Under the pieces are notes generated by a model. The model ran no database searches and was not told the origin of the DNA. It was given only the letters and a program-made list of their open reading frames with translations. Below are positions 1 to 55,437 of a stretch of DNA of 55,437 nt, one piece after another. The position numbers and the translations under genes were made by a program. Numbering within the stretch: the first letter of the stretch is position 1; every line of letters begins with the position of its first letter. Origin of the DNA: Oscillatoria sp. HE19RPO (GTDB taxonomy: Bacteria; Cyanobacteriota; Cyanobacteriia; Cyanobacteriales; Laspinemataceae); contig NZ_JAMXOT010000182.1 of NCBI RefSeq assembly GCF_024220515.1, forward strand, positions 1-55,437, read 5' to 3'.

Positions 1-324
1 CGGAAGTCCTCCCATAAATATTTGGGTTGATTTGACCTTGAATTTATGGATCTGATCCAAGGAAGGTGAACTGTTCAGGATGAGCAGATATCTTCTAAAA
101 AATTTCACTAAAAATAACCAGTCCCCTGGGAAGAAATCAGCCCGAACTATAAACAAGGGAAAAACTTGAGTTGCCAGTCATCCTAAAGGTGGTATGATGG
201 GTTGCAGTAGCCGTTGCCATTTCAACAAAGCAGATGTCCAAACGTCACATTTGCCCGAATCGAAATGCTATCCTACTTGAGTTCTAAAGTCCCTAAGCGA
301 ATCTGATAACTTAACTAAATCCTT
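1..324. other. Non-coding stretch upstream of coaD
   Basis: I see no convincing coding region, tRNA or repeat here. No clear sigma70-type promoter stands out, so the coaD promoter, if it lies here, cannot be placed from sequence alone. Confidence 0.4.
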
Positions 325-873
325 GTGATTGCAATTTATCCGGGCAGCTTTGATCCCATTACCCTAGGTCACCTTGACATCATAGAGCGAGGGTGTAAGC
401 TGTTTGACCAGGTGATTGTAGCGGTGGTGATTAATCCCAATAAAACTCCACTGTTTACCGTGCAAGAGCGTTTAGAGCAGATTCGCCTTGCGACCCCCCA
501 TTTGTCTAATTTAGAAATAGACTGTTTTGAGGGCTTGACGGTGAACTATGCCAGAATTCGAGGGGCGAGTGTCCTGTTAAGGGGACTGCGAGTGCTCTCG
601 GACTTTGAGCTAGAACTCCAAATGGCTCATACTAACAAAACCCTAGCCACTGAAATCGAGACCGTTTTTTTAGCAACTTCCAACGAATACAGCTTTTTAA
701 GCAGTAGTGTAGTAAAGGAAGTTGCCCGATTTGGCGGCTCCATCGATCACCTTGTTCCCCAGCACGTTGCGCTTGATATCTACCGATGTTACGCCAAGAC
801 ACAGCCCGGATTGACCCAGACGACAGATCGAGTCTCCCAGAAGAATCTCCCGAGCCAGAGCAGGGACTCCTAG
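325..873 (+). CDS. coaD: Phosphopantetheine adenylyltransferase
   Basis: CoaD transfers an AMP group from ATP to 4'-phosphopantetheine, the penultimate step of coenzyme A synthesis in the cytosol. The N-terminus carries the nucleotidyltransferase signature [14 protein letters not shown] (the T-x-GH motif binds ATP). Near residue 125 [12 protein letters not shown] corresponds to the CoaD ISSS-type motif. Translation starts at a GTG codon placed exactly where the family begins. The family is usually about 160 residues. This protein has 182, because the reading frame continues through an 88-base overlap with the next gene, so the last 20 or so residues are probably not functional. The overlap implies translational coupling with the downstream coiled-coil gene. 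Confidence 0.95.
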
Positions 874-1418
874 ATATCCAGAGGGAACTAAACCGACTGG
901 AGGAGATGATTCTCGAAAGTCCGCGCATCCCGTTTACGGGAAGGACCCTGGTGGATGAGGAGCAGTTGCTAGAGCAGCTCGATCTCTTGCGGCTGAATTT
1001 ACCTGCTGCCTTTGAGGAAGTAGAGGAAATCATCCGCCACAAGGACGAAATCATTGTCCAAGCCGAACAATATGCCCAGGAAATTTTGGAAGCTGCCGAG
1101 CAAAGGGCGGCCCAAATTCTCGATGAAATGGGGATTGTCCGACAGGCAAAGTTAGAATCAGACCATCTGCGCCAACAGGTTCAGCTTGATTGCGAATCCG
1201 CCCAGGAACAGACCATTTCGGAAATCGAACGGTTGCGACGGCAAGCGATGGAGGAGCTAGAGGAGATGAGGTCCCGGGCGATCGCTGAAGCGGAGGCGAT
1301 CGAAAAAGGGGCGGATGATTATGCCGATCGCGTCCTCTACAACCTGGAAAGTCAACTCTCAGAAATGTTGCGCGTCGTTCGTAACGGCAGATCCCAACTC
1401 GACCCCGAATCTAAGTAA
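786..1418 (+). CDS. Coiled-coil protein, DivIVA-like
   Basis: This 210-residue acidic protein is almost entirely predicted coiled coil. The stretch from about residue 60 to 200 is rich in Glu, Gln, Arg and Ala with heptad-like spacing (for example [20 protein letters not shown]). That is the composition of DivIVA-like or ATP-synthase-b-like proteins commonly found beside coaD in cyanobacteria. There is no signal peptide or membrane segment. The ATG at 786 lies inside coaD. The next in-frame ATG is at about 906, shortly after the coaD stop, and would give a shorter protein that still holds the coiled coil. A role in cell shape or division is inferred only from the DivIVA resemblance. Confidence 0.75.
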
Positions 1419-1578
1419 ACCCCTCCCCCTCATCCCAGCCCTACCCCTGGACGAAAGTTGAGGTCCTTGACCTCTTGTGAACTGAATACCCGGGTCCCAG
1501 CCCCCGCCCGGGGGACTGACGCCCCTCACCCAGCGGTTTTTTGCCCTTCAACGCTGTCATTTTTTATCCTTTCCCTGC

Positions 1579-3033
1579 ATGGTTTCGGAAAAGTTTCGCC
1601 GCCAATTACGCACAGAGGCTCGTTCATGGACGATGGAGGGCTTGATTTCCGAGGATCACTATCAAGAATTGTCCCGTCGCTATGGGTTTGAAACCCTCGA
1701 TCGCCCGAATCTGACTCGGTTTATTGCCATCCTGGTGGGGTTGGGCGCAATGCTGATCAGTAGCGGGGCGATCGCCCTCGTCCAAGCCAATTGGGATGTC
1801 TGGTCCCGGGAACTCAAAACCGGCGTCCTCGTGGGAGTCTTCATCGCCGTGAATCTGTGCGCCTTCTATTTGTGGGGCGACCCCCTCGGGCGATCGCATC
1901 GCTTCCTTCGATGGCAAACTCGCACCGGCCACGGATTATTCTTTCTAAGTTCCCTCCTCCTCGGCTTAAACATCAGCTTAATTGGGGAAATTTTCCTCAT
2001 GAGTCCGTCTTGGGGAGAATTTTGGTTAATTTGGGGATTGGCGGTCCTGGTCATGGCCTACAGCTTGCGTTTGACCGGCTGTGGAATTTTAGCCACTCTA
2101 TTAATTGGGGTAGGATACTGGCCCGGTTTAGCTCAGGTGTATCAGGGAGAAGGATTGTTTTGGATCCGGACTGTGGTCCTCCATCTGCCCTTAATTTCCG
2201 CCTTCCTGTTAGTGCCCCTGGCATACTGGTGCCGATCGCCCTGGATTTTTGGATTGGCAACCTTGGTCCTGATTCAGTCGGTACAAGTCAATCTGATTGT
2301 GGGGTTTAGTCTGCTGAATGTGCCGAATCATTGGATGCTGGCGATCGCCTATGCCCTACCCCCGGCCCTCCTGTGGAGTTATGATGATAAACCCTGGCAA
2401 GTCACCTCCCTATTTGAGGGCGGCGAAGAACTCCCCCGATTTAGACCCGTCGCCCGCACCTTTGCCCTAATCTTTCTCGCCCTCTCGTTTTATGTCATCT
2501 CCTTTCATTGGTTTTGGTCCTCAGCTTCCCCCCTCGCGCCCTGGGACCCGACCATTGCTGAAATTCCCCTTCAACAAGGGTTTGCCTACCTCCTCGATGT
2601 GCTAATCGTCCTCGGAAGTTGGTTGGCCTTAGCGTGGCATTTTGGCAGCCCTCGGGATACTTTCCGGCGTTTTTCATCCCCCGATGCTTACTTGAATCAT
2701 GCGATCGGCCTCATGATTGCGATCGCCACAGGGATGCTGTTCTGGCATTTTGGCATCCAACCTTTACCCCTGCTGGGTCCTTTACTTTTTAACATCCTGC
2801 TCTTTTTGTTAGCATACGGATTGATGCGTCAGGGTCTCACCCAAGGCGATCGGCGGATTTTTTGGTGGGGTACGCTATTATTAACCTTACAAATTCTCAC
2901 CCGAGTCCTAGAGTATGAAACCGGATTAGTCTTGAAATCCATCGTCTTTGTTCTCTTTGGAATGGCTACCATTGCCATTGGCCTCGCCGTCGGCAGTCGG
3001 ATTAAACCTATTGAACCGGAAGACTTGATTTGA
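1579..3033 (+). CDS. DUF2157 multi-spanning membrane protein
   Basis: This 484-residue protein has a soluble N-terminus (residues 1-45, ending YGFETLDRPN) followed by about a dozen hydrophobic segments, the layout of the DUF2157 family. The N-terminal segment with W-x5-L and a DHYQELSRRYG-like helix is the DUF2157 domain itself. The ATG at 1579 fits that domain's usual start. The following gene encodes a GDYXXLXY-type protein, the usual partner of DUF2157/DUF4401 membrane proteins, though 267 bases carrying a repeat separate them. The biochemical function is unknown. It is an inner-membrane protein by composition. Confidence 0.85.
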   Translation: MVSEKFRRQLRTEARSWTMEGLISEDHYQELSRRYGFETLDRPNLTRFIAILVGLGAMLISSGAIALVQANWDVWSRELKTGVLVGVFIAVNLCAFYLWGDPLGRSHRFLRWQTRTGHGLFFLSSLLLGLNISLIGEIFLMSPSWGEFWLIWGLAVLVMAYSLRLTGCGILATLLIGVGYWPGLAQVYQGEGLFWIRTVVLHLPLISAFLLVPLAYWCRSPWIFGLATLVLIQSVQVNLIVGFSLLNVPNHWMLAIAYALPPALLWSYDDKPWQVTSLFEGGEELPRFRPVARTFALIFLALSFYVISFHWFWSSASPLAPWDPTIAEIPLQQGFAYLLDVLIVLGSWLALAWHFGSPRDTFRRFSSPDAYLNHAIGLMIAIATGMLFWHFGIQPLPLLGPLLFNILLFLLAYGLMRQGLTQGDRRIFWWGTLLLTLQILTRVLEYETGLVLKSIVFVLFGMATIAIGLAVGSRIKPIEPEDLI

Positions 3034-3060
3034 GCATGAATTGCCCGCTTTGAAAAGAGA

Positions 3061-3105
3061 CCTAACCCCCCAGCCCCCTTCCCTCTGAGGGAAGGGGGAG
3101 AAAGA
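3061..3105. repeat. Dispersed palindromic repeat, copy 1
   Basis: A C-rich lead (CCTAACCCCCCAGC) runs into a near-perfect palindrome: CCCCCTTCCCTC at 3074-3085 and its complement at 3087-3098. The same unit recurs at 4651-4692 with 11-bp arms. Such extragenic palindromes are common in cyanobacterial genomes. This one could also act as a terminator for the DUF2157 gene, although no T run follows directly. Confidence 0.7.
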
Positions 3106-3300
3106 GATTTATTCTCCTCTCCAGCAATCAAAAAAATTCCTTATTCTCCCTCTCCTTTTAGGGGAGGGCCACCGGAGAGGTCAGACTGGTTTTTAGGCAA
3201 AATTGAGATACTCCCATTTTGGATTTAAAATCAACATTCTTTCGTCAATTATAATTTCCCCCTGACCCCGAAATGATGAAGCGGGGGATTCTTCTAAATT

Positions 3301-3996
3301 ATGCAAAACGAGCAGCCTTCTTTTCTAAAAAAAATCAAACCCAGCTTAGTGGTGGGTCGATTTTTAATTCCTCTGTTCATTCAAACTGCTGCCATGCTGA
3401 CCGGGGCATTTTTTGCCGTTCATACCGAAGGAAATGGGAAATTAGTCACCTTAGAAACTGAACCTGTTAATTTGAGTAAATTTATTAGGAATTCTTCCAA
3501 TCAGGTTAGTTATAACATTTCCAGCTTCAAAAAATTAGAAGAAGTTCCCGGATGGGAAGAACTGCCGGGAACTCCTGTGCCTTGTCCCAAGAATAACCAA
3601 CCCCGAAATCGGAAGAAAAATCAGTGTAACCCCAACGCCAAATTGTTAGACCCCGATTTGACCCTCTATGTCATTTTGGAACCGCCGACAACGGAAGAAA
3701 CCGGGGAAGTGCCAACGCCTTGGGTCGCGGTGGGGTTAAGTGGCGATCGCCCGATGGAATTAGGGGAAAAGCAAGTGATGATTAAGGGGAAATCCTCAGA
3801 AGACTTGGTGGAGTATGAGGGAGAAAAATTTTACCTCATGCGATCGCAACGGGAGGAAATTTTGCAAACCTTAGATTTGACCGACCAGGAGGAACAACTC
3901 GAACCCTTAATGATCCAGCTCAAAGTGAATCCGCGAGGAAAGGCCGTCCCGGTGAATTTGTGGATCGGCGATCGCAACTATTCGCTCTCAAATTGA
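3301..3996 (+). CDS. GDYXXLXY-family membrane-anchored protein
   Basis: This 231-residue protein has one N-terminal membrane anchor (about residues 15-42) preceded by basic residues, then an extracytoplasmic domain. The anchor, a Val-Thr-Leu-Glu-Thr-Glu-Pro-Val segment and the position of the next motif match GDYXXLXY proteins, usually encoded beside DUF2157 or DUF4401 genes. Where the family has R-GDY-x-x-L-x-Y the sequence reads RNSSNQVSYNIS, so only the final Y-x-I-S part survives. A Lys/Asn/Pro-rich insert at about residues 92-116 also departs from the family as I know it. Function is unknown. The family call rests on context and the partial motif. Confidence 0.6.
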   Translation: MQNEQPSFLKKIKPSLVVGRFLIPLFIQTAAMLTGAFFAVHTEGNGKLVTLETEPVNLSKFIRNSSNQVSYNISSFKKLEEVPGWEELPGTPVPCPKNNQPRNRKKNQCNPNAKLLDPDLTLYVILEPPTTEETGEVPTPWVAVGLSGDRPMELGEKQVMIKGKSSEDLVEYEGEKFYLMRSQREEILQTLDLTDQEEQLEPLMIQLKVNPRGKAVPVNLWIGDRNYSLSN

Positions 3997-4027
3997 ATCA
4001 AAGCAGTAACCGTTAAGCCGTAGCATA

Positions 4028-4555
4028 ATGAAGAGTTTAGCCCAGTTGATTGTCACCAGTCTCAGCCTGTTTTTATTGGGTTGTGCACCTTCGGGGTTAC
4101 CCCCCTCTGCCACCGCCCAACCCCAGGGGGAGAGCGTGTCTTTCTCACCAAGAGTCCAAATAGAGAGGGGACAAGATTTGCCCATTACCGCACAAGCAAC
4201 CATCGGCGACCAAATCATTGAATTGGAAGTGGCAACCACGCCACAACAACAGGCGATCGGCCTGATGCACCGAAGTGAGATTGCGCCCAATCGGGGGATG
4301 TTGTTTCCCTTTAATCCCCCCAGACCCGTCACCTTTTGGATGAAAAACGTCGAGATTAACCTGGATATGATATTTTTGCGGGATGGAGAAGTCCTGGCGA
4401 TCGCAGCCGATGTTCCCCCCTGTACCACCGACCCCTGTCCCTTCTACGGACCGCCCAATACCCCGGTTGAGTATGTGCTGGAACTGGGGGGAGGACGCGC
4501 TGCGGAACTGGGGATACAAGTGGGCGATCAAATTGCGATCGACTTTTTTGAGTAA
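4028..4555 (+). CDS. DUF192 lipoprotein
   Basis: A lipoprotein signal peptide opens the protein: basic start, hydrophobic core, lipobox LLGC with the lipidated Cys near residue 19. After a Pro/Ser-rich linker, the DUF192 domain fills residues 58-175. Hallmarks are TTPQQQAIGLMHR, NRGMLFPF, the FWMKNV segment with the family's Trp-Met-x-Asn, and a C-terminal ELGIQVGDQI. DUF192 proteins are small beta-barrel-like domains found exported or lipid-anchored in bacteria; no enzymatic activity is established that I know of. The length (175 residues) is normal for an exported member. Confidence 0.88.
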   Translation: MKSLAQLIVTSLSLFLLGCAPSGLPPSATAQPQGESVSFSPRVQIERGQDLPITAQATIGDQIIELEVATTPQQQAIGLMHRSEIAPNRGMLFPFNPPRPVTFWMKNVEINLDMIFLRDGEVLAIAADVPPCTTDPCPFYGPPNTPVEYVLELGGGRAAELGIQVGDQIAIDFFE

Positions 4556-4650
4556 ACATTCGGGAGGGGACAAGGCGGTGTCATCCCCTGGTTATTCCAA
4601 TTCCTAGAGAGGCGATCGGGCTTTTCAGGGGTAGGGGATAAACCGTGGGA

Positions 4651-4692
4651 CCTAACCCCCCAACCCCCTTCCCTGCGAGGGAAGGGGGAGAA
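4651..4692. repeat. Dispersed palindromic repeat, copy 2
   Basis: Same unit as at 3061-3105: CCTAACCCCCCAACC, then CCCCCTTCCCT (4664-4674) and its complement AGGGAAGGGGG separated by GCG. The palindrome lies between the DUF192 gene and the DUF433 gene and may act as an insulator or terminator. Confidence 0.7.
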
Positions 4693-4749
4693 GAGGAGGA
4701 AAGGACTTTTTAGGTTAATCTTTCGGACTTGATATTAGGAGCAACAGAA

Positions 4750-5031
4750 ATGGTTAAAGCAACAGAAAATCGTTATATTGTCAGAGATGATGAAATCTTG
4801 GGGGGCGAACCCATTATCAAAGGCACTCGCACCCCAGTTAGAGCCATTGTGGAAACCTGGCGCATGGGAGTTCTGCCGGAAGAAATTCCCATCGGAATGC
4901 CCCATCTAACCCTAGCCCAGGTCTTTGATGCCTTGAGCTACTACAGCGACAACCAGGAAGAGATTCACCAGTATATTGAGCGCAATCGCATCCCCGATGA
5001 ATTAATCGATCCATTGGTGAAAGGGCTATGA
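4750..5031 (+). CDS. DUF433 antitoxin
   Basis: This 93-residue DUF433 protein has the family signature GGEPIIKGTRTPV followed by an HTH-like segment (LPEEIPIGMPHLTLAQVFDALSYY). DUF433 proteins are the presumed antitoxins of DUF5615 PIN-like toxins and probably bind DNA to repress their own operon. I chose the ATG at 4750 over an upstream TTG in the same frame because AGGAG lies 8 bases before it and because the family starts near this Met. The last four bases (ATGA) overlap the toxin gene, the usual arrangement of a coupled toxin-antitoxin pair. Confidence 0.88.
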   Translation: MVKATENRYIVRDDEILGGEPIIKGTRTPVRAIVETWRMGVLPEEIPIGMPHLTLAQVFDALSYYSDNQEEIHQYIERNRIPDELIDPLVKGL

Positions 5032-5375
5032 CTGATGTATTTATCCGTCTCTATCTGGATGAAGATGTGAACGTCCTGGTGGCAGACTTGCTCAAAGTCA
5101 AAGGGTTTGATGTCATAACGGCGCGGGACGCGGGAACCCTTCACAGTAGTGATCCTGAACAACTTGCCTATGCCGTAAGTCAACAGAGGGTGTTACTCAC
5201 CCATAACCGAGTTGATTTTGAGGAACTCGCCCAGGCATATTTTTCCTCTGAACAAATTCACTATGGGATGATTTTTGCCGTGCGCCGTCCACCTCCACAA
5301 ATCGTCCAGCGACTTCTAGTAATTTTGAACGAAGTTACAGCCGATGAAATGGAAAATCAAGTGCGATATATCTAA
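5028..5375 (+). CDS. DUF5615 PIN-like toxin
   Basis: This 115-residue protein matches DUF5615, a PIN-like putative ribonuclease and toxin. The acidic LDEDVN near the N-terminus, TARDAGT at about 33-39, and LLTHNRVDFEELA (about 56-69) are the conserved positions expected to bind the metal. It starts inside the stop of the DUF433 gene (ATGA overlap), so the two are translated together. The toxin would be held inactive by the DUF433 partner. The frame is intact, without truncation. Confidence 0.88.
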   Translation: MTDVFIRLYLDEDVNVLVADLLKVKGFDVITARDAGTLHSSDPEQLAYAVSQQRVLLTHNRVDFEELAQAYFSSEQIHYGMIFAVRRPPPQIVQRLLVILNEVTADEMENQVRYI

Positions 5376-5387
5376 GAGGAAAATATC

Positions 5388-5642
5388 ATGCAGAGCATTC
5401 ACTTGAAAACCACCGTAGGAGCGGATGGGGTGTTGCGAGTCCCGTTGCCACCGGAATATCAAAATCAGGAATTGGAGGCCATTGTGATCTGGGAACTTTT
5501 GCCCAAAAGCGAGTTAGCAAACCCCCCAAACCCATCAGAATGGCAACCCGGATTCTTTGATGAAGTTGTCGGCGGTTGGGTGGGGGAACCCCTAGGGAGA
5601 GAAGACCAGGGAGACTCCGAAATAAGGGAGAAATTGTTTTGA
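5388..5642 (+). CDS. Orphan VapB-like antitoxin
   Basis: This 84-residue protein resembles the VapB-type antitoxin at 15349-15570. Both open M-Q-x-I-x-x-K-T-x-V-x-A-(D/E)-G, continue with a valine-rich strand ending in P, and have a variable acidic tail with a G/D-x-F segment. Unlike that gene it has no PIN toxin after its stop, only a terminator-like hairpin and then the queD relic. A good Shine-Dalgarno (AGAGGA) precedes the ATG. It follows the DUF5615 toxin by 12 bases, so it is probably cotranscribed with that pair and may have been left behind when its toxin was lost. The function is inferred from this internal similarity only. Confidence 0.6.
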   Translation: MQSIHLKTTVGADGVLRVPLPPEYQNQELEAIVIWELLPKSELANPPNPSEWQPGFFDEVVGGWVGEPLGREDQGDSEIREKLF

Positions 5643-5683
5643 CTGACCTGCTCAATTATAGAAAATAGAACGTTAATAACCAA

Positions 5684-5714
5684 GGGATTGGATGAAAATC
5701 CAATCCCAAGTTTT
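5684..5714 (+). terminator. Strong hairpin after the orphan antitoxin
   Basis: A perfect 10-bp stem with a GAAA tetraloop (GGGATTGGAT at 5684-5693, complement at 5698-5707) is followed by AAGTTTTA. The stem, stable tetraloop and short T run suggest a Rho-independent terminator for the toxin-antitoxin transcript. The T run is short, so the strength is uncertain. Confidence 0.6.
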
Positions 5715-5831
5715 ATAGAGACCCAGAATACTTACTCTCAATCATTCTCTGGGAAGTCGGTAGCCCAATTCGAGAATGAGAAGAAGCGCTTCATATCAGG
5801 GCTGAGTCCGGTGATATTTTTGTTAAAGCCT

Positions 5832-6114
5832 GGATTATAATTAAAGTTTGGTTCAACCGCCGCTGATGGGGTTCTTATGCTCTCCGAATCGGGTAGGGTT
5901 GCGATCGCAGGAGGGAAATATCATCCCTTCATGACAAGTTCCAACACTCATCGGACTCCTGCCCCCACGAACGCATCAGCGCTGAGGTCACAACCCTACC
6001 CTGGGCAAAACGGGACCTCAACAAAGCCGGATGAACTCCCTGGGTCTTCAATGAGGTCATGCCAAAGGAATCTGAGACCACCGTAGAGAGTATCGCCCAG
6101 TCCATGTACTGCTG
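5832..6114 (+). pseudogene. Decayed queD relic with conserved leader
   Basis: This region aligns with the intact queD locus at 28356-28839 in both leader and coding part. The leader shares GGATTATAAT, then AAAGTTTGGTTCAACCGC, a central TTCTTA, CCGAATCG and GGGTTGCGATCGCA, ending in an AGGAGGGAAA-like ribosome binding site. The first half of the coding region is missing. From 5945 a QueD-like frame resumes (HSSDSCPHE, then TLPWAKRDLNKAG), meets an in-frame TGA, and continues (FNEVMPKESETTVESIAQ) to a second stop at 6112-6114. The matching parts of the intact QueD read HSSEYCPHE, TLRWAKRDVTKGG and LNDVMPPEYETTAEMIAK. The divergence is too great for a recent copy. It is either an old duplication or a remnant of another queD allele. 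Confidence 0.82.
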
Positions 6115-6372
6115 ATCAAACTCTGGACTGGGCGAGGGACAGCTACACCCCTTAATCTTCCGCCAAAGTTAATTTTTTTAATTCACTGATCTGGGAAGCG
6201 GCAAAATCTGCAACAATACAAATATGGGTAATGAGAACGGTATGATTGTCGCGATCGCAGGCTAACCCAGTAGCTCTGGGCTGGAGCTTGAGTTGGAGTA
6301 ATCTGACTGGCATCCAATCGGACATAAAATCAAGACCCACTGCTCACTCACCGGCGATCGCCCGTAGCAGCA
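6115..6372. other. Short intergenic stretch at the island's left edge
   Basis: No supported gene lies here. It contains two HIP1 octamers and a small hairpin (CCCAG/CTGGG at about 6267-6281). It presumably carries the promoter of the forward operon that follows, but I cannot place -35 and -10 elements with confidence. Confidence 0.35.
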
Positions 6373-8067
6373 ATGGCAAATTACCAACAGTGGAATCAGG
6401 CAATAGCATCCTACTTTACCAGTGGCATCCCCTGGGGAACAAGAGTTTACCTCAGTGTAGACGATGACATCCTTGCTCGCATTGGTGGCGAATTTGGTTT
6501 AGAGCTAAATGCAGACAACTGGAGCGATGATTTTCTATTGGCGGTTAGAAAGAAAGTTTTTTTTGAGGAACGAATAAATTTGCAGGGTATGGGCGGATGT
6601 GATGCGAAAGATTATCCCCCAGGTGTTGGCTTTTTAGCAACAACGGTTCTAGCCGCTTATCAAATGGCTGATGATGAAGAAATAAACGACACCAATTACT
6701 TCCAACGATTAAAACAAATTTTTAGGATAACTACAGAAAGTGGTCGTCCCCCGGGGCTAAAAAATGGCACGGAAGAACCTTTGTGGCAAGAGTGGAATCG
6801 ATGGTTGATGCACCAAGGATTTCTGCCTTCCGCAAAACCGGGAACTGCCAGACGAGATAAATATATTAACTATCCAATCTCTCAATCCTTGCTACGCTGT
6901 GCAGATCAAGACAGATTGCGCCGTTTATTTAACGAGAAACAGTGGAAAAAAGATTGGGATGGGATGACGTTATTAGCAAATATTCGGCAAGAAGCATCCA
7001 GATTTTCTCAACATCTTAAACAGTTGCTTGAAGATAGACAACGTTATGAAGCCATTGCCGAAGCCATTCACGAAGTTTACCAGCAATGGTTAGAGTATCC
7101 AGAAATATCTGTCACAATCCGAAACCGAGAAGCCCGCACTCGCAGTCGCTATCTCCTTGCTGGACTGTACCGGACAGAAGATCCATTTTTTGGGGAAATT
7201 GATTACTGTATTTACCCCAAACAACAACGGGGACGGCAATTGGCATCGATTTCTGTTCACCAAGGGGATAAGTGTCAGCCTTTGCGAGAGGAACGCCCCG
7301 GATGGTATTTTCCCTTGGAGTCTCCCCTGAATGCCAATGAATTGGATCGGGGTGCGAGGTACGAAATTACAGACAACCCTAATCTCGATCGCCTAATTTT
7401 ACCCCAACGGGATTTCTGGATCCTAATTCCTGACCCCGATAATCCAGATGCGGGGGTTTATGCTTCTTGGGGAACCCCAGCACTCGGGACAGCTTTTATA
7501 TTGCTATGTAAGCAGGAATTGCTATCTGACTTGCAGCGTTTACGAGACGAACGGTTAATCGAATGGAGTGGCGAACCCATATCACCCTTTGATAATTCAG
7601 ACTGGGTAGAACTAGACCAGTGTATGGTCATTTCTCAAGCTTGGGATGCTGTATTTATTAAAAATTCAGAACTGAAAGATGCGTTGCAACCTATAGTGCG
7701 ATTATCTATGAGTTTATCCGGTGGGTTACGAGTGCCTCAACAGAATGCTTGGTTAGAAGAATATCCGCCCGAAATTACCGTGTTTGGCTTTGCTCCTTCG
7801 ACTGATTTAAAAGCAACTCGCATACATGATCATCATGAAATATATTCAGCAACAGTCAAAACCAACCACAAAATTTCAATTAAGTTTCCTGGTACAGGGG
7901 ACTATATGATAGAGGCAATGGCTGGACGTGCTTCAACTGAAAGATTTCTCAGAATTTTGCCTTGGAGTGAGTTGGCGATCGCCTCCCCCCAACGGCTTGA
8001 ACAGTTACCGCTCGCTTCTGAGTATCGGATTTGCGGGAGCATCATTGAAAAATTTTCTGAAACCTGA
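6373..8067 (+). CDS. Unrecognised protein, first gene of the helicase operon
   Basis: This 564-residue soluble protein matches no family I can name. It has no signal peptide or membrane segment. The middle (about 200-260) is helical and charged; the second half alternates short strands and turns (for example GDYMIEAMAGRAS near the end) and could hold beta-sandwich domains. It starts an operon: the next gene begins 19 bases after its stop and the large DUF1998 helicase follows. In Druantia-type loci the DruE helicase is likewise preceded by one to four proteins of unknown fold, so a partner or substrate-recognition role is plausible. The ribosome binding site is weak; the ATG at 6373 is the first in frame after the HIP1-containing upstream stretch. 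Confidence 0.75.
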   Translation: MANYQQWNQAIASYFTSGIPWGTRVYLSVDDDILARIGGEFGLELNADNWSDDFLLAVRKKVFFEERINLQGMGGCDAKDYPPGVGFLATTVLAAYQMADDEEINDTNYFQRLKQIFRITTESGRPPGLKNGTEEPLWQEWNRWLMHQGFLPSAKPGTARRDKYINYPISQSLLRCADQDRLRRLFNEKQWKKDWDGMTLLANIRQEASRFSQHLKQLLEDRQRYEAIAEAIHEVYQQWLEYPEISVTIRNREARTRSRYLLAGLYRTEDPFFGEIDYCIYPKQQRGRQLASISVHQGDKCQPLREERPGWYFPLESPLNANELDRGARYEITDNPNLDRLILPQRDFWILIPDPDNPDAGVYASWGTPALGTAFILLCKQELLSDLQRLRDERLIEWSGEPISPFDNSDWVELDQCMVISQAWDAVFIKNSELKDALQPIVRLSMSLSGGLRVPQQNAWLEEYPPEITVFGFAPSTDLKATRIHDHHEIYSATVKTNHKISIKFPGTGDYMIEAMAGRASTERFLRILPWSELAIASPQRLEQLPLASEYRICGSIIEKFSET

Positions 8068-8086
8068 GCAATCAAGGGGGTGCTAA

Positions 8087-9418
8087 ATGGCGCAAGTACA
8101 GCGATGGTATCTCGGTTATTCTTATCGGGGAAAACCCCAAGATATGATTGAGAAAATTTCCCGGGAAGTCCAAGAACAAAATCTGAGCAAATTTTTGCCT
8201 ATTGTGCGTTTAGAAAAAGGGGCAAAGCCACGACAATCATTTTATTTTTTTGTAGCAATTGAGAGCGATAATATTGGGATAATTCCACCGGAAATTGAGG
8301 CATCTCAGTTACTCAGACTACCCTACTTTAAAAATCCGGCAGTTCGAGGAAATTCTGCTTTTACTTATAAACAAATAAAAAACATGGTTGGGGTTGCCCA
8401 TGATGTTTTCGATTATACCAATCCAATTCCATATCAGGTGCAAAAACCCGTAATCAAGGATAGTCCATTTGATTGGACTGGTTTACTGATTTCGCAACCA
8501 TCTTCTCAAGTAGAAGAGTTTTCAAAACGATGCGATCGCCTGCTCTATTTACTCTCCGCTATGGGATGTGGCACCTGCGAATCCTTCAGAAAGGTCTGCG
8601 ACACTCTCAATCTTGACAACCCCAAATCCATCTTACGTCGCTTAAAACTACTCGGACATCTCGAATCTTCAAACGATGGAAAACGCTGGGCTGTAGCACC
8701 TTCTGCTCTAGTTGAAATTAAGTCTGATTCAGAGAGTCCAGAATTCATTTTATGCGGTCAGCGCAGCGAGAAATTACTGCAACAATTACACCAATATGGC
8801 GAAGTCATTTCCAAACCACAACCCCAAGGAAATGCCCCAGATTGTATTCGGGTAAAAACCAAAAAAATAGACCAGATTACTCAGGAGTTGGACCTCCTTA
8901 ACCCAGGTGAAGTCTCCCGGCAACTGATTGAACGATTATCCGATATAAGCGATTGGCAAAAAAGTCTTACTCCTTTGCCGGGAATTGTTGTTCCTTTGTA
9001 CCAGTGGAAGCGTTTTGATAGGGAAATTAATGATTTTATTGAGTGCATTTTACCCAATGAAACCGGAATGTATCAGATGTGGCATTCTGAGCAAACAGGA
9101 ATTGCGCCTCGTACCCTTTTCTACGAAGGGGACACCCAGACTTGGCGACAGGGGGATTGGTACGGGTTAAGATTTCTGGCACTTTACCATAATAATTCTC
9201 ATAGCATTGTCCGCTACGATACAATGATGGATTGTTTGGCAATTCCCTGGAATCAGCGATCGCCTGAAATTTACGAACGCGCCTTAGTGCTGGCATCCGG
9301 ATTTCTGCCAACTTATTACAAAAATCAAGAATCCGGGTGGCTAATTTATGAGAATATAGGAAAAGATCTAGTGCAAAAACTGGTGGAGAAACTGCATCTA
9401 ACCTGCGAAGAGGACTAA
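8087..9418 (+). CDS. Unrecognised protein with a possible winged helix, second gene of the helicase operon
   Basis: This 443-residue soluble protein is of unknown family. A segment around residues 155-205 (LLYLLSAMGCGTCESFRKVCDTLNL..., then RRLKLLGHLE and WAVAPSALVEI) has the helix-turn-helix plus strand pattern of a winged helix, suggesting DNA or protein binding. No catalytic motif is visible. A strong ribosome binding site (AAGGGGG) lies just ahead of the ATG. It sits between the 564-residue protein and the DUF1998 helicase, spaced by 19 and 4 bases, so the three are cotranscribed and probably work as one complex. Small-gene pairs of this kind occur next to DruE in Druantia, but I cannot assign it to a named Dru subunit. 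Confidence 0.72.
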   Translation: MAQVQRWYLGYSYRGKPQDMIEKISREVQEQNLSKFLPIVRLEKGAKPRQSFYFFVAIESDNIGIIPPEIEASQLLRLPYFKNPAVRGNSAFTYKQIKNMVGVAHDVFDYTNPIPYQVQKPVIKDSPFDWTGLLISQPSSQVEEFSKRCDRLLYLLSAMGCGTCESFRKVCDTLNLDNPKSILRRLKLLGHLESSNDGKRWAVAPSALVEIKSDSESPEFILCGQRSEKLLQQLHQYGEVISKPQPQGNAPDCIRVKTKKIDQITQELDLLNPGEVSRQLIERLSDISDWQKSLTPLPGIVVPLYQWKRFDREINDFIECILPNETGMYQMWHSEQTGIAPRTLFYEGDTQTWRQGDWYGLRFLALYHNNSHSIVRYDTMMDCLAIPWNQRSPEIYERALVLASGFLPTYYKNQESGWLIYENIGKDLVQKLVEKLHLTCEED

Positions 9419-9422
9419 ACCC

Positions 9423-12400
9423 ATGCATGACTTAGTTGGCTCATATCAAAGACTCGATCGCATCTATCACCTGTACATCAAAAGTGCCTTTCCCCTGCGG
9501 TATCGAGCTTTAGCAGAAGAACGAGATACCCTGCTCCAAAAACCCGGTATTTTGAGCCAACCGCCTTTAGTCGAACCCGTCCCAATTTATCCATCTTCGG
9601 ATATGAATTTATCCGCCGCCGCCGATCAACTCCCACCTGAATACCGGGATTTGGGACAACTCGGACAACAGCTTTTCGAGCCAAGTATTCCACTTTATCG
9701 GCATCAATGGGAAAGCTTGCACGAGGTGCTGGTCAACCAGAAGGATTTAGTCGTCACTACGGGTACGGGTTCCGGTAAAACTGAGTGTTTCCTCTTGCCA
9801 CTATTGGCACAGTTAGCACGAGAATCAAGCCAATGGCCAACTTGTCCGCCACCCCCCAACAATACCCGATGGTGGGATGATAGTGTCAATCCCATTGGCA
9901 ATTGGAAATCTCAATGGCAACACGCCACTCGACCGAAAGCTTTACGAGCCTTAATTCTCTATCCATTAAACGCCTTAGTTGAAGACCAATTGCGACGCTT
10001 GCGAAAAGCACTCGAAGCGCCATCAGTCCATCAGTGGTTAGATCGCGATCGCGGGGGAAACCGGATTACTTTTGGCCGCTACACCGGACAAACCCCCGTT
10101 TCAGGAATTCAAACTGACAACAGTATTAGACGACTCAAAACCGAGTTAAGGGAACTGGAACAGCAACGGCAACAAATCGATGCGGCAATTCAAAACAATC
10201 CTTCTCTGCTACAAGAGATGCCAGATTTGTCGTATTATTTCCCGCGACTGGATGGGGGAGAGATGCGATCGCGCTGGGATATGCAAGACACTCCCCCAGA
10301 TATTCTGATTACCAACTACTCTATGCTCAACATTATGATGATGCGGAGCATTGAAAATCGGATATTTGATCAAACTAAAAACTGGTTAGCCAGCGACCCC
10401 AAAAACCAATTTTTCCTAATTATTGACGAACTGCACGCCTATCGTGGCACCCCCGGAACCGAAGTCGCTTATATCCTGCGCTTGCTTTATGACCGTTTGG
10501 GATTAACCGCCGACTCACCTCAACTGCGGATTTTAACCACAACCGCTAGTTTAGAAAATAATTCCCAGGGTCGAGACTTTTTGCGCGAATTTTTCGGACG
10601 GGATAATTTTAAGTTTATTTCTGGAGAACAAATCCAACCCACACGGGGAGCGAGATTCAATCTTTCTGGGTATCAAAATGCGTTCGCTCAGTTTGCTCAA
10701 ACAATACAACCCGACCCATTGGAACCCATGCAACCGCCGGATCCAGCATCTAATCCAGTACGGGAGGCTATGTCAAATTTGGCGATGCAACTGGGTCAAC
10801 CGGCGGTAACTGGACTCAGTGCAGAACAACAGCTTGGGGAAGCATTGCGGAGGATAGAAGCTGCCGATGCACTGCGGGATGGTTGCCGAGAAGTTGACCG
10901 TTTGCTTAACCCAAGCGAGCCTAATCCTACAGTTCGAGCGACGAAAGTTATCAACCCAGACGAAGCAAATGAGCCAAAAGATTTAGACCGCCAACTGTTT
11001 GGTGCAGGGACGAATGGTGAAGTTTCTGAGAGTATGCGGGGACTGCTGTTGGCACTGGGAATGTCGCAATTACCCACAACCGGGCGATCGCCCCAACCCA
11101 TGCGCGGTCATTTATTTTTCCACAACCTGCAAAACCTTTGGGCTTGCTGTAATCCAGACTGTACCGACGATGCGGTAAATTCTCAACGTCGCGAACAAGA
11201 GGCAATTCGCCCCACCGTCGGTGCCATCCATGCCACCCACAGCTTAAGCTGTTCCTGTGGTTCCCGAGTTCTGGATCTACTCGTGTGCGAAGTTTGCGGC
11301 GATGTGTTTCTGGGAGGTTACAAGACAACGCGCAAGATAGGCAACACCAATATAGAGATTTTGACCCCCGACCAACCCAATCTCGAAGGGATTCCCGACT
11401 TAGTGGTACTCAACCAAAGCTATGGAAACTACCGAGTATTTTGGCCTTTACCCCACGAGACGCCAGCTTGGAATACGGAGCCTCAAGACCCAGAATGGAA
11501 GCTTGACAACATAAGACGCCGATGGGTTCGCGCCAAACTCAACCAAGTTACAGGTGTACTCACACACGATCGCCAACAACCAGAAGCGAATGAAATCCCA
11601 GGGTGGCTGTATCAGGTGATTGGCAATCGAGCAGACGAGCAACGCGCATTACCCAGTAAATGTCCCCGATGCGATGCCGACTACGGGAAACGAGAGAAAT
11701 TCCCCACCCCCCTACGCTTCCATCGCACGGGATTTCAAAAAGCTTGCCAAGTGCTTGCCAGTGGACTGCTACGGGAAATGCCAGCACCTCCCACTCCCAC
11801 CAGTCGCTCATCGCGCAAACTGGTGATATTTTCCGATAGTCGCCAAGATGCGGCAAAGTTATCAGCAGGGATGGAGCGAGATCATTACCGTGACATGGCA
11901 CGGATGCTGCTGATTCAGTCATTCCAAGATTATTGGAATGATTTGGTAGCATTTCTGCGGATTGTTTGTAGAAACAACCAGACAGCTTTGGCGAGATTGC
12001 AAGCACTGAATCCCAATCTTTATGCTGCGGTGGATGCAGCCTCCCACCCTGAAGATACAAGCCGATACAACCGCTTTACTAATGCTAACGCTCAGTTAGT
12101 TGCCGAAGCGTTTTCCTGGAATATGGATTTACCTTCGAGTAACCCACAAGCACGTAATGAGTGGCTTGGTTTACTCCAACGCTACCCAGAACGGATTGCG
12201 CTGTTGAATCTGCGCGATAAAGTTCGAGATTCCTTACTCAATTATGGAATTTGTCCCGGCAGACCTGGGTTTAACTCCATGCAATATACGGTTGGGCGTA
12301 GCAAGGGAAGACAAACATTTTCTTGGTTTGAGTGTTACAACTGGAATGCCAATCCAGTGGCACGGGTGATTCCTGGCTCTTCAGAACAACGAAATCATGC

Positions 12401-15185
12401 CGATCTATTGGACGCCATGCTGACAGAGGAATTGATGTATGCTCTTTTCCCCCATATTGCCAGGACGCTAGAAGGACTCGCACAAGGGTGGGTGAGCTAT
12501 CAGCCTCAAGGAAATCCACAACGCCGACTTGTGGAAGCGACTGAAGCAGTTATCCGACAATTAGGGATTCGGAAGTTGCATCCTTATTCTCCTTATTTTT
12601 ACCCAGGTAACGACTCTAATTTACCGAATTTAGTCCGACGCTATGTTGAAAGAACGGGTTTGGCATCTGCCGACGTACAACAGCAATTTATTCAATCTGG
12701 AGTTGGCATATCCAGTGGGAAAGGAGTCGCGCTGAATCCCGATCGCCTTTACCTCGTCCTGCCACCGGAGCGAAATCCCGATGGATCTCGTTCTGGATAT
12801 CGCTGTCCCCAATGTAATGCCTTCTTTCTGCAACCGGCGGCGGGGGTCTGTCCGGAGTGTAATAGCGCTCGCCGCTTCGATAATCCCAACAGACCCACCA
12901 TTCATCTTGAACCAGGACACAGCACAGCCGATTTTGATTACTACACCTATCTATCGGAACAAGCAGGCGGTCCTTTCCGCCTCAATGCCGCAGAATTGAC
13001 CGGACAAACCGATAAGGGCGATCGCATCCAACGACAACGTTGGTTTCAAGACATCTTTATCAACAACGAAATCCCCCGCGTTCAAGGCATCGACTTGCTG
13101 AGTGTCACCACCACAATGGAAGCAGGGGTTGATATCGGAGCCTTACTTGCCGTCATGATGGCAAATATGCCCCCTCGCCGTTTCAACTACCAACAACGAG
13201 TCGGACGTGCAGGCAGACGTTCTGCCGGAGTCTCTCTCGCCGTCACCTTCTGTCGCGGCAGAAGTCACGATGATTTCTACTTCCAACGTCCCGAAAGCAT
13301 CACTGGCGACCCACCGCCCGCCCCTTACGTGGACATGAGAAGTCAAGAAATTTTTAAGCGCGTTCTCATCAAAGAGTTACTGCGGCAAGCCTTTACAGAC
13401 ACGGGAATTAGTGCATCATTAGGGGGGACTGACAACGTACATGGTGAATTTGGCGATGTTGCTAACTGGCCAAATTACGCATCCCAGATATCCAGTTGGT
13501 TACAAAACCCAGACAATGAACCAGGGATTCTTTCAGTATTGGAGATTTTGCGGGTGCAAACCAACTTACCCGATGCTACTGATGCCCAATTCTTGTCCTA
13601 TCTCCGCAATGATTTAATCCCTGATATTCAAGCGATCGCCGATGACCCCACTTACACCCAACCTAAACTCAGCGAACGTCTAGCCAACGCTGGCTTACTG
13701 CCGATGTTTGGGTTCCCCACCCGAGTGCGCTTACTTTATACCCGATGGCCTTTTTCCGGGACTCAATGGCCCCCGGAAACCGGAATCGTAGACCGCAATC
13801 TAGATGTAGCCATTTCTCAATTTGCCCCCGGTTCCCAAACCGTCAAAGATAAAGCCGTTCATACTGCCTGTGGCGTCGTCGAGTTGTTTCCCCAAGGCGG
13901 CAAAATTGCTTCATCCCCCGGATTAGTCCCCGCTCTCACCCAGAGCAATCCCTCTCTCGGACTCTGTAAAAACTGCCAAGCCGTCGTTTACCCGCACAGC
14001 GTGTTACAAGCACCCTTACCCGCAAGTGAGACTTCCCCAACCATTAAATGTCCGGTTTGTGGAGTTAACGAACTGCGTACCGTAGATGCCAGAGAACCCA
14101 AAGGATTCTTTACCGACTTGCAACCAGAAGACTTTGACGGCCAATTTGAATGGCAACCGCGTTCTACGCGACCCTCTTTGAGTATTAGTGCTAACGTGAC
14201 TCCACCTGCATCTATCCTCAATGCTTCCGTCTGTGCCTTTAATGACAGCATTATTTCCGTTAACGACAATGGAGGGGAAGGCGGGTTTGAATTTCAGCAG
14301 GCAACGGTTTTTAGGAAAACCCAACCGGGAGCTTATGCCGTGTCTCCCAAATCTGATAGCCAAGTGGGAACATCTGGCCCTGCCTATCGAGTCGCTTTAC
14401 TCTCTCGACGGAAAACTGATATTCTATTGGTCAATATCGAGCGATGGCCCGACGGTGTGTTTGCTGACCCCAGAACAGTTGTAGGACGTGCGGCTTGGTA
14501 TTCTTTCGCCTTTTGGTTGCGAGTAGCTGCTGCCGCTCACCTGGATGTGGATTCTCTGGAGTTAGAGGCAGGGTTCCGTTCCCTAGAGCAGAATGGAGCG
14601 GTTATCGGTCAGGCTTTTTTAAGCGACAAACTGGAAAATGGGGCGGGATACTGTCAGTTTCTGGCTCAACCTAATCAGTTTCAAGAGCTGATGACGCAAG
14701 GCAGTATAAGCGTTCCAAGCAGCATTGCCAGTCAGTGGCTCAACCCTCACGGACATGGTAGGGAATGCGATGCCTCCTGCAATATCTGTTTGCGGGACTA
14801 TCAAAACTTAGCTTATCATGGCTTATTGGATTGGCGACTTGCGATCGACATGGCGCGGTTAGTCTTGGATGCTGGATCTGTCATCGATATCAACTCTCCT
14901 TGGGGCAATGTCCAGAATCCTTGGCTCAACCTCGTTCAAGGTTCGATTCCTGTCACCCTTCAACAGTTAGGCTATGGTGAATCAGTACCATTTGGGACAC
15001 TGGTAGGCTATGTTCATCGATCTCCCCGGCGGCGGGCGATCGCAATTTTGCGGCATCCCTTATGGAGCGATAACCATCCCGGATGGATAGCAGCCCAGAC
15101 AGCGGCCCAAACGCAGTATCCCGATCATCAAGTGCAGTCTATTAACCCGTTTATGGTACTGCGACGACCGGGAGATTGTGTGTAA
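9423..15185 (+). CDS. Giant DEAD-like helicase with DUF1998, DruE-like
   Basis: This 1920-residue superfamily 2 helicase has the following domains. RecA1 contains Walker A TGTGSGKTE at about residue 114-122 and a DELH box (LIIDELHAYRG) at about 332-342. Long insertions carry zinc-binding Cys pairs at about 573-630 (CSCG, CEVCG) and 746 (CPRC). More Cys clusters follow at about 1127-1150. RecA2 holds motif VI QQRVGRAGRR at about 1258-1267. Another Cys cluster (CKNC, CPVCG) lies at about 1515-1545. A C-terminal DUF1998 domain has the signature CDASCNICLRDYQNLAYHG from about 1780. Helicases of 1800-2100 residues with DUF1998 are the hallmark of the Druantia defence system (DruE); shorter relatives are MrfA and DrmA. 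ATP-driven DNA translocation is expected. It follows its neighbour by four bases. The DruE label is likely by size and architecture but not proven. Confidence 0.88.
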   Translation: MHDLVGSYQRLDRIYHLYIKSAFPLRYRALAEERDTLLQKPGILSQPPLVEPVPIYPSSDMNLSAAADQLPPEYRDLGQLGQQLFEPSIPLYRHQWESLHEVLVNQKDLVVTTGTGSGKTECFLLPLLAQLARESSQWPTCPPPPNNTRWWDDSVNPIGNWKSQWQHATRPKALRALILYPLNALVEDQLRRLRKALEAPSVHQWLDRDRGGNRITFGRYTGQTPVSGIQTDNSIRRLKTELRELEQQRQQIDAAIQNNPSLLQEMPDLSYYFPRLDGGEMRSRWDMQDTPPDILITNYSMLNIMMMRSIENRIFDQTKNWLASDPKNQFFLIIDELHAYRGTPGTEVAYILRLLYDRLGLTADSPQLRILTTTASLENNSQGRDFLREFFGRDNFKFISGEQIQPTRGARFNLSGYQNAFAQFAQTIQPDPLEPMQPPDPASNPVREAMSNLAMQLGQPAVTGLSAEQQLGEALRRIEAADALRDGCREVDRLLNPSEPNPTVRATKVINPDEANEPKDLDRQLFGAGTNGEVSESMRGLLLALGMSQLPTTGRSPQPMRGHLFFHNLQNLWACCNPDCTDDAVNSQRREQEAIRPTVGAIHATHSLSCSCGSRVLDLLVCEVCGDVFLGGYKTTRKIGNTNIEILTPDQPNLEGIPDLVVLNQSYGNYRVFWPLPHETPAWNTEPQDPEWKLDNIRRRWVRAKLNQVTGVLTHDRQQPEANEIPGWLYQVIGNRADEQRALPSKCPRCDADYGKREKFPTPLRFHRTGFQKACQVLASGLLREMPAPPTPTSRSSRKLVIFSDSRQDAAKLSAGMERDHYRDMARMLLIQSFQDYWNDLVAFLRIVCRNNQTALARLQALNPNLYAAVDAASHPEDTSRYNRFTNANAQLVAEAFSWNMDLPSSNPQARNEWLGLLQRYPERIALLNLRDKVRDSLLNYGICPGRPGFNSMQYTVGRSKGRQTFSWFECYNWNANPVARVIPGSSEQRNHADLLDAMLTEELMYALFPHIARTLEGLAQGWVSYQPQGNPQRRLVEATEAVIRQLGIRKLHPYSPYFYPGNDSNLPNLVRRYVERTGLASADVQQQFIQSGVGISSGKGVALNPDRLYLVLPPERNPDGSRSGYRCPQCNAFFLQPAAGVCPECNSARRFDNPNRPTIHLEPGHSTADFDYYTYLSEQAGGPFRLNAAELTGQTDKGDRIQRQRWFQDIFINNEIPRVQGIDLLSVTTTMEAGVDIGALLAVMMANMPPRRFNYQQRVGRAGRRSAGVSLAVTFCRGRSHDDFYFQRPESITGDPPPAPYVDMRSQEIFKRVLIKELLRQAFTDTGISASLGGTDNVHGEFGDVANWPNYASQISSWLQNPDNEPGILSVLEILRVQTNLPDATDAQFLSYLRNDLIPDIQAIADDPTYTQPKLSERLANAGLLPMFGFPTRVRLLYTRWPFSGTQWPPETGIVDRNLDVAISQFAPGSQTVKDKAVHTACGVVELFPQGGKIASSPGLVPALTQSNPSLGLCKNCQAVVYPHSVLQAPLPASETSPTIKCPVCGVNELRTVDAREPKGFFTDLQPEDFDGQFEWQPRSTRPSLSISANVTPPASILNASVCAFNDSIISVNDNGGEGGFEFQQATVFRKTQPGAYAVSPKSDSQVGTSGPAYRVALLSRRKTDILLVNIERWPDGVFADPRTVVGRAAWYSFAFWLRVAAAAHLDVDSLELEAGFRSLEQNGAVIGQAFLSDKLENGAGYCQFLAQPNQFQELMTQGSISVPSSIASQWLNPHGHGRECDASCNICLRDYQNLAYHGLLDWRLAIDMARLVLDAGSVIDINSPWGNVQNPWLNLVQGSIPVTLQQLGYGESVPFGTLVGYVHRSPRRRAIAILRHPLWSDNHPGWIAAQTAAQTQYPDHQVQSINPFMVLRRPGDCV

Positions 15186-15277
15186 CTTTCCTCTCTTCTC
15201 TCTTCATAGCTGAAAGCTGATGGGTGATACCTGACTGCTTATTTGCATTCATAGTCAAAAATCTTGTAGGGCGAGAG

Positions 15278-15306
15278 TTGCGGAAATCAGGAAAAACGAT
15301 TATAAT
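15278..15306 (+). promoter_or_regulatory. Promoter of the vapBC pair
   Basis: A TTGCGG -35 element (15278-15283) and a perfect TATAAT -10 (15301-15306) are separated by 17 bases, upstream of the antitoxin gene. The helicase operon ends about 90 bases earlier, so vapBC has its own promoter. Confidence 0.65.
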
Positions 15307-15312
15307 CCTAAT

Positions 15313-15331
15313 GTTAAGGGTAAGTTTTAAC
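15313..15331. promoter_or_regulatory. Possible vapB autoregulatory operator
   Basis: An inverted repeat GTTAA (15313-15317) / TTAAC (15327-15331) lies at the expected transcription start. VapB antitoxins typically repress their operon by binding such repeats. The short arms make this tentative. Confidence 0.35.
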
Positions 15332-15348
15332 GCCTAAAGGAGGAATAT

Positions 15349-15570
15349 ATGATGCAAGTAATTAAGTGTAAAACTCGCGTTGATGCTGAAGGTAAAATAA
15401 TTTTACAAGTGCCTCAATCTTTAGCGAATCAAAAATTAGATGTAGTAATAGTCTACGATCTAGCCAATTCAGAAAATACTCAACCGCATGAAATAGTCGA
15501 TAGTTTTTATGGCTGTTTGGCAGAGGATCCTATTCTAGTGGAAGAAACCGATCAACAAAAAGTAGCATGA
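15349..15570 (+). CDS. VapB-like antitoxin
   Basis: This 73-residue protein is encoded directly before a PIN-domain VapC toxin, with the stop overlapping the toxin start (ATGA). It shares its N-terminal pattern (M-Q-x-I-x-x-K-T-x-V) with the orphan gene at 5388-5642. A near-perfect Shine-Dalgarno AAAGGAGGA ends five bases before the first ATG. The second ATG at 15352 lies at better spacing and aligns with the start of the paralogue, so it is probably the true start. It is predicted to neutralise VapC and repress the operon. The acidic C-terminal tail would be the part that inserts into the toxin. Confidence 0.78.
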   Translation: MMQVIKCKTRVDAEGKIILQVPQSLANQKLDVVIVYDLANSENTQPHEIVDSFYGCLAEDPILVEETDQQKVA

Positions 15571-15974
15571 GTTATTTACTGGATACCAATGTTTGGGCTA
15601 GATATCTAAATGGGCGATCGCCTGCAATTCGGCAGAAATTTAGAGAGGTTGATTTAACTCAAGTTTTTATTTGTTCAATTGTTAAGTCAGAATTGGCTTA
15701 CGGTGCTTTTAAAAGTCGTAATCCCGATCTAACCTACCGCAAGCAAAATGATTTTATTACTCTTTTTGTTTCGCTCCCTTTCGATGATGCTTCTGCTTTA
15801 ATTTTTGGTAGATTAAAGGCTCAACTAGAGTTAACAGGTGAAATGATTGGGATCAAAGATTTACAAATTGCTGCGATCGCTCTGGCAAACGATATGACGC
15901 TAGTCACCCACAATACGGCAGAGTTTGAACGGGTGACAGGGTTGCAAATAGAGGATTGGGAAGTAACTACATAG
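15567..15974 (+). CDS. vapC: VapC toxin, PIN-domain ribonuclease
   Basis: This 135-residue PIN domain has the expected acidic metal ligands: LLDTNVW at the N-terminus (first Asp), SELAYGA (Glu), and GIKDLQIAA in the C-terminal half (Asp). The closing THNTAEFERVTGL-x-x-EDW motif is that of the VapC clade that cuts initiator tRNA or other RNAs. The frame is intact and coupled to its antitoxin. It ends 45 bases before the stop of the converging reverse operon, so it sits exactly at the junction of the two big island modules. Confidence 0.93.
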   Translation: MSYLLDTNVWARYLNGRSPAIRQKFREVDLTQVFICSIVKSELAYGAFKSRNPDLTYRKQNDFITLFVSLPFDDASALIFGRLKAQLELTGEMIGIKDLQIAAIALANDMTLVTHNTAEFERVTGLQIEDWEVTT

Positions 15975-16019
15975 CCGACGCTCTATGTCCTTAATTTGGC
16001 CTAAATTTATAGAAAAAAG

Positions 16020-17132
16020 TTAATGCTTTTTATAGCGAGTTGCAGTAGGAGTTTGACTGTTTCTAAATAAAGCCTTCCAGTTTTTGCTCGGTTTATGGAA
16101 AAAAGGTAATGTATTGTTGGGACAGCTATAGTAATGACAGGTTAAAGCCCCAGAATTTCTATATCCCGGCTCACTCTTTCCTGTAGCCCGCAGGCAATAT
16201 TTTTCGATAAAGCTCTCATATTCTAATTCAGATATTTTGTGGTGGGCGAGAAGATCCATAATTTCTTTGCTTTTATAATCCAGCATTGGTTCATAATAGA
16301 TAGTCTCGCTGTTTTCCGGAGCCAATTCTAGACTAGCTAAGTCGAAGGATTCAGCCTGAACCACATACATGAAAATAAATAATGACTGTCGATATTCTGG
16401 ATACTTTTGTAGTAATTTGTTAATTTCGCGGATACATTTACGCAGTTGATTACCCGAACCATTTGTGTAGTCCATAAACACAAACACTGATGTTTCCGGA
16501 TCTCCCGAACCAGCTTCAAAATAATCGCGCAGAGGTTTAAATTTTTTACCGTCAGGAACGCTAGTTTTCGTTAAAGCAGCCCTTTCGTAGGTTCCCCATA
16601 GGCTGTCTTGACTTTCAACGGATGTATCTGGCGGTGAAGGGAATCTAGCATATCTAATAATTTTACTCCTAGACCATTTGTCAAATTCAAGCTTATCTTT
16701 CAAGGAAACTTTAGGAGCGGATCGAAAAGCTTGACAAAGACTATCTTTTTCTGAAAGTAAGTCCAGTAACTTAGTCTGTAAACTGCGAGTTGCCTTTTCA
16801 ATATCGCTTTTGGAGAAAAACTGAAACTTACTCAGGAGCAAATAGGCAATATTTTTCTCTAGAGTCGTTTCAAACTGATTCAGCCAATCGCGAATTGTTT
16901 TCCTGGATATCGAACCATCCCAACTAGAAAACCTGTCATAACAAGCCTCAATTTCTATATCGTCAAATAACAAAGAATCTTCTACCTGCCTTTCTTCTGG
17001 CAAAATTGCAGAAATTGGTCTTTCGTAGGGTTCCAATATTTCCCCTAATTTTCTTTGAAGTTGCTTGAGTTCATCGACAATAATCTGATGGTTAATCGGT
17101 GGGTAATTATTCTTTGATGTAGGTTCTGACAT
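16020..17132 (-). CDS. Phosphoribosyltransferase-like protein (PRTase-CE type)
   Basis: This 370-residue protein carries the PRPP-binding-like loop FVFMDYTNGSGNQ at about residues 217-229, where phosphoribosyltransferases have a hydrophobic strand, two acidic residues and a Thr/Gly/Ser loop. Here the second acidic residue is replaced by Tyr, so catalysis is doubtful. Near the C-terminus CPNNTLPFF and NWKALFRN match the P-x-N-T-L-P and W-x-x-L-F-x-R motifs of the conflict-associated PRTase-like family described by the Aravind group (name recalled; not verified). The N-terminal 150 residues are helical. It is the last gene of a reverse operon and follows the AAA ATPase by nine bases. The gene is AT-rich and lacks HIP1 octamers, pointing to transfer. 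It could bind a nucleotide or PRPP-like ligand as sensor or effector. Confidence 0.7.
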   Translation of the reverse strand: MSEPTSKNNYPPINHQIIVDELKQLQRKLGEILEPYERPISAILPEERQVEDSLLFDDIEIEACYDRFSSWDGSISRKTIRDWLNQFETTLEKNIAYLLLSKFQFFSKSDIEKATRSLQTKLLDLLSEKDSLCQAFRSAPKVSLKDKLEFDKWSRSKIIRYARFPSPPDTSVESQDSLWGTYERAALTKTSVPDGKKFKPLRDYFEAGSGDPETSVFVFMDYTNGSGNQLRKCIREINKLLQKYPEYRQSLFIFMYVVQAESFDLASLELAPENSETIYYEPMLDYKSKEIMDLLAHHKISELEYESFIEKYCLRATGKSEPGYRNSGALTCHYYSCPNNTLPFFHKPSKNWKALFRNSQTPTATRYKKH

Positions 17133-17141
17133 AAAATAAGT

Positions 17142-18536
17142 TTAAATTCTTTCACGAGAACGAAAAACATCTTTAAAAATTGAGTTTTTTAGGCTGTACC
17201 TATAGGGCCTCTTCCCAAAAAATTCCAGATAATCCTCAAACTCTTGCTTACTTCTAAGTTCACTTCCTGCCCTTTTTAACCGAGATGCAGCCTTTGATTT
17301 GTCTAGGCTATAAAAATAAGAAATAGAACAACTATCCTGCAACTTCAAAAGGTCTTGGATTGATTGTTTTCTCCCGCCACTAAGAAATAGAAGATTTAAA
17401 AAAGCTTCTGCTTCATCAGAAAAAGCTTTTACTTTATCTTCATCAGAAAAAGCTTTTACTTTTACTTTATCTTCTTCATCAGGCAGAGATAAAAAAGCTT
17501 TTACTTTATCTTCATCAGAAAAAACTTTTACTTTATCTTCATCAGGCAGAAATAAAGAAGTCCGTAGCTCCCCAAAATAAGCTTCTGCATACACGCGATA
17601 ACTATTACTAAAAATTCTGCGAGCCGTTTCAATCGTAACTGAGGTATGTGATGCTTCCGCTTCTGCCCAAAGCAATTGACAGATGGTTTCTATAAACCTG
17701 GGTACTCCTCCAGAAACGACTGAAACAAAGTCAATAACTTCCTCTTCAAAGGGATAAACCTTATTGTCAGTTCTCAAAGTTACAAAACTATTTTTTGTTT
17801 CTATATATCCTTTTACTTCTTGCGGACTTAAATGCTTGAGAATTTTAAAATTAAACCTTGCTTCTTGTAGCTGGCGAGCTTCTGACATAATTTGGCCATA
17901 GTATTCTTCAGAGACACTAACACATAATGCCCAACCTGGTCGCGCTAAAAATTTTTCTGACAAACTGTGCAAAAAGCTCATAAAATATTGTATTTTTATG
18001 CTCAGATTGGAAAATAATGCCTCTACTTCATCAAACGCAATTAATATATGAATTTTTTGTGTGTGCTGAAGAAGTTCAAAAAAAGTATCAAAAATATCAA
18101 TAAACTCTGTTTCTTCAAATAGTTTTCTGTCTGATCTGGTTAAGAGACCCTTTTTAACCAATGTATTGTACATCTTTAGTATAATCGCTCCCAGCAGACT
18201 TTCAAAATGTTTATCTGGCTGGCTTGATGCAGCAACTGGTGTCAAAAGTTCTTGAAATTTAATCGAAACGCATACCCCGCCGTTATCCTCAAATTCTTTA
18301 GCAATTAAATTGAGCAAGGTTGTTTTTCCATATCCATACTCTCCTACAAAAAATAGCTTAATTGGTCTTCTTATTTTGATAGATTGTTTGACTTCACGTA
18401 GCAAATCATTAATAAATTTTGTATGCACCAGTCTCGAACTGTATTCCGGAGATACTACTGAGGCAGCAGCACCGGAACTAACATAAGGATTTTGGGCGGG
18501 AGCTATTAAATTTCCGTTTACGTCTTGATAAGGCAT
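17142..18536 (-). CDS. AAA/ORC-like ATPase with a tandem acidic repeat
   Basis: This 464-residue P-loop ATPase has Walker A GEYGYGKTT at about residues 65-73 and Walker B ILIAFDEVEALF at about 164-175. A sensor-like segment CVSVSEEYYG follows, and further on VSGGVPRFIETIC resembles the lid region of ORC/Cdc6-type AAA proteins. Residues 345-390 hold a tandem array of a nine-residue unit like DEDKVKAFS. The C-terminus resembles a winged helix. I chose the ATG at 18536; an in-frame TTG two codons upstream overlaps the preceding stop. It sits 2 bases after the stop of the 287-residue gene, so the two are coupled. Likely role: ATP-dependent switch or loader in the module. Confidence 0.78.
   Translation of the reverse strand: MPYQDVNGNLIAPAQNPYVSSGAAASVVSPEYSSRLVHTKFINDLLREVKQSIKIRRPIKLFFVGEYGYGKTTLLNLIAKEFEDNGGVCVSIKFQELLTPVAASSQPDKHFESLLGAIILKMYNTLVKKGLLTRSDRKLFEETEFIDIFDTFFELLQHTQKIHILIAFDEVEALFSNLSIKIQYFMSFLHSLSEKFLARPGWALCVSVSEEYYGQIMSEARQLQEARFNFKILKHLSPQEVKGYIETKNSFVTLRTDNKVYPFEEEVIDFVSVVSGGVPRFIETICQLLWAEAEASHTSVTIETARRIFSNSYRVYAEAYFGELRTSLFLPDEDKVKVFSDEDKVKAFLSLPDEEDKVKVKAFSDEDKVKAFSDEAEAFLNLLFLSGGRKQSIQDLLKLQDSCSISYFYSLDKSKAASRLKRAGSELRSKQEFEDYLEFFGKRPYRYSLKNSIFKDVFRSRERI
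17409..17546. repeat. In-frame 27-bp tandem repeat inside the AAA ATPase gene
   Basis: About four to five imperfect copies of a 27-base unit (plus strand TTCATCAGAAAAAGC then TTTTACTTTATC) lie in frame and encode an Asp/Glu/Lys-rich nine-residue repeat. Some copies have extra codons, as expected from slipped-strand expansion. It lies between the ATPase core and the C-terminal domain. Confidence 0.85.
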
Positions 18537-18538
18537 AG

Positions 18539-19402
18539 TCAAACCGCAATAGCGGGTTCTAATATTTTAATAAATCCATAGTTGACACCTCGGATGTCAA
18601 CTAAATCAATTCCGATATTACGAGCAAACTGAGATTTAGTTGTCCTTAATTCAATGCGATGAGTAAGTTGCAATTGAATCAAATGTTTTTTGAATTTATC
18701 TTCCGTATAATCGGACACTTGTTTGAGATGAGTGAATATTGGGGCAAGGGGAACTAGCCCCAGGCTTTTTTGAGCTTGGTCTCCATAATTTTTAACAATA
18801 AAATCTAAAAGACTCAAATAATTGTCTATGGAAATTTTGTCTCGATAGAACCGATCCAGATAACCAACGCCAGGTTGACCCACAAAGCTATAGCCACAAT
18901 GTTGTACTAATAATTCTTGAAGTTTAGCGGGGGTGGGATTTTCTGGTAACCACTCTTTTTCATCCAGAATAGACAGAGCCTTGTTGTAATCTTTAACGAG
19001 TTGAGAATACTGGCATCCAATTTCCGTTAAGTTTTCGTTGAATCTTTCCAGATTATCGGAATGGTGGACTAAATTTTCTAGAGGAGTTACCGCTTGGATT
19101 TTTGATTGAACCGAAATAGAGGCTCTGGTTTTTCCAGTTTTTGTTTCAGAATAGATCTTACCATCAGCTTTATAAAAATCGAGAACGTAAAAACCCGCCA
19201 AATAGTTTTGTATGGTTGTAGCTGACATAGGAATTCCTGCTGGTTTGCCTTTATGTGGCTTATGAGTCACCAGCTTGCCTTCCAACCAAGACAAAGTAGC
19301 CTTTAGAGTCTGGCCGTTGTTGGCTACCAGACCCTCAGCTAGTATTTTCATATCTTCTGGATACTCTTTGGGTATATGAAAAACTGGAATGATTTTGGAC
19401 AT
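18539..19402 (-). CDS. Unrecognised protein with a C-terminal winged-helix-like segment
   Basis: This 287-residue soluble protein is of unknown family. The C-terminal 80 residues (LVPLAPIFTHLK, then FKKHLIQLQLTHRIELR and a final strand pair) have the helix-helix-helix-strand-strand pattern seen in winged-helix domains that accompany large P-loop ATPases in BREX- and Dpd-like systems. I chose the ATG at 19402. An upstream in-frame GTG at 19456 would place a promoter-like TGCTATAAT inside the coding region. The gene overlaps no neighbour upstream but is coupled to the AAA ATPase downstream. It is probably a bridging or DNA-binding subunit. Confidence 0.65.
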   Translation of the reverse strand: MSKIIPVFHIPKEYPEDMKILAEGLVANNGQTLKATLSWLEGKLVTHKPHKGKPAGIPMSATTIQNYLAGFYVLDFYKADGKIYSETKTGKTRASISVQSKIQAVTPLENLVHHSDNLERFNENLTEIGCQYSQLVKDYNKALSILDEKEWLPENPTPAKLQELLVQHCGYSFVGQPGVGYLDRFYRDKISIDNYLSLLDFIVKNYGDQAQKSLGLVPLAPIFTHLKQVSDYTEDKFKKHLIQLQLTHRIELRTTKSQFARNIGIDLVDIRGVNYGFIKILEPAIAV

Positions 19403-19436
19403 AGCGGGTTTTTTACCCGAAAGGGGATATCCCTCA

Positions 19437-19445
19437 ATTATAGCA
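19437..19445 (-). promoter_or_regulatory. Extended -10 promoter inside the reverse operon
   Basis: On the reverse strand TGCTATAAT forms a perfect extended -10 element in the 188-base gap after the large ATPase gene, without an obvious TTGACA at -35. It would give a second transcript covering the last three genes. The same nine-base string appears in the hairpin ahead of the reverse transcriptase. Confidence 0.5.
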
Positions 19446-19590
19446 TCCAGTCGCACCTGACACCCTGGGTTGAGGTTGATGAAACAAAAATTTACATTTT
19501 GTTGAGTGGCTATGCTGGAAGTTCTGCCGTTTTAAGGAATGTCAATTCGCTATCTTTTAGGCATCGCCAGTCAATCCTGCGATCTAACGA

Positions 19591-22500
19591 CTACTGTGAC
19601 TCTCTCTGGGAGAGGGTAATTTCCACATGACCCTTCTCATATAAAGTTTTCAACTGTTTCCACAGGTCTAAACTCTCTGGTGTGGAGGAGCGCAGTTGGC
19701 TGATGACGATCGCACCCGATGCGATCGCCTCTAAAATCTGTTTTTCCTCTCCTGCTAAACTGGCATCCGGCTCAAACTTTTCTTGAACTGTCACCTGTAT
19801 TGCGTCAAGTTTTGCGCCTACCCCGTGCAACTGTTCGATCGCCGCTTCTAAGGCGTTTATGTCAGTGATTAGTTTAGGAAAATCGGTGCTTAACTGGTCA
19901 AGTTCATCTTTTAACTCTGTGACCCGATCGCATAATTCCGTCACATCCTGTTGCCGCTCCCATCTCAAAAAAGACAAATCACGTTCTAGCTTTTCCCGTT
20001 GACTCAATCGGCGATCGCACTCTTCCTGCACCTGCTCTAGGAACACCTGGTTCAAAGTTTCATAAGAACCCAGACTATCTTCATCATCATACCGACAGAG
20101 GAGGCTGAGACGGCTTTGCTCCTGGTCCAGGCGAGTTAGTAACCCTTCATACTTGTTCAGCCTTACCTCGAACGCTTCTCGCTGCGATCGCCGCTCGCTA
20201 TTCATCTGTTCCTCAATTTCAAGCAAAGGACGTTGCAGCAACTCGTATTCTAAGAAGCCCTCGACTTGGCGATTGTTAAAATATTCAACAACGCGATCGA
20301 CAAATTCATCTTCATAACGCCTCAAGCGCTCTGGCTGATTATCCAACTCCTCTTTTAACTTTCCGGCACGGTTTAGAATAATTCGCCATTCTTCTAACCC
20401 AGCAACCAAGGGTTGAAGGCGGTCTTTAGTCTGTTTCAATCGTTCAAACTCCTGTTGACACTGTTCTATTTGACGAAACAAACTCAAGACTTCTGCATTG
20501 ATTTCTATCGATTTAACTACAGTCTCGCACTCTTTCTTTAATTGGTTTACTTCTCTCTCTAAAACTTTTCGATGGTCATCTAGGCAAGCTTCTACACCGC
20601 TATTGCCACTCAAAATTTGATTCACTTTAGACCCATTAAAATCAGCGGTCAATTGTTTGACACTGACTTTAATCTGGTTCAAATATTGCTGGAGGTTAAC
20701 TTTTTTTTCCGAGCAGAATGCGACTAGACGCTCTCCCTCTAACTGAATCGTTCTCTGAAATTGGTCGAGTGCTATCTCGGACCCATGTTTTTTCTGGCTT
20801 GACTCAACATTACCTTGTTCAAATAGAGGCAATTGCCGGGTCTGGTTGGATTGCTCCAATGAATGTACAATCTTGGCAAGGGATTGCTGTTGGCCTTCAA
20901 TGCTCGTGGAAATTTCATGCAGAAGGGGGTCGTTAAAAACTTCTAATAATGAAGCAACTTCGGCGCTAAGTTGATTTAAACTCCAACTCAAATCATTGGC
21001 ATCGAGTTCGGCGACTGATTGGCGAACTATTTTCTTTTTGCGATCCCACTCCACATACCGTCGTCGTTGCAACCATTCCAGTGTTTCCTGAAACTCCAGT
21101 TCAAGATAACCCTGTTCGCTAACTGTTTTCCAAACTTCTGGATAGGCTAACGCTTTTACTTCTTGTATTCCTGAAACCGTTTCAACGGTTTGCATTCTTC
21201 CTTTGGACTCCAACTGACTTTGAATGAAAGATTCAAGGGGATGTTCAGTGAAGGTGATTCGGGACAATTTCTCTTTTTGGTTGGCAATTTTATAGTCAAC
21301 CACTAAAGCGTGCCTGCTCAAAACGGCTAAAATGCTCCCCAGACCTGATCCAGAGGTTTCAAATAATTGTTCAAATTCTTCCTTGGGCGCTTGATAGGTC
21401 TCGCGACCTCGCCGAACTGCCAAGGGAAGTTTTTCCAGTAACAATTTATATTTGAGTACCGTGGGACGCAAGTTACTATAGAAAGACTGGTACTCTGGAA
21501 ATAACGATTGACATTTCTGATAGAATACTGACTCTATCAGTTTAGTATCTGCCCCCTCAACTGCCTCTAACCCCTCAACTTTCCAACTGGCGGATTGAAT
21601 GGCTGGGAACAGCAATCGTAGAGCATACTGGTGACATTCCCGACGGTGGTGTTCCAATCGGGCGCGTTCGGATTTGCTAATATCCGAATGGTCTACGAGC
21701 CAATCTTGGATGAATTGGGATAAGCTCAGTAAGGTACAGGCGGAACATTGTTCGGGAGGAATGACATTGTTGAGTAATCCGAATGCAGGGGGATATTCTC
21801 GACCAAAACTGCGAGCAAGCTGGAGGTGAAAGTCAACTTGACCTGTTCCGGCGATCGCTGTTAATCTCTGTTCAGGTTTTTCCGAGATATTTCCGTCGTA
21901 GCTCAAGTAAAACCGCCAGTCTAGATGAGTGGGTTGGGGTGGCACAAATTGCATTAATTCTGACGGGTTATTCCCAACTGACAGGGTTAAAGAACGATTG
22001 GGAAATTGAGCATGATGCCGTTCGGGAGCGCCAGTTAAGACATTGAAAAAACCAAATCTATCTTGTTTCCAAGTTATAGATGGCCAATTCCAGTTGGCTT
22101 TTTGACCGGATATAGATGCGGGAAACAGTAACGGAAGCAGATCCTTCATGAATGGGACTGTGGCCCGTTCTTGTTTTTGAACATCGTTCCAAGTTCCAAA
22201 CCAATTTTGACGAAAGCGATTGAGTATTTTGTCTACAACTGTAGGATCGTTAGGTCGTTTGAGCGCTGCTAACGCAAAGCTCTGCTCTGTGGGTTGGGTA
22301 ATTTGAAGCCCCGATAAGTTGTCATCGTTGGCAAGTTCACTGATACTTTTTAATACTCCAAATTCTTTAGCGTGGGTGGCAGAAACTCCGGCGGGAAACA
22401 TTGCCATCAGTTTAATGGCCTCAAGTCCTTGTGGATGTTTGATAATGGGGGGTAACAGTTCCAATGTGGCGATCGCATTATTAATTTTGTGCTGCTGAAC

Positions 22501-23580
22501 CCCATAAAATTCAACTCGGCCTTCTAAATAATCCTGAATTAAATGGACCGGAGTATAGGCCGTTTCATGCTCTCGATAAAATCTGACAATTCGTTTAAAC
22601 ACTTCAATGACCGTGCGCGGACCACTACTGAGATCCTTGCGATCGCACAACTGACTCAAACTCTCAATTGTTGCCGGATGTGCTAATTGCCAACCTTGGG
22701 ATTGATCTCCCAGGAACTTGACACACAGCGATGTCCAAAGTTTTCCAGGAAATTCATAGGTATAGGCATCAGCTAATCTGAGGGAAACTTTCTGCTCTTT
22801 CATGCGGTGAATAATATCACCGGCTTGTTCATCAATGGCTGATTCGGTGGGAGTCGTAGGCATCCCCAGCATTAAGGCGATGGGAATCTTCCCCAAAGAC
22901 CGCATCCCTTTAATCAGATCACTTAAAACTTGAATGCGAGCGCTGGCACCTTCTTCGGTTCTAAGGAATTCCTGGCTTTCATCCGCAAATATAGCTAAAC
23001 CTCGAAACCCAGCTTTTTGAATAATGGGAATGGTCTCCTGCCAAAAAAGTAGAACGCTATCAGGTGAGATCTCCGTATTAAATTCTTGAACAATTTTGAG
23101 CGCTTTTTCTCGACTAAGTTTGTACTTAGAGGCGATTTCAACCGCTTGCTCCTCTAAAGACTTTACAGTACACTCATCATATAAGGCGTCCAATTCAGGT
23201 AAAAATTCACTTTTCTGTTCTTTTTGTAAGATGGCTTTAATCCAAGCATAAGTGGCAACCATCAAGTTTTCCACTTCTTTAAACTTGAATGGAGGAACGG
23301 CAACGATTTGATTTTGCTGACACTGAGACCACAAATAAATCAAAGTGGCGGTTTTGCCATAGCCATAGTCCGCACTCAGGTAGCCATTGACTGATTTTCC
23401 TTTCTCAAGTTCTTCAATCAATCGATTTCTCAGTTCCTTGACGCGATCAAGCGGATCGTAACTATTCGCATATAACTGATAAACAGTAGCTACCCCAAAA
23501 GGCTCTCGTTCTATCTGGGAAGGGCTAACTGTATCGACAATTGCTTCAATTTCATCTAGTTGTCTTAAAAACTTTTCCAT
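19591..23580 (-). CDS. Giant P-loop ATPase with long coiled coil
   Basis: This 1329-residue protein has an N-terminal ATPase domain. Walker A is DYGYGKTAT (Gly-Tyr-Gly-Lys-Thr at 73-77) and Walker B is LAIFADESQEFL (Asp-Glu at about 200-201), with a sensor-like ALMLGMPTT at about 240. The middle (300-850) is mixed helix and strand of unknown fold. From about 900 to 1270 it is a nearly unbroken coiled coil (Glu/Gln/Leu/Arg heptads). Large ATPases with this layout serve as BrxC/PglY in BREX and as DpdH-like subunits of deazaguanine systems; I cannot tell which is closer. It lies 31 bases downstream of a small winged-helix-like gene. The likely role is a motor or sensor that couples recognition to restriction. 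Confidence 0.82.
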   Translation of the reverse strand: MEKFLRQLDEIEAIVDTVSPSQIEREPFGVATVYQLYANSYDPLDRVKELRNRLIEELEKGKSVNGYLSADYGYGKTATLIYLWSQCQQNQIVAVPPFKFKEVENLMVATYAWIKAILQKEQKSEFLPELDALYDECTVKSLEEQAVEIASKYKLSREKALKIVQEFNTEISPDSVLLFWQETIPIIQKAGFRGLAIFADESQEFLRTEEGASARIQVLSDLIKGMRSLGKIPIALMLGMPTTPTESAIDEQAGDIIHRMKEQKVSLRLADAYTYEFPGKLWTSLCVKFLGDQSQGWQLAHPATIESLSQLCDRKDLSSGPRTVIEVFKRIVRFYREHETAYTPVHLIQDYLEGRVEFYGVQQHKINNAIATLELLPPIIKHPQGLEAIKLMAMFPAGVSATHAKEFGVLKSISELANDDNLSGLQITQPTEQSFALAALKRPNDPTVVDKILNRFRQNWFGTWNDVQKQERATVPFMKDLLPLLFPASISGQKANWNWPSITWKQDRFGFFNVLTGAPERHHAQFPNRSLTLSVGNNPSELMQFVPPQPTHLDWRFYLSYDGNISEKPEQRLTAIAGTGQVDFHLQLARSFGREYPPAFGLLNNVIPPEQCSACTLLSLSQFIQDWLVDHSDISKSERARLEHHRRECHQYALRLLFPAIQSASWKVEGLEAVEGADTKLIESVFYQKCQSLFPEYQSFYSNLRPTVLKYKLLLEKLPLAVRRGRETYQAPKEEFEQLFETSGSGLGSILAVLSRHALVVDYKIANQKEKLSRITFTEHPLESFIQSQLESKGRMQTVETVSGIQEVKALAYPEVWKTVSEQGYLELEFQETLEWLQRRRYVEWDRKKKIVRQSVAELDANDLSWSLNQLSAEVASLLEVFNDPLLHEISTSIEGQQQSLAKIVHSLEQSNQTRQLPLFEQGNVESSQKKHGSEIALDQFQRTIQLEGERLVAFCSEKKVNLQQYLNQIKVSVKQLTADFNGSKVNQILSGNSGVEACLDDHRKVLEREVNQLKKECETVVKSIEINAEVLSLFRQIEQCQQEFERLKQTKDRLQPLVAGLEEWRIILNRAGKLKEELDNQPERLRRYEDEFVDRVVEYFNNRQVEGFLEYELLQRPLLEIEEQMNSERRSQREAFEVRLNKYEGLLTRLDQEQSRLSLLCRYDDEDSLGSYETLNQVFLEQVQEECDRRLSQREKLERDLSFLRWERQQDVTELCDRVTELKDELDQLSTDFPKLITDINALEAAIEQLHGVGAKLDAIQVTVQEKFEPDASLAGEEKQILEAIASGAIVISQLRSSTPESLDLWKQLKTLYEKGHVEITLSQRESQ

Positions 23581-23611
23581 ATTAAAAATCCTTACAAATA
23601 ACTCATTACAA

Positions 23612-24451
23612 CTAAACTAATTCCGTCCAGTCCGGGGATTTAGTGAGCGATATCCATTGCCCATAGCCCCCTTCATAGCCCCAATCAAAGAAACCGCCGC
23701 AATCATAATCATAAGTGCGTTTTGCATTATCTAGACTGCCTTCTAATCCGCTGGGATCAAGAACCAACATTTGACAAATAGAATCTTTAATTTCTTCTTT
23801 TAAGAAGATTTTAACTCCATAAGTTCTCTGCTGTTGCTTGTAGATACTATCTATTGATTTTACCACAACGGGAGCCGAGCAGAAGTAGCGACGACTGAAA
23901 AATTCGGGTTTTCCTTGAGGTTCAATGACCGGGGGTGATAGGGTGCGTAACCAATTGAGAATACCGGCAATACTGGTATCACTAAAAGCAATGTCACTGG
24001 TGGGTTCTTGATACTGCAAGGAAGCGGATTCAATTGTTTCTCCAACCAGGGCCTTTTTTTCAGGCATTGATAAAACGACTTCTTGTCGCGCCCATAGTTT
24101 TTGTACAACCGTTGCATAAGCCCAAGAAAACCTTTTATTCGGTTCTTGTAAATGAAGTTGATAAATCAAGCTATGAAAAAACTCTCCCAGTAAATCGGGG
24201 TGTTTCTGAAGGATATCAACAGCCACTTTTCCTTGGGGAGTTAAACTCGGACTTTTAGTCTGTCGTTCCAAAATAGAAATATTTCTCAAAAAAGGAAAGA
24301 CATTTTTTTGTAATACTGCAACCCCCAGGTTACAAATAGAGGCAAGTTCTTCTAAATCGTCTTGGGGATGATTTTCTATAAAATCCAGGATAGCGGATAC
24401 TCTTTCTAGAGTAGTATTTTGCTGGAGATGTAAGGTTAATCTTTTTGCCAT
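23612..24451 (-). CDS. Winged-helix-like protein next to the TGT fusion
   Basis: This 279-residue protein is of unknown family. The first 75 residues show a winged-helix pattern: three helices (VSAILDFIEN, LEELASICN, LQKNVFPFLRN), then a strand pair with SLTPQGKVAVDIL, which resembles the wing and C-terminal helix of transcription-regulator-like domains. The remainder is mixed, with a Gly/Tyr/Asp-rich C-terminus (DYDCGGFFDWGYEGGYG). It follows the GNAT-TGT gene with one base between the genes. In size and position, between a DpdA-like gene and a giant ATPase, it recalls DpdG of the Dpd cluster, but I cannot show homology. It could be a specificity subunit or the operon's own regulator. Confidence 0.68.
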   Translation of the reverse strand: MAKRLTLHLQQNTTLERVSAILDFIENHPQDDLEELASICNLGVAVLQKNVFPFLRNISILERQTKSPSLTPQGKVAVDILQKHPDLLGEFFHSLIYQLHLQEPNKRFSWAYATVVQKLWARQEVVLSMPEKKALVGETIESASLQYQEPTSDIAFSDTSIAGILNWLRTLSPPVIEPQGKPEFFSRRYFCSAPVVVKSIDSIYKQQQRTYGVKIFLKEEIKDSICQMLVLDPSGLEGSLDNAKRTYDYDCGGFFDWGYEGGYGQWISLTKSPDWTELV

Positions 24452-24452
24452 A

Positions 24453-25835
24453 TTACCCTTCTAAAGTATCCAGCCATGCGGCCAAGTTATGCATAATTCG
24501 ATAATCACGACTGGTTCTTAATTTTTGAATATCCTGGCAAAAATAGCAGGAATGATTGGTTTCTGTTTTGAGCTTTTCAAAGCCTGATTTTGTTGTTTCC
24601 AATCCTCGCCTTACCGTAATTTGAATTTGAGAAGTATTCGGAAAAAAGATGCTACCAAATCCTCCTGCTTTCCACCAGGTTGTACTATCGAGAGAGTGGG
24701 GATACAGGTTATTTCTACGAAGCCGATTAAAGCTGCTAGGACCTCCGATTCCGAAGCAATGAACCTGCATTCTATATTCATTCGCAATCGTGCAAACAGT
24801 TTTAAACAATGCCAAGCTAGACTCGGAAAGCATATTCACACTTCCATTGGGTCCTGATGTTCCCCAGGATCCGAAACCAATGCGCTCAATACCCATTCTA
24901 TTATAAGTTTCGATACAGCGTTTTATTTGGTGAATGTAACGACCTTGTACCGGGGCGATCGCACGCTCTTGTACATACAGTGGCATTTGGCTAAAAAACC
25001 GTTCACACTGATAGAGCGTTTCGCGAACTTTATATTCTACAATTTCATCACTATCAGTGCTTAAGGGAACAATATCGGGCAATACATATCCATCAGTCCA
25101 TTGATTCTGGCGATAAAATCGGTCCAAAAATGAAAGTAACTCGTCATAAGTTCGTTTCCCTTGCTGCACCTGATAAGCCCCACAATCAAGCCAAACAGTT
25201 TCGATTTCTTCTGCCCGTTTTTGGTTTTGCAAATATTCAGTCGTGGATGCAGGAGAAGCAATGGGAGAATAGAGGACATGAGCAAATGGATTGCGCGGGT
25301 CTCCCCCGGATTTCCAAAGCTGAAACAGTCGCTTGAGTTCTGAACTGCTGGCGGTGAAAGAAGCAATAAATTGGGGACGATCTTGTGCAATTGGAAGGAG
25401 TTTCTTTTCCCAAACCACCAAGGGCCGATTTTTCCCTGGTTCAATCTTAACTCGGCGAAAATTTAGGCGCGAATAAAATCCATTAGCTGGTAAATCCAAT
25501 GGGCATTTAAGCCGCAAAGTAGTCATTCCACAACTTCTACTATGCTCCTCCCACGCTTGGCATAGCTGACGACCAATCCCTTGCTTTCGTAAACAGGGAG
25601 CGACTACGAGATGATAAAGCGTGGAAATCTTATCTCGTCGGTGATGAAAGTGCAAAAATCCCTGTTCTGGGATGTGAAAAATTTCTTGGTTGTTGATGGC
25701 CTCAGCGAGAATGGCTCCATTGACAAATCCCAACTCTTTCCGATGGGCGTCAGCCATTGTCTTAAGATCAGATAAGTCCTCGGTTCGGCTCAATTTCACC
25801 TTTGGAACAACAACGGTCTGCACTGTTTCCCCCAC
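24453..25835 (-). CDS. GNAT acetyltransferase fused to a TGT (DpdA-like) domain
   Basis: This 460-residue two-domain enzyme has a GNAT fold at residues 1-148, with acetyl-CoA motif A VVAPCLRKQGIGRQL (R/Q-x-x-G-x-G at 83-88) and the final NGFYSRLNFRRV strand. Residues 155-460 are a tRNA-guanine transglycosylase barrel. DCGAYQ (217-222) replaces the TGT DSGGFQ base-binding motif. APVQG (294-298) matches the VQG motif. FGIGGPSSF and then HSLDSTTW place the likely nucleophile at Asp383. CYFC (430-433) with a following His (449) fits the TGT zinc site. DpdA proteins use this barrel to insert preQ0 into DNA, and SLDSTTW resembles their motif. The start is GTG at 25835, preceded by GGAGGGAG. First gene of the operon. 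An acylated deazaguanine product is inference. Confidence 0.85.
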   Translation of the reverse strand: MGETVQTVVVPKVKLSRTEDLSDLKTMADAHRKELGFVNGAILAEAINNQEIFHIPEQGFLHFHHRRDKISTLYHLVVAPCLRKQGIGRQLCQAWEEHSRSCGMTTLRLKCPLDLPANGFYSRLNFRRVKIEPGKNRPLVVWEKKLLPIAQDRPQFIASFTASSSELKRLFQLWKSGGDPRNPFAHVLYSPIASPASTTEYLQNQKRAEEIETVWLDCGAYQVQQGKRTYDELLSFLDRFYRQNQWTDGYVLPDIVPLSTDSDEIVEYKVRETLYQCERFFSQMPLYVQERAIAPVQGRYIHQIKRCIETYNRMGIERIGFGSWGTSGPNGSVNMLSESSLALFKTVCTIANEYRMQVHCFGIGGPSSFNRLRRNNLYPHSLDSTTWWKAGGFGSIFFPNTSQIQITVRRGLETTKSGFEKLKTETNHSCYFCQDIQKLRTSRDYRIMHNLAAWLDTLEG

Positions 25836-25860
25836 TGAAGTAGCTACTCCCTCCTGATTT

Positions 25861-25876
25861 GGAGATATTTATCTCC
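25861..25876. promoter_or_regulatory. Palindrome just upstream of the GNAT-TGT start
   Basis: GGAGATA (25861-25867) and TATCTCC (25870-25876) form a perfect 7-bp inverted repeat with a 2-base centre, in the 5' untranslated leader of the reverse operon. It could be an operator or an RNA hairpin controlling translation. Confidence 0.5.
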
Positions 25877-25918
25877 TGTTAATCTTACACCCTGAGTGCG
25901 GTTGTCAAGTTTAACAGG
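25875..25918 (-). promoter_or_regulatory. Reverse operon promoter flanked by an 8-bp inverted repeat
   Basis: On the reverse strand TTGACA (plus coordinates 25903-25908) and TAAGAT (25882-25887) form a sigma70-like promoter with a rather short 15-base spacer. A perfect inverted repeat, CCTGTTAA (25875-25882) and TTAACAGG (25911-25918), brackets both elements. A dimeric regulator bound there would occlude or bend the promoter. One of the operon's winged-helix-like proteins is a candidate regulator. Confidence 0.5.
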
Positions 25919-26075
25919 TTTGTGCAAGTTTTGTACAGATGCGGCTTGGCTGGATTCAAGAAAAATCTTTCCCCCCTGTCAAAACAGGGCTCCAGAGTGA
26001 TAACCGTTCTAACTGGCGATCGATAGCATCCTTGTCCAGGAACTCCCCTGGGTCGCGATGTGCCGAGGGAAAATA

Positions 26076-26153
26076 CTTAGACTTAACCCCTCAAATTTAA
26101 TGGTTTTGTATCCGGGGATCAAGGGGTTCACGGCGATGTCTGGTCAGTCTAAG
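26076..26153. other. Nested inverted repeats between the TGT operon and the RT locus
   Basis: An outer pair CTTAGACT (26076-26083) / AGTCTAAG (26146-26153) and an inner pair AACCCCT (26085-26091) / AGGGGTT (26122-26128) can form one long interrupted stem. No gene is visible between 25836 and 26560 otherwise. It may be an RNA element or a leftover repeat. Confidence 0.4.
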
Positions 26154-26527
26154 ATGGCGATCGCCCGGGTAGATGAGATCCAGGGAGAAGGGTGAATCTT
26201 CCCCATTCCCCACACTACTCAGCCTTTGCTTTGGTGAGGCCCTGTTTTGGGACCAGTGCGGCAAGACTAAAGGACACCAGAATACCTAGTGATCGCTAAA
26301 GCACTTGCTGGAGTCACAGACTTTATTTGTCGCTATAAAGCTTTAAATCTTAAAAGCGATAAAATAAGGTTTCAGTCAATCTGTACCTACTTTTGCGCTC
26401 TTGTGGCGATGGGGGTTGCTATTTTAATAAAACTCAGGTAAGCTATTATTGGTCTAACTAGGGGCTGGACCGTTGAGTCCGCCGTCGGCTGTTCTAATAC
26501 AGTCCGTCTCAAGGAGCCTAGGTTTCA

Positions 26528-26536
26528 TGCTATAAT
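26528..26536 (+). promoter_or_regulatory. Extended -10 promoter inside a palindrome
   Basis: TGCTATAAT is a perfect extended -10 element and sits within the TTCATGCT/AGCATGAA inverted repeat. A start about seven bases on would produce a leader of some 190 bases with the two tiny ORFs and the terminator. No good -35 is seen, as for the matching element at 19437-19445. Confidence 0.45.
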
Positions 26537-26561
26537 CAGCATGAATATAAGAGGACCACCA

Positions 26562-26633
26562 ATGAAGCTCTCGCTTAATATGAGGTTTGTCAGCTTGTTT
26601 AATAAACAAGTGAATATTAATACCGATCGATAA
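26562..26633 (+). CDS. Tiny ORF 1 in the RT leader
   Basis: This 23-codon ORF (opening MKLSLNMRFV) starts at an ATG preceded by AAGAGG at usable spacing and ends at TAA. It contains the CTTGTTT/AAACAAG hairpin and stops within the 5' arm of the next stem (26628-26636). It may be a leader peptide or have no coding role at all. No homology is recognised. Confidence 0.3.
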   Translation: MKLSLNMRFVSLFNKQVNINTDR

Positions 26634-26670
26634 ACTATCAATTTCTACAGTTTATCGGGAGGTCAACAGG

Positions 26671-26718
26671 ATGAATTTTAAGAGTACCTTGCGCTCCCTG
26701 TTGCGCTTTTTTGTTTAG
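26671..26718 (+). CDS. Tiny ORF 2, overlapping the terminator stem
   Basis: This 15-codon ORF encodes MNFKSTLRSLLRFFV, a short basic and hydrophobic peptide. Its ribosome binding site GGGAGG is among the best in the window, seven bases before the ATG. The 5' arm of the terminator stem (AAGAGTACC) lies inside the ORF and the 3' arm begins at the last base of its stop codon. Ribosomes on this ORF would block the terminator, which suggests attenuation control of the RT. A toxic peptide is an alternative. Confidence 0.4.
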   Translation: MNFKSTLRSLLRFFV

Positions 26719-26729
26719 GTACTCTTTTT
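26680..26729 (+). terminator. Terminator or attenuator before the RT gene
   Basis: A 9-bp stem, AAGAGTACC (26680-26688) and GGTACTCTT (26718-26726), with an inner GCGC/GCGC pair, is followed by a T run to 26729. It would end the leader RNA and let only read-through reach the RT start at 26747. Confidence 0.7.
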
Positions 26730-26746
26730 CATTTTAACAAGATGAG

Positions 26747-28243
26747 ATGTCTAAGTTGATAGACGATAAACTTTGTCAATACTTTCAACCCGAAAAAGTT
26801 GAAGAAGCCTTTTTGAGATATAAAGAGGCCAAACATGATGTTTTGACAGAAGAAATAAGAATCCCAATGGGAGCCGATGGTATTTCTTCTAAAACCTTTG
26901 AAAAAGAATTATCAAGGCGGTGTCAATTTATTTCCAAAAGAGTAATTCAGGGCACTTATCTTTTTTACCCGTTTCGAGAAGTTAACATTCCTAAGCCATC
27001 GGGTCAAGAAAGAGTTTTAGCGATCGCAACGATTCGAGACCTTCTCGTTCAAAAAATTTTGTACGAACTTCTATATGAGGAAGTAGAAAAACTTTTTAAG
27101 GCAACTCCTAAATTAGACCGAGTGTCCTGCGCTTATCGAAAAGGCAAGTCTGCTCCTTCCGCAGCTAGACTGATCCATAACTATATTCAATCCGGTTTTC
27201 AATTTAGCTTAGATGCCGATATTGTTAAATTTTTTGATGTCATTGCTCACGACCGTCTAATCTCTATCATTGAAGATTTATGGGGTCATGAAACTAGGGT
27301 AAGCAGCCTACTCCGAAGATTTATTAAAACCAGCGGAATTCCCTACAGAGATGAGCAAAATAAACCCAGGAATTATAAATTTTTTCACCACTACAAGCCA
27401 CCCCGAAATGTTCGGGTAAAAGGCATTCCTCAAGGAGGAGTGCTTTCTGGAATGTTGGCTAACTTATATTTACATGAATTTGATAGATGGATTTTAGAAG
27501 ATTTAGCACCCGAGTTTCCTTTACGATATGTTCGTTATGCCGATGATTTTATTGTCCTTCTGAAAACCCAAGATGACCTTCCAGCAATTCATAGTCGAGT
27601 TGAGGAAAAACTAGGCGAAATAAAACTTCAGCTTCATCCCATCCTAGATGATTTGGGAAAGTCTAAAACTAAGTATGTAGACATTTCTAAAAATCCTTTG
27701 GTTTTTGTAGGATTTGAATTGACTTTAACTGATGTTAGAGTTAGCCCCGATAATATTCAGCGATTTCAAAATAAAATTTCTCACAAAATAGAAAAAGAAA
27801 GGGGTTATAAATTTTCCGACAACCCCCGTGAGCGCTTTTTTAGATTAATTGACTATGTTATCAACAAAAAAATTCAGGGGAGACCGGAAAACCTATGTCC
27901 GGTATGTGGGGGCTTACTCGATAAAAATAACCGCAACTGGGTCGGGTTTTTCTCCGTTGTTACAGACACTCAGCAGTTTCATGATTTGGATAAATGGATT
28001 CGGACTCAACTCTGTCAGTATTTCTATAAAACCTATCAAATTAGGCTTAAAAGAAGGGACTTTCGCGAGGCCGGGTTAGCAAGCATAAAACGAGAATATT
28101 ATAAAAATCATAAATCAAAAAAATGTTCTTGTAAGCCTTTAAATTTTAAATACATTCTCTATTGGGTATTTTTGACAAAACAATTTGATTTTTTAGAAGA
28201 AGCTATCACAGTTCACTTAGGGGTAGAAATTTTGAAAAAATAA
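26747..28243 (+). CDS. Reverse transcriptase, defence-type candidate
   Basis: This 498-residue RT has an RT0-like MGADGIS (about 42-48), KPSGQERVLAI, catalytic SLDADIVKFFD (first Asp about 155), GIPQGGVLSGMLANLYLHEFD (from about 225), YADD at about 264-267 and VGFEL near 323. The C-terminus (about 375-498) replaces a maturase or HNH domain with a basic region holding a CPVC pair and a later CSC, a possible zinc ribbon. No group II intron domain V follows, and I see no template/variable repeat pair of a diversity-generating element. A hairpin-rich leader precedes it, as in retrons and DRT systems. The gene is AT-rich, unlike its host. The class cannot be named from motifs alone. The ATG at 26747 has only a weak ribosome binding site. 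Confidence 0.85.
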   Translation: MSKLIDDKLCQYFQPEKVEEAFLRYKEAKHDVLTEEIRIPMGADGISSKTFEKELSRRCQFISKRVIQGTYLFYPFREVNIPKPSGQERVLAIATIRDLLVQKILYELLYEEVEKLFKATPKLDRVSCAYRKGKSAPSAARLIHNYIQSGFQFSLDADIVKFFDVIAHDRLISIIEDLWGHETRVSSLLRRFIKTSGIPYRDEQNKPRNYKFFHHYKPPRNVRVKGIPQGGVLSGMLANLYLHEFDRWILEDLAPEFPLRYVRYADDFIVLLKTQDDLPAIHSRVEEKLGEIKLQLHPILDDLGKSKTKYVDISKNPLVFVGFELTLTDVRVSPDNIQRFQNKISHKIEKERGYKFSDNPRERFFRLIDYVINKKIQGRPENLCPVCGGLLDKNNRNWVGFFSVVTDTQQFHDLDKWIRTQLCQYFYKTYQIRLKRRDFREAGLASIKREYYKNHKSKKCSCKPLNFKYILYWVFLTKQFDFLEEAITVHLGVEILKK

Positions 28244-28355
28244 GAGCAATTGGCGCTTTCGTTACAAGGATTGGCTCTCCCTGATGCCGATAGAGTTGCG
28301 CAATGACATAATTGTTCATATATCTTATGATAAGCTATGATTTTTCGGGGATTTT

Positions 28356-28449
28356 GGATTATAATAAAAGTTTGGTTCAACCGCAGTAGATCGGATTCTT
28401 AAGTTATGAGCCGAATCGAGGAGGGTTGCGATCGCATGAGGGAAAAACA
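28356..28449 (+). promoter_or_regulatory. Conserved promoter and structured leader of queD
   Basis: GGATTATAAT contains a perfect -10 (TATAAT at 28360-28365). The transcribed leader can form nested stems: CAACC with GGTTG (outer) and GATTC with GAATC (inner). The queD relic at 5832 keeps the same layout, and there GGTTC pairs with GAATC through a G-U pair, which preserves the inner stem. A riboswitch or protein-binding leader is possible. It does not fit the preQ1-I consensus. Confidence 0.5.
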
Positions 28450-28839
28450 ATGCCAAAATGGAAAGTCACAACAGAATTCACCTTTGACAGCGCCCACTTC
28501 ATCAAAGACTACGATGGACCCTGCGGACGGATGCATGGACATACCTATCGAGTGCGGATAGAAGCCACAACCCAGAAGCTACACTCCTCCGAATACTGCC
28601 CCCACGAGGTCATGGTTGCCGATTTCAAAACCCTCCGTTGGGCAAAACGGGATGTCACAAAAGGCGGATTAGATCACTGTGTACTCAATGACGTGATGCC
28701 ACCGGAATATGAAACCACCGCAGAGATGATCGCCAAATACATTTACGATGAAACCAAACGCCGGTTACCAGAAGGGGTGCGCTTGAAGGTAGCCGTCTCA
28801 GAAACGCCAAATTCCTGGGCTGAGTATGAGGATGATTGA
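28450..28839 (+). CDS. queD: 6-carboxy-5,6,7,8-tetrahydropterin synthase
   Basis: QueD converts 7,8-dihydroneopterin triphosphate into 6-carboxytetrahydropterin, the second step towards preQ0, the precursor of queuosine and of 7-deazaguanine DNA bases. The zinc ligands are visible: FDSAHF, then CGRMHGHTY with the catalytic Cys and two His. VMVADF, LDHCVLND and the terminal VSETP are the other family motifs. I chose the ATG at 28450 (129 residues, normal length) with GAGGG upstream, over an upstream TTG. It lies just after the RT and closes the island, opposite the queD relic. Its stop overlaps the start of the UPF0175 gene. It may serve host queuosine synthesis, the TGT-fusion module, or both. 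Confidence 0.93.
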   Translation: MPKWKVTTEFTFDSAHFIKDYDGPCGRMHGHTYRVRIEATTQKLHSSEYCPHEVMVADFKTLRWAKRDVTKGGLDHCVLNDVMPPEYETTAEMIAKYIYDETKRRLPEGVRLKVAVSETPNSWAEYEDD

Positions 28840-29041
28840 GGGGGAAAATAGAAAAGCAGCCTTTGGGAAAGCTGAGTTAAAGCAGGAAATTGCTATGCTG
28901 CTGTTCCAACAACAAAAGCTCTCTCTGCTCCAAGCCAGCCAGTTAGCTGGGATGCCACGAATTGGGTTTGAAGCGTTGTTGATTTCTCGCAATATTCCCC
29001 CTTATTCTTATGAAATAGAAGATTATGAATTGGACTTATAA
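28826..29041 (+). CDS. UPF0175 antitoxin
   Basis: This small protein (71 residues from the ATG at 28826, or 69 from 28832) matches the UPF0175 family. It has a helix with LKQEIAMLLFQQQKLSLLQASQLAGMPR and then GFEALLISRNIPPYSYEIEDYELDL. The family helix Q-x-x-x-L-x-x-G-x-A-x-x-L-A-G-x-x-R is recognisable. The usual N-terminal segment is shortened, because the frame begins inside the end of queD. UPF0175 proteins are antitoxins of DUF3368 PIN toxins. Its toxin partner is reduced to the fragment at 29052-29138, so the pair is dead. Confidence 0.75.
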   Translation: MRMIEGENRKAAFGKAELKQEIAMLLFQQQKLSLLQASQLAGMPRIGFEALLISRNIPPYSYEIEDYELDL

Positions 29042-29051
29042 ATCTCAAGGA

Positions 29052-29138
29052 ATGGGGGGATTTGTGACCGTTGTTAGCAACAGTTCACCCATGACCAATC
29101 TAGCGGCATTTCCTACCTATCCCATTAACAATCTGTAA
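29052..29138 (+). pseudogene. Truncated DUF3368 PIN toxin
   Basis: The frame opening MGGFVTVVSNSSPMTNLAA reproduces the N-terminus of DUF3368 PIN toxins (V-x-V-S-N-(T/S)-S-P-(I/M)-T-N-L-A-A), including the first Asp-replacing Asn of this family. It stops after 28 codons. The rest of the domain is absent. It follows the UPF0175 gene by ten bases, the normal order for the pair. Confidence 0.72.
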
Positions 29139-29322
29139 TCGCCGGTTGGGTTATCTCAGGACCGATCGCCCCCAAGGGTTTTTTCCTTTGAACCAAACCG
29201 TTTCTCGCCGTCGGGGGCGATCGCCACTGCCTATCTGCAAAGGCAACTTGGGTTGACATCCGGCAAATTGCCGGATATGATTAAAATTAATAGCCCCTCT
29301 AAAATGTCTTGGGTTTATCAAA

Positions 29323-29610
29323 ATGACTAATAAAACCAATCAAAAATCGATGGCACGACTCGAAGCCCGTACCAGCCCAGAAATGAAAGCGCTTTTACAG
29401 AAAGCTGCCGATCTACAGGGACGTACTTTAACTGATTTTATTGTGTCAACAGTTCAGGCAGAAGCTATTCGAGTGATTCAAGAGCATCAAACCCTTAAAC
29501 TCAGTCTGGCGGATAGCGAAGCCTTTGTCGATTCTCTTCTTAATCCTCCTCAGCTCAATGATAAGCTAAAAGCCGCATCTGTACGATATAAGCAAGTCAT
29601 AACCGACTAA
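29323..29610 (+). CDS. TacA-family antitoxin (DUF1778)
   Basis: This 95-residue DUF1778 protein has a ribbon-helix-helix N-terminus (ARLEARTSPEMKALLQKAADLQGRTL, residues 11-36, then TDFIVSTV) and a C-terminal tail with DSEAFVDSLLNPP, which in this family wraps around the acetyltransferase toxin. The dimeric RHH domain represses the operon. Its stop overlaps the toxin start by one base (29610). The frame is complete. The preceding 180 bases hold no other gene. Confidence 0.92.
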   Translation: MTNKTNQKSMARLEARTSPEMKALLQKAADLQGRTLTDFIVSTVQAEAIRVIQEHQTLKLSLADSEAFVDSLLNPPQLNDKLKAASVRYKQVITD

Positions 29611-30113
29611 TGGTTCTAAAGATTGAAGCACTTAGGAGTGGTCACCATGTCCGCTCACAATTTTCCTGTGGAAAGGTTAGTTTAGACCATTACATCCAGA
29701 GACAAGCGTCTCAGGACCTCAAAAGACGAGTCGCCACCGTATTTGTTTTAATTGATGAGCCGGACTTAAATATTTTAGCCTATTACACCCTTTCTTCATA
29801 CACAGTTAATATTACAAGTTTGGATGACAGTTTTGCCAAGCGCTTGCCTCATTACCCCTCTTTACCCGCTACTCTATTAGGCCGGTTGGCTGTTGATGCT
29901 CAACAAAAAAGGAAGGGTTTCGGTGAAATTATGTTGATAGATGCTCTAAAAAAATCTCTAGAGGTCTCTACACAAGTGGCCTCTCTAGCGGTGATAGTCG
30001 AAGCATTAGACGAGGAAGCCGTGAGCTTTTATCTAAACTATGGATTTCAGCAATTTAAGGACAATAACCTGAATCTTTATCTTCCTATGGCATCGATTCA
30101 ACAGCTAAATTAA
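29610..30113 (+). CDS. TacT-like GNAT toxin
   Basis: This 167-residue GNAT toxin of the TacT/AtaT type acetylates the amino group of charged aminoacyl-tRNA and so stops translation. Recognisable are the N-terminal FSCGKVSLDHYIQRQA, the strand LAYYTLSSY, the acetyl-CoA loop LLGRLAVDAQQKRKGFGEIML (Q-x-x-K-G-x-G) and the C-terminal VSFYLNYGFQQF with the catalytic Tyr position. The gene starts at the last base of the antitoxin gene. It is the second GNAT-fold protein in this part of the window but is unrelated in role to the TGT fusion. Confidence 0.93.
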   Translation: MVLKIEALRSGHHVRSQFSCGKVSLDHYIQRQASQDLKRRVATVFVLIDEPDLNILAYYTLSSYTVNITSLDDSFAKRLPHYPSLPATLLGRLAVDAQQKRKGFGEIMLIDALKKSLEVSTQVASLAVIVEALDEEAVSFYLNYGFQQFKDNNLNLYLPMASIQQLN

Positions 30114-30299
30114 GCCTTGAAAATTTAAACTTCCGTAGGGGTAAAATCATCACGGATTCCTTGCCACTTTGCTAGAAACCAGAGGTCCCCAGCCCAAAGG
30201 GGCCTACCCTGTGCTGATTATACTTTCACCTTCCATCGCGCCTGGATGGGGAGAGTGGATCCAAAAACTCCGAGCCTGGACTGCATCTCAAACCAGAAT

Positions 30300-30332
30300 A
30301 AGATAAAGTAATCAAATACTAAATCTTATCTT
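30300..30332 (+). promoter_or_regulatory. Inverted repeat just upstream of metH
   Basis: AAGATAA (30300-30306) and TTATCTT (30326-30332) form a perfect 7-bp inverted repeat ending ten bases before the metH ATG. It can act as an operator or as an RNA hairpin near the ribosome binding site. I see no cobalamin riboswitch consensus in the preceding 200 bases. Confidence 0.4.
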
Positions 30333-30341
30333 GATGTTGCT

Positions 30342-33300
30342 ATGACCACCCCTGCTTTTCTTCAACGTCTGCATAGTCCCGATCGCCCGGTTCTGGTTTT
30401 TGATGGGGCGATGGGGACCAGTCTGCAATTTCAAAACCTGACTGCTGATGACTTTGGCGGCAAGGACTTTGAAGGCTGTAACGAATATCTCGTCTATACC
30501 AACCCGGAAGCGGTCAAAATTGTCCATCGTGGGTTCCTGGAAGCCGGTGCCGATGTCATCGAAACCGACACCTTTGGCGGGACTTCCATTGTGTTGGCGG
30601 AATATGATCTGGGCGATCGCGCTTATGAACTGAATAAAACCGCTGCGGAACTAGCCAAAAGCGTGGCTGCCGAATATTCTACCCCGGAAAAACCTCGGTT
30701 TGTCGCCGGTTCAATCGGTCCCGGGACCAAATTACCCACTTTGGGACATATTGAGTTTGATACCCTGAAAAACGCTTTTAGTGAACAAGCCGAGGGTCTG
30801 ATTGATGGCGGCGTTGATTTATTAATTGTGGAAACTTGTCAGGATGTGTTGCAAATTAAAGCAGCATTAAATGGCATTGAAGCAGTTTTTGATAAAAGAG
30901 GTCAACGCTTACCCTTGATGGTTTCCATCACGATGGAAGTCATGGGCACAATGTTGGTGGGTTCTGATATTAGTGCAGCCTTAGCCATTTTAGAACCCTA
31001 TCCCATTGATATTTTGGGTCTCAATTGTGCCACGGGTCCGGCTCAAATGAAGGAACATATCCGTTATTTGGCTGAAAATTCTCCCTTTGTGGTGTCTTGT
31101 ATTCCCAATGCCGGGTTACCGGAAAATATTGGGGGACAGGCGCATTACAAGTTGACGCCGATGGAGTTGCGGATGGCGTTGATGCACTTTGTGGAAGATT
31201 TGGGAGTGCAGGTGATTGGGGGGTGTTGTGGGACACAAGCGCCTCACATTGCTCAGTTAGCGGAACTGTCTAAGAGTTTGAAGCCGAAGGAACGTCCGGT
31301 GCGGGTTTGGGGGGAAAATGGCAGTCCTCCGCCTCGCAATTTGTTCCAATATACTCCGGCTGCGGCTTCGATTTATAGTGCTCAACCTTATGAACAGGAT
31401 AACTCGTTCCTGATTGTCGGGGAACGGCTGAATGCCAGCGGTTCTAAGAAGTGCCGGGAGATGTTGAATGCGGAAGATTGGGATGGATTAGTCGCCCTGG
31501 GACGGGAGCAAGTGCGAGAAGGCGCTCACATTTTGGATGTGAACGTGGACTATGTGGGACGGGATGGGGTGCGCGATATGCACGAGTTGGTGTCCCGGTT
31601 GGTGACGAATGTCACCCTGCCTCTGATGCTGGATTCCACGGAATGGGAGAAGATGGAGGCGGGGTTGAAAGTTGCCGGGGGTAAGTGTTTGATGAACTCC
31701 ACCAACTTTGAAGATGGGGAACCCCGGTTCTACAAGGTGCTAGATTTAGCCAAGCAGTATGGTGCTGGGGTGGTTGTGGGGACGATTGATGAGGAGGGGA
31801 TGGCGCGGACGGCAGATCGCAAGTTTGAAATTGCCAAGCGTGCTTATGATGCAGCGATCGCATACGGTGTCCCCGCCCATGAATTGTTTTTTGATACCCT
31901 AGCATTACCGATTTCTACGGGGATTGAAGAAGATCGGGAGAATGGAAAAGCTACGATTGAATCCATTCGCCGGATTCGGGAAGAACTGCCCGGTTGTCAC
32001 ATTTTGTTAGGGGTTTCTAATATTTCCTTCGGCTTAAATCCAGCGGCGCGACAAGTGCTGAATTCGGTGTTTTTGCATGAAGCGATGCAGGTGGGGTTGG
32101 ATAGCGCGATTGTCAGCGCCAGCAAGATTTTACCCTTGGCGAAAATTGACCCAGAACAGCAACAAGTCTGCCGGGATTTGATTTACGATCGCCGTCGGTT
32201 TGAGGGGGATGTTTGCGTTTATGACCCCCTGGCGAAAGTGACGGAATTTTTCCAAGGGAAAACCACCAAGCGGGACCGCTCAATTGATGCCAGTTTGCCC
32301 ATTGAACAACGGCTCAAAAATCATATTATTGACGGCGAACGGATTGGGTTAAATGAAGCCCTCACGGTGGCGTTAGAAACCTATCCGCCTCTGGAGATTA
32401 TCAATCAGTATCTCCTGGATGGGATGAAGGTTGTCGGGGAATTGTTCGGTTCTGGACAAATGCAATTACCCTTTGTGTTGCAATCGGCGGAAACCATGAA
32501 GGCAGCGGTTGCCCATCTTGAACCGTTCATGGAAAAAGAAGGGTCAGAAGATAATGCCAAAGGCACGGTGATTATTGCCACTGTGAAAGGCGATGTTCAC
32601 GATATTGGCAAGAATTTGGTGGATATTATTCTGACCAATAATGGCTATCGGGTGATTAATTTAGGGATTAAGCAGCCGGTGGAGAATATTATCCAAGCCT
32701 ACGAGGAACATCGGGCGGATTGTATTGCCATGAGTGGACTGTTGGTGAAGTCTACTGCTTTTATGAAGGAAAATTTGGAGGTGTTTAACGAACGGGGAAT
32801 CAGTGTTCCGGTGATTTTGGGGGGTGCGGCGCTGACTCCGAAGTTTGTCCATGAGGATTGTCAGAATACTTACCAAGGTCAAGTGGTTTATGGGAAAGAT
32901 GCTTTTTCTGACTTGCATTTCATGGATAAATTGATGCCTGCAAAAGCAGCCCAAAATTGGGATGATTTTACGGGGTTCTTGGATGAGGCGGAAGCGAAAG
33001 GGAATGCTTCTGTAGACACTTCGGAGAATGGGGAAAAGCTAGAAAAGGCAACTCCGAAATCTCAAGAACCGCAGGAAGTGGATACGCGCCGTTCTGATGC
33101 GGTGGCGATTGATATTGAGCGTCCGACGCCGCCATTTTGGGGAACGAAGGTGCTGCAACCGGAGGATATTCCTTTGGAGGAAGTATTCGAGTATATGGAT
33201 TTACAAGCGCTGTTTGTGGGACAATGGCAATTCCGCAAGCCCCAAGGTCAATCTCGGGAAGAGTATGATGCTTTTTTGGCGGAAACGGTGCATCCCATTT

Positions 33301-33938
33301 TAGCGACTTGGAAGGAACGGGTGTTTTCGGAGAATTTGTTACATCCCCAGGCGGTTTATGGCTATTTTCCCTGTCAGGCAGAGGGGAATAGTTTGCTGGT
33401 TTATCAACCGGAGGAAGGGGAAACAGGTGCAGTAACAGAACCCGTTGTCACCTTTGAGTTTCCTCGGCAAAAGTCGATGCGGCGGTTATGTATTGCGGAC
33501 TTTTTTGCACCGAAGGAAACGGGTCATATTGATGTGTTTCCGATGCACGCGGTGACGGTGGGAGAAGTTGCGACGGAGTATGCGAAGCAGTTGTTTGATG
33601 GCGATCGCTATACGGATTATTTGTATTTTCACGGGATTGCGGTGCAAACAGCGGAGGCGATCGCGGAATGGTTACACGCCCGAATTCGCCGGGAGTTGGG
33701 ATTTGCCAGTGAGGAACCGGATAATATTCGGGAGATTTTGCAGCAACGTTATCGGGGTTCTCGATATAGTTTTGGCTATCCCGCTTGTCCGAATATGCAG
33801 GACCAGTATAAGCAGTTGGATTTGTTAGGCAGCGATCGCATTAACTTGTATATGGATGAAAGTGAACAGCTTTATCCGGAACAATCGACAACGGCGATCG
33901 TTACTTATCACCCCGTTGCAAAATACTTTAGCGCCTAA
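30342..33938 (+). CDS. metH: Cobalamin-dependent methionine synthase
   Basis: MetH makes methionine from homocysteine with methyltetrahydrofolate and methylcobalamin. The 1198 residues follow the classical order. The homocysteine domain (about 1-310) has zinc ligands in LGLNCATGP and VIGGCCGTQ. The folate domain (about 345-610) includes [13 protein letters not shown] and VSNISFGL. A cobalamin cap lies at about 640-730. The B12 domain has [13 protein letters not shown] at about 752-764 (His axial ligand) and VILGGAALT. The reactivation domain with bound S-adenosylmethionine runs from about 900 to 1190. A flexible linker rich in Glu/Lys/Ser joins the last two. A strong terminator follows, and the neighbours are unrelated, so it is a single gene. 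Confidence 0.97.
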
Positions 33939-34007
33939 TCTCTGGAATTAGCGGAATACGGTGTCAACTCCAGAGATTGATGGGATAATTTTGGATTAAT
34001 TCCCCCT

Positions 34008-34034
34008 CCCCCCCTGATTTAGGGGGGCTTTTTT
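34008..34034 (+). terminator. Rho-independent terminator of metH
   Basis: CCCCCC and GGGGGG (34022-34027) pair around a TGATTTA loop and are followed by C and six T residues (34029-34034). Confidence 0.85.
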
Positions 34035-34468
34035 GTTCACCCTGAAGGTTGCAGATAGAGAAACTCACCGATTGAGATAGGGGAAATTCATGAATGGACT
34101 TGATATTCTCAGGAGGGCTTTTAAATATTTAATCCCATCAGCCTTTTTTCAGCGGTATCTATCGCAATCCTAACTGATTTGTAATCAAGCCAGGGAGCAA
34201 GATGTAAGTGTACCACGCACCGGCACAAACAGCACCGCGCACAGGAGCAACAGCGATCGCTTGACTGACTGCCGAAAGCTTCAACATGGGATCCAGGACA
34301 CAACCGATGCAAGGACTGGGATATAAGCTAGACTTCGTAAGCGCCACTAAAAAGTCTTATGATTTTTCTGCGGGAGGATATTCCAATCTCTACCGGATTA
34401 CTGTAGAATCATTAAATTAAATCATTCCCTGAGCGTACCCTGTCCTCCTTACCCCGCCAACCCTTGCC
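34035..34468. other. Gene-poor stretch before the mrp operon
   Basis: No supported gene is seen. A reverse-strand frame (34159-34347, GTG start, 62 codons) ends with a hydrophobic run but has no ribosome binding site or recognised family, so I do not call it. A TAGAAT -10-like element near 34404, about 65 bases ahead of the mrpC start, may be the operon promoter. Confidence 0.35.
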
Positions 34469-34810
34469 GTGTTAGAAGCTTTTGTCGTTGCGACCATCTT
34501 GTTTGGATTCTTTGGAATTCTCTTTAAAAAGAACCTATTGATGAAAATTTTCTCAATGGATATCATGAGTACAGGGGTAATTGCCTACTATGTATTCGTG
34601 GCATCCCGAGGGGGTTTCGTTACCCCGATTGTTGCTGCCGATGGGGCCGAAAAAATAGCCTACGCCGATCCAGTTCCCCAAGCCGTGATTTTAACGGCGA
34701 TTGTGATTGGGTTTTCCATTCAGGCGGTAATGTTAGTCGGGGTCATGAAATTAGCCCGGGATAATCCAACGTTAGAAATCACCGAAATCGAAAAAAATAA
34801 TACCCCATGA
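34469..34810 (+). CDS. mrpC: Mrp antiporter subunit C
   Basis: This 113-residue NuoK-like membrane subunit has three helices. The first (VVATILFGFFGILF), the second (FSMDIMSTGVIAYYVFVA) and the third (VILTAIVIGFSIQAVMLVG) match the MrpC pattern, with a conserved Asp/Pro-containing loop (AYADPVPQAVILT) between the last two. Mrp complexes exchange cytoplasmic Na+ or K+ for external H+ and serve pH and salt tolerance. GTG start. The stop overlaps the start of mrpD (ATGA). First of seven coupled genes. Confidence 0.9.
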   Translation: MLEAFVVATILFGFFGILFKKNLLMKIFSMDIMSTGVIAYYVFVASRGGFVTPIVAADGAEKIAYADPVPQAVILTAIVIGFSIQAVMLVGVMKLARDNPTLEITEIEKNNTP

Positions 34811-36249
34811 ATACCCTGACAATCCTATGGATGGCTCTGCCTTTTTTGGCAGGCTTCACGATTTTTATCATTCCTCAACTGGATCGCTACCTAGTCAGTT
34901 TCACGGCGGTGGCTTCGGCGGTATTTGCCGTCAAAGTATTTTTGATTAACTCCCCGATATCGTTGCAATTAATCGATTCGGGTGGGGTGAGTCTGTTGAT
35001 CGATCAACTCAGCGGTTACTTTATTTTAACCAATGCCTTGGTCACAACAGCGGTGATTTTTTACTGTGTGCAAACTGGGAAAAGTTCTTTCTTTTATGCC
35101 CAGATGATTATTCTGCATGGTAGCCTCAATGCCGCCTTTATTTGCACGGATTTTATGAGCTTATATGTGGCGCTAGAGGTGAGCGGAATAGGGGCTTCAT
35201 TGCTGGTGAGCTATCCGAGAACCGATCGCGCGATTTGGGTGGCGTTGCGCTATCTGTTTGTCAGCAATATCGCCATGTTGTTTTATCTGATCGGGGCAGT
35301 TCTGGTTTATAAAGCGCATCATTCCTTTAGTTTTGAAGGATTGCGCGGTGCACCCCCGGAAGCCTTGGCTTTAATTTTCATGGCGTTGTTAACCAAAGCG
35401 GGAATTTTTGTCTCGGGATTATGGTTACCATTAACCCATTCAGAATCAGAAACACCGGTTTCGGCCCTGTTGTCGGGAGTGGTCGTCAAAGCCGGTGCGT
35501 TTCCCCTAGTCCGTTGCGCTTTATTGTTAGAAGAAGTCAGTCCCATTGTCCAACTTTTTGGTGTGGGAACGGCAATTTTAGGGGTGATTTATGCCCTCTT
35601 TGAAAAAGATACCAAACGCCTGTTAGCGTTTAGCACAGTTTCCCAGTTAGGGTGGATTATTTCCGCCCCCGCAGTCGCCGGGTTTTATACCCTCACCCAC
35701 GGATTAGTGAAATCGAGTTTGTTCCTAATTGCCGGGAATTTGCCCAGTCGTGACTTCAAAACCCTGCAAACTAATCCGATGCCTACCTCGTTATGGATTC
35801 CTCTGGTTGTAGCGAGTTTATCCATCTGTGGGTTTCCCTTGTTGGCGGGGTTTGAAGCTAAGATGCTAACCCTAAAAAATGTGCTGTCTTGGCAAAGCAT
35901 CCCCATGAATCTGGCAGCGGTGGGAACGGTAATCTGCTTTTCTAAATTGATGTTTCTCCCTCATGGCAATGCTGAACCTAAAAAACCCATGCACATTGGT
36001 TTTTGGCTGGCGATCGGTCTGTTGCTGGGGGGATTAATTTTTGTAAATGCAGTCCATTATGAACTTTATACCGTTGCCAATATTCTCAAAGCCATTGGGA
36101 TTGTGGTATTGGGTGCGGTGATTTACCTAGCCCTCGTTCAACGGTGGGCTTTGAATTTACCCCGAAAGTTCGAGGAATTTGAGCATTTGACCGGGGTGAT
36201 GACCCTGATTGCAGTTCTGCTGTTCTGGTTGGCCTGGAGTGGGCATTAA
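34807..36249 (+). CDS. mrpD: Mrp antiporter subunit D
   Basis: This 480-residue proton-pumping-type subunit of the NuoL/M/N-MrpA/D family has about 14 helices. Key charged residues lie in YVALEVSGIGASLLV (Glu of helix 5) and in LTKAGIFVSGLWLP and VVVKAGAFPLVR (Lys residues of helices 7 and 8). A further Lys is in HGLVKSSLFLIAG. These form the proton or ion channel. The motif TPVSALLSG follows the usual H-S-x-x-x-T/S-P pattern (HSESETPVSALLSG). It is the only large antiporter-type subunit of the operon. It overlaps mrpC by four bases and precedes mrpE by two. Confidence 0.93.
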   Translation: MNTLTILWMALPFLAGFTIFIIPQLDRYLVSFTAVASAVFAVKVFLINSPISLQLIDSGGVSLLIDQLSGYFILTNALVTTAVIFYCVQTGKSSFFYAQMIILHGSLNAAFICTDFMSLYVALEVSGIGASLLVSYPRTDRAIWVALRYLFVSNIAMLFYLIGAVLVYKAHHSFSFEGLRGAPPEALALIFMALLTKAGIFVSGLWLPLTHSESETPVSALLSGVVVKAGAFPLVRCALLLEEVSPIVQLFGVGTAILGVIYALFEKDTKRLLAFSTVSQLGWIISAPAVAGFYTLTHGLVKSSLFLIAGNLPSRDFKTLQTNPMPTSLWIPLVVASLSICGFPLLAGFEAKMLTLKNVLSWQSIPMNLAAVGTVICFSKLMFLPHGNAEPKKPMHIGFWLAIGLLLGGLIFVNAVHYELYTVANILKAIGIVVLGAVIYLALVQRWALNLPRKFEEFEHLTGVMTLIAVLLFWLAWSGH

Positions 36250-36251
36250 TT

Positions 36252-36641
36252 ATGATAGGATATCTCAATTTAATCTTACGATTGATCATTTGGTTTCTCT
36301 TGACTTCGGATCTGAGTTTACCGAATATTTTAATCGGAGTCACAATTTCCCTGCTGTTGCCTCACAACCATAAAATTAAAGGGCAGGTTCAAGATTGGAT
36401 GCGGGCATTGTGGGAGATTATCGTGGCCGTTCCCATCGCTTATAAGGAAGCCTTTGAAATCATCTTGTTCCCTCACAGATTTGAAGATATCACCCTGGAA
36501 GAAGCCCCCCATCGTCGTTCTCCGGGATTGGTATTTTTAGATATTTTTCTGATTACCTTCACCCCCAAGACGATTGTTTCCAGATATCACGAAGAAGGCT
36601 GGTATGAAGTCCACCGTGTGCGTCGGAGAAGCCCCCAATGA
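36252..36641 (+). CDS. mrpE: Mrp antiporter subunit E
   Basis: This 129-residue MrpE-family membrane protein has two N-terminal helices (LNLILRLIIWFLLTSDLSLPNILIGV, residues 4-29) followed by a hydrophilic tail with LVFLDIFLITFTPKTIVSRY, where family members carry the conserved L-x-x-x-F-x-T-P-x-T motif. MrpE is a small accessory subunit. Its stop overlaps mrpF by four bases. Confidence 0.85.
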   Translation: MIGYLNLILRLIIWFLLTSDLSLPNILIGVTISLLLPHNHKIKGQVQDWMRALWEIIVAVPIAYKEAFEIILFPHRFEDITLEEAPHRRSPGLVFLDIFLITFTPKTIVSRYHEEGWYEVHRVRRRSPQ

Positions 36642-36901
36642 ATTTAACCATGAATGGGATACTGTTGGCCATGATTTTGGCCCTGTTAATTCCAATGTAT
36701 GAAGCCTGGAAAGATGATGATGTTTGGCAAAAAATGTTAGCTTTTGCCAGCATTGCGACGAAAACTTCTATCATGATTTTAGTCGTTTCTGTGTTTCGGG
36801 ATGATTGGAATATCGGGGTGGCGGGAGTCATTATCCTTAGTGTAGGAAATGCCGGTTTAATGTTGCTTGCTCATATTGTGAAACGCTTGAATGAATTATG
36901 A
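36638..36901 (+). CDS. mrpF: Mrp antiporter subunit F
   Basis: This 87-residue protein has three hydrophobic helices. An amino-terminal helix and loop with LIPMYEAWKDDDVWQKMLAFAS are followed by TSIMILVVSVFRDDWNIGVAGVIILSVGNAGLMLLA. The Asp in the second helix-loop (RDDW) is the position thought to carry ions in MrpF. It overlaps mrpE and mrpG by four bases each (ATGA), so translation is coupled. Confidence 0.82.
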   Translation: MNLTMNGILLAMILALLIPMYEAWKDDDVWQKMLAFASIATKTSIMILVVSVFRDDWNIGVAGVIILSVGNAGLMLLAHIVKRLNEL

Positions 36902-37176
36902 TTGACTTCTTGAGTTATGGTTGTATCGGGGTCGGAATTTTCTTCTGGTTTTGGGGAACTTTTCCGTTATTGGGGGAGCGATCGGTGTTATTTAAGCTCC
37001 ATGCTCTTTCGGTGTCGGATACCCTGGGTTCCATGTCGATTACCATTGGATTGCTGCTGCAAATCCCGAGGGAATGGCCTTTAATTCTGCTCGCCCTGAT
37101 TTCTTTAGCCATTTGGAATACAATTCTGGGATATGTCTTAGCCTATTGTTCCACTGCACAGGAGTCTCATGACTGA
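36898..37176 (+). CDS. mrpG: Mrp antiporter subunit G
   Basis: This 92-residue MrpG-family protein has three helices. The sequence FWFWGTFPLLGERSVLFKLHALSVSDTLGSMSITIGLLL (read in two parts) shows the MrpG hallmark K-x-H-A-x-x-x-x-D-T-x-G. Its 3' end overlaps the next gene by eight bases. Confidence 0.87.
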   Translation: MIDFLSYGCIGVGIFFWFWGTFPLLGERSVLFKLHALSVSDTLGSMSITIGLLLQIPREWPLILLALISLAIWNTILGYVLAYCSTAQESHD

Positions 37177-37765
37177 TTTTTATATCTATGCGATCGTAGC
37201 GCTGTTGCCCTTATCTGCTTGTATGTTAGTGGTGCAATCCAATCCCTTTCATGCCCTAATTATTCGGGGAATATTAGGGGCAGTGGCGGCCTTGGTTTAT
37301 GCCCTATTGGGGGCCCCAGATGTGGCCTTAACAGAAGCATTAATGGGAACCTTGCTGGCGGTTATCCTATCGGCGGTGGCGGTGCGTTCCTCAATGGTGA
37401 TGCGCCTGGGGTTTATTGAAGGGGAATATCCAGAAGGAGATCTCCCTGCCGGAAAACCCATTGAGGATTTACGAGCAGTCTTTGCCAAACGGTATATGCG
37501 CCTTGAATTAGTCCCTTATCCCGATGAATCAGCTTTGGATCAAGCCTTTAAAGACAAAGAAATTCATGCCATTTATGTGAAGCCAAAGCCGGTTGCTCAT
37601 GGCGATCGCACCTTCACAACTACCTTGGAAAAAGTAACCGTATATCAAACCGCTACGAGGCTTAAGCATCTTTATGAAATCATGAAAGAGGAGCTACCCT
37701 CGGAGACAAAGGTTACTTATTTCAACCCTTTAATGAGTCCCTTAAGTTCATCGGAGCAGCATTAA
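37169..37765 (+). CDS. mrpA: Truncated MrpA (MbhD/DUF4040 type)
   Basis: This 198-residue protein corresponds to the C-terminal DUF4040 (MbhD-like) part of MrpA. The first 75 residues have three helices with HALIIRGILGAVAALVYALLGAPDVALTEALMGT (in two parts), where PDVALTEA is the DUF4040 signature. A soluble tail follows. The large NuoL-like N-terminal antiporter domain of full MrpA is absent. That is usual in cyanobacterial mrp operons, which often compensate with a second MrpD; here only one mrpD is present. It shares one base with mrpB. Confidence 0.85.
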   Translation: MTDFYIYAIVALLPLSACMLVVQSNPFHALIIRGILGAVAALVYALLGAPDVALTEALMGTLLAVILSAVAVRSSMVMRLGFIEGEYPEGDLPAGKPIEDLRAVFAKRYMRLELVPYPDESALDQAFKDKEIHAIYVKPKPVAHGDRTFTTTLEKVTVYQTATRLKHLYEIMKEELPSETKVTYFNPLMSPLSSSEQH

Positions 37766-38430
37766 TGAAATGGATTTATTTTCTCGCGGGGATAGCACTT
37801 GCTCTGAAAATTTTATTTACCTCTAATTCCATCCTAACCGATGAAAGCACCTTAGAAATTGTCCAATCCGTGATTCAGGAGAGTGGGGTTCCTAATGCCG
37901 TATCCGCGATTATTTTTAGAAATCGCTTGTATGATACTATCTTTGAAGTTGTGGTATTTACCATCGCCATTGTGGGAGTAAAATATTTACTCGCGGACGA
38001 AAAGCCAATAGCTCATGTGCATCAATTCAACGATCAGCCCTCCATTGTTTTAGCCCGATTAGGAGCAACTATTGCCGCATTAGTTGGCGTTGAACTGGCA
38101 ATTCGCGGCCATTTAAGTCCTGGGGGCGGATTTGCTGCTGGGGTAGCCGGAGGGACGGCGATCGGGTTAATCGCCATTACGTCCTCAATGGAACTGATGC
38201 AGTCAATTTATAAACGCTGGCATACCGCAATTTGGGAAAAAATTTCCGTCATCATTTTCATCGGATTAGCGATGTTCACCCTGGTGGGAATTGAATTACC
38301 GCATGGTCAATTGGGCGCTTTGGTGAGTGGGGGAATTCTGCCGGTTTTAAACATTCTGGTGGCGATTAAAGTCGCCTTGGGTTCCTGGGCAGTAATTTTG
38401 CTCTTTATTCGCTATCGCGGCTTGTTGTGA
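37765..38430 (+). CDS. mrpB: Mrp antiporter subunit B
   Basis: This 221-residue membrane protein carries an N-terminal MbhE-like part (helix LAGIALALKILF and a strand-rich region with FRNRLYDTIFEVVVFTIAIVGV), then the MnhB domain. The domain starts at SIVLARLGATIAALVGVEL and has the signature GHLSPGGGFAAGVAGG (G-H-x-x-P-G-G-G-F-x-x-G). The last helix ends with the basic RYRGLL. It closes the seven-gene operon; a bidirectional terminator-like hairpin follows. Confidence 0.88.
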   Translation: MKWIYFLAGIALALKILFTSNSILTDESTLEIVQSVIQESGVPNAVSAIIFRNRLYDTIFEVVVFTIAIVGVKYLLADEKPIAHVHQFNDQPSIVLARLGATIAALVGVELAIRGHLSPGGGFAAGVAGGTAIGLIAITSSMELMQSIYKRWHTAIWEKISVIIFIGLAMFTLVGIELPHGQLGALVSGGILPVLNILVAIKVALGSWAVILLFIRYRGLL

Positions 38431-38502
38431 GGGGTCGAGTTTTGTTAAAAATAGCCTACCCTTTAGGTTATCCCATTGATAGGGTGAAACAATCCATAAT
38501 TC

Positions 38503-38534
38503 AGTCCCCTCCCCAATCCAAAGGGGAAGGGACT
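38503..38534. terminator. Bidirectional terminator between mrpB and the SWIM gene
   Basis: AGTCCCCTCCCC (38503-38514) pairs with GGGGAAGGGACT (38523-38534) with one mismatch in 12. It sits between two converging operons. No long T run follows on either strand, so it may be a repeat used as terminator. Confidence 0.55.
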
Positions 38535-38538
38535 GGAC

Positions 38539-39378
38539 TTACAAGACTTCCTTATTTTTGGTTTTGACGCGAGTGTAAAAGTCGGACATGACTTCCAAAA
38601 AGGAAATATCTTTTTGCCAAAAGGGAGGAAAGTCACCGGCTTTTTTAATCAGAATGGCGGGAACGATCGCCGGTTGGGGGGGTGGCGGTGGCGGTGGCAG
38701 TCGTTTGGCACCCATCCAAAACTCTTTTAAATCAGCGGTGGCATTAACTGGGACTCGTTCCGGTTGGGTGTAATAGGATTCCGAGGGTTCCGGGACGATC
38801 GCCGTTTCATGCAAGGAGGCAGAAAGGGCTTCTCCTAATGGAGTTTTTGCGAGTTCCGTTTGCAAGTCTTCCCGAGACAGTCCCCGCAGTTCAAAGAGTA
38901 AGAAAGGGTCGGAATCTAATTGCGCCGCAACTAAATAATAAACCCCAGCAATATGTTTACATGGGTTGGCATAATCCGGACAAGAACAGCTTGTTTTAAA
39001 GTCGTTGCGACTGTCTGGAAGTAAATGCAGTTTCAAGTCGGCAAAGGCGGAATTGATATTATCCGGCACTTCATTCATTAACAGTTTTGAGACGAAACTG
39101 GCATTGGAGGCAATGGCTTTAATCGCCTTGGACCATTGCGCCGGGGAAATCGGCTGGATTTCAATTTTGACGGTGTAGAGAGGTTCTTTGTACACCCCAA
39201 AATAAGGATTCACTGAACCCCGAACTTTGGCGCTAATTTGATTGTTGATAATCCGATACTCTTTGATTTTACCATTTTTGGCGTAGGATCTGCCCCGTCC
39301 CAATCGGCTGGAATCGCTAAAGTCTTCTAATGCTTCAATAAAGCGTTTTCCCCACCAGGTTCTGCTAAAGGTTGCCAT
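38539..39378 (-). CDS. SWIM zinc-finger protein
   Basis: This 279-residue protein has the SWIM motif CSCPDYANPCKHIAG at about residues 128-142 (C-x-C-x(n)-C-x-H, zinc binding; DNA or protein interaction). A Pro-rich linker at about 229-237 precedes the C-terminal 45 residues. It lies five bases after the upstream SNF2 helicase gene and is cotranscribed with it. Across bacteria SWIM proteins and SNF2 helicases with a DUF3670-type N-terminus are frequent neighbours, which suggests joint work on chromosomal DNA. Confidence 0.88.
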   Translation of the reverse strand: MATFSRTWWGKRFIEALEDFSDSSRLGRGRSYAKNGKIKEYRIINNQISAKVRGSVNPYFGVYKEPLYTVKIEIQPISPAQWSKAIKAIASNASFVSKLLMNEVPDNINSAFADLKLHLLPDSRNDFKTSCSCPDYANPCKHIAGVYYLVAAQLDSDPFLLFELRGLSREDLQTELAKTPLGEALSASLHETAIVPEPSESYYTQPERVPVNATADLKEFWMGAKRLPPPPPPPQPAIVPAILIKKAGDFPPFWQKDISFLEVMSDFYTRVKTKNKEVL

Positions 39379-39383
39379 GAGTT

Positions 39384-42300
39384 TTACTCCAAAATTGCTT
39401 GTTTATTTAAGGCAATCAGTTGTTTGAAACTGTCGTTATCCAGTTCCGTTAGCCAGGATTCATCACTGCCGACGATCGCCGAGGAGAGGCGTTTTTTATC
39501 TTCCAGGGTGCGATCGATGCGTTCTTCCAGGGTTCCTATGGCAATAAATTTATGGACAAACACATTTTTTTCTTGTCCAATTCGGAAGGCGCGATCGGTG
39601 GCTTGATCTTCCACTGCCGGGTTCCACCAGCGATCGAAATGGAATACATGATTCGCTTTCGTCAGGGTAATCCCCACCCCACCGGCTTTTAAGGAGAGAA
39701 TAAAGATTGAAGGTTCGGTTTCGGGGTCCTGAAACTCCGCAATCATTTTTTCCCGTTTTTGACGCGGGGTTCCCCCATGTAAGTAGTGGGTTTTGTAATA
39801 AAACGTCTGTTTGAGGTATTTCTCTAAAGCCCCACAAATTTCCGTGAATTGGCTGAAAATCAGCAGGCTTTCCCCTTCGGCGATGACTTCCTCTACCATC
39901 TCCACTAGCCGTTCCAATTTGTGCGATCGCGAGGGTAAAAACTCACTGTTATCCTGTAAAAATTGTGCCGGATGGTTACAGATTTGCTTGAGTTTCATCA
40001 GGGTGGATAAAATCAAGCCTTTGCGCTGAATGCCTTCGGCTTCTTCTAACTGTTCCGCCACATCTTTGACCACTGCTTCATATAAGGAAGCCTGTTCTTT
40101 GGTGAGGTTGCAATATTGTTTCTGTTCGACTTTATCCGGCAAATCCTTAATAATGGAACGGTCCGTTTTCACCCGACGCAGGATAAAAGGTTCCACCAAT
40201 CGTTTCAACGTAGTTGATTTAATCGGGTCATTGTCTTTTTGAATGGGCATTTCAAAGCCCTTACGAAACTGGGCTTCTTTCCCCAAATATCCCGGATTCA
40301 GGAAGTTAAAAATCGACCATAAATCTAGCAGGCGGTTTTCAATCGGGGTTCCCGTTAAAGCGAGGCGATGGGTAGAGGGAAGTTTGGCGATCGCCTTGGT
40401 TTGTGCCGCTTGCGGATTCTTGATATTTTGCGCTTCATCCACCACAACCCGATGCCACTTTACTCCCTTAAAGAGTTTTTCATCTTTGCGGGCCAAAGTA
40501 AACGAAGTAATCACCACATCATACTTTAAACTTTCGGCTTTGAATTCCTTCTCATCTTTGAGGCGATCGCTACCGTGATGCACCATTGAAGTAATATGAG
40601 GTGCAAACCGTTCCATCTCCCGTTGCCAGTTGCCAATCACCGAAGTTGGCGCAATTAATAGCGTCGGGAAAGGTTTCTCTCCCCCCTCTCGTTCTAACAC
40701 CAAACAAGCAATCACTTGTAAGGATTTTCCCAACCCCATATCATCAGCAAGGCAGCCATTGAGTCCCAACTGTTCCAAATATTGTACCCAAGCAACCCCG
40801 CGTTTTTGATATTCTCTCAACATCCCTTGTAATTGGGCCGGATTTTCAATGGGTTCCAGACGGCTACTATCGCGAAGTTTAGCCATCATCTCAGCCAATA
40901 CCTCATCCTGTTCTACTTCAATTTCATCGGAGGCATCGCTAATTTTCTGCATAAACTCTTGCAAGGACATTTCTGGCTGTTCATCTTTATGAGACTGCCA
41001 AAATTCCAGCATTTGTTGCATTTTCTTCGGGTCTAACTCAATCCATTCCCCGCGAAATTGGACTAAGGGAGTTTTCGCCTCAACCAGTTGTTGCCATTCC
41101 TGTTCACTCACCGGCTGTCCGGCAATGGAAAGTTCATATTTATATTGAATAATCTGCTGTAAACTAAACAGCCCTTTGTTGCCTTGTCCCGCTGATTTCT
41201 TTTTAGAGGAAGCTTTCAGGCGCAGGGTTGCCCGTCTGCGTCCTTCCGGTGTCCACCAAGCAGGAACGATGACTTTATAGCCGGAATCTTCCAAAATCCA
41301 GGCACTTTCTTTGAGAAAATCAAACGCTTCCGACAAGGTTAAATCTAACCCCGTGGGACGGTCCGTTTCTAACCCTTTTGAGAGTAACGGATACATCCGG
41401 GCGGCATAGCCCAAATTTAGCAGTAAATTCTTTTCAAAATCTGCCCGAAAGTTTTTGTAAAAGGTTTTTTTCTCGGTTTTGCTGAGAGTCCAATACTCCT
41501 CTAACGGAAGTTTTAAAGAAGGGTCTTTTTTAGAAGCGGCTACAAAGTCAATCCGCCACCAGTCGGGTTGGTCAGCAGTTCCTTCTTGGAGTTGAAAACA
41601 GAGGTAAAATGGGGCCGTTAATTGTGCGCCGGATAATCGTTCTTTCCAACTGGACCACTGCTGGTAAGTCTCTCGGGAAACATCGGGCCTTTTTGGGTTA
41701 CTGTGACTGGTGTAGATAAAAGAGTCACTAAACTGTTTGGAGACGGTTTGGGGAATGGGAGTCTCCCCCACCAAATTATTTAATAAACATTCAGAAAAAT
41801 GGCGCAGTAAACTAGACTTTTCGTGAAATTCTAAGGGGTTTGGGATGGCAGAAAACCCTGCCACACAGGCTAAGGGCATCGCCGCGCTATACTGCTGAAT
41901 ATCGGTTTCATATTGATCCGATAAAATTTCCCAACAGGAATAATACTCGTCGGTTTGAACGGTTTTTTCTTTTTTCCCTTTTCCGGTGGTGGAGGTCAGG
42001 GTAGCATATTTTAAGGCCGGAATGTATTGGTCTTTGAGGATGATTTGTTTAAAAACTTGGCTGTATTGATACCAAAACATTAAATCCGCGCCAAGCTGAA
42101 CCTCTGCTAGATTATTGATGGCGATAAAGTGTAACTCATTTAAGGTTTTAGTTACCGATTTTACGGTGTCAGATTTGACGATATCTTCGACGTGATAGCA
42201 ATCAATTTCCCAGGGATGAAATTCGCAGGTTTCCGGGGGTTCATCTTCTAGGTAGCGAAATAGTTCGACAGAAGGTAAGGGTTTATCGCCTGTGGTAGGG

Positions 42301-42536
42301 AGAATAAAATACTGAGAGGAAATGCGATTTTTAATCCCATTTTCGCGCAGTTCAGGAATTCCCAAATTGGCCCGCAAAAATTCCGCCAATTCCGCTTTTT
42401 CTAAATGGGCGGGATGGCGTAAACTGGGCTTTTTCCGGCTGGGTTTGGGAATGGTTTCGACCCAGAGGTAAAATTGACCCTGACGAATGAAGTCGCTGGT
42501 GTTGTCCGGGATCCAGGTGCCATGAAGGATTTTCAT
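39384..42536 (-). CDS. SNF2-family DNA helicase/translocase
   Basis: This 1050-residue SNF2 ATPase has an N-terminal half with a SNF2-associated (DUF3670-like) region (about 420-540, including VPAWWTPEGRRRATLRL). The RecA1 domain has Walker A DDMGLGKSLQ (about 600) and DEAQ box VVVDEAQNIKNP (about 700). The RecA2 domain has SLKAGGVGITL and DRWWNPAVEDQATDRAFRIGQ near the C-terminus (in two parts), which are helicase motifs V and VI. I chose the ATG at 42536; an in-frame TTG two codons upstream adds nothing. Such proteins translocate along DNA and remodel bound proteins. It looks like a stable genome gene and not part of the island. Confidence 0.93.
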   Translation of the reverse strand: MKILHGTWIPDNTSDFIRQGQFYLWVETIPKPSRKKPSLRHPAHLEKAELAEFLRANLGIPELRENGIKNRISSQYFILPTTGDKPLPSVELFRYLEDEPPETCEFHPWEIDCYHVEDIVKSDTVKSVTKTLNELHFIAINNLAEVQLGADLMFWYQYSQVFKQIILKDQYIPALKYATLTSTTGKGKKEKTVQTDEYYSCWEILSDQYETDIQQYSAAMPLACVAGFSAIPNPLEFHEKSSLLRHFSECLLNNLVGETPIPQTVSKQFSDSFIYTSHSNPKRPDVSRETYQQWSSWKERLSGAQLTAPFYLCFQLQEGTADQPDWWRIDFVAASKKDPSLKLPLEEYWTLSKTEKKTFYKNFRADFEKNLLLNLGYAARMYPLLSKGLETDRPTGLDLTLSEAFDFLKESAWILEDSGYKVIVPAWWTPEGRRRATLRLKASSKKKSAGQGNKGLFSLQQIIQYKYELSIAGQPVSEQEWQQLVEAKTPLVQFRGEWIELDPKKMQQMLEFWQSHKDEQPEMSLQEFMQKISDASDEIEVEQDEVLAEMMAKLRDSSRLEPIENPAQLQGMLREYQKRGVAWVQYLEQLGLNGCLADDMGLGKSLQVIACLVLEREGGEKPFPTLLIAPTSVIGNWQREMERFAPHITSMVHHGSDRLKDEKEFKAESLKYDVVITSFTLARKDEKLFKGVKWHRVVVDEAQNIKNPQAAQTKAIAKLPSTHRLALTGTPIENRLLDLWSIFNFLNPGYLGKEAQFRKGFEMPIQKDNDPIKSTTLKRLVEPFILRRVKTDRSIIKDLPDKVEQKQYCNLTKEQASLYEAVVKDVAEQLEEAEGIQRKGLILSTLMKLKQICNHPAQFLQDNSEFLPSRSHKLERLVEMVEEVIAEGESLLIFSQFTEICGALEKYLKQTFYYKTHYLHGGTPRQKREKMIAEFQDPETEPSIFILSLKAGGVGITLTKANHVFHFDRWWNPAVEDQATDRAFRIGQEKNVFVHKFIAIGTLEERIDRTLEDKKRLSSAIVGSDESWLTELDNDSFKQLIALNKQAILE

Positions 42537-42925
42537 ACGCAAATCGCAAGGTTAAGGGGTTGAGGGATGTCCTCCGGCGATGCCACCGAGGGGAGAGGCA
42601 ACAGATGCCCCTATAGAGTACCATAATCACTTTCGCGCAGGGGGCGATCGCCCAAGGTTGCTCATCCGGGTTCAGCAACCCTCGATTGCCGGTCCCAAAA
42701 TGGAAATCACGGAAAACCCTTGGGGAGATTTCACCCGGATAGGATTTCTGGATTCGTATCTTAGATTACAGTTTAGTTGGAGTTAAGAATTGTAATGATA
42801 GTAGGTACTCAAATAAATTTGTTACATTTTTTAATAAAAATTGGGTCAAAACGGTATAAATTCACGCAGTAACTGAATAGAAAGTCGAGTTAAATCCTTA
42901 ACAGACCTTTAAACAAAACATTGCT
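42537..42925. other. Divergent intergenic region with AT-rich promoter area
   Basis: The region separates the reverse SNF2 gene from a forward gene and must hold both promoters. The 150 bases before 42926 are AT-rich with a TATAAAT -10-like element at about 42855-42861 and no good -35. I see no other gene. Confidence 0.4.
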
Positions 42926-43189
42926 ATGAACCCCTTAAATTCTCTAACTTCTTGCTGTCGAAATTGTCGGTACTATGAGCCGGAAGGAAGACGGGGTGGG
43001 ACTTGCCAGCAACTCAATGTTCCGGTTCAAGCAGCCTGGGAATCCTGTTCTCTCGCTAGTCCAGCATTTACGCCCTCTTGGAAAGCCCTGGAAGATCTGC
43101 TCCAGTGGGAACAGGAAAACCTCGATCGCACAACAGCAGCCAGTCTTCCCACCCTAGACGATTCCAAAGCTGTTGTGAATCGTCGCTAG
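42926..43189 (+). CDS. Small Cys-rich conserved protein
   Basis: This 87-residue protein has a possible zinc-binding N-terminus: CCRNCRYYEP (Cys 9, 10, 13) then GTCQQL and WESCSLASPAF supply further Cys residues. The C-terminal half is a helical Glu/Leu-rich segment. The arrangement C-x2-C-x(n)-C-x(n)-C suggests a small metal-binding fold. Function is unknown. It lies 80 bases upstream of a coiled-coil gene in the same direction. Confidence 0.65.
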   Translation: MNPLNSLTSCCRNCRYYEPEGRRGGTCQQLNVPVQAAWESCSLASPAFTPSWKALEDLLQWEQENLDRTTAASLPTLDDSKAVVNRR

Positions 43190-43269
43190 GACCGTCTTTT
43201 AAACCCTCCGTTCAATCCATTGTTTCGGTTGTTCTGTATTCTGGAAAAGGAATTTACCCGATCCAGGAC

Positions 43270-44346
43270 ATGACCACCCCGCAAAACTTAGAACAGCAGT
43301 TCAATAAAATCGCCAATTTATTAGAGCAAATTCAGAATTTAGGTTTAGATTCTGAAGATGGAGAGACGAATTTTTTATCGTCTCTCCATCAATTTGAAAC
43401 CGTCACCCTTCCGTTTGAATTCGTGCAACAGGGAATGGGACTCTGGGAGGTGATTTTTCCCCCAGAGTTGCTGGAATCCCTGGGGACGAAGGATCCGGAT
43501 ACCTTAGAATCCTTGGCGATCGCCCTCAGTCAAACCCTGCAAACTCAACTGGCGATTTTAAACCCGTGGTTGCCTCTACTCACCACCCCTCCGGCATTAG
43601 CCGATAAAATCCGCGATCGCACCACCCAACTTCAGCAAATTACTACGGAAAAAGCCGAACTTTTAGCAGCATCGGAGACCCTGTTCCATCGGGAATTAGA
43701 ACTCCGTCAAGCGGGGGAAACGTTGCAGGATTTTCAACAAACCCTTGCCGAACTTCAGGCGATTGAACAGGAATTAGCAACTACGGATTTAGAAGACTTA
43801 CGCCGGGAGATTTCTACCCGACAAACTGCCCTAGAACAGGACCGCAATCAGCTAGAAACCCTCAAACGGCAACAAGCAGAACTTGAGGCGGAAATTGCTG
43901 CAATCCAAGGACTCAATCACCAAATTTCCCGAGAATTAGAAGGACTGCAACTGCGTCGTTCTCGCTTAGAAACCCGGACGCAACAACAAACGGCCCAACT
44001 GATTACCTTAACCGAGACAGAACGAGAACGCCTAGGAACCGCTTTACCGCCTTTATTAGAGGAATTAGTTGAACAACAGTCAGCCTATCAGAATGCTCAA
44101 GGGGAATTATCTCAAGCCATTGCTGATTTTAATTGCTATCAACAACAAACTCATGAAGTAATTATGCATTTAAACAGTCATTATCAAACTGACGTGGAAT
44201 TAGGCCAAAAATTGCCCGTGAATCACTCTAAAATTGAGACCATCATTCAGAGGATTCAGGACAATTTAGCCGAATTGGACCAGGAACTCGCAATTGCTCA
44301 ACAGCAACATGAGCGATCGCAGGAAAAAACCATTGTCACCTTTTGA
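43270..44346 (+). CDS. Long coiled-coil protein
   Basis: This 358-residue protein is dominated by a coiled coil (about residues 120-300: Gln/Glu/Leu-rich heptads such as LETLKRQQAELEAEIAAI), with a globular N-terminal 100 residues (LEQQFNKIANLLEQIQNLGL at the start). There is no signal peptide or membrane helix. I chose the ATG at 43270; the frame is open upstream to 43078 but that part repeats the neighbouring gene's region in another frame and is not coding. It may serve as a scaffold or cytoskeletal-type protein. No family is recognised. Confidence 0.7.
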   Translation: MTTPQNLEQQFNKIANLLEQIQNLGLDSEDGETNFLSSLHQFETVTLPFEFVQQGMGLWEVIFPPELLESLGTKDPDTLESLAIALSQTLQTQLAILNPWLPLLTTPPALADKIRDRTTQLQQITTEKAELLAASETLFHRELELRQAGETLQDFQQTLAELQAIEQELATTDLEDLRREISTRQTALEQDRNQLETLKRQQAELEAEIAAIQGLNHQISRELEGLQLRRSRLETRTQQQTAQLITLTETERERLGTALPPLLEELVEQQSAYQNAQGELSQAIADFNCYQQQTHEVIMHLNSHYQTDVELGQKLPVNHSKIETIIQRIQDNLAELDQELAIAQQQHERSQEKTIVTF

Positions 44347-44645
44347 GGGAACTGCAAAAATACCAAACCCGCACCCTGTTCGCGTAGCGTTCCGTAAGGA
44401 AAGGGTGGGGCTATACGGACGAAGCCTGCCTACGCAGGCTGCAAGAGTCTTGCTAGGGGATTTCAATAAATAAAGTGGGGCATGAAAACTTTAGGAGAAT
44501 TGGAAAAGCCCCCCTTCTTAAGGGGGGTTGGGGGGATCTCTTCTCAAAGATTTTGAAGAATTTATTGTTTGGAAATCCCTAGGTGCTTAACCTGATGATG
44601 CAATAGCAATTTATTTGTTGGAATACCCTGAGTGAAAATTCGGTT
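44347..44645. repeat. Intergenic region with two palindromic repeats
   Basis: No gene is seen here. One repeat reads GGGGCTATACGGACGAAGC and then GCCTGCCTACGCAGGC (about 44408-44442); a related copy lies inverted near 52640-52720. The second is CCCCCCTT (44509-44516) with its complement at 44520-44527, a strong hairpin. Both are typical cyanobacterial extragenic palindromes. Confidence 0.65.
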
Positions 44646-45629
44646 TCAACCCAGACGGGGTGCACCCAACCGACTCAGCAGCATCAGGGACCAAGGCAGG
44701 TTAAGATTGGGAACCAGGTTGGCATAGGGTCTCAATTGGGGGACCGCAAACGGGAGGAGGAAGCGCAGGGACCTCAAGGAGGCTGGGGAGGTGCCATCTT
44801 CATCTACCAGTCCATACCGTTGCGCCACTTCTGCCACAATCTGCACCCGTCCGGTATGCTGCATCACGGTGGGGTCCGCAGCTAAGGCGGCGATCGCCCG
44901 TCCGGTGAGGAGGGGCGTTTCCCAGTTGTACCGTTCTCGGAACCCAGAAAATTGGCGATCGTCCGTCTCACTTGCCGCCATTTGATCCGCCATACTGGAC
45001 ATTTGTTCTGTTCCCACAATCCCCGGCCAAATCGAGAGGGAGGCGACATTATAGGGTTTGAGTTCCACCGCCATCTCTGCCGCGAGGCGATCGCAACCGG
45101 ATTTCCCCACCCCATAAGGCACTCCGAAAATATAAGATAGCCCTCCCCAAGAGGAAATCGTACAAATCAGCCCCTGCTGACGCGGCGTCATCATCCGCGC
45201 CGCCAAAACACTGGTCACATAGTGACTCCGTAGACCCACATTGTTACAAGCATCCCAAAAACTCGGTTCACTCTCCCAGAAGGGCCGGCCCTGGGCATTC
45301 ATTAAGGCTTGCACCCCGGCATATACATTATTTACCAATAGGTCAAGGTGTCCGAAATCCGATTGAATCTGGTCAAACAGCGATCGCACTTGGTCATCAT
45401 CACTATGGTCCACCTGCACCGGAATACAGAGCCCGCCAGCCGCTTCCACTGCCGCTTCCGTCTCCCTCAGACTCCCGGAAAGTTCCCCCTCTCCAGTCGC
45501 CGGGTCCAGACTCCGCCCGGTGATATACACCGTCGCCCCCGCTTCCCCCAGTCCAATGGCGATGCCTTTCCCCAGGCCCCTTGTCGCCCCGGTGACAACT
45601 GTAACTTTGCCTTCAAGTGGTTTAATCAT
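44646..45629 (-). CDS. Short-chain dehydrogenase/reductase, DHRS1-like
   Basis: This 327-residue SDR has a Rossmann fold with cofactor loop TGATRGLGKGI (residues about 14-24), NNVYAG at about 108-113 (usual NNAG), catalytic Ser in TISSWGG and YGVGKSGCDR (Y-x-x-x-K at about 174-178). The SDR substrate-binding part carries WPGIVGTEQM (P-G position). Family members of this length resemble DHRS1-type enzymes, which reduce carbonyl compounds with NAD(P)H, but the substrate is not known. A short C-terminal extension follows the last helix. Monocistronic by spacing. Confidence 0.88.
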   Translation of the reverse strand: MIKPLEGKVTVVTGATRGLGKGIAIGLGEAGATVYITGRSLDPATGEGELSGSLRETEAAVEAAGGLCIPVQVDHSDDDQVRSLFDQIQSDFGHLDLLVNNVYAGVQALMNAQGRPFWESEPSFWDACNNVGLRSHYVTSVLAARMMTPRQQGLICTISSWGGLSYIFGVPYGVGKSGCDRLAAEMAVELKPYNVASLSIWPGIVGTEQMSSMADQMAASETDDRQFSGFRERYNWETPLLTGRAIAALAADPTVMQHTGRVQIVAEVAQRYGLVDEDGTSPASLRSLRFLLPFAVPQLRPYANLVPNLNLPWSLMLLSRLGAPRLG

Positions 45630-45832
45630 GATGAATTGATGATGATTTGGCTTATGAATTTCTGAATTAATGAATCATTTTACTACAAGGATTGGGCAGG
45701 GAGCGATTTTTATCCGGCATCTTCGGCAACGCGCCGATTCCCCGATGGTTTATAATAGAATCGTTCGCGGCTGCCAATTTTCTAACAAGTTGCTGAACCA
45801 ACCCGGTGAAATTCTCATTTTATTCCTAAATT

Positions 45833-46246
45833 ATGCTACAAATTTCCAACACCGTCAGTATCCTAGAAAACGAAATTCAAATTAGTGCAGTTCGTTCTCA
45901 AGGGGCGGGAGGGCAAAATGTAAATAAGGTGGCAACCGCGATTCATTTGCGTTTTGATATTAAAGCATCCTCTCTGCCGGAACGCTACAAAAATCGCCTA
46001 TTGAGTCTCAGCGATCATCGGATTACCCAAGAAGGGGTAATTATTATCAAGGCTCAAGAATCTCGCAGTCAGTTAGAAAACCGCCAGGAAGCTTTGATGC
46101 GGTTGCAAGAGTTGATTAAAAGTGCGGTTGCTGTTCCAAAAAAGCGCTTTAAAAGCAAACCCACGCGCAGTTCTCAGCGCAAACGTCTCGACAGCAAAAC
46201 GAAGCGGGGACAGATTAAAGCGATGAGGCGGAAGGTTATGGATTAA
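45833..46246 (+). CDS. arfB: Peptidyl-tRNA hydrolase ArfB (ribosome rescue)
   Basis: This 137-residue protein of the class I release-factor fold has the GGQ motif (SQGAGGQNVNK, residues about 21-31). A Gly-Gly-Gln at this position hydrolyses peptidyl-tRNA in stalled ribosomes. The C-terminal 30 residues are strongly basic (KKRFKSKPTRSSQRKRLDSKTKRGQIK in two parts), as in ArfB, where the tail enters the empty mRNA channel. It lacks the codon-recognition domain of RF1/RF2. It stands alone in a region of repeats. Confidence 0.93.
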   Translation: MLQISNTVSILENEIQISAVRSQGAGGQNVNKVATAIHLRFDIKASSLPERYKNRLLSLSDHRITQEGVIIIKAQESRSQLENRQEALMRLQELIKSAVAVPKKRFKSKPTRSSQRKRLDSKTKRGQIKAMRRKVMD

Positions 46247-46258
46247 TTATCTTTTTTC

Positions 46259-46404
46259 GGGCGATTCTCGAATCGCCCCTACAGGGTTTTTGTCTTGAAA
46301 GGACGGGGATTTCGGGCGATTCTCGAATCGCCCCTACAGGGTTTTTGTCTTGAAAGGACGGGGATTTCGGGCGATTCTCGAATCGCCCCTACAGGGTTTT
46401 CTCT
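46259..46404. repeat. Three tandem 55-bp units with a perfect hairpin
   Basis: A 55-base unit starts at 46259, 46314 and 46369 (the last is partial). Each begins with GGGCGATT, a CTCG loop and AATCGCCC, an 8-bp perfect stem, then CCTACAGGGTTTTTGTCTTG and GGACGGGGATTTC. Units are nearly identical, so expansion is recent. Confidence 0.9.
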
Positions 46405-46430
46405 TCAAAGAAACCGTAAGTTATGCTTGA

Positions 46431-46739
46431 TTAAGATAGAGGTTTCTCGGAACGGCCAAAGCGTTGTAGCAACTCTTCCCGCGAAAGGGTTAATAATACC
46501 CGGGTTAACTCTTCATGGGGTAACTGCAATAAGGCTACGATAATTGAGCTAAATTCTGCATCAATCATGGTTCCAAATCGAAATCCTAAAATACTTTTAA
46601 TCATTTTCGCCCGTTCTAATTGGATAATGAGTTGACTATTCTGTTCAAAATTTTCGTAAAAACTTTTCGTAAAGCCTTCGATAAAACCTTGTTTGAATAA
46701 TTCTTCCTTCTCACGCATATATTCCATTGAAAATCCCAT
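46431..46739 (-). CDS. C-terminal copy of a Rpn-like protein (1)
   Basis: This 102-residue protein is equivalent only to the C-terminus of the 305-residue protein at 47119-48036. Shared are FRFGTMIDAEFSSIIVALLQL (FGSIDEELASIIDALLQL in the parent) and SREELLQRFGRS. The N-terminal 45 residues differ. It retains its own ATG and an intact frame. Function is unknown; it may be a short accessory form or an evolving fragment. Confidence 0.6.
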   Translation of the reverse strand: MGFSMEYMREKEELFKQGFIEGFTKSFYENFEQNSQLIIQLERAKMIKSILGFRFGTMIDAEFSSIIVALLQLPHEELTRVLLTLSREELLQRFGRSEKPLS

Positions 46740-46790
46740 AACTTCCTCCTGATTATCTCCATTTGATAGATTTAATGTATGTCACGCCAA

Positions 46791-47030
46791 TCAAGGTTTC
46801 TCGGAACGGCCAAAGCGTTGTAGCAACTCTTCCCGAGAAAGGTTTAATAACAACGGAATGAATTCTTCATCGGATACCTGCACTAATGCCTCGATAATTG
46901 AAGCAAGTTCCTCATCAATCGTACTGAATCGAAATTTGAAGATTTCTTTAACCCATTGTTTCCGTCCTTGCTGGATACCTTCTTGGATGGCTTCTTCTCT
47001 CTGCTGTAAATAAGCTGGTGAGAATTTCAT
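46791..47030 (-). CDS. C-terminal copy of a Rpn-like protein (2)
   Basis: This 79-residue protein is a second tandem duplicate of the same C-terminus. MKFSPAYLQQREEAIQEGIQQG mirrors NLSPAYLELQEATLQEGIQRG of the parent (each shown shorter than its whole length), and it ends SREELLQRFGRSEKP. The start ATG and the frame are intact. Confidence 0.6.
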   Translation of the reverse strand: MKFSPAYLQQREEAIQEGIQQGRKQWVKEIFKFRFSTIDEELASIIEALVQVSDEEFIPLLLNLSREELLQRFGRSEKP

Positions 47031-47118
47031 AATTAACTCCCGTGCAAGATTGATTTTGGAAATAATTTTTACAATTTAATATTGAGGGGCATTAGTTTAG
47101 CCCCTCAATATTAGGTTA

Positions 47119-48036
47119 CTATGACCGGCCAAAGCGTTGCAGTAACTCTTCCCGAGAAAGGTTAAATACCAAGGGAGTGAACTCTTCCCTGGGTAACTGC
47201 AATAATGCGTCGATAATGGAAGCTAGTTCCTCATCAATCGAACCAAATTGGAAGTTGAGAAGATATTCAAGCATTTCCTGCCGTTCTTGTTGGACACCCT
47301 GTTGGACTCCTCGTTGGATACCTTCCTGTAAGGTGGCTTCTTGCAACTCTAGATAAGCTGGTGATAAGTTCATAATTAACTCCTGATTTTCTTGATTTGG
47401 ATTTTGCCTGAGTTGGACGTTGACGCGCCAGTTGGACAGAATTTCTAACAGGTTGCGCCGGAATGGATGTCCCTGGGGTAGAGAGAGTAATTCATTCACG
47501 GCTTGTTGTTGGGTGGCCCCTCTTCCTAAGACTCGCAACCATAGGGTATTGAGGTTGGCGGGGAGTTGGTCGATCGCCACTAATGCTGTCTTCTCAAATT
47601 CTGGCATAAAATAAATCCCCGGTATCCAGTTCCCGGACTGATCCAGTTGTGCGCCAAATCCGTTCACCAGTCTTTCGGAACAGGAGGGGGACAACACCCA
47701 GAGTCGGGGTAAGTCGGATTCACTGAGGGAGTTCTTTTCCCGTCTCGCTTGTCGCAACAGGTCCCCTTGTAGGGAGTAGAGTTTCAGTTTACAGGTCCTA
47801 ATCTCGACGGGGGTGGGAGGGTTTCTAAACACTTCAAACAAGCCGGTTGTGCTTGCCATTTGTCCTAAAACTCCCAGGGTTTCTGGCGCAGTGGTGGGGG
47901 TGGCGGCAGGGACGAAATAGACATCGATTTGTCGCACTTCGCTGGGAACGTCCCGACTGGTTTGGACTTGTCCCAGATAGGCTAATAATTCCTCTAAATA
48001 TTGTTTCGCAAATTGGTCATGAGCAGTTCGGGTCAT
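47119..48036 (-). CDS. Rpn-like PD-(D/E)XK nuclease-family protein
   Basis: This 305-residue protein, from the ATG at 48036, is a cyanobacterial relative of Rpn/transposase-type PD-(D/E)XK proteins. The N-terminal half has EVRQIDVYFVP and PVEIRTCKLKLY, where an acidic and a Glu-x-Lys-like pair could be the nuclease core. A variable linker with QRGVQQGVQQ leads to the C-terminal segment duplicated in the two small neighbours. An alternative upstream ATG (48090) adds 18 residues that lack family features. Catalysis is unproven. Confidence 0.6.
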   Translation of the reverse strand: MTRTAHDQFAKQYLEELLAYLGQVQTSRDVPSEVRQIDVYFVPAATPTTAPETLGVLGQMASTTGLFEVFRNPPTPVEIRTCKLKLYSLQGDLLRQARREKNSLSESDLPRLWVLSPSCSERLVNGFGAQLDQSGNWIPGIYFMPEFEKTALVAIDQLPANLNTLWLRVLGRGATQQQAVNELLSLPQGHPFRRNLLEILSNWRVNVQLRQNPNQENQELIMNLSPAYLELQEATLQEGIQRGVQQGVQQERQEMLEYLLNFQFGSIDEELASIIDALLQLPREEFTPLVFNLSREELLQRFGRS

Positions 48037-48121
48037 GATTCGGTTTGATTGCGGATATCCCTGATATTGATAACAGGAGTGCATTGGCACTCCTATTATT
48101 ATAAACCAATTTTGTCGCCTG

Positions 48122-48763
48122 TTAAGACAAAGTTAATCCTATCCCTTTGTGATTGAATTCTTCTACGGTTTGTTGCGAGAGTTCATGGGAGGAAATCGCT
48201 CTTAACATAGCGAGGGGTAAGGTTAAATGATGGGCACCGGCTTGTAAGGAGGCAGCGGCTTCTTCGGGGGATTTAATGCTGGCGGCGAGAATTTCGACAT
48301 CGCTGCCTTTTAGAACATCTGCCATCGATCGCACTAAGGCAATGCCATCTCCTAATAGTCGGGTGGCGCGGTTGACGTAGGCGATCGCCATTTTTGCTCC
48401 TGCTTCCCTAGCTACAGCAGCTTGAGCCGCACTATAAATCGCCGTCACGGAACAAGGTATGTCTGGAGATAGATGCGCGACGACTTCAAACCCAATGGGG
48501 GTGGCTGGAACTTTTAAAATGGTGCGATCGCCTATCAAATCCCGCGCTGTTTGGCCTTCTTTGACCATGCCATCAAAATCCGACGCCGTAAGCTGGTAAA
48601 ATAATGGCCCCGATGTGAGGGTAACCAATTTTTTTAAGGTATCTTCTGGAGATAACTCACTGGTTGCCAATAAGGTCGGATTGGTGGTGATGCCTTTCAC
48701 CCAGCCCATTTTTTGGGCCAGTTCTGCTTCGGAGGCGATCGCTGAATCTAAATAAATTGCCAT
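48122..48763 (-). CDS. Transaldolase-family aldolase (TalC/FSA-like)
   Basis: This 213-residue protein of the short transaldolase/fructose-6-phosphate aldolase class folds as an (alpha/beta)8 barrel. MAIYLDSAIASEA opens it; GITTNPTLL (about 24-32) is a family hallmark, and RTILKVPAT (about 81-89) places the Schiff-base Lys. SVTAIYSAAQA and AYVNR follow. I chose the ATG at 48763, since the family begins there; an upstream in-frame start overlaps the divergent radical SAM gene. The two genes are divergent with 82 bases between them, so their promoters overlap. The physiological substrate is not known. Confidence 0.88.
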   Translation of the reverse strand: MAIYLDSAIASEAELAQKMGWVKGITTNPTLLATSELSPEDTLKKLVTLTSGPLFYQLTASDFDGMVKEGQTARDLIGDRTILKVPATPIGFEVVAHLSPDIPCSVTAIYSAAQAAVAREAGAKMAIAYVNRATRLLGDGIALVRSMADVLKGSDVEILAASIKSPEEAAASLQAGAHHLTLPLAMLRAISSHELSQQTVEEFNHKGIGLTLS

Positions 48764-48845
48764 GATTTTTTCCCGTTCAGTTCCATTCCAAAAATACGGG
48801 AAATTGGCTACCCTTGACAATGGACCATACCCCACCCCTAACCCC

Positions 48846-49445
48846 ATGACCTTACTGAACTTGGCAGAACTTTGTCCCATCACCCGCACGTTGGGTCCAG
48901 GTCAACGGTTTGCGATTTGGGTGCAAGGCTGTTGTTTTAACTGTTCCGGTTGTATCTCTCCGGATTGGATTCCCCAGGTGGCGGCGACTGGGGTGGAACC
49001 GCGACGGTTGGCGGAAACGATTTTATCGGTTCCTGGGACGGAAGGGTTAACGGTGTCCGGGGGAGAACCGATGTTACAGGCGCAGGCACTGAGTGAATTA
49101 TTTGAACTTTTGGCAGAGGTGGATTGTTCGATTATCTGCTATACCGGGTTTACCTTAGAACAGTTACAGGCGAAGTCCGACCCGGCGATCGCCCGAGTCT
49201 TGTCGCAAATTGATGTGTTAATTGATGGACTTTATCTGCCGGAACTCAATGATAACCAAGGGTGGCGCGGTTCTGCCAATCAACGGGTGCATTTTCTCAC
49301 CCCTCGGTTGTTAGCTGAAGCGAGTGCCTTTTCCTCTCGTCGGCGGGATGTGGAAATTCACTTGCGAAATGATTCGGCGTTGATGGTGGGTGTTCCGCCT
49401 CGCCATTTCTCTGATACCTTTAAACAGGTGATTGATAACAGTTAA
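48846..49445 (+). CDS. Radical SAM activase-like protein, NrdG type
   Basis: This 199-residue protein resembles NrdG-type activators. FAIWVQGCCFNCSGC (about 24-38) holds the C-x3-C-x2-C iron-sulphur motif, followed by VSGGEPMLQ (Gly-Gly-Glu loop, SAM binding) near residue 76. The C-terminus has IDGLY and RGSANQR. These enzymes use a 4Fe-4S cluster and SAM to make a glycyl radical on a partner such as NrdD. No nrdD is in the window. Start at ATG 48846. Confidence 0.85.
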   Translation: MTLLNLAELCPITRTLGPGQRFAIWVQGCCFNCSGCISPDWIPQVAATGVEPRRLAETILSVPGTEGLTVSGGEPMLQAQALSELFELLAEVDCSIICYTGFTLEQLQAKSDPAIARVLSQIDVLIDGLYLPELNDNQGWRGSANQRVHFLTPRLLAEASAFSSRRRDVEIHLRNDSALMVGVPPRHFSDTFKQVIDNS

Positions 49446-49456
49446 TAGCAAGGATT

Positions 49457-50230
49457 ATGGTGTCTCTCAAGGGTAAAATTGTCTTGATTACGGGTGCGAG
49501 TAGTGGGATTGGGGCCGCTTGCGCCCAACTGTTCGCCCAGGCGGGTGCGAATTTGATTTTGGCGGCGCGGCGTTTGGAACGGGTGCAGGAGTTAGGGACT
49601 CAACTGGAGCAACAGTATCAGATTCAGACTCATGTTTTGGGGTTGGATGTTTGCGATCGCCAAGCGGTTGACGCCACCTTGAATCATCTTCCGGACCCTT
49701 GGAATCAGATTGATATTTTAGTCAATAATGCGGGTCTGAGTCGGGGATTATCCAAACTCCATGAAGGGAGTATCGACGACTGGGAGGAAATGCTGGATAC
49801 CAATGTCAAGGGATTGCTATATGTGACTCGGGCGGTGGTACCTGGGATGGTGGAACGGCAATCCGGTCATGTGGTGAATATTGGCTCGATCGCCGGTCGA
49901 GTGGCCTATCCGGGGGGCAATGTGTACTGTGCCTCAAAAGCGGCAGTGAGGGCAATTTCCGACGGTTTGAAGCAAGATTTAATCGGGACTCCGGTGCGGG
50001 TAACGGAAATCGAACCGGGTTTAGTGGAAACGGAATTTAGTTTGGTGCGTTTTCATGGCGACTGCGATCGCGCCGAAAAGGTGTATCAGGATTTAACGCC
50101 CCTCACCGGGGAAGATATTGCGGATTTAGTGCTTTTTTCTGTCACTCGACCCCCCCATGTGAATATTAGCGAAATGTTAGTCGTCCCGGTGGATCAGGCC
50201 AATGCGACCCTCGTTCATCGGCGACGCTAA
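49457..50230 (+). CDS. Short-chain dehydrogenase, YdfG-like
   Basis: This 257-residue NADP-type SDR has TGASSGIGAACAQLF (residues about 10-24), NNAGLSRG, an IGSIAG catalytic Ser strand and YCASKAAVRA (Y-x-x-x-K). LIGTPVRVTEIEPGLVETEFS is characteristic of the YdfG/serine 3-dehydrogenase group, which oxidises serine or reduces malonic semialdehyde. The Arg pair after the second strand (AARRLER) favours NADPH. It lies 11 bases downstream of the radical SAM gene and is probably cotranscribed. Confidence 0.9.
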   Translation: MVSLKGKIVLITGASSGIGAACAQLFAQAGANLILAARRLERVQELGTQLEQQYQIQTHVLGLDVCDRQAVDATLNHLPDPWNQIDILVNNAGLSRGLSKLHEGSIDDWEEMLDTNVKGLLYVTRAVVPGMVERQSGHVVNIGSIAGRVAYPGGNVYCASKAAVRAISDGLKQDLIGTPVRVTEIEPGLVETEFSLVRFHGDCDRAEKVYQDLTPLTGEDIADLVLFSVTRPPHVNISEMLVVPVDQANATLVHRRR

Positions 50231-50293
50231 ACTGAAAAAGATGCGCGTGAAGGACGGACGACGGATGCAATCTACGACTCATGGTAACGGGTT

Positions 50294-50353
50294 AACCCTC
50301 GCCCAACTACGGGCGATATTCCAGGCAAACAAACTCTCAACGGGGCGAGGGTT
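50294..50353. repeat. Inverted repeat upstream of lepB
   Basis: AACCCTCGCCC (50294-50304) and GGGCGAGGGTT (50343-50353), 11 bp perfect with a 38-base spacer, lie between the SDR and the signal peptidase gene. It may be a terminator without a T run or an insertion-derived repeat. Confidence 0.65.
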
Positions 50354-50400
50354 GAGCGTTGCGGTGATTGGTGGTGTACCGGATATTGGGGAATAGTATC

Positions 50401-51876
50401 ATGACACTGGCAAAGCTACAAGCCCAAGCGAAACAAGGCGATCTGCGGGCGATCGCCTCCTTGATTGATGACTGTTTAACCCCCCACGGCATGAGAGCTC
50501 AGGTGCGCTTGCATCAGGGTTTATTGTCCGTGAGCGTTCACGCGCCGACTCCCAGACATCGGCAACGGTGCGTTTCTGCGATTCGGGAACTATTGAGCAA
50601 GCTGAGAATTCCGACAGTCGCCCGGGTGCGGATTTTGGGCAAAAATCGCGATCGCTCGGTGATTTGGAGTGAAGAATTTGCCCTCTCTAAGGGAACTTAT
50701 ATGCGAAACGGGGCCACCAGGGGGCGCAGAAGGCGCACTTCTCACCCCAACGGTACATTATCCGCACCGAGGACGACCGTCAATCGTCGTTCGGCCTCAA
50801 CGGGATCGCAAAAGAGGCGATCGCGCAATTCCAAGTTACAAAAAGACCCGTGGTTAGCGGTTAATTTATCCGCCCTGTTTCCGGGGCTCGGACAGATTTA
50901 TGCCAGCAAAATTTTCCGAGGGTTGGGAATTATTTTGATTGAAGCGGTCTTAATTGCTGTGGCAGTCGCTTCGTTCTTTAGTCCCGAAGGAAATACCCTG
51001 ACCAGTTTGGGATTAATTTTTCCAATTTTTGGCATTTACTTGGTTAATATTATTGATGCTCATCGATGTTTTAAAACCTTATCGTTTCTAAGATTGGAAC
51101 GGGTTCTTAAAAATAAAAGAAATAAAAATAATCCCTGGGTTGCGGTATTTTTATCTCAATTGTTACCCGGACTCGGCCATCTTTATTTAAAAAATTTCGG
51201 CCTAGGCGCAGTCTTGATGATTAGCCTAATTTTGGCCTCTAATATTGCTCGATTACATCCGGGATGGTTGCTAGTTCCGCCGTTACTGTATGCGATCGCC
51301 TGTTACCATGCTTATTTTTCCTGTCCGCGATCGGCCCTCCATTCCCAGGACCCGATTGTGATGATTGTGATTTTGATTGTAGCCTTCAAGCTCACGGGGA
51401 TTTTGATTCCCGCTTGGGTGGAACATGATTTTGTGCAACGGTTTACAATTCCCAGTGATTCGATGATCCCGACTCTGCGTGCTGGGGACCAAATCCTCGC
51501 TCTAAAAGCTCGGGGGCGTCCTCCGCAAAAGGGGGATTTGGTGGTCTTTCGTGCGCCGGAATTTGCCAGAACCCTTGACCCGAATGCGGGGGATTTATTT
51601 ATCAAACGCACCATCGGGATGCCTTTAGATGTCCTCCGGCTCAAGGATGGGATTATTTATATCAATAATGAGCCGCTTTCCGAGGACTATGTTGCTGGCC
51701 CTGCCCAGTACAATTTCGACCCCCAGATCGTCCCGGCAGATAGTTATTTTGTGCTAGGTGATAATCGCAACAATAGCTTTGATTCTCACGTTTGGGGATA
51801 TGTCCCGAGAAATCACATTATTGGCAAGGCGTATAAAATCTACTGGCCCCCAGACCGGATCGGACCTTTGCGGTAA
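50401..51876 (+). CDS. lepB: Signal peptidase I with membrane N-terminal extension
   Basis: This 491-residue protein has its signal peptidase I domain in the C-terminal 150 residues: IPSDSMIPTLRAGD (catalytic Ser in the S-x-S-M-x-P-T pattern), FIKRTIGMP (general-base Lys) and GDNRNNSFDSHVWGYVP (box E). Ahead of it lie a soluble N-terminus (1-145, including an Arg/Lys-rich linker), two related membrane repeats (LSALFPGLGQIYASK and LSQLLPGLGHLYLKN) and a final helix before the catalytic domain. Ordinary LepB proteins are 200-330 residues. The repeats resemble small TM2-like or DUF5683-like units. The N-terminal 80 residues resemble an SpoIIAA- or MinE-like alpha/beta fold only by impression. 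Start at the ATG 50401. Confidence 0.88.
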   Translation: MTLAKLQAQAKQGDLRAIASLIDDCLTPHGMRAQVRLHQGLLSVSVHAPTPRHRQRCVSAIRELLSKLRIPTVARVRILGKNRDRSVIWSEEFALSKGTYMRNGATRGRRRRTSHPNGTLSAPRTTVNRRSASTGSQKRRSRNSKLQKDPWLAVNLSALFPGLGQIYASKIFRGLGIILIEAVLIAVAVASFFSPEGNTLTSLGLIFPIFGIYLVNIIDAHRCFKTLSFLRLERVLKNKRNKNNPWVAVFLSQLLPGLGHLYLKNFGLGAVLMISLILASNIARLHPGWLLVPPLLYAIACYHAYFSCPRSALHSQDPIVMIVILIVAFKLTGILIPAWVEHDFVQRFTIPSDSMIPTLRAGDQILALKARGRPPQKGDLVVFRAPEFARTLDPNAGDLFIKRTIGMPLDVLRLKDGIIYINNEPLSEDYVAGPAQYNFDPQIVPADSYFVLGDNRNNSFDSHVWGYVPRNHIIGKAYKIYWPPDRIGPLR

Positions 51877-51890
51877 ATCCTGGGATGGGG

Positions 51891-51927
51891 AGTGTTTAGA
51901 GATGTACCCAGCACATCTCTAAACACT
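51891..51927. terminator. 15-bp perfect hairpin between convergent genes
   Basis: AGTGTTTAGAGATGT (51891-51905) and its exact complement (51913-51927), seven-base loop, lie between lepB and the converging gene. A strong bidirectional terminator or a mobile-element end. No long T run follows. Confidence 0.75.
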
Positions 51928-51945
51928 GTATCGGATCTCCCGGTC

Positions 51946-52464
51946 TTAAAATCGTAAACCGACGCCGCCTTGCAAAGAGACAGCCGGTTTGCTTTCATCG
52001 TCATAAGCATCTATGGCAATCACCGCATTCCCAAAGACAATGAATCGGGTATTGGGAACGGCGAAATCTACCCCGGGTTGAATCGCAAAGCTAACTTTTT
52101 GGCCCACGGGGGTATCTCCAGTAGTGAGGGCCGCCCCTGCACCCAAGTAAATATCCGTTTGCCAGGTGAGGGGATAGTCATAGGAAATGGTGGGAACCAC
52201 TGCCGTACCCTCGCCGCTAAAAAATCCCTGAGCGCGTAATGAAATGGGCAGGGCGAGTAGTTTATAGCGGGCTGCTAGTAAAAAAGCGTTTTCCCGATCG
52301 CCCTCTAGTTCCGTGAGTCCAGCGGATCCACCAACCCCAATATAACTCCCATAAGCCGCTTGCGCCGATGCCGGTTGACTCGACAAGGCTAGACTGCTGG
52401 CGACTGCCACGGTCCCTAACATCAGCGCACCCAAAGTCGATCCAATTTTTTTCAGATGTTCCAT
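51946..52464 (-). CDS. Exported beta-barrel-like protein
   Basis: This 172-residue protein has a signal peptide (residues 1-35; hydrophobic core, cleavage after PASAQA). The mature part consists of alternating strands with aromatic or Gly ends (YGSYIGVGGSAGL, FLLAARYKLL, PISLRAQGFFSG, TDIYLGAGAALT, VSFAIQPGVDFAV) and ends in Arg-Phe. Final aromatic residues and such strands are typical of small outer-membrane beta-barrels. Function is unknown. Confidence 0.72.
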   Translation of the reverse strand: MEHLKKIGSTLGALMLGTVAVASSLALSSQPASAQAAYGSYIGVGGSAGLTELEGDRENAFLLAARYKLLALPISLRAQGFFSGEGTAVVPTISYDYPLTWQTDIYLGAGAALTTGDTPVGQKVSFAIQPGVDFAVPNTRFIVFGNAVIAIDAYDDESKPAVSLQGGVGLRF

Positions 52465-52639
52465 TTCCCTACTCCTCTATCCCACTAAAAATAAATACTT
52501 CCGATGTTCCGTCGATTCTAGCTTAAGTTGAATCGCCGGACCATCACCGAGTCTGCTTCCCTATCCCTTCGGGAATGGCAAAACCCAGAGGAGTCAAGGG
52601 TCTGAATCCAGGATTAATACCAAATCCTCCGTTCAACGT

Positions 52640-52720
52640 TTTTACGCTTTAGCCCGCGCAGGCACCGCTTCGTCCGTGTAGCTCCAGGCTTGAGCCTGCG
52701 GGTTTTTACAGCGTTGGGGG
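52640..52720. repeat. Dispersed repeat related to 44408-44442
   Basis: On the reverse strand AGCTACACGGACGAAGCGG and then TGCCTGCGCGGGCT correspond to the element near 44408-44442. The surrounding sequence is non-coding and lies just after the end of the RDD-pentapeptide gene. Confidence 0.6.
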
Positions 52721-52785
52721 GTTTCCACCCCAAACCCGGTTTTGGGTAGCTGGCATCCGCAACCGTGGCCCTGGGAACCAACCCC

Positions 52786-54969
52786 TTACGGTTGGGAACA
52801 GAGGGGATAAATCCCCCCTTGGGCGCAGATATAAACAATTTGTTTATCATCTAAATTGCGAGCGTTGGTAAAATCCACCCCCCGCAAAAATCCGGATGTG
52901 GAGGGGTTGGGGGATTGCAAGAGGCGATCGCCTCTTTGGGTTTGGGGTTTGAAAAACACGGCCCCTTGGAAATCCGCCCCTTCTACATTCGCCCCTTGAA
53001 AATTGACCGAGGTGAGATCGGTTTGCTGAAAGTTGACATTTTGTAATTGAGCCAAACTCAAATTCGCACCGGCTAGTTTCGTCTCGCTCAAGTTGGCATT
53101 TTGGAGATTAGACTGGGTGAAATTCGCCCGACTCAAATCCGCACCCTGCCAGTCCGATCGCGTGAGGTTCGCCTTTGCCAGGGTTGCGCCAGTTGCCACC
53201 ACCCGGGGGAACCGAGTACCGATGGCGAGAATGCCGGTTAAGTTCGCTTCTGCTAACTGAGCACCCACCAGGGTAGCATTGGTGAGGTCCGCGAATTGCA
53301 AATTTGCCCCGATCGCCTGGGTACTGCTGAGGTTGGCCCCAGTCATTTGCGCCTTGGAGAGGTTCGCCCGGTCCAGTTTAGCGCGACTGAGATTGCTATA
53401 GGCGAGAATCACATGACTCAGAAAGGCCCCGGTAAAGTCGGCATCGGTGAGGATGCTGGCGGTCAAGTCGGCTTGAAGGTCATCCACGGTTCCGAAACGG
53501 CGATCGGGTCCGGGACTGGAAAATTGACTGCTTTTAAAACGAGCATGGCTTAAAATAGCGCCCCGAAATCGAATTCCAGATAAGTCCGTTTTTTCTAACA
53601 CCAAGGTGAAGGGGGCCGCTTCTGTGGTGATTTGGCCCAAATGAGTGCGGCTGAGATCCAGGGGGTCGAACTCGGTGCTATAAAGTTGCAGGAGTTTGGC
53701 GATCGCCCGTTGGGTGGCTTGGAGTCGCAGTTGCACCACTTCCAACTGCTCCTCATTGGTGCTGTAGCGCAGGGAATCCAGGTCTGTGCGAGTGGATTGA
53801 TTTAATTTTTGCAAATAGGGGAGCGATCGCTCGCCACTGCTGACTAAGGCTTGCTGGAGGACATCCAGTTGAGCGGGGTCCGTTTCCAGGGCCAGCAGAT
53901 CCGCTAAAATTTGGTACTGGGCCTCGGGATTATCTAAACTGGCTAATCCGAGAATCGCACCTTGACGCTCATCCGGTGCAAATTGTCGGACCCAAGTGAG
54001 AAACTTTTCCTGATCCAGCGCCGCCTGAGTCCGGGTATTTTCTTGGGATTGGATATAAAGTTGAGTCGTGACGAAGGTTCCCAAAATTGCCGCCAGACCC
54101 ACGGCCAATGCCAGGGCCTTTTTGGCGCTACTCTGAAGGCGAATCCTATTCCACCACTGATCGAACACGGGTTTGGATTCCGGCATCCGTTCAAGGGGTC
54201 CGCCTGCCTCTAATGGAATACCCACCTGTTTTGAGTTGCTGCTGTTCATTTTTTTACTAGGTCCCGAAACGCTGTGTCGGCTACTGCGGACCCACGTTCC
54301 GGCGAGGCGATCGTGCAGGGTGCGGCACTTGGGATCAAAGTAACTCCAGAGTCCATCAAAGGCCACCATCAAGGCCGTTGTTACTCCTAAAATTACTAAG
54401 TCCGGTACTGCGCCTGCGATCAGCCAGATTAGATAGGCGCTGGTGAGGGTGACTCCCCAACGGCCTACGGCCTCTCGCAACAGTGCACGCCCAAAACCGG
54501 GCGCTTTTCCCGAATCCGTCACCACCTGGAGGCGCAACCAGCGCTTCGGTAAAGTCTGACCCGTGAGTCCGAGTAGATATAATTGCCAAATACTGACGCT
54601 TAAGGCGGCGATCGGGCCAATTGTCCAGAGGAAATTGACGAGAGGGGGGACCAGACGGGTGCAGCGACGTCCTCGGGGATTGGGACAAGTCGGAGGCAGC
54701 CCCAGGGTCCGGGCGATCGCCCGTTCTAGGGTCACCAAAACCGGATTCAGGGGGACAGGTTGCACATTCAGATACCGCGTGGCGTGCCATCCCAAAGACA
54801 GGGGAACGAGGGCGCTAACGGCAATCAGCGCCAGTTCTACGGTACTCGCGGCCAACCGCCGTGGAAATAGGGTCACGGGGTTGACTTTCCCCGGGGTTGG
54901 GGGTTTGGTTTTTTTAGTCGATTGGACCTTGGGTGCAGTTCGCTTCGGGTCTTTAGATTTCCCAGTCAC
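52786..54969 (-). CDS. RDD membrane protein fused to pentapeptide repeats
   Basis: This 727-residue protein starts with a basic Pro/Lys/Thr-rich tail (1-30). An RDD-type membrane domain (about 30-230) has FPRRLAASTVELALI at the start and four hydrophobic helices, ending with the DPKCRTLHDRLAGTWV motif (R-D-D-like region). One more helix at about 290-310 follows, then a helical linker. From about 470 to the end runs a long array of pentapeptide repeats (A-(D/N)-L-x-x), for example LDRANLSKAQMTGANLS, interrupted by a LIR-like insert. The repeats form a right-handed beta-helix. RDD domains are membrane carriers of unknown substrate. The fusion may expose the helix to the outside or to a partner. 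Confidence 0.88.
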   Translation of the reverse strand: MTGKSKDPKRTAPKVQSTKKTKPPTPGKVNPVTLFPRRLAASTVELALIAVSALVPLSLGWHATRYLNVQPVPLNPVLVTLERAIARTLGLPPTCPNPRGRRCTRLVPPLVNFLWTIGPIAALSVSIWQLYLLGLTGQTLPKRWLRLQVVTDSGKAPGFGRALLREAVGRWGVTLTSAYLIWLIAGAVPDLVILGVTTALMVAFDGLWSYFDPKCRTLHDRLAGTWVRSSRHSVSGPSKKMNSSNSKQVGIPLEAGGPLERMPESKPVFDQWWNRIRLQSSAKKALALAVGLAAILGTFVTTQLYIQSQENTRTQAALDQEKFLTWVRQFAPDERQGAILGLASLDNPEAQYQILADLLALETDPAQLDVLQQALVSSGERSLPYLQKLNQSTRTDLDSLRYSTNEEQLEVVQLRLQATQRAIAKLLQLYSTEFDPLDLSRTHLGQITTEAAPFTLVLEKTDLSGIRFRGAILSHARFKSSQFSSPGPDRRFGTVDDLQADLTASILTDADFTGAFLSHVILAYSNLSRAKLDRANLSKAQMTGANLSSTQAIGANLQFADLTNATLVGAQLAEANLTGILAIGTRFPRVVATGATLAKANLTRSDWQGADLSRANFTQSNLQNANLSETKLAGANLSLAQLQNVNFQQTDLTSVNFQGANVEGADFQGAVFFKPQTQRGDRLLQSPNPSTSGFLRGVDFTNARNLDDKQIVYICAQGGIYPLCSQP

Positions 54970-54975
54970 TCTGAT

Positions 54976-55299
54976 TTATTGATTTGGGTTGGAGGATTTG
55001 GACGCTAAAAATAATTTATATCCGACAAATCCTAACACCCCAACGGCGGCCAAGGTAAAGGCTAACCGAATCAAGTTTAAGACGGTACTCACCGCAGATA
55101 AGGCCAAAATTCCCCCCACGGCGATCGCCACCACTTTCCCTCCATCAGGCAGTCCTTGATACCACAGGGTTAACTGTTGGTAGACCGATTTTAAGGAGGG
55201 GGCGGAAGGCGTAGAACTCGGCAAGGGTTGCGGTTGGTGGATTTGCGCCTCTAACTCTTGCAGTTGGCGCTCTAATTTTTGGCGTTCTTGAGGATTCTT
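54976..55299 (-). pseudogene. 5'-truncated gene: coiled coil plus membrane helices
   Basis: The reading frame runs from the left edge of an inserted element at about 55300 to the stop at 54976. It starts KNPQERQKLERQLQELEAQI (a coiled-coil segment), followed by a Pro-rich linker and then LPDGGKVVAIAVGGILALSAVSTV and TLAAVGVLGFVGYKLFL, two membrane helices (each quoted in part). No good start codon exists in this part; a TTG at 55224 would give a shorter form. It appears to be the C-terminal part of a host gene interrupted by the element at its right. Confidence 0.6.
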
Positions 55300-55437
55300 G
55301 ACACTCCCCGGTCTAAAGACACGGGGATTCTTTAGAAGGCAGTCGTAAGACTGCTAAACCCTACTCAGCCGTAGCCTTTCGGCAATCAAGGCGGTGCCAA
55401 TTGCCGCTATTCTCTCTGCCCGAAGGCATTGAGCCTA
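55300..55437. mobile_element. Likely end of an IS200/IS605-family element
   Basis: The sequence ACACTCCCCGGTCTAAAGA followed by CACGGGGATTCTTTAG forms an imperfect hairpin (CCCCG 55306-55310 with CGGGG, inner GTCT/AGAC). I recall such sequences as subterminal ends of IS200/IS605 elements in cyanobacteria. GATTCTT flanks the hairpin on both sides. The window ends about 110 bases inside, so no transposase is visible. Recognition is from memory. Confidence 0.5.

Follow-up and report, generated by a model that had tools for sequence, protein, structure and literature searches.

In a stretch of 55,437 nucleotides from Oscillatoria sp. HE19RPO, which as a whole is called the window here, we identified a gene for a GNAT acetyltransferase domain fused to a domain with the predicted fold of a tRNA-guanine transglycosylase (TGT), whose catalytic aspartates align with those of a known TGT and whose operon is linked to Druantia-type as well as BREX-like genes. 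The best explanation for this GNAT-TGT, which we hold with about even confidence, is that it serves a composite defence island as its modification enzyme and produces an acylated deazaguanine self-mark, most likely in DNA. The fusion and the general marking idea are already in print, as the parts of the work of Rakesh & Krishnan (Nucleic Acids Res. 2026, PMC12839542) cited here describe both for BREX-Related Capture (BRC) systems. Our searches gave no earlier description of such a fusion paired with a restriction module of Druantia type, or of the specific base that it may make, and the locus is a variant that these searches did not find described.

The gene is an intact open reading frame of 460 codons with a GTG start (25835–24453, minus strand), and the plus-strand frame is interrupted by stops. 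Within the 460-aa product the GNAT part is encoded at about 25395–25835 and the TGT part at about 24453–25394. As the first-pass annotation had claimed, a GNAT domain (about residues 10–147) is found at the N-terminus: PF13508 (8.7e-9) and PF00583 (1.6e-7) matched, each above the Pfam cut-off, and in the AlphaFold2 model (mean pLDDT 78, pTM 0.64) residues 10–147 superposed on Ard1 (5c88) with Z 19.9 and rmsd 1.4 in a VIA comparison of the predicted structure. The acetyl-CoA loop of GNATs has the motif R/Q-x-x-G-x-G/A, which is present here as R83-K-Q-G-I-G88 (RKQGIG, residues 83–88).

The C-terminal half matched no TGT or DpdA model of Pfam, PADLOC or NCBIfam at E ≤ 0.1, with 0 matches of the PADLOC DpdA models to GNAT-TGT at this threshold. 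When the whole protein was searched with phmmer in the PDB, three acetyltransferases were matched, all weakly, and TGT was absent from the PDB matches of a tight profile of four close homologues (A2). A wider profile of seven sequences, including haloarchaeal and cyanobacterial plasmid TGTs, did find the archaeosine TGT 1iq8 (1e-21) and DpdA 7ui4 (2.9e-11) in the PDB. As the tight profile lacks a TGT match, the case made from sequence for the TGT rests on intermediate proteins. In the model, residues 144–460 superposed on the archaeosine TGT (ArcTGT) 1j2b with Z 19.1 and rmsd 3.2 over 268 aligned residues (VIA), in keeping with a TIM-barrel TGT fold, and in the Foldseek list, which has GNATs on top, the first TGT appears at rank 35 (2z1w, 2.3e-6, rmsd 10). 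By model and by profile the protein is therefore a predicted GNAT domain followed by a predicted TGT fold, as had been proposed. The label 'DpdA-like' given to it earlier stands by way of a homologue from a Haloplanus plasmid, a stand-alone protein matched by the PADLOC TGT and DpdA models at 1.2e-5, but not by a direct match of its own. The missing direct DpdA match, the tight profile without TGT and the fact that the TGT fold is common to DNA and RNA enzymes count against the explanation that we prefer.

Asp217 (DCGAYQ) and Asp383 (LDSTTW) align in sequence with the ArcTGT aspartates of DSGSFQ and FDSAS and are invariant in all 11 TGT sequences compared (11/11); both residues had been named in the first-pass annotation. 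The zinc site had been read as CYFC, of which the two cysteines C430 and C433 stand, but the first position is taken by His428 and the distal one by H449. The site thus reads H428-x-C430-xx-C433 ... H449, with His where the TGT pattern C-x-C-xx-C ... H has its first Cys. This arrangement is kept in 10 of the 10 sequences that reach the zinc site, and residues 425–429 are modelled at pLDDT < 50. Compared to ArcTGT (1iq8, 1j2b), the window protein has in common the fold over 268 residues and, by alignment, the catalytic aspartates, whereas ArcTGT continues to 576–582 residues and the window protein stops after the zinc domain, has His for the first zinc Cys and carries a fused GNAT.

On the minus strand GNAT-TGT is followed by genes for a 279-aa protein, a 1329-aa BrxC-like protein and an accessory cassette. 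The 279-aa gene (23612..24451, minus strand) starts one base past the GNAT-TGT stop, and its product is a candidate BrxA/DUF4007-type DNA-binding subunit with a winged helix (wHTH) at the N-terminus (Z about 10, residues 3–86 only). No Pfam DUF4007 match was obtained for it, and BrxA is absent among the structural matches listed for a model that is of low confidence after residue 171, with residues 172–279 below pLDDT 50. The BrxC-like ATPase (1329 aa, 19591..23580, minus strand) is assigned by its homology to a 1363-aa protein of the Haloplanus plasmid (24% over 909 aa, 1e-60), for which Pfam BrxC_BrxD scores 27.3 bits at a cut-off of 22.2. The 1329-aa protein itself matched neither Pfam BrxC_BrxD nor DUF6079, and PDB profile searches with the 279-aa and BrxC-like families found no BREX protein. 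The Haloplanus TGT is 35% identical to the TGT half of the window protein (1.5e-48) in a small sequence set and 33% (3e-40) in a search of all plasmids. Besides this TGT, the locus encodes a small AAA protein, the BrxC/D ATPase, HerA, a PglZ-like protein, a GNAT as a gene of its own and a 282-aa protein related to the 279-aa one of the window (26%, 5e-16), and queC, queE and queD adjoin it divergently. Between the Haloplanus GNAT and that of the window the relationship is remote (17.1 bits), the former belonging to another subgroup, so the acyl acceptor may differ there; this remoteness is a further point against the preferred explanation.

Altogether ten GNAT-TGT loci were compared, namely the window, G197 (L003), a plasmid of Oscillatoria nigro-viridis PCC 7112 (L006) and L014–L020. 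G197 is, judging from its relatives, cyanobacterial. Six full-length homologues are 69–72% identical to GNAT-TGT, and L014–L020 show 72–78% identity in the TGT. Within a sample of 386 genomes of the phylum, one genome besides the window's own has a full-length relative, and two more have GNAT-only matches: read by eye, one of these lies in an unrelated setting (L005) and the other within a longer open reading frame with no TGT visible (L004). Using GNAT-TGT as a single-sequence query no relative was found in genome contigs or viral contigs, while an alignment as query gave seven loci in genome contigs and one in viral contigs. Searches of the viral contigs with alignment A1 or the Haloplanus TGT returned nothing, and a phage TGT as query returned its own record only. 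Some copies look decayed, with the BrxC-like gene truncated in L015 and split in L016, and DruE in pieces in L014.

Beside the operon and convergent with it, genes for DruF-like, DruL-like and DruE proteins form one run on the plus strand. The DruE-type giant helicase (1920 aa, 9423..15185) matches PADLOC DruE4 and DruE2 at E=0 and is 75.5% identical to the Oscillatoria DruE. The DruL-like protein (443 aa, 8087..9418; DruL4 2.5e-17) also resembles the C-terminal part of DruF2, and the DruF-like protein (564 aa, 6373..8067) matches DruF2 at 1.7e-23, its best stretch being residues 2–232. The fusion does lie in a defence island, as the first-pass annotation had stated. Druantia types II and IV use the methyltransferase DruM. 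The window resembles these PADLOC types in its run of DruE, DruF-like and DruL-like genes. It differs from them in that PADLOC matched neither DruM nor DruG as a gene of its own among the 13 of 57 listed window ORFs scanned, and the modification enzyme would be GNAT-TGT instead. In the literature we found no paper combining Druantia with a tRNA-guanine transglycosylase.

The two sets of genes could also be independent systems that share a common defence hotspot, which we consider possible but on the doubtful side. It would fit L017, where the operon is present, different genes follow downstream and the genome is without DruE, and it would also fit the PIN, DUF6575 and PRTase-CE genes, which vary between loci, and a reverse transcriptase (RT) seen in the window only. 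Against it, 8 of the 10 loci (window, L006, G197, L014, L015, L016, L018 and L020) have DruE no more than about 22 kb away from GNAT-TGT, whereas of 146 genomes sampled from the phylum, 11 gave a DruE4 match at E ≤ 1e-100, the window's own included. In seven of these eight loci the layout is convergent; that of L018 is divergent, with DruF and GNAT-TGT starting on either side of a 373-bp gap. L019 is a 7.8-kb contig cut by the contig end, and DruF-like, DruE and BrxC-like genes lie together on another contig of the same genome. The missing DruE of L017 and the DruE of L014, which is in pieces, also speak against the composite island that we favour. Co-inheritance of GNAT-TGT and DruE via a common mobile element is possible.

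The first-pass annotation regarded the fusion in a defence island as undescribed, which no longer holds, as GNAT is given as "occasionally fused with TGT" in BRC systems in the passages cited here of PMC12839542 (January 2026). According to these passages, BRC systems were defined in 45 taxa by PglZ, DUF6079, STAND NTPase, DUF4007, HerA/FtsK, GNAT and TGT, with HerA/FtsK being universal and GNAT and TGT occurring in a subset, and acyl and 7-deazaguanine self-marks were proposed for them. 'Druantia' and 'QueC' are absent from the main text of that paper, to which this statement is confined. The window resembles these published systems in the fused GNAT and TGT, the BrxC-like ATPase and the candidate DNA-binding wHTH protein, and the idea of a self-mark is the same, but Druantia DruF, DruL and DruE genes adjoin and neither HerA nor PglZ was found in the window by blastp with the G197 and Haloplanus proteins as queries. 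We therefore regard the window as a BRC-related, Druantia-linked variant and not as a BRC system. That it is instead a full BRC member whose HerA and PglZ were lost or are located elsewhere in the genome appears very unlikely to us. The 38-kb island of G197 would argue for such membership, as it unites the GNAT-TGT operon and the 279-aa protein with two BrxC-like genes, a 206-aa NTPase, PglZ-like, HerA and Druantia genes and therefore brings BRC as published together with the Druantia-linked arrangement. However, the best place for HerA in the window genome is a 595-aa frame on another contig (24%, E 5.3e-5), which fails as HerA, the PADLOC model PDLC02564 for PglZ, weakly sensitive here as it sees the Haloplanus PglZ-like protein at 3.6e-6 only, has no match in this genome, and HerA and PglZ relatives were detected by blastp with the same queries in 1 of the 10 loci over the locus DNA examined, that one being G197 itself. 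The 206-aa NTPase of G197 has no relative in the window.

A 7-deazaguanine for the proposed mark could come from the host, since of the four genes searched for in its genome QueC, QueD, QueF and a canonical tRNA TGT are all present, and preQ0 and preQ1 should thus be available. QueF reduces preQ0 to preQ1, which has a free aminomethyl group. This would make preQ1 the natural acyl acceptor, as the nitrile of preQ0 offers no amine at that position. The window also contains a QueD/PTPS homologue of its own (28426..28839, plus strand; PF01242 4.3e-31), which we rejected as a part of the system and consider likely incidental: the genome has a second copy on C281, and no queC-, queD- or queE-like ORF occurs in the other nine loci over the DNA examined, so that it is probably a chance neighbour. 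The lack of such ORFs in these nine loci is at the same time a point against the preferred explanation.

Genes related to both halves occur together in viruses as well. In the virus contig L021 a GNAT (33.6% to that of the window) and a TGT (44%) are two genes with a 4-base overlap, located within a DNA replication module of beta clamp, helicase, PD-(D/E)XK nuclease and DNA polymerase genes. The TGT gene is frame-broken near its 3' end, and no QueC was found in this virus record, which may be a fragment. The phage vB_DshS-R5C carries QueD, QueC, FolE, QueF (1.1e-29), QueE and a DpdA-like gene, with a GNAT as the second gene after the latter that is 34% identical to the window GNAT by blastp in a set of 11 sequences and 33% (1e-4) in a search of all phage records. 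Its deazaguanine cluster thus resembles the window in a related GNAT, a DpdA-like enzyme and a preQ1 gene set, but GNAT and DpdA-like protein are separate genes and the latter is a distant TGT (5.7 bits with a window-type profile). A more remote GNAT relative is gp48 of PaMx11 (29.7% to the virus GNAT, 5e-5), which comes after an FAD oxidoreductase and an amino acid:DNA transferase (1.6e-27). In phage DNA, thymines bearing an aminomethyl group are reportedly acetylated at that group by acetyltransferases of PaMx11-type clusters, as is ascribed to Lee et al. 2021, and N-formyl-preQ1, made by the formyltransferase DpdN, is said to be present in phage DNA, as is ascribed to Cui et al. 2023. The base proposed for the window would likewise be an N-acylated 7-aminomethyl-7-deazaguanine, but with a cellular GNAT in place of the phage formyltransferase. 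GNATs of this family can also lack a TGT partner, as in the megaphage LR756501 (43% to the phage GNAT), where none was seen in 16 kb read by eye, and gp88, the R5C GNAT, is short (111 aa) with Pfam GNAT matches below the cut-off; both are points against our explanation. The L021, R5C and PaMx11 contexts are absent from the passages of PMC12839542 cited here.

The same passages leave the substrate of the BRC GNAT open and describe the modification as 'perhaps restricted to dPreQ0 alone'. This would suit a DNA mark in which the TGT inserts preQ0 and the base is not acylated, with the GNAT acting on a protein, for instance to regulate the complex or to block an antidefence protein, and it would agree with the top structural matches of the GNAT half, which are the protein N-terminal acetyltransferases Ard1, NatA and Naa50. 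We judge this alternative unlikely, as GNAT and TGT form one protein in the ten loci and are adjoining genes in the virus contig, and as the R5C GNAT lies two genes from the DpdA-like gene amid base-synthesis genes including QueF. Moreover, an Ard1-like structure is a generic trait of GNATs. Acylation of a deazaguanine base, which the first-pass annotation had suggested, can be counted as plausible, with the DNA target and the acylated base itself being what we infer.

Whether this base would be placed in DNA or RNA is weakly indicated by the operon partners and by the scores of a window-type TGT profile on nine TGT-type proteins, for which E-values come from sets of 9–11 sequences. The host tRNA TGT scored lowest with 1.1 bits, while the virus and plasmid TGTs STSV2, L012 and L010 reached 20–28 bits, with STSV2 on top among the proteins that had not been used for training (28.1 bits). 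Of the DpdA-type proteins, R5C DpdA had 5.7 bits and the haloarchaeal L010big 6.1 bits, and as both are barely above the host tRNA TGT the profile argues only weakly for DNA. A role as immune effector or sensor in which the enzyme modifies tRNA or another RNA would be consistent with these two low scores, with a fold common to tRNA TGTs and with the best structural match of the TGT half among the matches listed, which is the archaeosine tRNA TGT. Nevertheless we find an RNA target quite unlikely, because the three virus and plasmid TGTs score far from the host tRNA TGT, the partners are wHTH, BrxC-like and DruE proteins and the L021 genes reside among replication genes. With DpdA (7ui4), the DNA-guanine transglycosylase of the Dpd system, the window protein shares the TGT fold family, but it has no direct DpdA match and an extra GNAT domain, and DpdB and DpdC are absent among the operon proteins scanned.

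For the acylated self-mark in DNA that we favour, the TGT half would exchange guanine for a 7-deazaguanine from the host queuosine pathway, and the GNAT half would N-acylate, most simply N-acetylate, preQ1 at its exocyclic aminomethyl group, either on the free base or once it has been inserted. DNA would be the most likely target, to whose sites the enzyme would be brought by the BrxC-like ATPase together with the wHTH protein, and GNAT-TGT probably marks the DNA of the cell itself. The mark would let DruE, DruF and DruL, in one relative also PglZ and HerA, spare self DNA and attack unmarked invaders. A more specific version is that of a cyanobacterial Druantia-type system that has an N-acetyl-preQ1 self-mark in its DNA instead of methylation, written by the one-piece GNAT-TGT under a BrxC-like/wHTH targeting complex, with R5C and the L021 virus using the same chemistry as camouflage; taken as a whole we find this version doubtful, leaning to unlikely. 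Among the results listed by our literature searches there was no acetylated deazaguanine base of this kind. If true, a cellular immune system would write an acylated deazaguanine into its own DNA, and the BREX-related and Druantia defence families would be tied to one marking enzyme. The preQ1 amine would also provide a substrate hypothesis for the GNAT, the point left open in the cited parts of PMC12839542.

Searching the window against Rfam gave no match at the gathering threshold. The accessory cassette at the end of the minus-strand order consists of three genes. A 466-aa AAA ATPase (17142..18542, minus strand), a possible counterpart of the STAND NTPase of BRC systems, reaches 28.4 bits with AAA_16, which is below the cut-off of 32.6, and was tried and rejected as HerA, its sole PADLOC match being a weak one to mad8 in the Walker region. 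A 305-aa protein (18539..19456, minus strand) is common to L014, L020 and G197 and is not listed in the Oscillatoria locus L006. The third is a PRTase-CE protein of 370 aa (16020..17132, minus strand), which matches PF24390 at 7.3e-25 and PADLOC PRTase_III-A at 4.9e-22.

Between the gene for the GNAT-TGT fusion and that for QueD, the window carries a reverse transcriptase of 498 aa (26747-28243, + strand), which matches the PADLOC models RT (1.1e-51) and RT_UG17 (7.8e-50), while its group II-type NCBIfam match stays below the cut-off. About 0.9 kb directly 5' of it is without a listed ORF of at least 100 aa, and an Rfam scan of the window at the gathering threshold gave no match.

A PIN-domain gene (15567-15974, + strand) lies between the Druantia gene druE and the PRTase-CE gene of a three-gene cassette on the - strand (16020-19456), which encodes a 305-aa protein, an AAA protein of 466 aa and the PRTase-CE protein of 370 aa. 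This cassette was found in the window and in the GNAT-TGT loci L014, L020 and G197. It is not listed in the Oscillatoria nigro-viridis plasmid locus; there, DUF6575 and a 137-aa gene occupy its place. In locus L015 the gap corresponding to that of the PIN gene holds two relatives of this gene (51% over 134 aa and 96% over 104 aa). Elsewhere in the window, a SNF2 helicase gene with DUF3670 (39384-42542) and a SWIM zinc-finger protein gene (38539-39378), both on the - strand, form a pair.

In the G197 island (stretch L034) a DndB homologue (498-1586; 3.3e-95) is located 5' of druF, and two unnamed proteins of 1811 and 387 aa (10871-17459) are encoded between DruE and HerA; a PADLOC scan of both gave no match at E ≤ 0.01. 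Upstream of the GNAT-TGT operon in L020 a Cas5 homologue and a TnsD/TniQ protein (4388-8399) suggest the proximity of a Tn7-like element.

TGT-type genes of three haloarchaeal plasmids (L010, L011 and L013) belong to operons that encode a BrxD-like ATPase and, besides a second TGT paralogue, two proteins of ~970 and ~295 aa. In the L010 copies tested, the ~970-aa protein matched DpdA (3e-69) with a DpdC-like stretch (1.3e-7), and the ATPase matched BrxD at 3.8e-10. All three plasmids carry queD, L010 and L013 also queE, and L013 in addition queC and folE. Judged from these sequence matches, the operons are predicted to be a Dpd-like system combined with a BREX-type ATPase.

A further setting of a cyanobacterial plasmid TGT is the Aulosira laxa plasmid L012, whose DpdA-like TGT gene (11410-12471; 8.4e-8) lies near that of a putative exonuclease and near a gene for a protein of 1041 aa. 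In the virus contig L021 a SAVED-domain gene (3195-3956; 8.1e-15) is located immediately 5' of the separate GNAT and TGT genes, placing an immune sensor domain next to a putative DNA-modification pair.
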